Counted from the stretch's first letter, positions 1 through 37,219 are shown. The stretch: 37,219 nucleotides of DNA from a virus (IMGVR_UViG_3300025840_000095:1-37219); one strand, 5' to 3'. The notes: a model not told the origin generated them from the sequence alone. Translations and numbers: made by a program.

Positions 1-2
1 TG

Positions 3-92
3 GATGGGGCAAATTGGCGCGAGACGTGCGAATCGGCTCTGCGCGAGGCCGGCTGGTCGGACGAGCGTATCGCCCGGGAGATGAAGTTCTAG
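3..92 (+). CDS. Short reading frame cut by the left edge, unknown function
   Basis: An open frame runs from the left edge to a TAG at 90-92 and encodes 29 residues after the cut, ending in SDERIAREMKF. It is Arg/Glu-rich and reads like a small helical segment. I do not recognise a family. If the last base of the window (A) is joined to the first two (TG), an ATG appears exactly in this frame, giving a complete 30-residue peptide, although the bases before that ATG hold no good Shine-Dalgarno site. It could equally be the tail of a longer gene truncated by the window. It is followed at once by a GC-rich hairpin. Confidence 0.35.
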   Translation, partial: DGANWRETCESALREAGWSDERIAREMKF

Positions 93-100
93 GCAAGCAT

Positions 101-138
101 CGCCCCCGGGCTCGAGCATTCCGCTCGGGCCCGGGGCG
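101..138. terminator. GC-rich hairpin after the first frame, possible terminator
   Basis: The arm CGCCCCCGGGCTCGAGC is followed by a short ATTCC loop and the near-complement GCTCGGGCCCGGGGCG. The stem is long and GC-rich with about one mismatch. It lies 9 bases after the TAG at 90-92 and before the next gene. There is no T-run, so it may be a Rho-assisted stop or an RNA stabiliser rather than a classical intrinsic terminator. Confidence 0.4.
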
Positions 139-148
139 CGGCTGGTGA

Positions 149-187
149 GATCAGACATGGCGCGGCTTTTGATCAGACATGGCGCGG
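149..187 (+). repeat. Two direct copies of a 17-base motif before the reductase gene
   Basis: GATCAGACATGGCGCGG occurs at 149-165 and again at 171-187, separated by only five bases (CTTTT). Both contain ATGGCG; the first ATG (157) is in frame with the downstream gene, while the second opens only a three-codon frame (M-A-R-stop). The shared core GATCAGACATGG recurs at 1284, 1298 and 1654. It may be a duplicated translation-start segment or a regulator site. Confidence 0.7.
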
Positions 188-216
188 TAGTTTTGCGAGC
201 CAGAAAGGAGAAGAAA

Positions 217-1077
217 TTGATAAATATTGCGAGTTTTAGTGGGGGCAAAGATAGCACCGCCGTAGCCCTCTGGCTCATCGAGCAGGGCATCGATTTTAGG
301 CCTGTGCATTGTGATACGGGCTGGGAGCACCCAGAAACGGAAGAGTATATCAAATACATAAATCAGACGGTTTTCGCAGGTCGCCTAATCGTCTTGAAGA
401 ACCCCAAATATCCGAACGGTATGGTGGACCTCATCCGGAGCAAAGGGTCGTTTCCATCACGCCTTAGACGATTTTGCACCGAGGCTCTCAAGATCGAGCC
501 GCTCCACTCCTACCTTGAAACGCTCGACGACGGAGACATAACCGTTTACCAGGGGATCAGAGCGGACGAGTCTCTGCGCCGATCCAAGATGACGAAATCG
601 GACTGGTCCGACGAAGGCGGCGGCTACCGCATCGAGCGTCCCATCTTTAACTGGTCGGCTGACGAGGTTTTCGCGATCCACAAACGCCACGGCGTCAAGC
701 CAAACCCTCTCTATTTGCAGAACGCGGGACGGGTGGGTTGTGCTCCGTGCATAATGGTCTCCCTGCGCGAGTTGAAGGCGCTTCTCATTTCAGATCCGAC
801 GCTTGAGGATCGGTTAGTTGCGCTGGAAAATTTCGTAAACACACAGGGCAAGCACGCGGACAAGGTGCGGGACGAAGGGTATTGCTTCACTTTCTTCGCT
901 CCTGGCAAGATCCCCGACCGTTTTTGCACGGGCAGGCACAGGAAAAGGTCGACCGGCGAGGTTGTGCCCATGCCTACCGCTAAAGACGTGTGCGAGTACG
1001 TTCGGCGCACACAAGTCGAGCAATTGCCCCTGGCAACGACGCCCGCCTGCTTGTCCGTCTACAATCTGTGTGAGTGA
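217..1077 (+). CDS. Phosphoadenylyl-sulfate (PAPS) reductase-like ATP-pyrophosphatase family protein
   Basis: Encodes 286 residues of the PAPS reductase/N-type ATP-PPase fold. The PP-loop SGGKDS is at residues 8-13, followed by an HCDTGWEHPET strand-turn, RFCTEALKI around residue 87, a GCAPC pair (Cys175/Cys178) and a C-terminal cysteine pair (Cys278/Cys285, ending YNLCE). In related phage proteins these cysteines look suited to an Fe-S cluster or metal. I choose the TTG at 217 because AAAGGAG lies at 204-210, six bases upstream; in-frame ATGs at 145 and 157 are further up but lack such a site. Members act on sulfur transfer or nucleotide activation, including DNA phosphorothioation (DndC-like) in some hosts; the phage substrate is unknown. 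The stop overlaps a GTG of the next frame, and a DNA methyltransferase lies nearby, so a DNA or tRNA modification role is an inference. Confidence 0.85.
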   Translation: MINIASFSGGKDSTAVALWLIEQGIDFRPVHCDTGWEHPETEEYIKYINQTVFAGRLIVLKNPKYPNGMVDLIRSKGSFPSRLRRFCTEALKIEPLHSYLETLDDGDITVYQGIRADESLRRSKMTKSDWSDEGGGYRIERPIFNWSADEVFAIHKRHGVKPNPLYLQNAGRVGCAPCIMVSLRELKALLISDPTLEDRLVALENFVNTQGKHADKVRDEGYCFTFFAPGKIPDRFCTGRHRKRSTGEVVPMPTAKDVCEYVRRTQVEQLPLATTPACLSVYNLCE

Positions 1078-1115
1078 AGACAGGCCCATATAAAAGCAGA
1101 CGAGGATTCCCAGCA

Positions 1116-1274
1116 ATGGGTCGAGGGTTGCGAGAGAGGCAGAGTAGCGAGGCGGGCAGCAACTGCCCGGAGGACGGCGGCTGCGACTGGCAGTGTCGCA
1201 TTTGCGGTTTCCCCGTTCTTAGCGGGGACGAAAACGAACTACCGCCTGTTTGTCCCAGGTGCGGGGCGGAGTAG
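1116..1274 (+). CDS. Small zinc-ribbon protein
   Basis: A 52-residue protein with CRIC and CPRC knuckles about 20 residues apart, typical of a rubredoxin-like zinc ribbon. The frame is open from a GTG at 1074 that overlaps the reductase stop, but ATG 1116 has GAGGA at 1102-1106 with a nine-base spacer and is the better start. It resembles the product of 1306-1458 in layout (CRxC, a short acidic hydrophobic loop, then CPxCG), so the two look like tandem paralogues. Such ribbons usually bind nucleic acid or a protein partner; no specific function can be assigned. Confidence 0.65.
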   Translation: MGRGLRERQSSEAGSNCPEDGGCDWQCRICGFPVLSGDENELPPVCPRCGAE

Positions 1275-1283
1275 GCGGCTAGT

Positions 1284-1310
1284 GATCAGACATGGAGGAT
1301 CAGACATGGC
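1284..1310 (+). repeat. Two copies of the GATCAGACATGG motif at the start of a zinc-ribbon gene
   Basis: Copies at 1284-1295 and 1298-1309 are nearly back to back. The second supplies the ATG (1306) of the next gene, and the end of the first supplies its GGAGG Shine-Dalgarno site at 1294-1298, seven bases upstream. The repeat therefore forms the whole initiation region of the small gene. Confidence 0.7.
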
Positions 1311-1458
1311 CGAAGAGGCTGACAAACAGAAACCGGAGCCACGCAAGCCGGGGTTCCACGATTCGGATTTCGGGTGCCGCTGGTGCGGCGTGATTATTTT
1401 GGACGAGGATCTGCCGGAGGAATGGCCGCTGGTCTGCCCGCAGTGCGGAAAAGGGTAG
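1306..1458 (+). CDS. Tiny zinc-ribbon protein, paralogue of the upstream one
   Basis: A 50-residue frame starting MAEEADKQKP and carrying CRWCG and CPQCG knuckles around an acidic loop (ILDEDLPEEW). The ATG at 1306 follows GGAGG at 1294-1298 with a seven-base spacer, a strong initiation site. Its spacing and loop match the 52-residue protein just upstream, suggesting duplication. The gene ends eight bases before the stop of the convergent gene on the other strand, with no terminator between them. Function unknown; a zinc-stabilised nucleic acid or protein adaptor is the likely class. Confidence 0.65.
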   Translation: MAEEADKQKPEPRKPGFHDSDFGCRWCGVIILDEDLPEEWPLVCPQCGKG

Positions 1459-1465
1459 GGAGAGC

Positions 1466-1663
1466 TTAGGGGTAGCGGTCCCATTTCCGGGGCCGCCCCC
1501 AGGCTCCCCGCTCGCGGGCGTTTTCCATGCGGGTCTGTAAGTCGCAGGCCCTGCACAGGTCGGGGTCGCGGCCTGCCGTGTGCCTTTGGAGTTGCACCGA
1601 ACAGAGCCGGCATATCCAGGAAGACAGGTCAGGGTCAGGATCGGGGTGGATCTGATCAGACAT
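1466..1663 (-). CDS. Small zinc-finger protein at the end of the leftward operon
   Basis: Encodes 65 residues beginning MSDQIHPDPDPDLSSW, then CRLC and CRAC knuckles separated by about 16 residues, and a basic tail ending RPRKWDRYP. The CxxC-x(n)-CxxC layout fits a small zinc ribbon or treble clef. Its ATG overlaps the last codons of the methyltransferase gene by eight bases, so it is translationally coupled and is the last gene of the leftward operon. The start codon falls inside the fifth copy of the GATCAGACATGG motif, read here on the opposite strand. Confidence 0.6.
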   Translation of the reverse strand: MSDQIHPDPDPDLSSWICRLCSVQLQRHTAGRDPDLCRACDLQTRMENARERGAWGRPRKWDRYP

Positions 1664-1665
1664 GG
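1654..1665 (+). repeat. Fifth copy of the GATCAGACATGG motif
   Basis: The copy lies in the same orientation as the other four but here belongs to the start (ATG at 1663, minus strand) of a leftward gene, so its role cannot simply be to supply an ATG on the plus strand. It is extended on the left to the palindrome TCTGATCAGA (1651-1660). Confidence 0.65.
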
Positions 1666-2690
1666 CGCTCTACCTCCTCTATGCGCCGACCAATCCAGCG
1701 CACCACGTTGCAAGCCATCGAGTTTCCGAGGGCTTTGTACCTCGGGCCATCCGGGCAGTCGTCGGGCTTCCTTCCGCGCCAAGCAATCCGGGTGTAGTCG
1801 TCCGGAAACCCTTGAAGCCGTTCGCACTCGCGTGGAGTAAGTCGGCGCACGGCGTCTCCGTTCTGCAAGGCCATGGAGTGTCCGTCCGTATCCAGCGGGC
1901 CGCTGATCGGTCCATATTGAACCACGTCAGATTGCCGAGCGTCGAACGCATGGCATAACACAACGACCGTGCTCAAGGAATTTTCCGGGAGAGGCCCTTT
2001 GGCATCTCTCGCGCACAGTGTAACTGCGGGATCGTGCGAGACGGCTACGCACGCTTGGTCACCTCGCGCAGTGCCCTCAGAAGAAACTCCGGCATCTTGC
2101 TGCTTCGCCGCTCGGCGCGGCGGAGGATGCCCGCCGCTGCGCGAGGACTCAAAAAGTACCGCTGCGGCACGTCGCCAGTCTCCAGAATGTCCAACAACGA
2201 AGACACGCCTCCGTCGCTGCGGGACGGCGCGAGGGTAACCGTCCACTCGCACGAATTGAGCGTCCAGCACTCTGTAGGCGAACCCATACCCGAGTTCGCC
2301 CAGCGCCCCGACAAAGGAACCAAAGTCCCGTCCTCTTCCCGATGACAGAACCCCAGGGACGTTTTCCCAGAGGATCCACCGAGGCCGTAGTCTCGAAGCA
2401 AGCCGGAGATACTCGAGCGCCAGGTTGCCACGTTCGTCAGCCAATCCTCCTCGGAGTCCGGCGACGCTAAACGATTGACAGGGCGTTCCTCCAACCAGAA
2501 GTTCAATTGCGTCATGGTCTCCTTCTTCAATTTCGCGGAAGTCCCCGCGAAGAGGCACGTCCGGGTAGTGGTGCTGGAGGACCGCCCTCGGGAAAGGGTC
2601 GATCTCGGACAGGAATGCCGCACGCCAGCCTAGAGGCTGCCACGCCACGCTCGCAGCCTCGATCCCGCTACAGACAGAGCCGAAGATCAC
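1656..2690 (-). CDS. DNA (cytosine-5-)-methyltransferase
   Basis: A 344-residue C5-cytosine methyltransferase that transfers a methyl group from S-adenosylmethionine to cytosine in DNA. All main motifs are visible: motif I GSVCSGIEAAS (4-14), motif IV GGTPCQSFS with catalytic Cys71, motif VI WENVPG (108-113), motif VIII QRRRRVFVVG (158-167), the variable target-recognition stretch (about 170-290), motif IX LTPRECERLQGFP and motif X YKALGNSMA near the end. The start is GTG at 2690, overlapping the upstream stop as GTGA. No restriction enzyme is adjacent, so this is an orphan enzyme that probably protects phage DNA from host restriction or marks it for packaging or regulation. Target sequence unknown. 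Confidence 0.93.
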   Translation of the reverse strand: MIFGSVCSGIEAASVAWQPLGWRAAFLSEIDPFPRAVLQHHYPDVPLRGDFREIEEGDHDAIELLVGGTPCQSFSVAGLRGGLADERGNLALEYLRLASRLRPRWILWENVPGVLSSGRGRDFGSFVGALGELGYGFAYRVLDAQFVRVDGYPRAVPQRRRRVFVVGHSGDWRRAAAVLFESSRSGGHPPPRRAAKQQDAGVSSEGTARGDQACVAVSHDPAVTLCARDAKGPLPENSLSTVVVLCHAFDARQSDVVQYGPISGPLDTDGHSMALQNGDAVRRLTPRECERLQGFPDDYTRIAWRGRKPDDCPDGPRYKALGNSMACNVVRWIGRRIEEVERHV

Positions 2691-2950
2691 TTCTTCTTCG
2701 GTCTCCCTCCGGCTCCCTGCCGGGCCCGGTTACGGGACGGGGCCTCGAGGACCATCCTCCCTGACTTGGTATGGCTCAGGTCCGGTCCGCCTTTGCCTGC
2801 GATGCCGCGCCGCCGGCGCTCCGTCCATCGCTCCTGGCTGGCGGCTTTAACGCTCGGCTTCTTGTTGAGCTGGCGCTGGTAGGCGTTCTTCTTTGCTCGC
2901 GCTTCTGGGTTGGCTGCGTAGTATTTCGCGGACTTCTTTTTTGCGGGCAC
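2687..2950 (-). CDS. Small basic conserved phage protein
   Basis: An 87-residue, very basic protein starting at GTG 2950, which has GAGGAG five to six bases upstream. Visible features are an AKYYAANPEAR...KKNAYQRQLNKK helix-rich N half and a C half with GGPDLSHTKSG and SRNRARQG, ending GRPKKK. I recall this arrangement from many small phage proteins; the second half resembles an HNH-like zone (DxxHxxGG) that lacks catalytic histidines, but I cannot confirm relationship. The gene sits inside the operon, overlaps the zinc-finger gene upstream by about 100 bases in another frame and overlaps the methyltransferase start as GTGA. Likely DNA-binding by charge. Confidence 0.6.
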   Translation of the reverse strand: MPAKKKSAKYYAANPEARAKKNAYQRQLNKKPSVKAASQERWTERRRRGIAGKGGPDLSHTKSGRMVLEAPSRNRARQGAGGRPKKK

Positions 2951-3242
2951 GGTATCTCCTCGATGCCTCGGTGCGTTGCTGCGCGAGCTTTGCTCGCGCC
3001 TCTGGCGACTTGCGGCGGCGGTGCGCCTTGATTCGGCACCCGGCACCGCAGTACCTCTGACTGCTCCTCGCCCCTTCGACTAAGGGCACCTTGCAGTGTC
3101 GACAAGTCCTGTTGGACTTCGGCAGCGGCGCTCCCCGGTGCGATCGGACCCGACAATTGGCGGAGCAGAACCGCGCCTGTGGCCTTCGCCCGGGCCCGAT
3201 CGGCCCCGCACAGTACGCACAATGTTTCGCGTTGCGTTTCAT
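2847..3242 (-). CDS. Protein with two treble-clef-like zinc fingers
   Basis: Encodes 131 residues from ATG 3242 (MKRNAKHCAYC). Two similar units follow: CAYC...FCSANCRVRSHR and CRHC...YCGAGCRIKAHRRR, each about 30 residues, resembling plant-type or HNH-derived treble clefs with CxxC...CxxxC spacing. The C-terminal half is a long Arg/Lys/Glu/Ala helix that overlaps the next gene in another frame. The repeat suggests internal duplication. DNA or RNA binding is likely. A perfect TATAAT lies seven bases upstream of the ATG on this strand, so the gene may also be read from its own leaderless transcript. Confidence 0.6.
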   Translation of the reverse strand: MKRNAKHCAYCAGPIGPGRRPQARFCSANCRVRSHRGAPLPKSNRTCRHCKVPLVEGARSSQRYCGAGCRIKAHRRRKSPEARAKLAQQRTEASRRYRARKKEVREILRSQPRSASKEERLPAPAQQEAER

Positions 3243-3249
3243 GATCTGC

Positions 3250-3278
3250 ATTATACAGCGGGCAACGCAACGCAACAA
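3250..3278 (-). promoter_or_regulatory. Candidate sigma70-type promoter inside the leftward operon
   Basis: On the minus strand TTGTTG (3278-3273) is followed by 17 bases and a perfect TATAAT (3255-3250). The expected start of transcription, about seven bases on, falls at the A of ATG 3242, so the transcript would be leaderless. The elements lie within and at the end of the upstream 86-residue gene, so they may be fortuitous. Confidence 0.35.
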
Positions 3279-3511
3279 GCGTCGCAGATGAAGGCCACAA
3301 CCGTTCGGTCCGGGCTATCGGCCAGACATCTTGTGCATTGGCCCGGTTGCCAGTGTACGTCTGCGCGGCCCTGCGCTGCGTCGCGCCGAACGCTTCGGCG
3401 GAACTCTGCCAGCGCCGCCTTCCCCTGCGCCCAGGTGGCGGGGGAGGGGGCCGAAACCCCCTCCTCTACCACTTGACCACCCAGAGCCTCGGCGATCTCG
3501 AGGTCGGTCAC
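3251..3511 (-). CDS. Small CxxC-containing protein, unknown function
   Basis: An 86-residue protein from GTG 3511, whose codon overlaps the upstream stop as GTGA. The N-terminal part (TDLEIAEALGG...) is predicted helical; the C-terminal part carries CTRC, then about 14 residues later CDACC, a zinc-ribbon-like pair. It stops at 3251, eight bases before the next gene's ATG. Tight coupling on both sides places it in the replication operon; I do not recognise a family. Confidence 0.6.
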   Translation of the reverse strand: MTDLEIAEALGGQVVEEGVSAPSPATWAQGKAALAEFRRSVRRDAAQGRADVHWQPGQCTRCLADSPDRTVVAFICDACCVALPAV

Positions 3512-3810
3512 GGGATCTTGATCCTGACCCCGTTGGTGAGACCGCCCGGGCCCTGCACGCGAGCCGAATAAAGGACGATCGTCTTGCCGACCCACTGCTC
3601 TGTCTCGTCGCCGAACGCTTCGGCCAGCGCGAACGCGTTGGTCTTGTTGCAGATGAGTGCCTGCTGGCACTCCTCGAAACGGAGAACGAACTTCTTTTCC
3701 CCGTCCGCCAGCGTCTCCATCGCCCCGTCGGCGATGACGAACATTTCTTCCTTGTCCCCGAAGTCAGCGGCTTTGAAATACGTCCCGGGAAATGCCTGTT
3801 TGATGTCCAT
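3508..3810 (-). CDS. Conserved phage protein of about 100 residues, OB-like candidate
   Basis: A 100-residue protein starting MDIKQAFPGTYFKAADFG, with alternating strands (EEMFVIADG, KKFVLRFEE), a CNKTNAFALAEAFGD helix, then EQWVGKTIVLY and a GVRIKIP end. This pattern is familiar from small phage proteins encoded next to primase-helicase genes; the strand-rich profile would suit an OB-like or beta-barrel fold that binds a nucleic acid or replication partner, but that is inference. AGAGGA lies about 11 bases upstream of the ATG. The 54-base gap to the primase gene is the longest in this operon. Confidence 0.65.
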   Translation of the reverse strand: MDIKQAFPGTYFKAADFGDKEEMFVIADGAMETLADGEKKFVLRFEECQQALICNKTNAFALAEAFGDETEQWVGKTIVLYSARVQGPGGLTNGVRIKIP

Positions 3811-3864
3811 TTGTGTTTGATTCCTCTGTTTGAGTTGCGTTGAAAGTTTCAGCTTCAGGTCCGG

Positions 3865-5709
3865 CTATAAAAGTTGCTGCGAGGCGGCCTCCTTCCTGTC
3901 GAGCCAGAGCGCGTCCCCCTCGGTCAAAAGGACGCGCAGGATACGATGTTCGCGAACGGTGTCGTCGAAGAGCCGCCGTGATAGGCGCATCTGCGACTTC
4001 GCAAGAGCGAAAGCCTCTTCGGGCGTAGCCGGCGTGGCAAACGCTTCGAGCACCGTGCGGATCTGCTTCTCGCGCAGCGGTGAGTGCTTACGACTGCGCA
4101 CCACCCACTCGCCCGCATCGAAGTCCGCTTGCAGGACCGCGACGGTGTCGGGAAGGCGGCCTGTAGCTTGGATCGTGCGGCGCGTGTCTTCGCTGTCGCC
4201 GGGCGAAGAGAACTGCATAATCACGTCCGCCGCCCCCGCGAACGAGCTTGCCCCGCGCATCGCGCCGACCCCCCCGGCGTCGGAGTCCTTCTTGCTGTGC
4301 GCTGTGAGCACTACGGCAAGCCCACGATTGGTCAGCCTTGCGAGGGACTTCGCGAACCGCACCATCTCCGCGTTATCGTTTTCGTTCTCGATTGGCGCGA
4401 TGCCGGTCGAGGTGTCGAAGACCACCATTTGCGCTCGGGCCCGCTCTGCCTCGAGCAGCACCGTGTCGAGGTGCATTTCCCATTCGGGCCAGATTCCGAA
4501 GTGCGGGCGGGCATAGACGTAGAAGCTCGACCCCAGGCCGATATCCTCGCGCCGCTGTATCCAATTCTGCTCACCCTCCTCGGAGCAAAACAGCACAGGC
4601 GTAGAGGCGATTGGCGTCCCCAAAAACTCGACTGCGCCTTCATGCATTGCGCGGCACAGGTAGGCGAGGAGCGTCGTCTTCCCGGCTTTCGGGGGCGCGT
4701 GCAAGATCGTGAGAGCGCCGGGCGCGATGTATCCCTTCCACAGGTAGGGCTCGGCCTCGGGCAGGACCAGCCGGGTGATTGGCACATACAGCCCGGGCTC
4801 TTCTTCTTCCTCCTCAGTATCCTCGCCGGGATCCCTCTCGACGCTGGGCTCGACCGGGGGCACCTCAAACGGCACTACGTCCTCTGCACTGGCAACTCGC
4901 TGTCCGGCGATCCGCAGAAGCTCGTCCATGCGGGAGAAGATCGACGCGCAAGAGCCGTGGTGGCACTGGAAGGCTACCTTCCCGTCGTCTGTGACGAACA
5001 GGAAGCTATGGGTCGGCTTCGTGTCTGTGCCGTGCTCATGGGCGCGGGGGCAGGGGACCAACGCTTTTGCTGCGGCCTCGCCTTTGTCCTCGTCGAGCCG
5101 CAGCACCATGCCTGCTCTTAGGAGTAGTGCGTACTCCGGGCTGCGGATCAGAATTTCGTGCCGCTTGCCGCCCGCCTGGTCGATCGAGGGCTCTGGTGTT
5201 GCGGCTAGTGATAGCAGCGAAGCGGGCGCGGGCGGGGCGTCCCAGGGCATCAGGGAGTCAGGGGCCCAGGAGTAGTGCAGGCGGCGGTTGTCGCCACCCC
5301 GCACGATCGACGGCGGGGCAAGGACGTAGCCGCCCTGCGCCTTCACGTCGATGGCTTCGAGCGCCGTGCTTCTACGAGTCTCGCCGGGCGGCAGGCGGTA
5401 GTAGTAGTGCCGCCCCCCGCGACCGGTAATCGCCACGCAGCCGCTCAAATCCGAGCCGACCAGACGGGCTAGATCGTCGGCGGTGGACCCCTTGTAGGAG
5501 TCCACGTCTACGACGATGAGCCCGCCCGGTAGGCCCGTGACGATGCCGACGTTGCCGTCGGGCTCGTCCCCCCACCACCTCCGCACCACATCCACATCCG
5601 TCGAGGCGTCGTTCCACCCGTGGCTGTCGGCCCGAGGCAGCTTGCCCCGGGGCCGCAGCGCGATGACGGACACCCCGTGCTCGACTAGGTCGAGCGCCGC
5701 CCGGAGCAT
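3865..5709 (-). CDS. Bifunctional primase-polymerase and RecA-like helicase
   Basis: A 614-residue replication protein. Residues 1-170 form an archaeo-eukaryotic-type prim-pol domain: LIVVDVDS with metal ligands Asp68 and Asp70, then GRGGRHYYYR with His101. Residues about 218-256 hold a Cys/His cluster (CPRAHEHG, CHHGSC) like a primase zinc site. An acidic linker (290-305) leads to a RecA/RepA-like ATPase with Walker A APPKAGKTT (338-346), Walker B MVVFDT (Asp432) and LTAHSKKDSDAGG. It should make primers and unwind the fork at the phage origin. The ATG overlaps the upstream TGA by one base. No phage DNA polymerase gene is visible, so a host polymerase probably extends from here. Confidence 0.92.
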   Translation of the reverse strand: MLRAALDLVEHGVSVIALRPRGKLPRADSHGWNDASTDVDVVRRWWGDEPDGNVGIVTGLPGGLIVVDVDSYKGSTADDLARLVGSDLSGCVAITGRGGRHYYYRLPPGETRRSTALEAIDVKAQGGYVLAPPSIVRGGDNRRLHYSWAPDSLMPWDAPPAPASLLSLAATPEPSIDQAGGKRHEILIRSPEYALLLRAGMVLRLDEDKGEAAAKALVPCPRAHEHGTDTKPTHSFLFVTDDGKVAFQCHHGSCASIFSRMDELLRIAGQRVASAEDVVPFEVPPVEPSVERDPGEDTEEEEEEPGLYVPITRLVLPEAEPYLWKGYIAPGALTILHAPPKAGKTTLLAYLCRAMHEGAVEFLGTPIASTPVLFCSEEGEQNWIQRREDIGLGSSFYVYARPHFGIWPEWEMHLDTVLLEAERARAQMVVFDTSTGIAPIENENDNAEMVRFAKSLARLTNRGLAVVLTAHSKKDSDAGGVGAMRGASSFAGAADVIMQFSSPGDSEDTRRTIQATGRLPDTVAVLQADFDAGEWVVRSRKHSPLREKQIRTVLEAFATPATPEEAFALAKSQMRLSRRLFDDTVREHRILRVLLTEGDALWLDRKEAASQQLL

Positions 5710-5897
5710 CAGCTAGTCGGGGCAATGGGCCGTGGGACGCTCTGTCCGATCGTGGCAACGCACGCGCCGCAGAGGTGTAGCTCCTCGTAGGACGTCGTCC
5801 TGCGAGCAAAACCCTCCCACCCCTCGGGCGGGTCTTCGTATTTCTCCTTCTGCGCGACCTTCGCCGCGCAACCGTCGCATCTCCACCACACCGACAC
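5709..5897 (-). CDS. Small zinc-ribbon protein leading the replication operon
   Basis: About 62 residues with CDGC near the N terminus and CGAC about 33 residues later, a compact zinc ribbon. The frame is open to an ATG at 5957, but that upstream part runs through the tRNA-derived attachment site; GTG 5897 follows GGAGG by four bases and is preferred, with GTG 5891 as an alternative. Its stop shares one base with the primase start, so the two are coupled. It may help the primase bind DNA, by position only. Confidence 0.6.
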   Translation of the reverse strand: MSVWWRCDGCAAKVAQKEKYEDPPEGWEGFARRTTSYEELHLCGACVATIGQSVPRPIAPTS

Positions 5898-5929
5898 ACA
5901 GCCTCCATTGGACCTCCCCTGACCCCCGG

Positions 5930-5973
5930 TTTGTGGCTCCGGGGGTCGCGGGTTCAAGTCCCGTCACTCACCC
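5930..5973 (+). other. attP core: 3' half of a tRNA-His gene
   Basis: The sequence reads as a tRNA-His from the anticodon loop to the discriminator: loop TTGTGGC with anticodon GTG (5932-5938 region), the 3' anticodon strand TCCGG, a T-arm GCGGG-TTCAAGT-CCCGT (5949-5964), acceptor strand CACTCAC (5965-5971) and C73. The 5' half of a tRNA is absent; upstream bases do not form a D-arm, and position 31 no longer pairs with 39. The match ends after C74, where CCA would be expected but CTA is seen. Lying about 30 bases from the integrase stop, this is the classic signature of a phage that integrates into the 3' end of a tRNA and rebuilds it. Confidence 0.88.
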
Positions 5974-6004
5974 TAAGAAGAGAACACTATGGATGACGAC
6001 AGAG

Positions 6005-6763
6005 TCAGCGGCTGTCAAGTTTGGAGACTTGCGAGTGCAAAAAACCTTGGTCGAAGTGCGTGTATCGCATGGTTGTGGAGATGTGCCTGTGGCCCAGCAG
6101 AACCTGCACGGCGGCAATCGGCACACCCGTCGCGACCAATCTCGACGCAAAGGTGTGGCGAAAGGTGTGCATGGACACGTCATGCAGCCCGAGGCCGTCT
6201 GCGGCAGGGCGCAGGACGCGCCTGCCCCAGTTCGCTCGAGCCCAGCGTGGGCTCCCTTGGGTTAAAACCCCCGCGCCGGCTCTGGGCAAAGCAGTTAGAG
6301 CCTGCGCGGCCTCGGCGCAGAGCGGCACCGATCTGGACCTCCCCGATTTGGACCGGCGCACAAAAACCGCCCTTTCGGTCACGTCCGACCAGCGCAAATC
6401 GAAAGCCTCTCCGGCCCGCAGCCCGGTGTAGAGCAGGAGTTTTGCGGTCGGCGCAGACCGACCGAGCGCCGCGCAGAGTCTGGACTCTTCGTCGGGCGAC
6501 AGGACGCGCTCTCGCGTTAGCGGCTCTGGCTCGAATTTCATGGACTGAAGCGGCGACCGTTCGATCTCGCCGTTCTCCACTGCCCAGGTCAGCGCACGGC
6601 GCAAGAAAGCCAGCCGGCGATTCCTTGTGGCAGGCGAAACGTCGGTCCACGATCCAAGGCAGTTCTGCACAATCTCCACCGTCAGAAGCGCGACGGGGAT
6701 TTCACCGATCGCGGCAGTCCAAAGGCAGACGAATCTTTTGCGATTTTCCCGGTCTCGACTCAA
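6005..6763 (-). CDS. int: Tyrosine recombinase (phage integrase)
   Basis: Catalyses site-specific recombination between attP and the host tRNA-His. The catalytic set is complete: Arg in YTGLRAGEAF, HTFRHTFAS (His and second Arg), LGHRHISTT and the nucleophile Tyr in MRYTH. A core-binding region precedes it (VSPATRNRRLAFLRRAL). The N terminus is uncertain: the frame is open to 7210, but 6806-7006 is certainly coding on the other strand. I give TTG 6763 (252 residues), in which the catalytic residues are Arg116, His199, Arg202, His225 and Tyr234; a weaker CTG further up would place the start over the divergent gene's 5' end. No arm-type DNA-binding domain is apparent with this start. The stop lies 32 bases from the attP core. 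Confidence 0.85.
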   Translation of the reverse strand: MSRDRENRKRFVCLWTAAIGEIPVALLTVEIVQNCLGSWTDVSPATRNRRLAFLRRALTWAVENGEIERSPLQSMKFEPEPLTRERVLSPDEESRLCAALGRSAPTAKLLLYTGLRAGEAFDLRWSDVTERAVFVRRSKSGRSRSVPLCAEAAQALTALPRAGAGVLTQGSPRWARANWGRRVLRPAADGLGLHDVSMHTFRHTFASRLVATGVPIAAVQVLLGHRHISTTMRYTHFDQGFLHSQVSKLDSR

Positions 6764-6805
6764 CGGTGCGGTCGACGCATCGAAGCGAACAAGGAGGGAA
6801 GCCAG

Positions 6806-7006
6806 ATGGCTCGAGCGAAGAAAAGAGAGACGGTGCAGCGCAAGCAGTTGCCTGTGAGCTTTAGCGACGAAATCTGGGACGAACTGGAAGCTGCGGCGGA
6901 AAGAACTGGACGAACCCGGAGTGGCTTGGTGCGCCTGATCGTAACGCTGTTCTTTGAGCGGGAAGAGTTCGGGGCGATTCGGCGCAGAGTTACGACGCTT
7001 GACTGA
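6806..7006 (+). CDS. Ribbon-helix-helix (Arc/CopG-type) DNA-binding regulator
   Basis: A 66-residue protein: basic N-terminal arm (MARAKKRETVQRK), a beta strand KQLPVSF that would insert in the major groove as a dimer, helix A (DEIWDELEAAAERTG), then RTRSGLVRLIVTLFF as helix B. This is the standard Arc/MetJ/CopG layout. AAGGAGGG lies at about 6790-6797 with eight bases to ATG 6806, an excellent initiation site. It is divergent from, and antisense to the 5' end of, the integrase and lies before an operator-like inverted repeat, so it is the best candidate for a lysogeny repressor, Cro-like switch or excisionase. No helix-turn-helix CI-type repressor was seen. Confidence 0.85.
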   Translation: MARAKKRETVQRKQLPVSFSDEIWDELEAAAERTGRTRSGLVRLIVTLFFEREEFGAIRRRVTTLD

Positions 7007-7020
7007 CATGGTCGCATTAT

Positions 7021-7067
7021 GCGGCGCGTAACGCTTTGATTTCAATTCAAAATCAGCCTTACGCCGC
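7021..7067. promoter_or_regulatory. Operator-like inverted repeat after the regulator gene
   Basis: GCGGCG(CG)TAA at 7021-7031 pairs with TTACGCCGC at 7059-7067, and inside it TGATTT (7037-7042) pairs with AAATCA (7050-7055) around a seven-base loop. The symmetric element overlaps the predicted -35 box of the rightward promoter, so a protein bound here would block it. The ribbon-helix-helix protein is the obvious candidate ligand. Confidence 0.5.
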
Positions 7068-7074
7068 GTAAAAT
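7046..7074 (+). promoter_or_regulatory. Candidate rightward promoter for the 7122-10121 operon
   Basis: TTCAAA (7046-7051, four of six consensus bases) is followed by 17 bases and TAAAAT (7069-7074, five of six). Transcription would begin near 7081 and give a leader of about 40 bases before ATG 7122. The -35 lies in the loop of the operator-like repeat. Confidence 0.5.
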
Positions 7075-7089
7075 AAGTTGCGCGTTTTG

Positions 7090-7124
7090 CATCGCATTGC
7101 ATTTTCCTGCATTGTGGTGCGATG
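7090..7124 (+). promoter_or_regulatory. Hairpin that closes over a start codon
   Basis: CATCGCA at 7090-7096 pairs with TGCGATG at 7118-7124, and TGCA 7098-7101 pairs with TGCA 7108-7111 inside. The right arm ends with the ATG (7122-7124) of the first gene of the operon, and no clear Shine-Dalgarno site is present, so this structure could restrain translation. Confidence 0.45.
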
Positions 7125-7457
7125 AAACTGTATAATGCGCTGGCAGAGGCTATGGCGCAGGCCGAGGCGGACTTCCCTCGCCTGCCGACGAAAGCCGTCG
7201 AAGCGGACACGCGTCCCGCTCCCGACCCCGACCCCCACCCCGAAAACCCTTACGTCGGGCCGAAGGAAATCGCGCATCTTTGCGCGGTCTGCGATTCGGT
7301 CGGCCTGCCCCCGGAGGATCTGGGTCGGTGGCTCCGCCGGCGCGGCACGCGAGGGCGAAGGTTCATCCGAGTCGCGAGCGTCCCGTCGATCCGGGACGCC
7401 ATCCTGAACGGTCTCGTCCGGGAGGAACTCTACGGGGGTCACCGTGGCGAAGAGTAA
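7122..7457 (+). CDS. Unknown protein, first gene of the rightward operon
   Basis: A 111-residue protein. The N-terminal 25 residues are a short amphipathic helix (MKLYNALAEAMAQAEADF), followed by a Pro/Asp-rich linker (PAPDPDPHPENP) and a basic C-terminal half with GPKEIAHLCAVCDSVGLPPEDLGRWLRRRG. That second part has the look of a small winged or helical DNA-binding unit with a lone CAVC. The start is the ATG inside a hairpin; an in-frame ATG at 7152 is an alternative. The end overlaps the next gene by 14 bases. No family recognised. Confidence 0.55.
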   Translation: MKLYNALAEAMAQAEADFPRLPTKAVEADTRPAPDPDPHPENPYVGPKEIAHLCAVCDSVGLPPEDLGRWLRRRGTRGRRFIRVASVPSIRDAILNGLVREELYGGHRGEE

Positions 7458-7629
7458 CTTGCGCTATCTCCACGTCGAGCGGGCCCGTAGGAAGCGCCCG
7501 AGCCAAAAGCTGATGGTGGACGAGGGCGGGGTGGTCTGGCTCGAGCACGTCCCCGATCGGGTCTGGGAGACGGCGCAGGCGGTCCTGTTCGGGGTCGTAG
7601 CGGGGGTGGCACTTGGGCTGTGTCTCTAA
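7444..7629 (+). CDS. Small C-terminally anchored membrane protein
   Basis: A 61-residue protein from GTG 7444: a basic N-terminal half (RARRKRPSQK), then a hydrophobic end AVLFGVVAGVALGLCL of about 16 residues that could be a single membrane helix. It overlaps both neighbours (14 bases with the gene before and 17 with the one after), which supports a real coupled gene. The function is unknown; possibilities include a membrane-anchored early protein involved in superinfection exclusion. Confidence 0.45.
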   Translation: MAKSNLRYLHVERARRKRPSQKLMVDEGGVVWLEHVPDRVWETAQAVLFGVVAGVALGLCL

Positions 7630-8257
7630 CCTCTACTTCCTCGACGAGCGGTATTGGCTCGCAAACGTCGAGGGTGCGACCGAGATCCCCCGGTGCAGCA
7701 ACATCCTGAACCCCTCCGGGCTACCTCCGAGCGCCGCGCCTTACGCCTACCGAGGCTCTCGAGTTCATGAGTGGACCGAAGCCTACGATCGCGGCGAATT
7801 ACCCGACGCCGAGTGGTCGAGGCTCGAGCGGGTCGGCAGCCCGCTCCTTCCCTACCTCGTCGCCTACCGGCGATGGCTCGGGCGTGTCCAGCCTACTTTT
7901 ATCGCGATCGAGAAGCCGGTTTGGGGAGAGGCGAACGGCACGCGCTACGGAGGCACGATCGACCGGATCGCCAAGCTGCCCGACGGCCGCGTCGTCATCA
8001 TTGACCTGAAGAGCACCGCTGCAAAGAAGTTTGCGGTGCGCCGCGAGCATGGCGCTCAACTCTGGGCCTATCAGAATGCCTTCAACCGGGACAACGATCT
8101 CAAGATCGATGCGGCTTGGATTTTGTACCTGAGCGGCGACGGGGTCGCGCAAGGCGTCAAACATGACCTGTACGAGGGGCGTCGAGAGTTCTTGCGCCGT
8201 CTGGATCTTTGGCGGTCGCACTGCGACGAGCGTGACGAGGTCGAGCGGTGGCTCTGA
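7613..8257 (+). CDS. PD-(D/E)XK superfamily nuclease (RecB/Cas4-like)
   Basis: A 214-residue nuclease-fold protein. Core motifs in order: a helix with H52 (SRVHEWTEAY), E100 (AIEKPVWG), GGTIDRI with Asp117, the DLK active-site strand VVIIDLKST (Asp131/Lys133), and Q149xxxY153 (QLWAYQNAF), the order found in RecB- and Cas4-like exonucleases. It would degrade or process DNA ends, probably for recombination-dependent replication or host DNA breakdown. The start is TTG 7613, overlapping the upstream stop by 17 bases; the end overlaps the next nuclease-like gene by ten bases. Confidence 0.85.
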   Translation: MGCVSNLYFLDERYWLANVEGATEIPRCSNILNPSGLPPSAAPYAYRGSRVHEWTEAYDRGELPDAEWSRLERVGSPLLPYLVAYRRWLGRVQPTFIAIEKPVWGEANGTRYGGTIDRIAKLPDGRVVIIDLKSTAAKKFAVRREHGAQLWAYQNAFNRDNDLKIDAAWILYLSGDGVAQGVKHDLYEGRREFLRRLDLWRSHCDERDEVERWL

Positions 8258-8700
8258 CTCCGACCGCCCGCACGCTCGTTTGGTTACGCGGAAGGGGGAT
8301 CGAAGCCGCCGTCGTCGAGCGGTGGATTCCGCAGACCCGCAGGAGGCTGGACCTGTTCGGGTTTATCGATCTGATTGCGATCGACGGGGATACCACCTGG
8401 GGCGTGCAGGCCACCTCGACCGGCAACGTACAGAGCCGCATCACGAAAATCATCGAGCATCCTAATACGCCCCCGTGGCTGGCCGGCCCACGTCGGATCC
8501 TGGTGATCGGGTGGCGTAGTTACAAGAGGAGAGTGGACCGTGCGTCTTGGCGACCCACGATTTATGAAGTCGGCCAAGCGCCCACGGAGGGGCAGGCCGA
8601 GGAAGAGGCAAGACCCATCCAGGTTATTGGGGGCATCGGAGCCGCCGAAGGCGAGCGATACGGAACGCTCTCTGACCTTTGGAGCGCAGAGCTTCGATGA
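8248..8700 (+). CDS. Second nuclease-fold protein (VRR/Holliday-junction-resolvase-like candidate)
   Basis: A 150-residue protein from GTG 8248. The first 100 residues match a phage family I recall: TPTARTLVWLRGRG, a charged strand VVERWIP, LDLFGFIDLIAID, GVQATSTGN and a closing WLAGPRRILVIGW. The D-x(n)-QxTS strands resemble the PD-(D/E)XK core with Asp near FIDLIAI and Gln in the position often held by the acidic residue. It probably cleaves DNA, but the catalytic set is incomplete by eye. Residues after about 107 overlap the next gene for 161 bases and look like an unconserved tail. Confidence 0.6.
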   Translation: MALTPTARTLVWLRGRGIEAAVVERWIPQTRRRLDLFGFIDLIAIDGDTTWGVQATSTGNVQSRITKIIEHPNTPPWLAGPRRILVIGWRSYKRRVDRASWRPTIYEVGQAPTEGQAEEEARPIQVIGGIGAAEGERYGTLSDLWSAELR

Positions 8701-9037
8701 CCTCCTCTATTGGGAGCCCAGGAATACCCCAGAGCAGATGCTCTTGCTCGCGGTACTTGAAGACGCTCTGCATTGCCTTCGACTGGGCCATGAGCCCCTC
8801 GCCTCGCAAGCGAAGTATTGGTTTCGCGGTGCGGACGCTCCGCCTGGGTTCTCGTTTTTTGAACTGTGCCAACACCTACGTTTCCGCGAGCCGCCCGACC
8901 GGCTTGCAGAGCACCTTATCCGACTTTGCACCGAAACCACCACGCTCATCCCGCAACTCCGTCGCAGGCCGCACAGAAGGCTGCGCAGACAGCTTTGGCA
9001 GGAATACTCCGATGTCGAATTCGAGAGAGATGTCTGA
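8540..9037 (+). CDS. Conserved phage protein with an AT-hook-like N terminus
   Basis: A 165-residue protein from GTG 8540, chosen because AGAGGAG lies eight bases upstream; ATG 8564 has none. The N-terminal 25 residues are basic with RRGRPRKRQ, an AT-hook type core that would bind the minor groove. The main domain has WEPRNTPEQMLLLAVLEDALHC, a helix pair and AKYWFRGADAPPGFSFFELC, a combination I have seen in small phage proteins without an assigned role. It overlaps the preceding gene by 161 bases and the next by 26. Confidence 0.6.
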   Translation: MRLGDPRFMKSAKRPRRGRPRKRQDPSRLLGASEPPKASDTERSLTFGAQSFDDLLYWEPRNTPEQMLLLAVLEDALHCLRLGHEPLASQAKYWFRGADAPPGFSFFELCQHLRFREPPDRLAEHLIRLCTETTTLIPQLRRRPHRRLRRQLWQEYSDVEFERDV

Positions 9038-9299
9038 AAAACTCCTACTCAATATGGTGAGCGACGGTCTGCGTGACATCGAAAAAACGCTACGGAAGGG
9101 CCAGGACACGCATGAGCCCGACGAGTGGAGGCGGCAAAGCCTGAGCGAGCACTTCGAGCACGCCGAAGAGCACATTAGTAGTTTTGTTCTCGAGGGCATG
9201 GACCTTGGGGAAGCCACGGGAGAGGACCATGTTGCACACGCGGCGACACGCTTACTCATGTATCTTACGCTGCGCCATCAACTGCGCTTTGATAGTTAG
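9012..9299 (+). CDS. MazG/dATP-dGTP diphosphohydrolase-like candidate
   Basis: A 95-residue, mainly helical protein. DEWRRQSLSEHFEHAEEHI and GEATGEDHVAHAATRLLMYL provide the acidic and histidine residues seen in small phage nucleotide pyrophosphohydrolases (the DUF5664/MazZ type), where the final HLAHA-like helix and metal-binding Glu residues are conserved. If correct, it hydrolyses dNTPs or alarmones. The ATG at 9012 follows AGGAA with a seven-base spacer; ATG 9030 is an alternative. The assignment is by motif memory only. Confidence 0.5.
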   Translation: MSNSREMSEKLLLNMVSDGLRDIEKTLRKGQDTHEPDEWRRQSLSEHFEHAEEHISSFVLEGMDLGEATGEDHVAHAATRLLMYLTLRHQLRFDS

Positions 9300-9501
9300 C
9301 GCCACGCTGATTGTCGGCTGCGCCACAACCGCACGGTGGAAATGTGAGACGATCTACTGCGACCCGGGGCCGTGCGCGGCAGATATCCGGCCGATCGTGA
9401 CGGAGTGCATCGAGAAGGAGATCGAGCGCAAGCGCACGCTGGTCGGTTACTTTGCGAACCTCGGGCTCTCCCTGGCTCAGACCGCAGCGTCAGTTTTCTA
9501 A
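9229..9501 (+). CDS. Small lipoprotein
   Basis: Encodes 90 residues from ATG 9229 with GGAGAGG just upstream. A signal peptide with hydrophobic ALIVSATLIVG ends in Cys31, a good lipobox (VGC), so the mature protein would be lipid-anchored. The mature part has several cysteines (KCETIYCDPGPCA), an ECIEKEIERKR helix and a C-terminal hydrophobic segment. The start overlaps the preceding gene by 71 bases. The lysis genes lie on the other strand beyond 10.1 kb, so it may be a superinfection-exclusion or lysogenic-conversion lipoprotein rather than a spanin; this is inference. Confidence 0.6.
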   Translation: MLHTRRHAYSCILRCAINCALIVSATLIVGCATTARWKCETIYCDPGPCAADIRPIVTECIEKEIERKRTLVGYFANLGLSLAQTAASVF

Positions 9502-10121
9502 TGCTAAACGCCGATTTCCCCGCGACCGAGTGTCTGGCTCGGGCTGACTTTTTTCGCCAAGGCGACCCCGCTTTTGCCGATAAGTTTGAGAAGGTGGTGG
9601 TGTTCGGGGTCGCCGCCGTGCCCGGTCGTGCGCTGGGCTTTCATGTCCTGACGGATTGGGGGGCTGTCTGGTGGCGGCTTCCGATCCACGCGCTCTGCCA
9701 CTCCCCAGACGCTCCGCGCCGACCGCTACATGAGCTTCAAGTCTGGAACTGTTTTGGCGCGAACGTGAGCGTGCATGAATTCGACCTTCTTGCGGAGTGC
9801 CGCGTCGAGGCCAAGGTCGGTGACGAGCACCTGCCCGGGCAGTACATCACCACGATCGATTGGCACGGGTCGGACTACGCCGACGGGGCAGGAGCGTTCG
9901 GACACAAGGCGGCGCACGTTATTGAGCTTGACGAGGGGAACTTCGCCGCGCTGCCCGGCAATTTTGTCCGGTGGCGCAACAAGGCGTGGACCTCCGGACA
10001 GCCGCCGGAAGTCCCGTGGCTTCTCAATCGTGAGGTCTGGTCGGCAGAACTCGACGGACTAAGCGACGACAGCGAAGAGTGGGCATACGGCGTCACCAAG
10101 ACGCCCAACCCGCAGACCTGA
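9501..10121 (+). CDS. Conserved phage protein of unknown function, about 206 residues
   Basis: Starts at ATG 9501 sharing the TAATG with the lipoprotein stop. Notable segments are ALGFHVLTDWGAVWWRLPIHALCH, LQVWNCFGANVSVHEFDLL, GQYITTIDWHGSDYAD and DEGNFAALPGNFVRW. I recall phage proteins with the same order (HALCH, LxxWDCFS, YLFTIDWY, DNGNFAAQPNNR) without a known function. The conserved Trp/Asp/His-rich positions suggest a structured enzyme-like or binding domain. Its 3' end overlaps the convergent DUF1353 gene by 29 bases, so the two operons meet here without a separate terminator. Confidence 0.7.
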   Translation: MLNADFPATECLARADFFRQGDPAFADKFEKVVVFGVAAVPGRALGFHVLTDWGAVWWRLPIHALCHSPDAPRRPLHELQVWNCFGANVSVHEFDLLAECRVEAKVGDEHLPGQYITTIDWHGSDYADGAGAFGHKAAHVIELDEGNFAALPGNFVRWRNKAWTSGQPPEVPWLLNREVWSAELDGLSDDSEEWAYGVTKTPNPQT

Positions 10122-10431
10122 CCGCCAACCACATGACCCACGCTTTGCTCCTCCGGATCCCGTAGCGGCGGAGGTTGTCGAAGAAGCGGTCGTCGGCTTC
10201 CTTCCGGGTTCCGGGGTGCGTGCTGTACTCGTAATCGTGAATCACTGCCGCCCCGAAGGCGGGGCCTTCCTGATCCGCGTAGGGCCAAAGCAGTCGTGGC
10301 ACCGACGCGCCGTCGAAAACGAAGTCGGCGGGAACGGAGATGTCTCCCAGCGTGAAGGTGCGTAGGAGCTTCCACGTCCCGTCCTCGCGCCACTCGACGA
10401 TAGGGCGCGGTCGGATGGGCATGAATTCCAT
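10093..10431 (-). CDS. DUF1353 family phage protein
   Basis: A 112-residue protein with the DUF1353 pattern: FVFDGASVPRLLWPYADQ, AAVIHDYEY, TRKEADDRFFDNL and a final helix. The His-Asp of HDYEY and the downstream AD..F are the conserved features. The family is found next to phage lysis genes; its function is unknown. The ATG at 10431 shares the TGATG junction with the upstream gene; a GTG at 10437 also exists. It is the last gene of the late leftward operon. Confidence 0.85.
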   Translation of the reverse strand: MEFMPIRPRPIVEWREDGTWKLLRTFTLGDISVPADFVFDGASVPRLLWPYADQEGPAFGAAVIHDYEYSTHPGTRKEADDRFFDNLRRYGIRRSKAWVMWLAVRSAGWASW

Positions 10432-10679
10432 CAGCACTTCCAGCGGCGCAGAGCCAGCGCTTTGCGGGTGGGCTCGCCGTTCGGTTTTTTCATCGGCCCG
10501 GGCATTCCCGACATCCTAGCGCAGAAGCTGCGCTTGCGCGGGCCACCCCCCGGTTGGGGCGCTTTGAGCTTCGACCCGGTGGCGCGGTTGTATTTTGCGC
10601 GGCCTTTAGCCGTGAGCCCACCCTTCCTGGACTTCTCTCCGCGCCCGAGCGAGAGCGAGACGCTCTTCTTACCCGCCAT
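10431..10679 (-). CDS. Small basic phage protein (DUF6321-like)
   Basis: An 82-residue protein MAGKKSVSLSLGRGE... with the recognisable order KGGLTAKGRAKYNR, SKLKAPQP, PRKRSFCARMSG and PTRKALALRRWKC. I recall this from many environmental phages; the family name is from memory. It is rich in Lys/Arg with two conserved cysteines and may bind nucleic acid or be a minor virion component. GGAGGA lies five to six bases before ATG 10679, within the end of the upstream gene. Confidence 0.75.
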   Translation of the reverse strand: MAGKKSVSLSLGRGEKSRKGGLTAKGRAKYNRATGSKLKAPQPGGGPRKRSFCARMSGMPGPMKKPNGEPTRKALALRRWKC

Positions 10680-10842
10680 CAGAGATCCTCCGTACCCTGT
10701 CTTCGATTCGGTCCAGCCGGCGCTCATGCTCACGAAGCGTCTCGAGCAAGCCCACGATTGCGCGGCGCACGGCGTGGATGGCCCAGACAATTAGAGCCCC
10801 CGCCACCCCAGTAATCGCGTCCTGAATCACGTCAATGCTCAT
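10669..10842 (-). CDS. Small membrane protein with a coiled-coil tail, holin or spanin-like candidate
   Basis: A 57-residue protein: a hydrophobic helix (DAITGVAGALIVWAIHAV) followed by an amphipathic charged helix LLETLREHERRLDRIEDRVRR. This topology matches small phage holins and inner-membrane spanin subunits. It lies two genes downstream of the endolysin in a lysis cassette. ATG 10842 is used; GTG 10863 is an alternative. It overlaps the next gene by 11 bases. Confidence 0.6.
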   Translation of the reverse strand: MSIDVIQDAITGVAGALIVWAIHAVRRAIVGLLETLREHERRLDRIEDRVRRISDGG

Positions 10843-10847
10843 TTTGG

Positions 10848-10961
10848 TTATCGTCGGCGGCACGATTTGATTTCTCGCACTTCGCGCCAGATTCCGACAC
10901 AGACTGCCAGCAGGATGCCGGTAGCGATAGGGTCGAGGACTTCATGCAGCAGTCGGATCAT
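10848..10961 (-). CDS. Very small single-helix membrane protein, holin-like candidate
   Basis: A 37-residue frame from ATG 10961 with GAGGG six bases upstream. MIRLLHEVLDP precedes a hydrophobic stretch (IATGILLAVCVGIW) and a basic end (KSCRRR), so one membrane helix with a positively charged tail is expected. Its ATG overlaps the endolysin stop as ATGA, so it is coupled to the endolysin gene, which supports a lysis role (small holin or antiholin). Confidence 0.5.
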   Translation of the reverse strand: MIRLLHEVLDPIATGILLAVCVGIWREVREIKSCRRR

Positions 10962-11296
10962 TTCCGGCCCTCATGCAGGAACGAGTAGTGGTTCCCATCG
11001 CCAAAGGCCCCGCCCCACCGCGCAAGTTCATGCTGTTGTTCCCACCACTCCCCCAGGGGCCGGTGGTCTTCGCTCTCGGTCAGGTACTTCCCGTCGCGAA
11101 ACAGATTGAGGTCGATCGCGAGCCGGTCGCCGTGCAGGGACCGAGCGATGCCCATGCCCCGCTGGGCGTTGAGCCGGCTCTGCTCTGGCGAGCGCCACGT
11201 CTCGCCAAACGTCACCTCGAAACCAAGCTCAAACGCTCGATCGATAAGTCGCGCAACGTGCTGCGCGAAAAGGCTTTGCTTCTCTCTGAGAGTCAC
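10958..11296 (-). CDS. Endolysin, M15-type peptidase (VanY/L-Ala-D-Glu peptidase-like)
   Basis: A 112-residue zinc peptidase. SLHGDRLAIDLNLF provides His55 and Asp62 and GNHYSFLHEG provides His103, the three zinc ligands of the M15 family; an acidic residue near DHRPL/E83 may act as the base. It should cut peptide stems of peptidoglycan to lyse the host. No signal peptide is present, so a holin is needed for release. The start is GTG 11296 with GGAAG six bases upstream. The next gene starts inside its stop codon. Confidence 0.88.
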   Translation of the reverse strand: MTLREKQSLFAQHVARLIDRAFELGFEVTFGETWRSPEQSRLNAQRGMGIARSLHGDRLAIDLNLFRDGKYLTESEDHRPLGEWWEQQHELARWGGAFGDGNHYSFLHEGRK

Positions 11297-11299
11297 GAG

Positions 11300-11380
11300 T
11301 CACTTCCGGTGCTTGCACCCGCACGGTTTCTTCTTCGGTCGAGGCTTCGGCTTTGGTTTTGGTGCTGGACGCTTCTTCAT
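11300..11380 (-). CDS. 26-residue Lys/Pro repeat peptide
   Basis: ATG 11380 lies behind GGGAGGAG and overlaps the stop of the 1043-residue gene as ATGA. The peptide begins MKKRPAPKPKPKPRPKKK and ends PCGCKHRK; it is almost entirely Lys, Arg and Pro plus two cysteines. It resembles the short KP-rich peptides of other phages, whose function is unknown; binding to DNA or cell-wall polymers is plausible. The strong initiation site and coupling argue that it is translated. Confidence 0.55.
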   Translation of the reverse strand: MKKRPAPKPKPKPRPKKKPCGCKHRK

Positions 11381-14300
11381 TTCTTCTCCTCCCGCAACGC
11401 CCCAAGGATAGGGTCGAGGGCGAGCTTGGCTCGAGGGTAGACGCCTCCGACGAGCGCGTTGGCTCCGAGCAGGGCATCGATGGGCGGGCGGTCTCCGGTC
11501 AGCCCACCGTAGATCTTGCTGACGGCGCTTTGAGTAAAGCCCAGGCCGGGGGCGGTGGTTGCCAGTCGACGAATCGATCCCTGGCCGAGCAGCATCTCAT
11601 GCGCCGCCGCACCTGGGAGACCCGCCGTCGAACCGAAGAACTCGCTAATGGCTTTCTCGCTCAAACGCTCAGAGTCGGCCTCGGAAATCTCACCTTTCAT
11701 CCCCATCCGCACGATCGACGACAAATACGAGAGCGGAAGCTGGTGCCCGGCCATGCGGATTAAGCGGGTGAGGCCCAGGTGCATGAGCGATGCGTCTCCG
11801 GTGCGAGCCAGTACTTTCGGCCCGTCGATAAGCAAAGGCCGGAACACGTCTTTGTGGAACTGAATGCCGGCCTGCACCATGAAGGAGCGGAACTGAAGGG
11901 CAATCGACCCGACCGAGGTCCGCAGCACGTTTGCGATCTCTCCCGGTTGCGTGCGGTAGTGGAACCGACCGACAAGAGTCTGCACGGCGTCGAGCAGATC
12001 TCTCTCGGGGAGTAGATCGATGGTGTCTCCCTCGAAGACGTGCGAGACGCGGCGCTGCCACATATCTCGCAAACGCCTCCACGCCTCTTCGCCTGCAAGC
12101 GTATCGTCAAATATCTCGCTGGCGTACTTCAGCATTGCCGCGTTGGGCTTCGTCCCCTTGCCCGCCTCGCGAGCCAAAGAATGTACCGTGCCAATTGCGG
12201 TGGTCGACGAGATCCGTCGAGCGAACGAGTCAGCCTCCGTCGCCATGTACGTCGGGTGCAGCTTCGACATGGCGTGAGCAAACCCCCGGGTGCCCAGGAC
12301 TTGCTTCTGAAGTCCTCTGTTCTCGGCAAGCTGAAGCAGGACTCCAAGCCCACTCTCCGCAGCGCCCGAAGCATCTGAGACTCGAGCGCCCAGGTAGTCG
12401 GTGTAGGCCGGTAGGAGCTTGCCACCGATCGCCATCGCACTGGGCCCGTCGAGCCCGTAGGCGGTCGCCTTCGCAATCTCAGCGGCCTGAAGCGGAGCGT
12501 TGGCCGTCAACATAGTGTTTTGGAAAAACTGCCGAACAGCCTTCGTGCCGCGCCGTCCCAGTCCGGCTTCGGGCGCAAACAGTTCGCGTGCCACAGTTTG
12601 AATCGCAAGGTGCTCCTGAGTGAGCCCTCGCTCCGCAGTGTGACCGAGCGCCTGCACGATCATTTTGGGCGCAGTGCTTTTGCCGGCGGTGCCGCCACCG
12701 AGCGCGACCTGTTCTACTACGTCGCTGCCGAACGCAGCCGCGTTGGCAATCAGGGCGTCGTCTCGACCGTTGACCGACGCTACGATCTTCTCCAGGTTTG
12801 GCTCGTAGAACTCGTTGGGGAGAAGCGGATTCCCGGCCTCGTCGTAGAGCCTCGACTGCTGCGTGAGCCCCTTCACCCGAGTCGGAGCCCCAGCCATCGC
12901 GGCCTTGAACTGTTTTATTTGGGCCGAGGGCATCCCCTTCTGGAGCAACCAATCGACGTGCCTCTGGTACTCTGGGGTGCCTTCTGCCTTGTCGATCAAC
13001 TCGAGCAGCACTTCTCGGAAGTCCTTGCGGATGATGCTCGGGACGTAGTCTGGCTGTGCGGTGAAATCTACAACTTCACCGGACAGAGTCGTTTGCTTGA
13101 CTCCGGCTGCGCGTTTCAGTTCGGCAACCTCGGACATCATCGCATCGTGATGCAATTTGACCCGGTAGAGTTCCGGGAACTCTGCCCCGACCTCGGCGGG
13201 GGTGCGCCCCATGATCCCGTAACCAGAGTCGATCAGCTTCTTCTCTTGGGTCTGCCGCCACGCTTTCAGAGCCTTTCCTTTGAGCCCCTTGGGTGCGCTG
13301 GATTCCAGAGCCCGATTGAATTGCGGGCCGAAGTAGGTCTGAGGGTAGACGATGTCCATCCTCGAGCGGATCAGGTTGGAACTTAGAAGTTGCCGACCGA
13401 TCATGCGCGATAGTTGGTCGTCCGAGTTCATCAAAACCCTGATTGGCCTGAACAGTTGCGACGGCAGAATATTCTTCGCAAGCTCAAGCCCGTCGAGCGC
13501 AAAGCCCATCCCCTCGCTTGCGCCCGTCATCTGCCCCAGGCCGGGGCCTTCTGGGCCCGCAAGGCTCGGTCCGCGACTTAGCAATTCCTGAATTGCATCG
13601 CGCCGGGCTGCGGTGTCTTCGATGATTCCCCCCATCGACCGGGTCAAGGCTCCGGTAGTCGAGGTTTTCTCGAGCACCTTCCGCGCCGCAGCTTCTCCCT
13701 TCATCATGCTGCCGACGCCTCGCATGAGCTGTCCCGCGCCGCGAGCGACGTAGGGGAACGCCGCGTCCATGATAATATCGGTCGGCGTATGTACGTTGGT
13801 CCTCTGGTATTCGGCCATGTCGGTGTCGTCGCCGAAGATGGCGTCGAAGACGTTGGGCAGATCGTCGTACCAGTTCGCCGTCTCCCGAAATGCAGCGCCG
13901 CCCAGGAGGTTTGCGCCGAGGAACGTCAGCGCAGCCGGGATTGAGGCAGGCGCGGATCCTGCCGCTGCGGTAGCGAGCGCCCCCGTGCCGAGTGCTGCGG
14001 CCAGCCCCGCGCCCAGGCCACCCCAGGTGTTCGGCCCGGCCTTGTCCCCGTACTGAAACGCAACGATCGCGTCGGCAATGTCCGCAGGGACTTCCCGGCT
14101 CTGCAAATAGACCTTGGCGTAGCTTTGGTTCTTCTTGTGCTTTTGCAGTTCGGGCGGGCCTGCAAGCCACGTTTCGACGCCTTGCCGCACCTCCGTCAGC
14201 CGCTCGGGGCCAAAGCCCAGCTTCTTTGTGAGAGCCAGAAATTCGTCGTCTGGCGGTGCTGCTTGTGGTGCGGCCAGTCCTGCCGCTAGCTGCCCAAGCG

Positions 14301-14508
14301 TCGGCAGGGTCTCAGACATCTGCTCAAGCGTCGGCAGTGGCGCAGACATTTGCTCGAGCGCCGGCAGTCCCGCAGAGATCTCTTCAAGCGACGGCAGCCC
14401 CTGGTCAGGTAGCGGTGGCGGCTTCGGCCGTGGACCGACCGCCTGCGGGACCGCTGGCCCAACCGGCTGCGGCAGTAGCGCAGCCAGATTTTGCGGGAGA
14501 GAGACCAT
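11377..14508 (-). CDS. Large internal virion (ejection) protein, 1043 residues
   Basis: The largest gene in the window. The N terminus is Pro-rich with four 10-residue repeats (LPSLEEISAG type), followed by an Ala/Gly-rich hydrophobic segment (about 150-200) and a long mixed helical body. By size, position (after the other virion proteins, before lysis) and composition it corresponds to the large ejection proteins of podoviruses that leave the capsid with the DNA. I see no lytic transglycosylase or other catalytic motif. It is also possible that it carries a phage polyvalent-type domain. It follows a 455- and an 832-residue internal protein, as a three-gene ejection set. Confidence 0.65.
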   Translation of the reverse strand: MVSLPQNLAALLPQPVGPAVPQAVGPRPKPPPLPDQGLPSLEEISAGLPALEQMSAPLPTLEQMSETLPTLGQLAAGLAAPQAAPPDDEFLALTKKLGFGPERLTEVRQGVETWLAGPPELQKHKKNQSYAKVYLQSREVPADIADAIVAFQYGDKAGPNTWGGLGAGLAAALGTGALATAAAGSAPASIPAALTFLGANLLGGAAFRETANWYDDLPNVFDAIFGDDTDMAEYQRTNVHTPTDIIMDAAFPYVARGAGQLMRGVGSMMKGEAAARKVLEKTSTTGALTRSMGGIIEDTAARRDAIQELLSRGPSLAGPEGPGLGQMTGASEGMGFALDGLELAKNILPSQLFRPIRVLMNSDDQLSRMIGRQLLSSNLIRSRMDIVYPQTYFGPQFNRALESSAPKGLKGKALKAWRQTQEKKLIDSGYGIMGRTPAEVGAEFPELYRVKLHHDAMMSEVAELKRAAGVKQTTLSGEVVDFTAQPDYVPSIIRKDFREVLLELIDKAEGTPEYQRHVDWLLQKGMPSAQIKQFKAAMAGAPTRVKGLTQQSRLYDEAGNPLLPNEFYEPNLEKIVASVNGRDDALIANAAAFGSDVVEQVALGGGTAGKSTAPKMIVQALGHTAERGLTQEHLAIQTVARELFAPEAGLGRRGTKAVRQFFQNTMLTANAPLQAAEIAKATAYGLDGPSAMAIGGKLLPAYTDYLGARVSDASGAAESGLGVLLQLAENRGLQKQVLGTRGFAHAMSKLHPTYMATEADSFARRISSTTAIGTVHSLAREAGKGTKPNAAMLKYASEIFDDTLAGEEAWRRLRDMWQRRVSHVFEGDTIDLLPERDLLDAVQTLVGRFHYRTQPGEIANVLRTSVGSIALQFRSFMVQAGIQFHKDVFRPLLIDGPKVLARTGDASLMHLGLTRLIRMAGHQLPLSYLSSIVRMGMKGEISEADSERLSEKAISEFFGSTAGLPGAAAHEMLLGQGSIRRLATTAPGLGFTQSAVSKIYGGLTGDRPPIDALLGANALVGGVYPRAKLALDPILGALREEKK
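14281..14400 (-). repeat. Four 30-base tandem repeats inside the large ejection gene
   Basis: Successive 30-base units (core AAGCGTCGGCAG on the plus strand at 14296, 14326, 14356 and 14386) encode 10-residue units of the form LP(S/A/T)LEQMS. They diverge by a few bases each and could expand or contract by slippage. Confidence 0.75.
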
Positions 14509-14510
14509 AA

Positions 14511-17009
14511 CTAGCGACGGGCGGCGTTCTCAAACTGCATTGCAGGTGACTGCTGGCCGAAGGTGAACGAGGGTGGGGTGTCGAACCCCGAATGCCATGA
14601 TGACTTTGAGCCGGGGTCGATAGTGATGTCTGAGCCAAGTGCTTTTAGCGCCGCATTGGCCGCGCCGGCGAGTTCGGGGGTGACCCCCTCGCCTTTTGCT
14701 TGAGCGTCTAGGATCCGATCGAGGAGCCCCCTCGCGACTAGTTTAGTTTGCTCTTTGCCGGGGGCTGGGCGGTTCACGATTTCGTTAGCAAGCTCCAACT
14801 CGTCAGTTTTTTGTCTACGCTCCGCTAGGCTTCTCATGTTCGCGATGTTCTCCGTCTCGGCTTCGAGTTTCGCTGTCTCTGCTGCGGATTTCTCTGCGCC
14901 CATCATAAATTTCAGCATTTCGATCTGCTGCTCGTTCTGGCTGTTTTGCTGGGTTTGCCGGGCTTTGTTTGCCAGACCTTGTTTTGCGAGCAACCCTTGG
15001 ATCAGATTCGGATCGATCCCGTACTGATTGGCCTTGGCGAAGGCGTTCTGGAGCGCGTTCGTGTATTCGTCTGCTTCGGAAACTCCGCTGCCCACATACG
15101 CCTCGTAGGCTTTCGGGAAGTTCTGCTCCAACCAAGAGCCGATCGGCCTCGCCGCACCGCCCTGTCCCACCGCAACGCTTGGCTGCGGCTCAGCCGCGCC
15201 CACTGCGCGGTACAGCATCTGCTCAAACTCAGCCTGCTGTTCGGGCGACATCATCTCCAGAATTGCATTGGCCTTGATCTGAGAATTCCGAACCTCGCCG
15301 GGGATGCGAGCTAGTTGCGCCTGATGGTTCGCTCGCGCCTGGGACAGCGGATGCCCCATAACGTCCTGCAACGGCTGGAGCAGCGTCGAGTCGATAAGGT
15401 TCAGCCCGACCCGGACGGGAAGTCCCAAGACTTCTTTCAGGGCTGACAACGTCGTGTCCAGGTACGGCATGGGTCCGGCAGAGGACTGCGTGTCGATGCC
15501 GTAGGCAGGCGAGTCGTTGTTCTGAGCCTGCTGTACGACGTTACCAAACACGCTTTGGAGCGCACTTGCTTCGCCCTCGCCATGAGAGGACTTCGCCGAT
15601 GGGCCGTCCTCAAACGGGCGATTCATTTCGAGGTCAAACGAACTGTACGGGTCGAGGACTGCGTTGGCGAAATCGCTGACCGTCTTGGTCATCCTCTCCG
15701 GCGCTTCCGGGTCGCGGATCATCGGCAACGAGTCGCCGATAGCTTTGGCCTGCTCCATCGTGCTCGGACTGGGCAACTCAAGGCTCATCGAGAATTTCCC
15801 TAGCGGCGAGTCGGAAGAGACAGAGTCGAGTGCCGGGTTTTCGTTGCGGATCAGAGGCTCGAACATGGCGCGGTTTGTCGGCATCTCCGTCATGGGGGTG
15901 AAGGCCCCCGTCCCGCGCAGTTCGTCCAGCGACGTGCCGCCAACCATGAACGGCCCACTGGAGGTAGACTCAATCGCGTCTAGCAGCGAAGAGATCGGAT
16001 TGAACGAGGGCTTTTGCCCCTGAATCCCGGCTGCGTATTGCGTGAGCGAGGTTGGGTATTGCTGGGGAGGGCGATTGTATGTCCCTGTCAGTTCGCGCAG
16101 GAAGTCGTTTAGATTGTCCTCTCCGGTGCTGATAAAATTGCCAATGTCATCGAAGATGCTGGGCGGTTTTTCTCTACGCTGTTGCGCGATCAACTGACCA
16201 AGCTGAGTAAGGTTGCTTTGTGGCATCGGAGAGTCCTCGTCGAGGAAGGCAGTACTTGAATAACCGACTTCTTCCCCATCGGTGTCTACCCCGAGGTAGT
16301 CGACGAAGCGCAGAAATCTGTTAGTCGAATCTTCTGCCGCCCATTTCGAGTCGGCAAGGTTAGCGACAACTTTGCGAAGGTCGAGGTCGTCCTCGTTGTA
16401 GGCTTTGAGCGTCTTGACAAACTTTTTCTTGATCTTGGCTTTCCCAAGCTGGAAGAACATCGCACTAAAAGCGGCTCGGGCTTCACCCGGGAGGTCATCC
16501 CAATGCTTGCTCAACACCTCCTTTGCTGCGGCAGAAAATGTGGGTAGATCTTCCTCTAGCCACTTTTCTGAAAGCTCCTGCGACACGGGATCGCCCACTT
16601 GCCATTTTCGCGACTTGCCTGTTGCCGGGTCTATCCAGTCAACCTCTTCCCCTTCGGCGTTGAGCGTTGTGCGTGTTTGGCCCTGAAGCAGGTGCCCAAC
16701 GCCTCCAGTGAGTTTTCCTACCGAGTCGTTGTAGGCTTTGTAAACGGGCCGCTCTTTTGTGTAAGTGGCGTGCCGGTATTCCTTGCTGGTGCCACCCTCC
16801 TCCTGGCGCACAATCCGACGGTAGAGGTCTTTCCAGTTTTCCTCCGTCACGCCCGAAGTGTCGAAGATGGCGTAGTCAGGCTCTGCGTAGTCCAAATGGA
16901 AGCGGTCTGGTGCGTACTCGCCGCTTTCGTTCGGCTGCTGGTTCAGCGCCCCCCGCGCAAGCCTACGAGTGGCCGCGCCGAGCTTGAGCATTTTCTTGCT
17001 CTGACCCAC
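14511..17009 (-). CDS. Internal virion protein with an N-terminal lysozyme-like (GH24) domain
   Basis: An 832-residue protein. Residues about 55-240 look like a T4-type lysozyme: RIVRQEEGG with Glu70 or Glu71, AYNDSVGKLTGGVGHLL (92-108), then AAFSAMFFQLGKAKIKKKF and a final SKWAAEDSTNRFLRFVDYLG. The remaining 590 residues are a disordered and helical body (Gln/Ala-rich after 600) ending FENAARR. It would be ejected and cut peptidoglycan locally to open a path for DNA. The start is GTG 17009, overlapping the upstream stop. It is the second of three ejection-type proteins. Confidence 0.75.
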   Translation of the reverse strand: MGQSKKMLKLGAATRRLARGALNQQPNESGEYAPDRFHLDYAEPDYAIFDTSGVTEENWKDLYRRIVRQEEGGTSKEYRHATYTKERPVYKAYNDSVGKLTGGVGHLLQGQTRTTLNAEGEEVDWIDPATGKSRKWQVGDPVSQELSEKWLEEDLPTFSAAAKEVLSKHWDDLPGEARAAFSAMFFQLGKAKIKKKFVKTLKAYNEDDLDLRKVVANLADSKWAAEDSTNRFLRFVDYLGVDTDGEEVGYSSTAFLDEDSPMPQSNLTQLGQLIAQQRREKPPSIFDDIGNFISTGEDNLNDFLRELTGTYNRPPQQYPTSLTQYAAGIQGQKPSFNPISSLLDAIESTSSGPFMVGGTSLDELRGTGAFTPMTEMPTNRAMFEPLIRNENPALDSVSSDSPLGKFSMSLELPSPSTMEQAKAIGDSLPMIRDPEAPERMTKTVSDFANAVLDPYSSFDLEMNRPFEDGPSAKSSHGEGEASALQSVFGNVVQQAQNNDSPAYGIDTQSSAGPMPYLDTTLSALKEVLGLPVRVGLNLIDSTLLQPLQDVMGHPLSQARANHQAQLARIPGEVRNSQIKANAILEMMSPEQQAEFEQMLYRAVGAAEPQPSVAVGQGGAARPIGSWLEQNFPKAYEAYVGSGVSEADEYTNALQNAFAKANQYGIDPNLIQGLLAKQGLANKARQTQQNSQNEQQIEMLKFMMGAEKSAAETAKLEAETENIANMRSLAERRQKTDELELANEIVNRPAPGKEQTKLVARGLLDRILDAQAKGEGVTPELAGAANAALKALGSDITIDPGSKSSWHSGFDTPPSFTFGQQSPAMQFENAARR

Positions 17010-18376
17010 TAGACAAATCTCCGTCGCCCGGGCAGTGAGCTCATAGAGGCTGCGCGACCGTACGGGTCAGTGGGTGTGGGCATGGGTTGCTGCGGCGTGA
17101 GGGCGCGAGTGACCGGCCCTTGGGCCAGAATGCCCGCCCCTTGGACCCCCGTGCGAAACGCGGTGTCTGAGGCGAACTGCCTCATCCCGGCGCGTAGCGC
17201 ATTCTGTTCCAAGGCTTGCTGCGACCCGAACTGCGGCGCGACCGGCGGAGCTCCAGGGGTGAGCGGGTCGGAAGCTGGGCGCGTATTCTGGGCGAGGTCG
17301 CCCAAGAGCGTCGACCCATATCCCGCCGCAGAGCTTGCCAGGCTGCCGACCGCCCCCACCGCCGCTCCCCTCCCGGGGCGTTGCGGATCGGTGATCGCGC
17401 CCATGCCCGCACGGGCCGCAAGCTGCCGAGCCTGATTCCCGAACTCTCCCGACATCGCGTACCGCGCAGTGTCGAGGATCCCTCCGGCTGCTGGCGCAAT
17501 CGACGGGGCGGGCATCGACGGCATGGGGAGCCCACCGGACGCAGCATCGAACGCGCCGCTGTACACGCTTTTGTAGGCACTCTGGTACGGCCCGCGAATC
17601 GGAGCAGACAAGACTCCGTATATGTCCTTGCCGAACGGGACGCTGTCGGCAACTTCCAGCGCAACGTCGTCAAACGCCTTCACTTGGGATACGACGTTCT
17701 CAAAGAGCGACGGTGGCTGCGCAACCGGCTGCGCCGCCGCCATCCCAGTAGCCTGCGCGGTCGCAGACGCGGCTCCTTCCGCTACGGCTGGCGCTCCTCC
17801 GGCGGCCCCTGCTGTAGCGGAAGCCCCCTCGCCACCGAGAAGCCCAGAGAGGGTGCTGGAAAGCTCCTTGGATGCCTCTACTGCTGGGCGATTGATAGTC
17901 TCTGCGAGCCCCCGAGAAACCTTGGCGTAATCTGCAGGGGTCGTGACAAACTCCCCCACCTTCGTGCCGACAGACTCGCCGACTGTGCCGATCAGGTCTG
18001 TCCCGGTCTTTGCGACCTCTTCTCCGACCTCCACGGCCACGTCGCCCGCGGTCGTAGCGGCTTGCTTCGCAACCTCGGCCCCAGCTTGCGCTCCGGCCTT
18101 GCTGGCCTCGACAGCGGCGGACGTTCCGGCAGCCAAGCCCAGTCCGCCCAGAACCGACGAGCCAGCCGCAACCCCCCAGTTGCCACCTTCCGTAGCGGTC
18201 TCGACCAAAGGGCCGACCACCGGAACGCTGTCGATCGTGATATCTTTCAGAAACCCCAGCGGGTCTTCCCAGGGATAGTCGCCCTTCGCCACATTGACGA
18301 GAGTTTTGATCCCTGCCGTTCCGACGGTGCCGACGGCTGCCGCAAGGAGGAATGCGGTGAGCAACTCACTCTCCAT
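17009..18376 (-). CDS. Ala/Gly-rich internal virion protein, 455 residues
   Basis: Starts MESELLTAFLLAAAVGTVG, a hydrophobic N-terminal helix, then long Ala/Val/Gly heptad-like helices (EVAKQAATTAGDVAVEVGEEV), Pro/Gly-rich spacers and a basic end (GRRRFV). The composition, with membrane-active amphipathic helices and low sequence specificity, is that of podovirus ejection proteins such as the gp14/gp7 type. It lies directly upstream of the lysozyme-domain protein. The gene overlaps the GNAT gene by 11 bases. Assignment rests on position and composition. Confidence 0.6.
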   Translation of the reverse strand: MESELLTAFLLAAAVGTVGTAGIKTLVNVAKGDYPWEDPLGFLKDITIDSVPVVGPLVETATEGGNWGVAAGSSVLGGLGLAAGTSAAVEASKAGAQAGAEVAKQAATTAGDVAVEVGEEVAKTGTDLIGTVGESVGTKVGEFVTTPADYAKVSRGLAETINRPAVEASKELSSTLSGLLGGEGASATAGAAGGAPAVAEGAASATAQATGMAAAQPVAQPPSLFENVVSQVKAFDDVALEVADSVPFGKDIYGVLSAPIRGPYQSAYKSVYSGAFDAASGGLPMPSMPAPSIAPAAGGILDTARYAMSGEFGNQARQLAARAGMGAITDPQRPGRGAAVGAVGSLASSAAGYGSTLLGDLAQNTRPASDPLTPGAPPVAPQFGSQQALEQNALRAGMRQFASDTAFRTGVQGAGILAQGPVTRALTPQQPMPTPTDPYGRAASMSSLPGRRRFV

Positions 18377-18818
18377 CGGACCTCCGGTCGCCCAGGTGGC
18401 GTGTCATCTCGAGCCCGGTTACTTCAAACCCGGCCTCGACAAGAAGTTTCATGCTTCCGGTGTTCGCGGTGCTGACCGACGCAAGGACGGTCTCAGCCCC
18501 GAGCGCGGTGAAATAGCGCAGCGCCGCATCGTAGAGCTTTGCTCCGATCCCTTGCCGTTGGTGGTCTGGGTCAACGAAGGTTCCCGCTGCCATGACCCAT
18601 CGGCGGTTGCCCGGGAACGGCACCCAGCAGCAGACCCCGACCACTTCATCTCCAACCGTCGCCAGCAAAAGGTGCTCGTTCTGCGCGATTGCGCCGCACG
18701 CGAGCGCCACGGTCGCTTCCTCGCGCATCTTCTGGTCGGCAGGCATGAGGTCGAAGGCGGATCGAATGAGATCCGTTACCGCTGCCACATCTGCCAAGAC
18801 TGCGGGCCGAATCTCCAT
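18366..18818 (-). CDS. GNAT family N-acetyltransferase
   Basis: A 150-residue protein (MEIRPAVLADVAAVTDLIRSAF...) with the GNAT layout: motif C/D strand LLATVGDEVVGVCCWVP, motif A GTFVDPDHQRQGIGAKLY, which binds acetyl-CoA, and motif B AETVLASVSTANTGSMKLL followed by GFEVTG. It should acetylate a small molecule or protein amine. Its location between structural genes is unusual; the acceptor may be a virion or host protein. ATG 18818 shares a TGATG junction with the upstream gene. Confidence 0.88.
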   Translation of the reverse strand: MEIRPAVLADVAAVTDLIRSAFDLMPADQKMREEATVALACGAIAQNEHLLLATVGDEVVGVCCWVPFPGNRRWVMAAGTFVDPDHQRQGIGAKLYDAALRYFTALGAETVLASVSTANTGSMKLLVEAGFEVTGLEMTRHLGDRRSDGE

Positions 18819-20674
18819 CACGCTGAGTTGTAGATTGGATAGGTCGGCTGAGGCACCGCGCCACCGCCCATCATGTTTCCAAACATCTGAGCACCCATGT
18901 TTAGGCCGGCTTGCGCGAAGGGGCTCGGGCCCGGACTGGCAGGCCGATAACCGCCGCTGGTGGTGCCGGTGCCCATTGTCATCAGGTACTGGAGGGGGAG
19001 CATCGCCATGTTCTGCATATTCTGTTGACGAGCGCGTTCCAGGTCGAAGTCCATGCCAGCGAACATTCCCATCTGATTAAGCTGTTGCTGGCGCTCTGCG
19101 TTGCCAAGACCGTAAAGCTGCATCAACTGATTTGTCGCGTTCTGCCGGCTTGCCATCTCGGCTTGAATTGCGTTTAGCTGGTTTTGCTGTCCGCCCAGGT
19201 GGTAGTTGATCCTCTGACCCATTGCATTTGCAGTCAGGTTTCCGAATTCGTTCAACCCCTGCGCACTTAGGTTGGCTTGGCTCAACGCACCCTGGAGCCC
19301 CTGCCCGGCGGCTTGACCGAGCGCCCCCCGCGTTGCGTCGAAGCTCGCCAACTGAGCCTGTGCGTCCAAGCCCCGACCCGTGTCGGCAAACTGCTGGAGG
19401 GTGCGGTACTTGTCTCGGTTCGCTTGCCCCATGATCTCCTGAGCGAGCGAGCCTTGCAGCATCTGATTTGCGCCAGACCGTCCAAGCCCAGCCATCTCCA
19501 TCTGCGCTTGAAGTTCGGGAGATTGGAGGGCGAGGGTTTTCTGCGCTTCGGCGTTGATGCTGTTGAGCAGGGTCTTCTCGTAGCGGTTGTTTAGCTTGCC
19601 CATGCTTTGGACAAGACCTTCGCCTGCGCGTTCGGTGCCGGAAAGTAAGCTGTCGTTCACGTCGGTGACGTTGTCTGTCAGTTCGTTTCCGACGCCGATG
19701 TACTGGTTGACGACGTTCCCGTCTGTGTCGGGGTCCAGAAAATCTCCGTAAACTAGGTCTATGGCGGTTTGGGCCTCGGTCCCAGTGAACTCGTCGAAAT
19801 TGCCCTGATCGTCCCGGGCAGCGATTTGAGCGCCCTGCCCGTTAATCCGATCCATGAGTCTGGCGTAGGGGTCACTCCCGTAGCCAAACTGCTCGGTAAA
19901 TCCGAGCCCCAGCGCACCCTCGGCGTTTTGTCCCAAAACCTTCTGCCGAGCGATGTCCTGAAGGATTCGATGGTCGGCGGTGTACCCGGGCAGACCGCCA
20001 CGGTTCTGACCATACGGGTCCATCATGGACGCCATCATATTCCTCATCATCGAGAAGGGATCTTCCCCGAAGAGCCCCTCCGCAGCCATGTGAGTTCCTG
20101 AAGGATTGACCCCCAAAATCAAACTCATAAGAAACCGCTGGTTCTGAGCGGTCACGTCCTCGGGGTCGTAATATTGATTGTCGCCCATTACCCCCTTAGC
20201 CTCGGGGTCAAGATCGATAATGGGTGGTCCGCTTAAGTTCTGCGGTTGGGCCGCTGTGGCAGTGGGCGGCAAACCATCAGTACGAGCCAAGTACGGTTGC
20301 GGATCCGCACTATACTGCCCCATCGGTGGACCACCCATCGGCCCCATCGGTCCCATCGGCCCCATCGGTCCCATCGGCGGTCCACCCATCGGACCCATCG
20401 GACCCATCGGCGGTCCACCCATCGGACCCATCGGACCCATCGGACCCATCGGACCCATCGGTCCCATCGGTCCCATCGGCGGTCCGCCCATCGGCCCCAT
20501 TGGCCCCATCGGCGGTCCGCCCATCGGCCCCATCGGTCCCATTGGGGGCCCACCCATCGGCCCCATCGGTCCTGGTCCCATTGGCGGCCCCATCGGCGGC
20601 GCAGCCATCGGCGGTCCCATCGGCCCCTGCGGGCTCATGGGCGGTGCAGCTTGCGGTTGATAGGGAAAAGCCAT
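18818..20674 (-). CDS. Virion-operon protein with a collagen-like GPM repeat N terminus
   Basis: A 618-residue protein. Residues about 15-118 are built of GPM triplets and GGPPM breaks, a collagen-like pattern in which Gly occupies every third position for several stretches. From about 130 it becomes a normal sequence (NQYYDPEDVTAQNQRFL) and ends in a Gln/Ala-rich helical domain (QMEMAGLGRSGANQM, NQLMQLYGLGNAERQQQ) with a Ser/Gly/Pro tail. It lies with two other low-complexity proteins between the tail-tube genes and the ejection genes, so a tail-associated or fibre-linking role fits, but this is inference. No enzyme motif is visible. Confidence 0.7.
   Translation of the reverse strand: MAFPYQPQAAPPMSPQGPMGPPMAAPPMGPPMGPGPMGPMGGPPMGPMGPMGGPPMGPMGPMGGPPMGPMGPMGPMGPMGPMGPMGGPPMGPMGPMGGPPMGPMGPMGPMGPMGGPPMGQYSADPQPYLARTDGLPPTATAAQPQNLSGPPIIDLDPEAKGVMGDNQYYDPEDVTAQNQRFLMSLILGVNPSGTHMAAEGLFGEDPFSMMRNMMASMMDPYGQNRGGLPGYTADHRILQDIARQKVLGQNAEGALGLGFTEQFGYGSDPYARLMDRINGQGAQIAARDDQGNFDEFTGTEAQTAIDLVYGDFLDPDTDGNVVNQYIGVGNELTDNVTDVNDSLLSGTERAGEGLVQSMGKLNNRYEKTLLNSINAEAQKTLALQSPELQAQMEMAGLGRSGANQMLQGSLAQEIMGQANRDKYRTLQQFADTGRGLDAQAQLASFDATRGALGQAAGQGLQGALSQANLSAQGLNEFGNLTANAMGQRINYHLGGQQNQLNAIQAEMASRQNATNQLMQLYGLGNAERQQQLNQMGMFAGMDFDLERARQQNMQNMAMLPLQYLMTMGTGTTSGGYRPASPGPSPFAQAGLNMGAQMFGNMMGGGAVPQPTYPIYNSA
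20318..20640 (-). repeat. Nine-base repeat array encoding collagen-like triplets
   Basis: About 35 copies of CCCATCGGN (plus strand) or CCGATGGGN (coding strand) with occasional GGTCCACCC spacers. The coding strand gives Pro-Met-Gly. The opposite strand also reads as a Pro-Ile-Gly collagen-like frame because the unit is nearly symmetric. Such an array is prone to slippage. Confidence 0.85.
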
Positions 20675-20679
20675 CAGGG

Positions 20680-22218
<1,539 letters not shown>

Positions 22219-22230
22219 TTCTTGTCGCTC

Positions 22231-23109
22231 CTAGTAGTATCCGTAGCCGTAACTCGGGTAGCCGTAGCCGTAGCTCGGGTAGCCGTAGCTCGAATAGCCT
22301 GTCCCATAATAAGTAGACCCATAAGTATTTGCGGGGTAGGGGGTCATCGCCGCGCTCGGGTCGGCAGCCCGCGATTGCGGGGGCTGATAAGGGTCTCCCC
22401 AATTCCCTTGGTCAAGGTAGTAATTCCCATACGTCCCAGGAGCGTAACCGCCATACTCTTGCTGCGTGGGGACACCGTAACCGCTTCCCCACGGGGGAGC
22501 GTAGAGGTGGCTATATCCGAGGTCAGGAGTCCAGTAGTAGGGTAGGTTTGCTGGGTTTGAGAACGGGTCTTGCCCGGCGTAGGGAGACCCCGCCCCAAAC
22601 GGACCGTAATCAGGGGCCGGGCCCGGCGGAGGGTTGGGGTTGGGATCGGGGTCAGGGTCAGGGTCAGGCCCGGGGCCGGGGTCGGGGTCGGGGCCGGGTC
22701 CGGGGTCGGGACCGGGTCCGGGATCGGGCGGCTCGTAATCTTCGTCGCACTCTGGCGGGCGTGGAGAGATCCAAGGTGGCGGGCAATTGGAGGGAGGCTG
22801 GGGATTGGGGGGGTTCCGATAATCTTCGAGCTTCTTTAGCCATTCCCGGCGACGTTCCTTGGCTGCCGCAGCCCGCTCTTCACGATACTCTTTCGACCGC
22901 ATATGCGGTTTTGGGATAATGCGCGGCGTCTCTCGATCGGGCTGACCGTTGGGATAGGGCTCAATCCCCTGCTGCCGCGCTGCGTCCGCGAGTTCCTCAG
23001 GGTCAAGGCCGGCTATCGCTCGCAGTCCTTCCATCGTTTCGGGCGAGTACGGTTCGCGCCCGCCCACGGGGGTGCGTCGTCGAGGTGTCCTCGAATAGGG
23101 GTCATTCAT
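22231..23109 (-). CDS. Low-complexity protein with DPGP linker and Tyr-rich tail
   Basis: A 292-residue protein from ATG 23109 (overlapping the upstream stop as ATGA). Residues about 1-125 are an ordinary charged region (PETMEGLRAIAGLDPEELADAAR; KEYREERAAAAKERRREWLKK). Then comes a run of DPGPGPDPDP units (about 40 residues), then a Tyr/Gly/Pro-rich tail with YGYPSYGYG repeats to the end. The acidic proline linker probably forms an extended rod, and the Tyr-rich tail is reminiscent of adhesive or gel-forming proteins. No homologue recognised. Its position just downstream of the tail-nozzle gene suggests a tail-associated role. Confidence 0.65.
   Translation of the reverse strand: MNDPYSRTPRRRTPVGGREPYSPETMEGLRAIAGLDPEELADAARQQGIEPYPNGQPDRETPRIIPKPHMRSKEYREERAAAAKERRREWLKKLEDYRNPPNPQPPSNCPPPWISPRPPECDEDYEPPDPGPGPDPGPGPDPDPGPGPDPDPDPDPNPNPPPGPAPDYGPFGAGSPYAGQDPFSNPANLPYYWTPDLGYSHLYAPPWGSGYGVPTQQEYGGYAPGTYGNYYLDQGNWGDPYQPPQSRAADPSAAMTPYPANTYGSTYYGTGYSSYGYPSYGYGYPSYGYGYY
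22240..22310 (-). repeat. Tyr-rich YGYPS repeat array
   Basis: Direct repeats of about 30 bases (core CCGTAGCTCGGGTAGCCGTA on the plus strand) encode YGYPSYGYG units at the extreme C terminus of the 292-residue protein. Confidence 0.7.
22620..22735 (-). repeat. DPGP/DPDP repeat array
   Basis: A run of GGGTCGGGGCCGGG-type six- and twelve-base units encodes alternating Asp-Pro and Gly-Pro dipeptides. The strand is G-rich on the plus side and could also form unusual DNA structures. Confidence 0.7.
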
Positions 23110-25154
23110 CGCCAAAACTCCGGCCTGTCGCCCTCACCCTGCGTCACCGACACGTTGATGAAGGCAATTCGAAACGGGGCTTTCGTGTGGCCTGCTGCGG
23201 TTGCTGCTGCGCTCAACGCATTGCGGAAAACGAACTTGTAGGTCATCGCGCTCTTCCGCAGTCCGTTCAGGACGAACTCAAGGATTGGCAACTGCCAGTT
23301 TTCATCGTAGGCATAGGCCAGCATCTCGTTGCCCGTGATCGACACGTCTTGGCTGGCTTGAACATTGGTTGCGTCGTGGTCGCAGTAGATATCGAGAGTA
23401 CCGAGGTGCAGAGTATCGCCCGGTGCGCCCCATACGTTAGTAAACTCGTCACGCCCGGACGGGTTAGAATTGAAGCTGCGCAGCCCCATAACGATCCGGC
23501 GGATCATGGTGCGCCGGTTCGGTGCGCCCAACCGCATCCATGGAGTCTGGACCAGAGCGTCCACGGCGCTTGCGTTGGGGCCAGTGTCGTCTGCGTCCTT
23601 CGCCCCGTCCCGGTCGAGCTTCAACACGGTGCCGTCTTGGATCGGGAAATAGACCTCTTTCTCGGACCCGGGGATATTGCTTCCGCACCAGTTCTGCCGG
23701 TCCTCCCACCACCACGAACCTCTCTGATAGTCGTAGACAAGTTCAACAGTACAAGCACTGTAGGTGCCCTGCTCGTCACCTGTCTGAAGACTTGCGTAGG
23801 CTGGAGTAGAGACTAGTCGATGGCGGTCGCTCGTCAGGTGCCACGCGATGCGCCCCGCTTGCTCGTCGACGATTGGCAAGATGCCCTGGTCGAAATCTTC
23901 ACTCAGGAGAGTTCGCAACGAGGTGCCTATCGGTGCCGGCCCCTGTTCGGTCATCTCCATTGGGCCCTCCCTCGACCAGAAGAAGTGCCGTCCGGCGGCC
24001 TCCGCGACGCTGCCGTAGGAAACGCATCCGACGTTGGTTTTAAGGGACGAGAAGGAGAACGGCGCACTCGGGGACGCACTGGGCCGGCCCAGTTCAATCG
24101 ACCGTTCTCGGTAAACGACCAGACTGTTTCCTAGCGAGTTGAGGCTGGTGATGTGGTTCGTGTGCCCGTCGAATGTCTGATAGTTGCCTACGGAAAATCC
24201 AGTCGACAGTCCTGAGTGCCAAAACCCAAGGTCATTCGGCCAGGAGAACCAAATGGTCTTCTCGCCGTACTCACCATTTGGGTCGTCACCTGTGATCATG
24301 ACACGGTTCTTGTGGACTGCGAGCAGCTTGGGGTTGGTGATCGCGGCCCCGCCGTAAGCAAGGGTATACGCCCAGTTGAAAAGCGGAGTGCCGCTTGAGT
24401 CATCAAGGTCGATAGCAACCGGACTGCTCAAGAGACTGTGCGCCATGACAAGGTAGCGGTGTCCCGCTACGAGATCCGGGCTCGAGCCATGAAGAGAGCC
24501 AGCCGAATGCTCGACGAGCTGTTCGATGATGCCGACGCCGCTTGCGAGGTGATTCGTCGATCCGGTGCCCCGATACAAATCGGCGACATACTGCACCGCT
24601 ACGCCAGTTCCGCCGTTCAGCGTCGTTCGTAGCGACTCGTAGACGCGGCAGCTTTTTGCTCCATTCGCCCCCTCGTAGGGGCGCTCGAGCGTGATGGTAG
24701 TGCCCGAGACCGCCGTGATGGTGTATGCTTCATCCGAGTCGGGCAGAAGAAGAACAAAGTCGCCGACCTTCAAGGTGCTCGTCGAAGTTGCGGTCCGCGA
24801 ACCGTTCGTGAACGAGATCGACTCTGTCACTTGCTCGGCGTAAAGCGGTATAAGCCGGTCAGTTCCAGGTCGATACTGGAAAATGTGATCCGGCGAGCAA
24901 AGAATTACCGAGCTTGGGAGTGACGGATCTTGGATCGCCCACCGCCACGGCACCGATCCCCACCGTTGCCGAGTGCCTGCCGTCTCGCAGGCGTATCCCG
25001 CCCGACTCCACCACTCCCCATCGACTGCTTGCACGTTGTATCCCCCGCGCTGCGGTAGAGGATTGCTCGGCTGGCCTAGAGAGTCAGCGTAACGTGTCCC
25101 GTCGAGTCCACCGAACGGGCCGAGCGATATGATCTGCCCGTCTTGAGACTGCAT
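23106..25154 (-). CDS. Tail nozzle / tail tubular protein B-like (gp12-like)
   Basis: A 682-residue, beta-rich protein. It begins LGPFGGLDGTRYADSLGQPSNPLPQRGGYNV, a typical opening of podovirus nozzle proteins, and includes several blade-like segments (HRYLVMAHSLL, NRVMITGDDPNG, NSLVVYRERSIELGR, GRHFFWSREGPMEMTE) consistent with a beta-propeller core. It follows the gp11-like adaptor gene directly (TAAATG junction), the order found in T7- and P22-like tails. It would form the DNA exit nozzle of the short tail. Assignment is by order and fold impression. Confidence 0.7.
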   Translation of the reverse strand: MQSQDGQIISLGPFGGLDGTRYADSLGQPSNPLPQRGGYNVQAVDGEWWSRAGYACETAGTRQRWGSVPWRWAIQDPSLPSSVILCSPDHIFQYRPGTDRLIPLYAEQVTESISFTNGSRTATSTSTLKVGDFVLLLPDSDEAYTITAVSGTTITLERPYEGANGAKSCRVYESLRTTLNGGTGVAVQYVADLYRGTGSTNHLASGVGIIEQLVEHSAGSLHGSSPDLVAGHRYLVMAHSLLSSPVAIDLDDSSGTPLFNWAYTLAYGGAAITNPKLLAVHKNRVMITGDDPNGEYGEKTIWFSWPNDLGFWHSGLSTGFSVGNYQTFDGHTNHITSLNSLGNSLVVYRERSIELGRPSASPSAPFSFSSLKTNVGCVSYGSVAEAAGRHFFWSREGPMEMTEQGPAPIGTSLRTLLSEDFDQGILPIVDEQAGRIAWHLTSDRHRLVSTPAYASLQTGDEQGTYSACTVELVYDYQRGSWWWEDRQNWCGSNIPGSEKEVYFPIQDGTVLKLDRDGAKDADDTGPNASAVDALVQTPWMRLGAPNRRTMIRRIVMGLRSFNSNPSGRDEFTNVWGAPGDTLHLGTLDIYCDHDATNVQASQDVSITGNEMLAYAYDENWQLPILEFVLNGLRKSAMTYKFVFRNALSAAATAAGHTKAPFRIAFINVSVTQGEGDRPEFWR

Positions 25155-25883
25155 TTACGTCCACCAGGAGAATGGTGCGGTGCGATGGCGGGGGCCTCGC
25201 ACAGTTGCAACGCCGGGCCGACCGGCTGCGGTGCTTGGCACTAGGGTGCGCTCGTTCGGCGCAAGACGCTGGCGGTCGATCTTGATCGCTCGGTCTCGCT
25301 CGTTTGCAAAACTCGAGGACCAATATCCTGAGGCCTGGAGCTCACCGTAATGCAGGAAGCCCCGCGCCGTCGCGCCGAACTCGATCAGGCGAGGGTAGTA
25401 CAGGGTGAAGTCGTTGGTGTCCCCGTCTGCTGAAAGAGCCGCCGGATACTCCCAGACCGAGACCCGAAACGTGTAGGTGCTCGCGTCAGGAACGCTCCGC
25501 ACCCGAAACGAATTGCCAACCCGAGCGAATACTGTCGGTTGCCCTTCGACCTGGGTTTGGAAGTTTTGGTTTAGCACGCGGACCGGGATCTCCGTCAGTT
25601 CGCGAAATTCCTCCGTAGAGGTAGTCCGAAACCGAAGGAAACGACAGTCCTTAAATAGCTCACCGCTGCCCGTGTCAGGGAAGGCGTAGTCCTCCTGCCC
25701 ATCCACCGAGGTGATGTCCTCTTCGTGCTCCATGAACGCCCAGTTGTGGAGTTGTGCCAAGTCTTCGCGGATCAACTCGTTGATGTAATCCGTTACCCTG
25801 GTCTGCTCCGCTGCGCTGGCATCCTCCCGATCGAGGTTTGCCAGCACACGGTCTCTCAACTGAGCGAGCGTCGCCACGATCAC
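25155..25883 (-). CDS. Head-tail adaptor / tail tubular protein A-like (gp11-like)
   Basis: A 242-residue protein starting MIVATLAQLRDRVLANLDREDASAAEQTRVTDYIN. A helical N-terminal part (NELIREDLAQLHNW) is followed by beta strands (QEDYAFPD, CRFLRFRTTST, TFRVSVWEYPAAL), DTNDFTLYYPRLIEFGATARGFL and a C-terminal helix, the order seen in podovirus adaptor proteins that bind the portal. GTG 25883 is the start and overlaps the upstream stop. It precedes the nozzle gene. Confidence 0.75.
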   Translation of the reverse strand: MIVATLAQLRDRVLANLDREDASAAEQTRVTDYINELIREDLAQLHNWAFMEHEEDITSVDGQEDYAFPDTGSGELFKDCRFLRFRTTSTEEFRELTEIPVRVLNQNFQTQVEGQPTVFARVGNSFRVRSVPDASTYTFRVSVWEYPAALSADGDTNDFTLYYPRLIEFGATARGFLHYGELQASGYWSSSFANERDRAIKIDRQRLAPNERTLVPSTAAGRPGVATVRGPRHRTAPFSWWT

Positions 25884-26164
25884 ATAAACTGCGGCGGCTT
25901 CTTCTTCTCGCCGTTCTGGTAGACCATCGGATCGTGGCCCGTGCGCGGAGTCTTCATGGGCTTCTTGTTGCTGAGGCCCATTGCCCGAGCGCGAACCTCT
26001 GCCGCCGAGACTACCCGCTTGGGTGTCACGTCTCGAGGCATCGGGCCCTTACCGAATTCGTCCTTCGGGTATCGCTTGCCGGCCAGACGGCCCTGCCGGG
26101 CTTTCGCTCTCATCTGAGCGAAAGTCCCGGCAGAACTCTCAGCGGATTTCCCGCCTTTCATCAT
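25880..26164 (-). CDS. Small basic conserved phage protein between capsid and tail genes
   Basis: A 94-residue Lys/Arg/Gly-rich protein, MMKGGKSAESSAGTFAQM..., with KRYPKDEFGKGPMPRD and a terminal NGEKKKPPQFM. It appears disordered. Its position between the beta-sandwich protein and the adaptor gene suggests a virion or assembly role; I do not recognise a family. Both ends overlap neighbours by four bases. Confidence 0.55.
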   Translation of the reverse strand: MMKGGKSAESSAGTFAQMRAKARQGRLAGKRYPKDEFGKGPMPRDVTPKRVVSAAEVRARAMGLSNKKPMKTPRTGHDPMVYQNGEKKKPPQFM

Positions 26165-26694
26165 CCGACCAGATTGCGGATGTTGCCTGCGCCGTTTGAG
26201 TTGGGCTTGTCCTGATCTCCGGTGAGCCCGTTGAGCCCACCCTTGACCGGAACCGCAGCGCCGACCTCAAACTGATAGCCGTGGACGGTGAAGACGCCGG
26301 TCGAGGCGGAGCCTCCTGCCACGTCCAACTCGACCGCCAAGCTCTCGCCTGGATTGAGAACGTGATCCTCGTCCCCATCTCCGCCGAAGTAGACGCGGAA
26401 CACGTCGCCCGCTGCCTGGTCGGTCGGGACGGTCATGCTTGTCGCCCCCGTTCCGTCTGCGGCATTGATTGTGACTGCCCGCTGGTCCGTTGCAGTTCCT
26501 GCCTTCGGACGCCGCCAGAACCTAATAACCTGTGCAGTGGCAGTATTGAGAACAACAGGGGTAAAAGCCACCGAATTCAAGACGACACCATTGCCGCCGG
26601 CGAAAATCTCAAAAACAATATCGCCGCCCGTAGCGGTGGACCCCACAGCCACTGCATCGCTGCTGGCGACGAAGTTCTGCTTTCCAAATTGCAT
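26161..26694 (-). CDS. Capsid decoration or beta-sandwich protein candidate
   Basis: A 177-residue beta-rich protein (MQFGKQNFVASSDAV...) with repeated short strands (VIRFWRRPKAG, DVFRVYFGG, SLAVELDVAGG, GVFTVHGYQFEVGA). It follows the major capsid gene, the usual place for a decoration or cement protein. GAAGGAG lies about nine bases before the ATG. The C terminus is flexible. Its product has some resemblance in strand layout to the 153-residue protein at 30864-31325, both with a late PNPG or LNPGES turn, but I cannot confirm homology. Confidence 0.6.
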   Translation of the reverse strand: MQFGKQNFVASSDAVAVGSTATGGDIVFEIFAGGNGVVLNSVAFTPVVLNTATAQVIRFWRRPKAGTATDQRAVTINAADGTGATSMTVPTDQAAGDVFRVYFGGDGDEDHVLNPGESLAVELDVAGGSASTGVFTVHGYQFEVGAAVPVKGGLNGLTGDQDKPNSNGAGNIRNLVG

Positions 26695-26724
26695 TTCTGT
26701 TTTCTCCTTCTATCGCGCAGATTA

Positions 26725-27708
26725 TTACGCAACCGAGGTGAGTCGGACGATGCGGTTGTCGGGTTCGGTGACGGCGTTGTAGGCCCACACGATGCTGAAC
26801 CCACCCAGGTAGACCGCGCCGATTGCCATGTCGGTGCCGAGTTCTGCCGGCTGTTCCATGCGGACTTCTTCGCGCAGCGCAACGATCTCGATCACCGGAT
26901 CCTTGCCGAAGATCATGGCCTCGCCCTTATGACCAGCAGGGGTATCGCCAAGAATGTGGTTGTCTTCGACTGTTCGCACCCCGTAGATGCGCCCGACCTC
27001 GCCCGCAAAGATGCGGGCCGGGTCTCCGAATCGCGCCGCTTCCTCAAACTCAGGATCGTCACGATATGCGCGTGCCGCAGACACAGAACAGATCTGCTGG
27101 TAGTTCGCTCCATCGTAGGGAGCGACAGGGGCCGAAGCGGCTCCACCGTAATTGCCTGCTTTAAGCGCGTCGACAATGTTCTTCAGATCGAAGAGTTCGA
27201 TGTCGCGAGTGGATGCCGCGCCCGGGGTGCCGTTTGTCGACCAGGTGGCCGCCGGAGTAGTTGTGTCGCCCGTCGCCGTGTAGACGACGTTGGAGTCCTC
27301 AAACGCCCGGAAGGTCCGGTAGTTGAGGGCCTTGGCGAGGAAATCAGCCAGGGCTTCCTTGTTCTGCTGGTCGAGGTCGATCTCCGAGTAGGTCGTCGCC
27401 TCGAGCGTGTACGGGATCTTGATAGCCGTCTTCTGGCAGATCACTTGCCCCTGGAGCGTCGAGTACCCAGTGCTCGGGATCGGGGCTCTCTCGGGGACGA
27501 TCGCGCCGGTCGAAGGGTCGGCCTGTACGTTGAGTCGCTTGGGGAACAGGAGCGTGTCGGACTGACGCGCCGAAAAGGCGGGCTCAACCCGGGTGAACTG
27601 CCGCCACCTCATCATCGGCTGCCCCAGAGCACGAACCTCTTTGGTCAGCTTCTGGGTAGCAAAATTGCCGATCGACGATGCGACGCTAAAAGTCTGGCCT
27701 CCGGCCAT
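26725..27708 (-). CDS. Major capsid protein, N4-gp56-like HK97 fold
   Basis: A 327-residue protein typical of the N4 gp56-like family: a conserved N-terminal arm (FATQKLTKEVRALGQPMMRWRQF), PIPSTGYSTLQGQVICQKTAIKIPYTLEATTYSE-type strand and spine helix elements, DPARIFAGEVGRIYGVRTVEDNHIL, GEAMIFGKDPVIEI and a closing VYLGGFSIVWAYNAV. It assembles the icosahedral shell on a scaffold encoded just upstream. AGAGGA lies eight bases before the ATG at 27708. Confidence 0.88.
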   Translation of the reverse strand: MAGGQTFSVASSIGNFATQKLTKEVRALGQPMMRWRQFTRVEPAFSARQSDTLLFPKRLNVQADPSTGAIVPERAPIPSTGYSTLQGQVICQKTAIKIPYTLEATTYSEIDLDQQNKEALADFLAKALNYRTFRAFEDSNVVYTATGDTTTPAATWSTNGTPGAASTRDIELFDLKNIVDALKAGNYGGAASAPVAPYDGANYQQICSVSAARAYRDDPEFEEAARFGDPARIFAGEVGRIYGVRTVEDNHILGDTPAGHKGEAMIFGKDPVIEIVALREEVRMEQPAELGTDMAIGAVYLGGFSIVWAYNAVTEPDNRIVRLTSVA

Positions 27709-27737
27709 AATAGCATCCTCTGACTCCGATCGGCGTT

Positions 27738-27757
27738 GTGACCCCCCCGTCGGTCAC
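27738..27757. promoter_or_regulatory. Hairpin in the leader of the capsid gene
   Basis: GTGACC (27738-27743) pairs with GGTCAC (27752-27757) around an eight-base loop, in the 68-base gap between the scaffold and capsid genes. It could stabilise the highly needed capsid mRNA or serve as a weak terminator and processing site. Confidence 0.4.
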
Positions 27758-27776
27758 GGGGAGAAAAGGAACGGCG

Positions 27777-28448
27777 CTAGCCGTAGATCATGCGTTTACT
27801 CTTCCACTCTTGGAGTTCAGCAATACCTTCGTCGAAGAACTGCTTCGCATCCACTTCGCGCTCTTCGGCGGGTCGCACCGGAGTGCCCCGACCGTTCGCG
27901 CTGCCGGTCATTCGCGCCTGCTGGCCCGTGCGCCGGTCTTCGTCGACTGCTGCTGCTCGCTTGGCCTCGACCAACTCTCTTACCTTGGCTGCGGCGGTGT
28001 TTGCCCGGTCGCTCGCGGTCTGCCCGGGAGTCTGATCGAAAACGGCACGCACCATCGGCAGGAAATCGGCAAGATCCTGGTTGTGCTGGACGAAGCCACC
28101 CCAGAACTGCTGGTAATCGTCCTGTGTGCGACGGTTCTGCTCGTACTGCAACAGGGCCTGGTCGACCAACTGCTTGCTCTGATTGCGCTGGACCTCGGAC
28201 AACTCCGCGACCCAGCGTGTCGGATTCTCGAAGAACTCTCGCAGGAGCCGCTCGTCCACCTTCGACTGTTCCACTGGCGCGATCTTCGGTGCCTGGGCCG
28301 CTTGGGTCTGCTGCGCGAGGTGCTGGGCGATTGCCTGCTGGTTGCGCTGGATCTCCGCCATCGAGGCGTCCCGCGACTGCTGGCGTCTCTCGAAATCCTC
28401 GAGATACTTCTGGAATTGGTCGTTCTGCGGCTGCTCGGATTCAGCCAT
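27777..28448 (-). CDS. Scaffolding protein
   Basis: A 223-residue, Gln/Glu/Ala-rich protein with extensive coiled coil (QKYLEDFERRQQSRDASMAEIQRNQQ, DDYQQFWGGF, AAAKVRELVEAKRAA) and a small charged C-terminal helix (EEGIAELQEWKSKRM-type). It lies directly before the major capsid gene, as scaffolds do, and shows no globular domain. It should direct procapsid assembly and leave during maturation. Confidence 0.75.
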   Translation of the reverse strand: MAESEQPQNDQFQKYLEDFERRQQSRDASMAEIQRNQQAIAQHLAQQTQAAQAPKIAPVEQSKVDERLLREFFENPTRWVAELSEVQRNQSKQLVDQALLQYEQNRRTQDDYQQFWGGFVQHNQDLADFLPMVRAVFDQTPGQTASDRANTAAAKVRELVEAKRAAAVDEDRRTGQQARMTGSANGRGTPVRPAEEREVDAKQFFDEGIAELQEWKSKRMIYG

Positions 28449-28962
28449 TGAATGCCACCTTTCGTTTCCGCAACAACTCGGCGTTTGCTGCGCGTCCGTT
28501 TGATTCGACTGCGTTCAAGTATCGCAGGAACTTCGTCGTCTCGAGGTAGAGCGCAAGATTCTCCTCGACGTTCTCCTCCTCGATCAGCCGCTTCAGGGCT
28601 TCGTCGGCCAAAGCGGAGAACGGCCCTGCAACGGTTTCCTGCCATCCGTCGGGGCAAAGGAGCCGAGAAAGGTGCAGTCGGTTCTCCGGGCCGGTCGAGC
28701 CCGGGGTCGGCTTTGCTCCCTTTAGCGCACGTCGCTTTGGCAGCGAAATGCCGCCGGCAGCAACCAGCTTGTCGAGGCTACGGACGTGCTTGGCAATCCT
28801 CGCGGCCTCGAAGGTGCTCGCCGTGTCTCCAAGGCCAGCCAAAAGTTGCTCGCGGCGCCTCACAAAGTAGGTGAGAAACGCCTCTTGATGCGTTTTCGGG
28901 GCTTGAGCCGCCGCTCGGGTGACTTGATCGTCAACGGCTTGAAGTTCGTGCAAAGTCGCCAC
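28441..28962 (-). CDS. Helical protein of unknown function before the scaffold gene
   Basis: About 173 residues from GTG 28962; TTG 28974 is an alternative. It is helical with many Arg/Glu/Ala (VDDQVTRAAAQAP, ARIAKHVRSLDKLVAAGG, ADEALKRLIEEENVEENL) and ends ELLRKRKVAFNG. The upstream gene ends at 28997 in another frame, so the region up to there contributes no certain start. It overlaps the scaffold start by eight bases. No family is recognised; the context suggests a virion assembly or minor head protein. Confidence 0.5.
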   Translation of the reverse strand: MATLHELQAVDDQVTRAAAQAPKTHQEAFLTYFVRRREQLLAGLGDTASTFEAARIAKHVRSLDKLVAAGGISLPKRRALKGAKPTPGSTGPENRLHLSRLLCPDGWQETVAGPFSALADEALKRLIEEENVEENLALYLETTKFLRYLNAVESNGRAANAELLRKRKVAFNG

Positions 28963-28996
28963 TTTTGAGCGCAAATAAGGGCAAATCGCGGTGCGG

Positions 28997-30874
28997 TCAA
29001 TACTCGTAGCGCACCGTGCAATGAAACTCGGCGTTTGTAGAGCACGCCTGAGCCCCGTCATCGACGATCCGAACCGCCAAGGTCGACGCAAAGCTCTCGC
29101 CAGAGGGATAGCTGGCGTAAGCCGTCTGAAGATCGACCGTCTGAGAGACGGTCAGGTTTGTGCTTGCGGTGCCCCCGTTCATTAAAGTTGCCGTAAAATC
29201 ACAGGAGCCGTCCGTTGTCTGGATGCACCAGAACTCTTTGACGGTAAGCGTTGTAGGGACGCTCCACTCCGTACTTGTGCGCGTCGCGTTGCACCCGGCT
29301 TGGCCGAGGTAAACTGTACCCCCGCCGCAATTCAGGTCTCCGTCGAAATTGACCTCCGCATAGACCGTAGTACCACCGCCGCCACCGCCGCCAGCAGCGG
29401 GGGGGGCCCAGGTCTGCACCCAATCCTGAGCAGTAGAACACGCCGCGTTGGTGCAGTATGTCAGAAAGCACCACTGCGCCGCCTCGCCCGGATCTAGGAC
29501 AACCGACGTGCTTCCCAAGTTCTTCGTGTTGGCCCCGTGCGGCACGGTCAACGTATGAACCGCATCCCGATTCAGAAGCCAGAAGCACTGCCCGGGAGAA
29601 CCATCAGCAAAGGCAGTCGTGCTACTTAGTGTGGCGTCCGCGAAGGAGAACCCAACCGCAGGGCGCACCGAAACGATCGTCGACGAAATTGAGTCGGTCT
29701 GGTAGAACCCGGAGTGCGGCAGAGTAGTAGAGTCGAATGCTAAATACTCCTGTGGAGTCCAGACCGTTGCGCCGCCATTGATCAATCCGTAGTGCGGGCC
29801 AGCCCCGGTCAGGTAGGGGATCTCAACGCCGATCTTCTTGGTCACGCCCGACGTTCCGGCACCAGAGGTGGTCTCGTTTGCGATTCGGACTCCCACAAGT
29901 TCGCTTGCCGTCACAGTTCCGCCCGTTGCCGCATCAATGCGAGGCGCGTACAGGAACCCAACAAGACTCCTGTTCTCGGTGAAAGAACCCGTTGAACTCT
30001 CCCTAATTCGGGGCTGCGCAAAGAAACTTACATGATCGGCTCCAGCCCCTGAGACCGTATCCGAAGACGAGTGCTCGACGGTTGAGGAGTCTTCAAAGGC
30101 TCGCAAGAGAGATGGGGGCTCGGCAACGGTCGATTGCAGAAGCATTTCTGCCACCACCGCGTTTGCAAGCGGAACGGTAGCCCCGCCCGAAGTCGCGTCG
30201 TCGCGCAAATGCGTTGTCCGGGCCGCAATGCCCACCGATCGGGCAAACCCTGCCGAAGCCTGCCCGACGTGGATCGTCCCACTCAAATCAAGAATGCGGC
30301 TGTCCACGGCAGCACCGGACTGGTCGAAGTCTCCACTGAAAACGAACGCCGACTGGTCCGCAGCAGTAAGGTCAGGGAAGTTGCTCCATAGCTCGACCTG
30401 GCTTTGTAAAACAATCTGGCCGTCATTCGCCGCTGTGTTCGCGTCGAGCGTCAAGTCGTCGCTGGCAACGGTGCCCCCGCTTGCCGTCTGCCCTCCGCTT
30501 CGACCGGCGAGCAGGAAATACTGCGTGTGATCATCGTCCCCGAGGCCGGTTAGCTCCGACCCGTGATCGAATGGGGGAGTGGCCCCCGTGCCGTCTCCCA
30601 GCAACGTCCAGGTGTCTGCCGATGTACAGCCGAATAGATTCTGGCCGGCGGACGCATCGGTGTCGAAGAAGCACTCGCCGACTGCGCAACTGGACGGAGT
30701 CGCCGTGCCGGTTTTGCACGCAGTAGTAGCCGAGCACGCACTTGCGTTGAGCGTGTCGTCCGACGCGCAGCGCAACAGGGAGATGTTGCTCGCGCTCGAG
30801 TCCCAGACCCGGGCAACCCCCGCCCAGGCCGGGGTCGAAAGCAGTACGACAAGAGCAATAGCCCTAAAGAACAA
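28997..30874 (-). CDS. Tail-fibre-like protein with a Sec signal peptide
   Basis: A 625-residue protein from TTG 30874, chosen because GGGGAG lies five bases upstream and because the next residues form a signal peptide: MFFRAIALVVLLSTPAWA with cleavage expected after AWA (residue 18). The mature part begins GVARVWDSS, has a Cys-rich region (Cys38, 47, 53, 63, 68 and 83) and the tail-fibre motif DHGSELTGLGDDDHTQYFLL (103-122), then long beta-repeat-like sequence, a Gly-run and a Cys-rich C-terminal beta domain. Tail fibres normally lack signal peptides, so this protein may be exported and work at the cell envelope or be a fusion of secreted and fibre modules. It overlaps the preceding gene by 11 bases. 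Confidence 0.65.
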   Translation of the reverse strand: MFFRAIALVVLLSTPAWAGVARVWDSSASNISLLRCASDDTLNASACSATTACKTGTATPSSCAVGECFFDTDASAGQNLFGCTSADTWTLLGDGTGATPPFDHGSELTGLGDDDHTQYFLLAGRSGGQTASGGTVASDDLTLDANTAANDGQIVLQSQVELWSNFPDLTAADQSAFVFSGDFDQSGAAVDSRILDLSGTIHVGQASAGFARSVGIAARTTHLRDDATSGGATVPLANAVVAEMLLQSTVAEPPSLLRAFEDSSTVEHSSSDTVSGAGADHVSFFAQPRIRESSTGSFTENRSLVGFLYAPRIDAATGGTVTASELVGVRIANETTSGAGTSGVTKKIGVEIPYLTGAGPHYGLINGGATVWTPQEYLAFDSTTLPHSGFYQTDSISSTIVSVRPAVGFSFADATLSSTTAFADGSPGQCFWLLNRDAVHTLTVPHGANTKNLGSTSVVLDPGEAAQWCFLTYCTNAACSTAQDWVQTWAPPAAGGGGGGGTTVYAEVNFDGDLNCGGGTVYLGQAGCNATRTSTEWSVPTTLTVKEFWCIQTTDGSCDFTATLMNGGTASTNLTVSQTVDLQTAYASYPSGESFASTLAVRIVDDGAQACSTNAEFHCTVRYEY

Positions 30875-31325
30875 AGTGGTCTCCCCAGACGATGCCGAAG
30901 ACGTGCAGCACGCCGGCTCCGATCGTCGCGTTGCAGCCCAGTTTAAGCACGCGATCTGCGGCCCCCGAGGGGACGCCCTCACCCAACGTCTTCGAGACAT
31001 TGAAGAGCATCCCCTCGGGATCGTTCGCCTGAAATCCTGTCACCGGCGCAATCGGGTCTGAAACCGAATCGTCCCAAAAGCCGAAGACAACCGGGTCAGT
31101 CCCCGCAATGTCGGTGTCCACGATCACCGTCACGTCAAAACCTTTTAGCCGAAACCGCTGCCCTGGATTAGGCGTCCAAGCACTTAATAGGCTAGTGCCA
31201 GTGATCGTCGAAACATCGTGGAAAGGCAGGTATACGTCGTTCGACCGAGCGTTCTCGATCTCGACGAGCCGCTCGAGTTTTGCGTGGATGCGCTCGAGAG
31301 CCTCATTCGTCGGGTCGACGATCAC
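30864..31325 (-). CDS. Beta-sandwich protein with a helical N terminus, unknown role
   Basis: A 153-residue protein from GTG 31325 with AGGGGG about five bases upstream. A charged helix (NEALERIHAKLERLVEIENARS) leads into beta strands (RFRLKGFDVTVIVDTDIAG, VVFGFWDDSV, GAGVLHVFGIVWGDHFVL), a decoration- or adaptor-like layout. It lies between the portal and the tail-fibre-like gene. It could link a fibre to the particle; I do not recognise a family. Confidence 0.55.
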   Translation of the reverse strand: MIVDPTNEALERIHAKLERLVEIENARSNDVYLPFHDVSTITGTSLLSAWTPNPGQRFRLKGFDVTVIVDTDIAGTDPVVFGFWDDSVSDPIAPVTGFQANDPEGMLFNVSKTLGEGVPSGAADRVLKLGCNATIGAGVLHVFGIVWGDHFVL

Positions 31326-31334
31326 CGCTGCCCC

Positions 31335-33419
31335 CTAGACGATCGGAACCCTGCTGCGGGCCAAATTCATTTGCTGGTCAGGGGTAGGTGCTGGCCCCCC
31401 CGGCGAACCGAGAGCGGAAGGAGGCGCCGGTGGAGCCGGTAGAGACCCCCCACCACCCACCGGGGGGCCAGCTTGCTGCGGAGGAGGCTGCGCCGGTGCG
31501 CCCCCCTGTTCCTGCTGTTGTTGCTGCATCTGTTGCTGCATCTGTTGCTGCTGCTGATACTGTTGATACTGCTCCGGCGAGGCAGAGTACCCCAACTGCT
31601 CAGGAGCGAAGCCCATCGAAGAGATGAGCGTGTAGAACGGCTTCACCTGATCGACCGGGGGCATCCCCATCTGCTGGCCCATCTGCATGACTTGCATGAT
31701 GCGCTGTTGCAGCGACTCGCGGTTTGCCAACATTGATATTCCGCGCACCTGGAATCGGAATGGAACGTCGAGTAGCTTGAACCGCTGCACCGGGTCGGTA
31801 AGTTGCCCGACTCCGCCCACCGTCTGTGCAAGCTCGTTTAGTTCCGGCGTGAGGTCAGAGCCGAACTGTAGGAGGTACTCGTAGATCAGCGTCAGCGTCG
31901 GCTCGAGGAACTCCTCCTCGAGCGAGCGGGCGACGTTGTGAATGTGGCCCGTGCTGGACTGCGTCTTGCTCTGCACCTCGGTCGCCGTCGGACGCCCGCG
32001 AGAAGACGGCGACCCCGCCGCAAACTCGTTGACCATGGTGGTCTTGTCACCGATCCCCTGAAGGTGCGTGAGCAGGGGCCATGCGCCATTGGCCTGAGAA
32101 GGGAACGACAGTTTTTGCAGGAATGGGCCGTCGCCGGCGTAGACGCGCCCGGGCTCGATGCCGGTGATCGGTTCAGGCTCGGCGCTGCGCGACTCGTCCA
32201 CCATAAACGCGCCCAAGACGCTGAACTTCACGTCGTCGACCATAAGGTCGAGAAGCGACTTCATCTCATGCTCGACAACCGCATCGGCCTCGATCAGGCT
32301 CTCACCCCAGGGCTCATCCTGGCGAGGTAGCGGAACCGCACAGGTGTACCGAGACTTGCCCGTCCAGAGCGGCGCGGGCCCGATGCGGGTGATCGCTCGC
32401 TGATTTACGACAGTCACCACCCAGTTGCGGCAGGCTAGCTCGCCGTCCTTGTACAGGTTCCCGGTGTATTCCTGGACAGTGTCTCGCTTACGCTTGGTTT
32501 GGCTTCGATCCCACCGCTCGGTGCGGTAGTGGTCTTCGCTGTCGCGCATCCCCTCGCCGATGTCGTCGATCGAGTCGTAGACGCCCAGCCTGTGAAGTTC
32601 TTCGATCTCCTCGCGGTCGCACTCAAACCGCTCGATAACATAGCGCATCTCCGGTGCTCCGAAACGGCAAAGCGGGTCGGGGAACATAGAGCGGACGTGA
32701 CGCACCCGGCAGTCGATGTGGCTTGTGATCTCGGGGCGAAGCGCAACTACCTCTCGCATGGTTTGCATACCCGCCATCGCCGCAGCCATCGCCTGCTGCG
32801 GGTCGCTGTAGACCTGCACCGTTGCGATGCCTGGCCTCATCTCCTGCCGATTGAGGATGGAGGTCCGCATCCAGCCCGTACCGAACAGGAACGCCTCCTC
32901 AAGCACGTCGAGTAATGCCTGCCGGAAGTTGGCGTGCCGAAGCGTTAGGTACATCCAGGACTCGATAAACCGGATCTGCTCGTCGGGGAAAAGAGAAGAT
33001 TCCTTGATGATTGCAAAGAATCTTTCTGGATCGATCAGCGCCGACTGCATCAGCGAGCGCAGGGTGTGGATCTTGTGCCGCAGTTCGCCAACGACGAGAT
33101 TGGCCTGCCACTGCTGTTTGTCCAGATTGACCGACCGGAGCCGGTACAGATCTTCCCACAGCCACCAGTCGTTGTCCCGAAGGTTGCGAGCGTTTTGAGA
33201 CTCGGTCTGCGCGGTCTGGATCTGGTTGAGGATGTCCTCCTCGGTCAGGTCCATGGCTAGCTCTGGGTTGACGATGCCTACCGCTGCCGGATTTCCGTCC
33301 TGAACAAGGTCCGCCCAGGAAGGAACGCTCGGGTTCTGCACAGAGGCGGGCTCAGGCTCGAGACTCAGCCCCAACCCCTCGGCCCCGGGCATCCCTGCCA
33401 GGAGGTCCGCGATGCTCAT
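31335..33419 (-). CDS. Portal protein
   Basis: A 694-residue portal. Recognisable parts: the N-terminal clip and wing helices (NARNLRDNDWWLWEDLYRLRSV), QWQANLVVGELRHKIHTLRSLMQSAL, DVLEEAFLFGTGWMRTS, a central GESLIEADAVVEHEMKSLLDLMVDDVKFS and a long C-terminal helix. The final 60 residues are Gln-, Pro- and Gly-rich (YQQYQQQQQMQQQMQQQQQE), likely disordered. It forms the dodecameric vertex for packaging and ejection. The ATG at 33419 follows the stop of the upstream gene directly (TAAATG). Confidence 0.85.
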   Translation of the reverse strand: MSIADLLAGMPGAEGLGLSLEPEPASVQNPSVPSWADLVQDGNPAAVGIVNPELAMDLTEEDILNQIQTAQTESQNARNLRDNDWWLWEDLYRLRSVNLDKQQWQANLVVGELRHKIHTLRSLMQSALIDPERFFAIIKESSLFPDEQIRFIESWMYLTLRHANFRQALLDVLEEAFLFGTGWMRTSILNRQEMRPGIATVQVYSDPQQAMAAAMAGMQTMREVVALRPEITSHIDCRVRHVRSMFPDPLCRFGAPEMRYVIERFECDREEIEELHRLGVYDSIDDIGEGMRDSEDHYRTERWDRSQTKRKRDTVQEYTGNLYKDGELACRNWVVTVVNQRAITRIGPAPLWTGKSRYTCAVPLPRQDEPWGESLIEADAVVEHEMKSLLDLMVDDVKFSVLGAFMVDESRSAEPEPITGIEPGRVYAGDGPFLQKLSFPSQANGAWPLLTHLQGIGDKTTMVNEFAAGSPSSRGRPTATEVQSKTQSSTGHIHNVARSLEEEFLEPTLTLIYEYLLQFGSDLTPELNELAQTVGGVGQLTDPVQRFKLLDVPFRFQVRGISMLANRESLQQRIMQVMQMGQQMGMPPVDQVKPFYTLISSMGFAPEQLGYSASPEQYQQYQQQQQMQQQMQQQQQEQGGAPAQPPPQQAGPPVGGGGSLPAPPAPPSALGSPGGPAPTPDQQMNLARSRVPIV

Positions 33420-34052
33420 TTATCTACGAGCCCCGGGACGGTAGGAGCCGAGATAGGCCGAAACTGGCCTGCTTCGATCGTAGATCTCGACCGGCGCAGG
33501 CGTGGCGGGGCTGATTGCAGCAGACACTGTGGGTGCCTGATAAGCGCGAATCTCGTTCTGCACAATATGCCTGACTTGATCAGCCGTGAGAGCCGCCGGC
33601 GCGGGGACTTCCTGCGCGGATTCGACCGGCGGGGAGCTCAGAGCCTCGAGCGGCGGCGCGAGCACCTCCTGAGCGGCGGTTAGCTGCGCGACCATGGCGT
33701 CGCGAGCTTCTGCGAGCTTGCCGGTAAACTCTGCCTCGAGCGCCTGCGCCTGCTGTGCGAGAAGCGCACGCGCCTGCTCCTCGAAGGCACGTTGCTGGTG
33801 CGCGAGGATGTGCTGCACTACCGGGTCGGACAGCGCCGCACCGATCTGCTCTTCCGTCGGCCCTACAGGCGGCGCTTCCGAAACCCGTACTGCGGTCTCT
33901 GGCTCCGTCGTCCGAATAGGATCTGCTGCGGCTCCGCCCCCTTCGTCCGGTAGCTTGATGCGGTTCCTGCTACCCTTTGGCCGGCCCCGTTTTTTCTTGC
34001 CAGGAGTCGGGCCGCTCGCATCCCCGGATGACCCGCCAGGTACCGAAGACAA
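33420..34052 (-). CDS. AT-hook protein between terminase and portal, unknown function
   Basis: About 210 residues if TTG 34052 is used (AAGGA nine bases upstream); other non-ATG starts further up would lie deeper inside the terminase gene, so the N terminus is uncertain. It has KKKRGRPKGSRNR, a classic AT-hook core, a Pro/Ala-rich linker and a long Gln/Ala/Glu helix (HQQRAFEEQARALLAQQAQALEAEF). The first 190 bases overlap the terminase 3' end in another frame. The position suggests a role in packaging or a small-terminase-like DNA-binding function; this is inference. Confidence 0.5.
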   Translation of the reverse strand: MSSVPGGSSGDASGPTPGKKKRGRPKGSRNRIKLPDEGGGAAADPIRTTEPETAVRVSEAPPVGPTEEQIGAALSDPVVQHILAHQQRAFEEQARALLAQQAQALEAEFTGKLAEARDAMVAQLTAAQEVLAPPLEALSSPPVESAQEVPAPAALTADQVRHIVQNEIRAYQAPTVSAAISPATPAPVEIYDRSRPVSAYLGSYRPGARR

Positions 34053-35449
34053 TCGACGAAGTCCTTGCTGGGTTGGCGTTGCAGACGTGCTCGGTTCCGC
34101 ACTGCCGTGTCCCACTGGAATCTCGACAGAGCGTGCATCGGGCCCTTCTCCTCCTTCGCCACCCTCTCGGTGAACCGGAGCTTCGCGACGAACTTCTCCT
34201 TCCGGGGCTCCCACTCCGGTCGAAGCCAGCCGTGCAGGGTCTGCATTGGCACCTCTTGCGATGGCTGGTAGTTGACTCCCATCCTGCGAAACTCGTCGAA
34301 CCATGTTGTCTGCTCCCATTTGTCGAGGGTGGTCTTCCCACCGCGTTGATCCATGATGAAATAGTCGGGCTGGCGACGAAGAACGTCGCGCCAGCGTTGC
34401 AATTCGCGGCTCATCTCAGCGAAGCTGCCGTCAGGTATTACCTTCGCCTGGACGACGAACCAGAAGTCTTCGGGGTCTACCGTTGCCCAAATAGTCGTCA
34501 GCCCACGCTTCATCGACGGGTCGACTACTTCGACGAGAGGCCAGTGCGTCGGGATGTCGAAGTCGGGGACGACGTGGGTCTCGGGACGCACATAATCGAA
34601 CTCGACGCCCTGGAGGTTCGCGAAATGGCCGAACTCCCGGGCTTCGCGTTCCTTTGGGCTCAAAGTCGAGAGAAACGCTTCGATCTCGGCGTCGGGTAGG
34701 ACACCACCGTTGCTGACGGCATTTTCCCAGATCGATGCCTCGAAGTGTGCCACGGTGCCGAAACTGGGGTGCTCCGGGTCAAGTGACGGCAAAAGCAGAT
34801 CATCGAGCATCCACGATGCGTCTGCGCCCAGCGGCGTAGCAGTAATGAGGATCTGAGCCTGACGCGCCAGGCACCCGCGCCGGACGGCGGTGAAGATTTC
34901 CACGGGGCACGGCTCGTCGAACCAGACCCCGTCCCAGACCGCGCCCTCATACGCCTCGATTGTCTGTTGGTAGCTTTGTAGGACGAGTTCCGCTCCGCTC
35001 TTGAATTTCCAGTGGGTCGGGATTCCAAGCGAATTCCTCTTCGGCGGTCTCTCGAGCATATCCGGCGTGACCAACTCTTGTAGCTTCGGGACGATGGTGT
35101 CCCGCAGCGAAACCTCGAAGGTCTCGCCGGCGGCGAGATATCGCTGGCCTCGACAGGTATTCGGGGCCCAGTGAAGGGGGATTTCCTTGCCCGAAATCGC
35201 CTTCGGCCAATGCCCCAAACACCGTGCGACGGTGACTACGGCACCCAGCGTCGACTTGCCTAGCTGATTTCCGCAGAAGAGCGCGACGATCGAGGACTGT
35301 TTGTCGAACGCCGCCCTATACCAGTCTTCCTGGTAGCCGAACGGCCTGAACCCCGCGAAAGCGGCCTCCCGGTCGAGACGACGCTTGTGGATCTCTGCTT
35401 CCGCAAGAATTTTCTCGAGTTCCTCGGTCGAGAAGTCCTCAAAATTCAT
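33863..35449 (-). CDS. terL: Terminase large subunit
   Basis: A 528-residue DNA packaging motor from ATG 35449. ATPase features: Walker A FCGNQLGKST (about 59-68) and Walker B GVWFDEPC (Asp178/Glu179), with ITATPLGADAS as the coupling motif. Nuclease features: VVDPSMKRG and FIMDQRGGKTT followed by DFVDCLRYL near the end, providing acidic residues. It cuts concatemers and pumps DNA into the prohead through the portal. The ATG has no Shine-Dalgarno site. The last 45 residues overlap the next gene in another frame. It heads the leftward late operon. Confidence 0.9.
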   Translation of the reverse strand: MNFEDFSTEELEKILAEAEIHKRRLDREAAFAGFRPFGYQEDWYRAAFDKQSSIVALFCGNQLGKSTLGAVVTVARCLGHWPKAISGKEIPLHWAPNTCRGQRYLAAGETFEVSLRDTIVPKLQELVTPDMLERPPKRNSLGIPTHWKFKSGAELVLQSYQQTIEAYEGAVWDGVWFDEPCPVEIFTAVRRGCLARQAQILITATPLGADASWMLDDLLLPSLDPEHPSFGTVAHFEASIWENAVSNGGVLPDAEIEAFLSTLSPKEREAREFGHFANLQGVEFDYVRPETHVVPDFDIPTHWPLVEVVDPSMKRGLTTIWATVDPEDFWFVVQAKVIPDGSFAEMSRELQRWRDVLRRQPDYFIMDQRGGKTTLDKWEQTTWFDEFRRMGVNYQPSQEVPMQTLHGWLRPEWEPRKEKFVAKLRFTERVAKEEKGPMHALSRFQWDTAVRNRARLQRQPSKDFVDCLRYLAGHPGMRAARLLARKNGAGQRVAGTASSYRTKGAEPQQILFGRRSQRPQYGFRKRRL

Positions 35450-35456
35450 TATTGGG

Positions 35457-35462
35457 TTTATA
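35457..35462 (-). promoter_or_regulatory. Candidate -10 box for the late operon, leaderless geometry
   Basis: TATAAA on the minus strand lies seven bases upstream of the terminase ATG, which itself lacks a ribosome-binding site. The same spacing is seen for TATAAT before ATG 3242. The -35 region 17 bases up (TTTTCT) is weak, so an activator may be needed. It overlaps the 5' end of the divergent gene. Confidence 0.35.
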
Positions 35463-35484
35463 TTGCGGCTCGGAGGTGCAGAAA

Positions 35485-36066
35485 ATGGCAAAGAAGGAAA
35501 AGAAATTCATTTCTCCGCCAAAGCCAATTTCCCTGACCAAATCAGTGGAAGAGCAGATTTCGGAGACTAGCGATTTAATCGAGAAGCTGACCTCGCTGAC
35601 GAACAAGGCGGCGGAGAAAATCGGAAGCGTCTTCAGCCGCGTGAAGGACGAAGACCTGACGATCCGCGACCTTCGCGACCTGGGCTACGTCCTCGCGGTT
35701 CTGTCCGACAAGCGAGAGCTTCTGCTCGAGCAAAAGGCCCGGCTGGAGGGCTCCGGCGAGGCCACATCTGCCTCGATTGCGCGGCAACTGGAGGGAATCG
35801 CGGCCCTACAGGGCGAACTAACCCGGCGCAACGCTGCGCTTGAACACAAAGAGGCGTCCACGATCGACGTGACGCCAGAGGAGGATGCAGAGAATGCCGA
35901 CGAGGGATTTGGACCACGAACTGAACCGGAAGGAGGCTCTCAGCCCGCAGCAGAGGCGCAGTCTGGCCCTGGAGAAGCCGTTTCGGGGGTCCGAAGGCCG
36001 AGACCCGGCCCTGTGCGTAACGCGCATGGTAGGACGTGGAGCACGCAGGGGAGAGGTCGGGTATGA
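35485..36066 (+). CDS. Helical DNA-binding-type protein divergent from terminase, small terminase candidate
   Basis: A 193-residue protein with GGAGGTG placed six bases before ATG 35485, an excellent start. The N terminus is basic (MAKKEKKFISPPKP), the centre is helical with coiled coil (EEQISETSDLIEKLTSLTNKAA, LLLEQKARLEGS, RQLEGIAALQGELTRR) and the end is Pro/Gly-rich. A small terminase subunit usually lies next to terL and was not otherwise found; size and helicity would fit, but it is divergent and no helix-turn-helix is obvious. The last 173 bases overlap the next gene in another frame. Confidence 0.5.
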   Translation: MAKKEKKFISPPKPISLTKSVEEQISETSDLIEKLTSLTNKAAEKIGSVFSRVKDEDLTIRDLRDLGYVLAVLSDKRELLLEQKARLEGSGEATSASIARQLEGIAALQGELTRRNAALEHKEASTIDVTPEEDAENADEGFGPRTEPEGGSQPAAEAQSGPGEAVSGVRRPRPGPVRNAHGRTWSTQGRGRV

Positions 36067-36361
36067 GGGCGAGCACCGCCGCAAGACGGTGAAGTTCGTC
36101 AGCCAACTGTCCGTAGACCTGGACAGCCCGGCTGTCTGGCGATTCCGGGCCGAGTTCGACGAGCGCGACCTAGACATCCCGCTGAGTAGCTGGGATGACT
36201 TCATGCTCGAGGCCGCAGTGGACGAGATGCGCCGGGTGATCCCCGACGCCGGCACGCGCCAACTGTTTCGCGACATCGGCTCCACCTTCGTCGAGTGGAG
36301 AACGCCGCTCACCGAACAGGAACTGATCCTGGTCGGCGGCATCCCGATCCTCGACAGCTAG
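35894..36361 (+). CDS. Protein of unknown function downstream of the terminase-divergent gene
   Basis: A 155-residue protein from ATG 35894; GAGGAGG lies nine bases upstream, better spaced than for ATG 35885. The N-terminal 55 residues are charged and helical (DLDHELNRKEALSPQQRRSLAL), then a compact mixed domain (RRKTVKFVSQLSVDLDSPAVWRF, DDFMLEAAVDEMRRVIPDAG) ends EQELILVGGIPILDS. I recognise no family. The first third overlaps the end of the previous gene in another frame, so one of the two is probably non-functional there or both are used. Confidence 0.5.
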   Translation: MPTRDLDHELNRKEALSPQQRRSLALEKPFRGSEGRDPALCVTRMVGRGARRGEVGYEGEHRRKTVKFVSQLSVDLDSPAVWRFRAEFDERDLDIPLSSWDDFMLEAAVDEMRRVIPDAGTRQLFRDIGSTFVEWRTPLTEQELILVGGIPILDS

Positions 36362-36369
36362 CCGAGAGA

Positions 36370-36405
36370 GCGGCGGGCCGGAGGAGGCTAGCTCCGGCCC
36401 GCCGC
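36370..36405 (+). terminator. Perfect 14-base-pair hairpin after the last rightward gene
   Basis: GCGGCGGGCCGGAG at 36370-36383 pairs perfectly with CTCCGGCCCGCCGC at 36392-36405 around an eight-base loop, nine bases after the stop at 36361. There is no T-run; it may stop transcription with help, or protect the mRNA end. Confidence 0.6.
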
Positions 36406-36459
36406 ATGAGGAAACACGTCCGGGGACATGAAACCCGGAACACCTTCTACCTACCGCAA

Positions 36460-36476
36460 TTGTGCAAATTGCACAA
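36460..36476. promoter_or_regulatory. Small dyad, operator-like
   Basis: TTGTGC (36460-36465) and GCACAA (36471-36476) flank AAATT. AT-rich flanks (CAA to the left, AATTG to the right) make this a plausible protein-binding site. It shares the TTGT...ACAA form with the palindrome at 36764. Confidence 0.4.
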
Positions 36477-36554
36477 ATTGCGCCGCAAACAGCGTTTCTA
36501 CACTCCCGAATAGCGCAGCGCAGCACTGCACTTTTCGACCCTCTACGATTTCGC

Positions 36555-36560
36555 TTGACA
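36555..36560 (+). promoter_or_regulatory. Perfect -35 hexamer before the structured region
   Basis: TTGACA exactly matches the sigma70 consensus. No good -10 follows at 16-18 bases (TCAGTA or CAGTAA), so a promoter would need an activator or another sigma factor. If used, it would transcribe the nested inverted repeat and end at the intrinsic terminator 36811-36839. Confidence 0.35.
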
Positions 36561-36574
36561 GCACTACTAGTACT

Positions 36575-36728
36575 GGGTCAGTAACAGATCTGTTTCCGGA
36601 CGGAAGCAGACCCCGGCGAGTCCAGTCGTGTGGAGTCGCGCTCCTAGGGAGAGCGCGACGACTCCACGCAGTATAGATCGACTCCGCCGGGGTAGGTTAC
36701 AGATACTGTAGAGTACGGTTTCTGACCC
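36575..36728. other. Three-tier nested inverted repeat (cruciform or structured RNA)
   Basis: Outer tier: GGGTCAGTAAC (36575-36585) with GTTTCTGACCC (36718-36728), one T-T mismatch. Middle tier: ACCCCGGCGAGTC (36610-36622) with GACTCCGCCGGGGT (36680-36693), one bulge. Inner tier: GTGGAGTCGCGCTC (36630-36643) with GAGCGCG (36651-36657) and ACTCCAC (36661-36667), three-base bulge and seven-base loop. In between lie two smaller palindromes, AACAGATCTGTT (36583-36594) and TACAG-ATA-CTGTA (36698-36710). Confidence 0.75.
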
Positions 36729-36763
36729 TGGGCTAGCTAAGAGCCCGATTCCGTTGTTGGCAA

Positions 36764-36781
36764 CTGTACAAAATTGTACAG
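36764..36781. promoter_or_regulatory. Perfect dyad CTGTACAA-AA-TTGTACAG
   Basis: Eight-base arms around AA. It resembles a LexA-type site in starting CTGT and ending ACAG, but the spacing is ten instead of eight, so I only call it operator-like. It overlaps the small AGCCCC-GAAAA-GGGGCT hairpin (36780-36796) by two bases. Confidence 0.5.
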
Positions 36782-36810
36782 CCCCGAAAAGGGGCTGGGC
36801 GGCACCGACC

Positions 36811-36839
36811 AGGACTGCATCTGTGCAGTCCTTTTTTTT
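36811..36839 (+). terminator. Strong intrinsic (Rho-independent) terminator
   Basis: AGGACTGCA (36811-36819), loop TCTG, TGCAGTCCT (36824-36832), then eight T residues. This is a textbook terminator for rightward transcription; no protein-coding gene lies directly upstream on that strand, so it may end a non-coding transcript that covers the nested inverted repeat. Confidence 0.88.
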
Positions 36840-37026
36840 GGCTGAACGGGGCTGCCCGAGGCGGATCTGGGCCGAATCTGGGCGGCGCTGTGCAGGAACC
36901 GGGGGTACCCTGTGTATATTTGGGGGGCCGGGGTGATGGTGGACTTGTCCGAGTCTGAGCGGACCGGGATCCGTGCTCCTCAGTGAGTCTCGCGGGTGCG
37001 CCCCCGGCCCCTGCCAGAAAGATCAC

Positions 37027-37056
37027 CAGCCGCAACTCTGTACAGAGTTGCGACTG
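37027..37056. promoter_or_regulatory. Long near-perfect palindrome centred on TGTACA
   Basis: The perfect part (37031-37052) has half-sites CGCAACTCTGT and ACAGAGTTGCG; beyond one mismatch the pairing continues with CAG and CTG to 30 bases. It is probably a binding site for a dimeric protein or a cruciform-forming origin element. Confidence 0.65.
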
Positions 37057-37061
37057 CTGAG

Positions 37062-37183
37062 CCCTGCAACAGGGGCAAACAACGCCCCTGTGCCACGCAG
37101 CCCAGTGCTGTCCTGCCTAACCGTGCCGCCCCGCAACCAAAGGCTTTGACCCCTGCAACGGCGGCAAACTACGCCGCCGTGCC
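37062..37183. repeat. Two hairpins of the same design with compensatory stem changes
   Basis: Copy 1 (37062-37094): CCCTGCA, stem ACAGGGGC, loop AAACAAC, stem GCCCCTGT, then GCC. Copy 2 (37151-37183): CCCTGCA, stem ACGGCGGC, loop AAACTAC, stem GCCGCCGT, then GCC. Flanks and loops are conserved; the stems differ at two positions per arm but each change is matched on the other arm, so pairing is preserved. Confidence 0.8.
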
Positions 37184-37189
37184 TGTGTC

Positions 37190-37212
37190 CCGAGCGGCCA
37201 AGGGCCACTCGG
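37190..37212. other. Hairpin at the right edge
   Basis: CCGAG-C-GGCC (37190-37199) pairs with GGCC-A-CTCGG (37203-37212) around AAG, with one C-A mismatch. It lies seven bases from the right edge and follows the covarying pair. Confidence 0.55.
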
Positions 37213-37219
37213 TCCACAA

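What the first reader, a model, noticed from the sequence alone, without database searches (positions are those of the whole stretch)
18818..23109. Three consecutive low-complexity proteins in the virion operon
A collagen-like (GPM)n protein, a GYGM/GMGG protein and a DPGP plus YGYPS protein are encoded one after another between the tail nozzle and the ejection proteins. Each joins an ordinary helical domain to a repeat domain. Collagen-like repeats occur in phage tail fibres, but Tyr/Gly/Met and Tyr/Pro-rich tails like these resemble silk-like, adhesive or phase-separating proteins. The set could form a flexible tail appendage or a condensate used in assembly or adhesion. I know of no described phage system with this trio.
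Basis: partly seen in the sequence, partly recalled or inferred. Interest (0 to 1): 0.75.

Follow-up and report, generated by a model that had tools for sequence, protein, structure and literature searches.

The report
Repeat-rich proteins among phage ejection genes
A short-tailed phage known only from metagenomes makes three proteins built largely of Gly/Pro/Met/Tyr repeats, encoded just after its tail nozzle; related phages keep them, and they are most likely flexible proteins carried in the virion to help deliver DNA into the host rather than a collagen fibre.

Summary
Three closely spaced genes (C 22231-23109, B 20680-22218, A 18818-20674, minus strand) encode proteins with repeat stretches far below shuffled complexity. 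The trio recurs in other IMG/VR contigs, with purifying selection on A and on C's Tyr-rich tail. A's helical domain and the order 'nozzle, low-complexity ORFs, A, GNAT' persist in phages with 35% adaptor identity. 'Helical domain plus repeat' fits A, half-fits B and fails for C. 'Collagen-like' fails: the Gly-X-Y register breaks after at most 7 triplets (4 in a relative). Best explanation: A is an ejection (pilot) protein with a disordered repeat arm, and B and C are disordered partners in the same virion module. Support is positional and comparative: equivalents of A in two related phages match PHROG 4287, the family of SU10 gp21 and gp22, which are experimentally ejected. Direct homology of A to that family is only suggestive; virion location is untested. 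A tail-tip role for B and C remains open; condensate formation is not excluded. New variant of a known kind, moderately interesting.

The parts
22231..23109 (-). Gene C, 292 aa: DPGP repeats plus Tyr-rich YGYPS tail; immediately follows (overlaps by 4 bp) the nozzle gene
   Evidence: ORF and translation; orthologues in L004, L005, L006
22615..22809 (-). C residues 101-165, (DP/GP)n region; a CPPPWISPRPPECD motif lies at its start, duplicated in L005
   Evidence: dN/dS 0.20
22234..22614 (-). C residues 166-292, Tyr/Gly/Pro-rich tail, the most conserved part of C (91% aa identity, dN/dS 0.10)
20680..22218 (-). Gene B, 512 aa, mostly disordered, GYGM/GMGG C-terminal repeats
   Evidence: AlphaFold2 412 of 512 residues below pLDDT 50
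21490..21738 (-). B residues 161-243, predicted helical hairpin (pLDDT 80-95 in most blocks); the first helix is absent in L005
21289..21432 (-). B residues ~263-310, small repeated module (one copy here, two in L005); sub-threshold similarity of one L005 copy to the lambda integrase Arm DNA-binding domain
20683..21027 (-). B residues 398-512, GYGM/GMGG/NPYGM repeat tail; length differs by one 5-residue NPYGM unit between the window and near-identical L004
18818..20674 (-). Gene A, 618 aa: N-terminal (GPM)n/GGPPM array plus Gln/Ala-rich helical C-terminal domain; proposed ejection protein
20309..20674 (-). A residues 1-122, GPM and GGPPM units; longest unbroken Gly-X-Y run 7 triplets (4 in L005)
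19235..19657 (-). A residues 340-480, core of the conserved helical domain (AGxGxSGAxQ motif), shared with distant relatives L025 and L026
   Evidence: blastp 2e-11 and 6e-14; alignments
18366..18821 (-). GNAT acetyltransferase gene directly after A; syntenic in L025 and L026
   Evidence: PF00583 7.1e-15
17009..18376 (-). 455-aa Gly/Ala-rich protein with hydrophobic N-terminus; candidate ejection protein
   Evidence: position; no family hit
14511..17009 (-). 832-aa protein with N-terminal phage lysozyme domain; candidate ejection protein that opens peptidoglycan
   Evidence: PF00959 7.3e-05, above the curated cut-off; phrog_7 endolysin 2.2e-4
11377..14508 (-). 1043-aa protein, candidate large ejection protein; weak homologue at the same end of the operon in L028
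   Evidence: blastp 1.3e-07 over residues 765-989
23106..25154 (-). Tail nozzle / head-closure protein
   Evidence: phrog_3287 1.1e-16; homologues in L025, L026, L020
25155..25883 (-). Head-tail adaptor
   Evidence: PF24175 SU10_adaptor 4.9e-21

Best explanation
The trio is the first part of the ejection (pilot) protein module of a short-tailed phage. A is an ejection protein: a Gln/Ala-rich helical domain carries a disordered Gly/Pro/Met arm. B and C are mostly disordered Gly/Tyr/Met/Pro-rich proteins made from the same operon and probably incorporated with A near the portal. On infection they would leave through the nozzle as unfolded chains, ahead of or with the Gly/Ala-rich 455-aa protein, the lysozyme-bearing 832-aa protein and the 1043-aa protein, and help make the channel across the envelope. 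Extended low-complexity sequence suits passage through a channel about 3.5 nm wide. Shown here: open and conserved reading frames, purifying selection on A and the C tail, operon position, and the match of positional equivalents of A to an experimentally ejected family. Inferred: presence in the virion, location inside the head, ejection, and any direct role of the repeats.
For: Position: adaptor (PF24175), nozzle, C, B, A, GNAT, 455 aa, lysozyme protein, 1043 aa. Conservation: the trio is in L004 (A and C 100%, B 99%) and L005 (A 80%); C and the start of B are in L006, whose contig ends within B. Selection: dN/dS 0.10 on the C Tyr-rich tail, 0.27 on the A helical domain and 0.13 on its core. 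Distant relatives: in L025 and L026 (adaptor 35% identity) the region after the nozzle also holds Gly/Tyr/Met/Gln-rich ORFs, then an A homologue (blastp 2e-11, 6e-14), then GNAT. Positional equivalents of A in L014 and L017 match PHROG 4287 'DNA ejection protein' at 2.8e-14 and 4.6e-20 (the L017 match lies in its C-terminal part); [quoted passage not shown] These two SU10 proteins have the lowest overall entropy of the 12 SU10 tail and ejection proteins measured. Profile comparison of the A family with that family aligns the shared AG.GSG-type motif and beats 200 of 200 column-shuffled controls. [quoted passage not shown]
Against: Direct homology of A to PHROG 4287 is not significant by hmmscan, bias-corrected hmmsearch or hhalign (probability 1%); shuffle z-scores are inflated by local composition, since an unrelated control (portal) also scores high. 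The AlphaFold2 model of A is unusable. B and C have no homologues outside the close clade by sequence, and their link to ejection is position and composition only. In SU10 the gene after the nozzle is a tail needle, so this slot can also hold tail proteins. No virion proteomics exists.
Confidence: 0.5

Rival explanations
1. B and C (perhaps with the A repeat arm) are tail-tip proteins: a flexible plug, needle substitute or adhesive appendage attached to the nozzle that makes first contact with the host. A alone belongs to the ejection set.
For: C starts within 4 bp of the nozzle gene's end. In SU10 the gene after the nozzle is the tail needle. In L026 a beta-roll-like fibre gene lies between the nozzle and the low-complexity ORFs. 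Tyr/Gly-rich tails are plausible adhesives (general knowledge).
Against: No fibre, needle, trimerisation or receptor-binding domain is found in B or C. No sign of fast C-terminal diversification in C: its tail is its most conserved part. Low-complexity ORFs also cluster with ejection-type proteins in other podoviruses (L007, L008, L014, SU10).
Confidence: 0.27
2. The (GPM)n region is a true collagen triple helix and A is a trimeric collagen-like tail fibre.
For: Gly at every third residue over short stretches; collagen-like repeats are known in phage tail fibres (PMC3368898).
Against: Longest unbroken Gly-X-Y run is 7 triplets in A and 4 in its relative, broken by GGPPM units, whereas E. coli prophage collagen domains commonly show a single interruption. 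No Pfam collagen or tail-fibre domain. A's other half is homologous to proteins in ejection-module position.
Confidence: 0.04
3. The three proteins phase-separate or gel, concentrating head or ejection components during assembly or filling the nozzle channel as a polymer plug.
For: Tyr/Gly, Gly/Met and Arg-containing disordered sequence of the kind seen in condensate-forming proteins (general knowledge); composition kept while sequence diverges between clades; B is predicted disordered.
Against: No direct evidence; low complexity alone is a poor predictor of condensates; ejection-type proteins with other low-complexity compositions (Gln/Asn/Ser) occupy the same place elsewhere.
Confidence: 0.08
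4. The repeats are replication-slippage products with no function of their own, tolerated at the ends of otherwise ordinary virion proteins.
For: Unit number varies between near-identical genomes (one NPYGM unit in B) and between window and L005; parts of B have dN/dS near 1.
Against: Unit pattern is kept with pS 0.41 and many synonymous differences; Gly codons in the array are mixed (GGA 12, GGT 11, GGG 10, GGC 2); C tail dN/dS 0.10; Gly/Tyr/Met-rich ORFs recur at the same place in distant relatives.
Confidence: 0.11

Closest known systems
SU10 ejection proteins gp21 and gp22 (PHROG 4287, Kuravirus; PMC9509320)
   Same: Same operon region (after adaptor and nozzle, before large late virion proteins), Gln/Ala/Gly-rich proteins of low complexity; positional equivalents of A in L014 and L017 are in PHROG 4287
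   Different: Direct homology of A to them is only suggestive; SU10 has no (GPM)n, GYGM or DPGP/YGYPS proteins, and its own low-complexity bias is Gln/Asn, not Pro/Met/Tyr
T7 core/ejection proteins gp14, gp15, gp16 with small proteins gp6.7 and gp7.3 (PMC11784390)
   Same: Works like: a set of small and large internal proteins, some only partly resolved, leaving through the nozzle; peptidoglycan-hydrolase domain in one large member
   Different: No sequence similarity found by the family searches; T7 gp6.7 and gp7.3 are about 90-100 aa and not repeat-rich in this way (recalled)
P22 ejection proteins gp7, gp16, gp20 (PMC4992974)
   Same: Three internal proteins thought to be partly disordered on exit
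   Different: No sequence relation found
Collagen-like phage tail fibres (E. coli prophage EPcl proteins, PMC3368898)
   Same: Gly/Pro-rich triplets
   Different: Register interrupted every 2-7 triplets; no trimerisation or tail-fibre domains
Clade of L025/L026 (IMG/VR 3300016649_000233, 3300032282_003758)
   Same: Same gene order with Gly/Tyr/Met/Gln-rich ORFs between nozzle and the A homologue
   Different: Different repeat units; a shared FxNGNPYYNxxGxLRxR motif occurs in their low-complexity proteins but was not found in the window

Membership tests
Podovirus ejection (pilot) proteins, PHROG 4287 type | Significant profile match to PHROG 4287 | tested here: not met
   A gives no PHROG match; hmmsearch and hhalign with a 13-member family profile not significant, although the hhalign score beats 200 of 200 column-shuffled profiles
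Podovirus ejection (pilot) proteins, PHROG 4287 type | Encoded in the module after adaptor and nozzle with other ejection genes including a peptidoglycan hydrolase | tested here: met
   adaptor PF24175 and phage lysozyme PF00959, nozzle phrog_3287, synteny
Podovirus ejection (pilot) proteins, PHROG 4287 type | Present in full virions and lost after genome release | not testable with these tools
   needs virion proteomics; phage known only as metagenome contigs
Podovirus ejection (pilot) proteins, PHROG 4287 type | Predominantly alpha-helical fold | tested here: inconclusive
   A modelled all-helical but with mean pLDDT 33
Collagen-like proteins | Long, nearly uninterrupted (Gly-X-Y)n | tested here: not met
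   longest run 7 triplets in A, 4 in L005; compare the single interruption usual in E. coli prophage collagens
Collagen-like proteins | Match to Pfam collagen repeat or phage fibre domains | tested here: not met
   no Pfam hit for A, B or C
Collagen-like proteins | Triple-helix formation | not testable with these tools
   needs circular dichroism on the purified region
Condensate-forming low-complexity proteins | Disordered sequence of biased composition | tested here: met
   entropy far below shuffles; B 412 of 512 residues below pLDDT 50, on a two-sequence alignment
Condensate-forming low-complexity proteins | Phase separation or gelation | not testable with these tools
   biochemical assay needed

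The most novel reading that the evidence does not exclude
The three Gly/Tyr/Met/Pro-rich chains form a polymer-like filling or gel in the portal and nozzle channel (or around the portal in the procapsid) that recruits the other ejection proteins through aromatic and Gly/Met contacts and is extruded first into the host envelope: a use of self-associating low-complexity protein not described in phage virions in the papers I found.
Probability: 0.07. Interest if true: 0.8.

Novelty: new variant of a known kind. Interest (0 to 1): 0.42.

Why it matters
Ejection proteins are poorly conserved and often unresolved in cryo-EM. If this set is confirmed, it shows that part of the module can be made of simple repeats kept under selection, with composition conserved rather than sequence. 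That would help recognise ejection genes in the many phages where no homology is found, and gives a simple system to ask why proteins that must pass a narrow channel are low in complexity.

Tried and rejected
Collagen fibre: rejected by register and domain tests. Fold route: the AlphaFold2 model of A had mean pLDDT 33, so no fold search was run on it; B gave only a short helical hairpin. PDB sequence search with the A family: no hit. Phage database tblastn with A, the L026 homologue, nozzle, the 667-aa protein (taken for the portal at the time) and the true portal: no hits; only the capsid gave distant relatives. A search of bacterial genomes with the adaptor alignment gave one weak 26-residue match only. 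Shuffle-based score test of A against the SU10 ejection family: not decisive because composition clusters inflate it. DNA-binding reading of the B module (lambda integrase arm domain): sub-threshold, one L005 copy only. Literature searches found no described phage trio of this kind, and nothing on condensates in phage virions among the few papers returned.

Full report
What is there. The window is a 37,219-base virus record with an integrase gene. Its minus-strand late operon runs terminase (33863-35491, phrog_2), portal (31335-33419, phrog_332), a 667-aa protein, capsid (26725-27708), adaptor (25155-25883, PF24175 SU10_adaptor), nozzle (23106-25154, phrog_3287), then C, B, A, a GNAT acetyltransferase, a 455-aa Gly/Ala-rich protein, an 832-aa protein with a phage lysozyme domain and a 1043-aa protein. 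C, B and A are closely spaced (gaps of 12 and 5 bp), as expected for one operon.

Is it more than chance? Yes. The lowest-entropy 40-residue stretch of A, B and C is 1.56, 1.57 and 1.73 bits. Shuffling each protein 200 times never went below 2.49. Twelve of the other 15 window proteins tested sit at 3.0 bits or more; the portal (2.26), e455 (2.55) and e1043 (2.52) also have biased stretches.

Is it conserved? Yes. Other IMG/VR contigs carry it: L004 (A and C 100%, B 99%), L005 (A 80%, B 42% by local alignment with many indels, C 88% in its tail) and L006, whose contig ends within B. Even near-identical genomes differ by one 5-residue unit in B. Between window and L005, dN/dS is 0.10 in the Tyr-rich tail of C, 0.20 in its DPGP part, 0.27 in the helical domain of A and 0.13 in its core. 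For the GPM array it is 0.04, but this is biased low because the alignment itself maximises amino-acid identity. Parts of B show ratios near 1 with few synonymous changes, so B is the least constrained. Mixed glycine codons in the array argue against a fresh slippage product.

What part is conserved? In A both the repeat pattern and the helical domain. In C the Tyr-rich tail, not the N-terminus. In B the N-terminal 40 residues, the second predicted helix, a small repeated module and the start of the Gly/Tyr/Met tail.

Distant relatives. A search with an adaptor alignment found L024-L026 (adaptor 35% identical). In L025 and L026 the order after the nozzle is a small protein, low-complexity ORFs rich in Gly, Tyr, Met, Gln, Asn and Pro (in L026 preceded by a beta-roll-like protein), a homologue of A (blastp 2e-11 and 6e-14), GNAT, and a Gly/Ala-rich protein in the place of the 455-aa one. 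The low-complexity ORFs there are not alignable with B and C but share composition; for example one starts MYGIGGFGGMGGFGGGYGG. In these phages a motif FxNGNPYYNxxGxLRxR recurs in several of the low-complexity proteins.

What A probably is. In two more distant relatives of the operon, the protein at A's position matches PHROG 4287, 'DNA ejection protein' (L014 2.8e-14; L017 4.6e-20, though over its C-terminal part, which also matches fibre families). [quoted passage not shown] These two SU10 proteins have the lowest overall entropy of the 12 SU10 tail and ejection proteins measured. I tried to prove homology of A to that family directly. A 13-member profile aligned best to A at the expected place, AGLGRSGA against AGRxGSG, and scored above all 200 column-shuffled versions of the A profile (24.7 against a maximum of 22.3), but the formal hhalign probability is 1%, bias-corrected hmmsearch finds nothing, and composition-based controls are not clean. 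I therefore treat the relation as likely by position and only suggestive by sequence.

Mechanism. Shown: conserved reading frames, selection on A and C, operon position. Inferred: A, B and C enter the procapsid or tail; disordered arms let them pass the roughly 3.5 nm portal channel as extended chains (the argument made for P22 ejection proteins, PMC4992974); outside, they join the lysozyme protein and the other late proteins to make the envelope channel, as in T7 (PMC11784390). For B and C a tail-tip role is the main rival, since in SU10 the gene directly after the nozzle is the tail needle.

Collagen. The units are GPM and GGPPM. Each GGPPM shifts the triplet register, so the longest unbroken Gly-X-Y run is 7 triplets in A and 4 in L005. 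Known phage collagens are nearly uninterrupted and flanked by fibre domains (PMC3368898). No such domain is present. The collagen label should be dropped.

Verdict. A real, conserved and (for A and C) selected set of low-complexity proteins; A is most likely an ejection protein and B and C its disordered partners. A new variant of a known kind.

Noticed in passing
28997-31000 (minus strand): The 667-aa protein between portal and capsid has a Sec signal-peptide-like stretch (LFFRAIALVVLLSTPAWAG, residues 43-61), also seen in L004, L005 and (different sequence) L020, and a marginal phage depolymerase C-terminal domain match (PF25692, 25.3 bits, cut-off 25). An exported fibre or surface protein inside the late operon would be unusual.
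   Followed up: partly
L026 13688-15964: A 759-aa protein with a signal-like N-terminus and long imperfect Gly/Asn repeats resembling a YadA-head beta-roll lies between nozzle and low-complexity ORFs.
   Followed up: no
L025 13371-16395; L026 16746-17237: A shared motif FxNGNPYYNxxGxLRxR occurs four times across the three low-complexity ORFs of L025 and once in L026: possibly a common incorporation or binding tag.
   Followed up: partly
21289-21432 (minus strand); L005 B: Small module in B, duplicated in L005; one L005 copy is just under the Pfam cut-off for the lambda integrase Arm DNA-binding domain (20.5 vs 22 bits), so B might touch DNA.
   Followed up: partly
22615-22809 (minus strand); L005 C: Motif CPPPWISPRPPEC, with two cysteines, in C, duplicated in L005 as CPPPYISPRPPGC.
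   Followed up: no
18366-18821 (minus strand): A GNAT acetyltransferase is kept near the nozzle/ejection genes in this clade, in L025 and L026 and in some more distant podoviruses (L014 by my reading of the translation; L035 annotated as acyltransferase); role unknown.
   Followed up: no
145-1077 (plus strand): Phosphoadenosine phosphosulfate reductase-like gene (phrog_424, 1.1e-57) at the left end.
   Followed up: no
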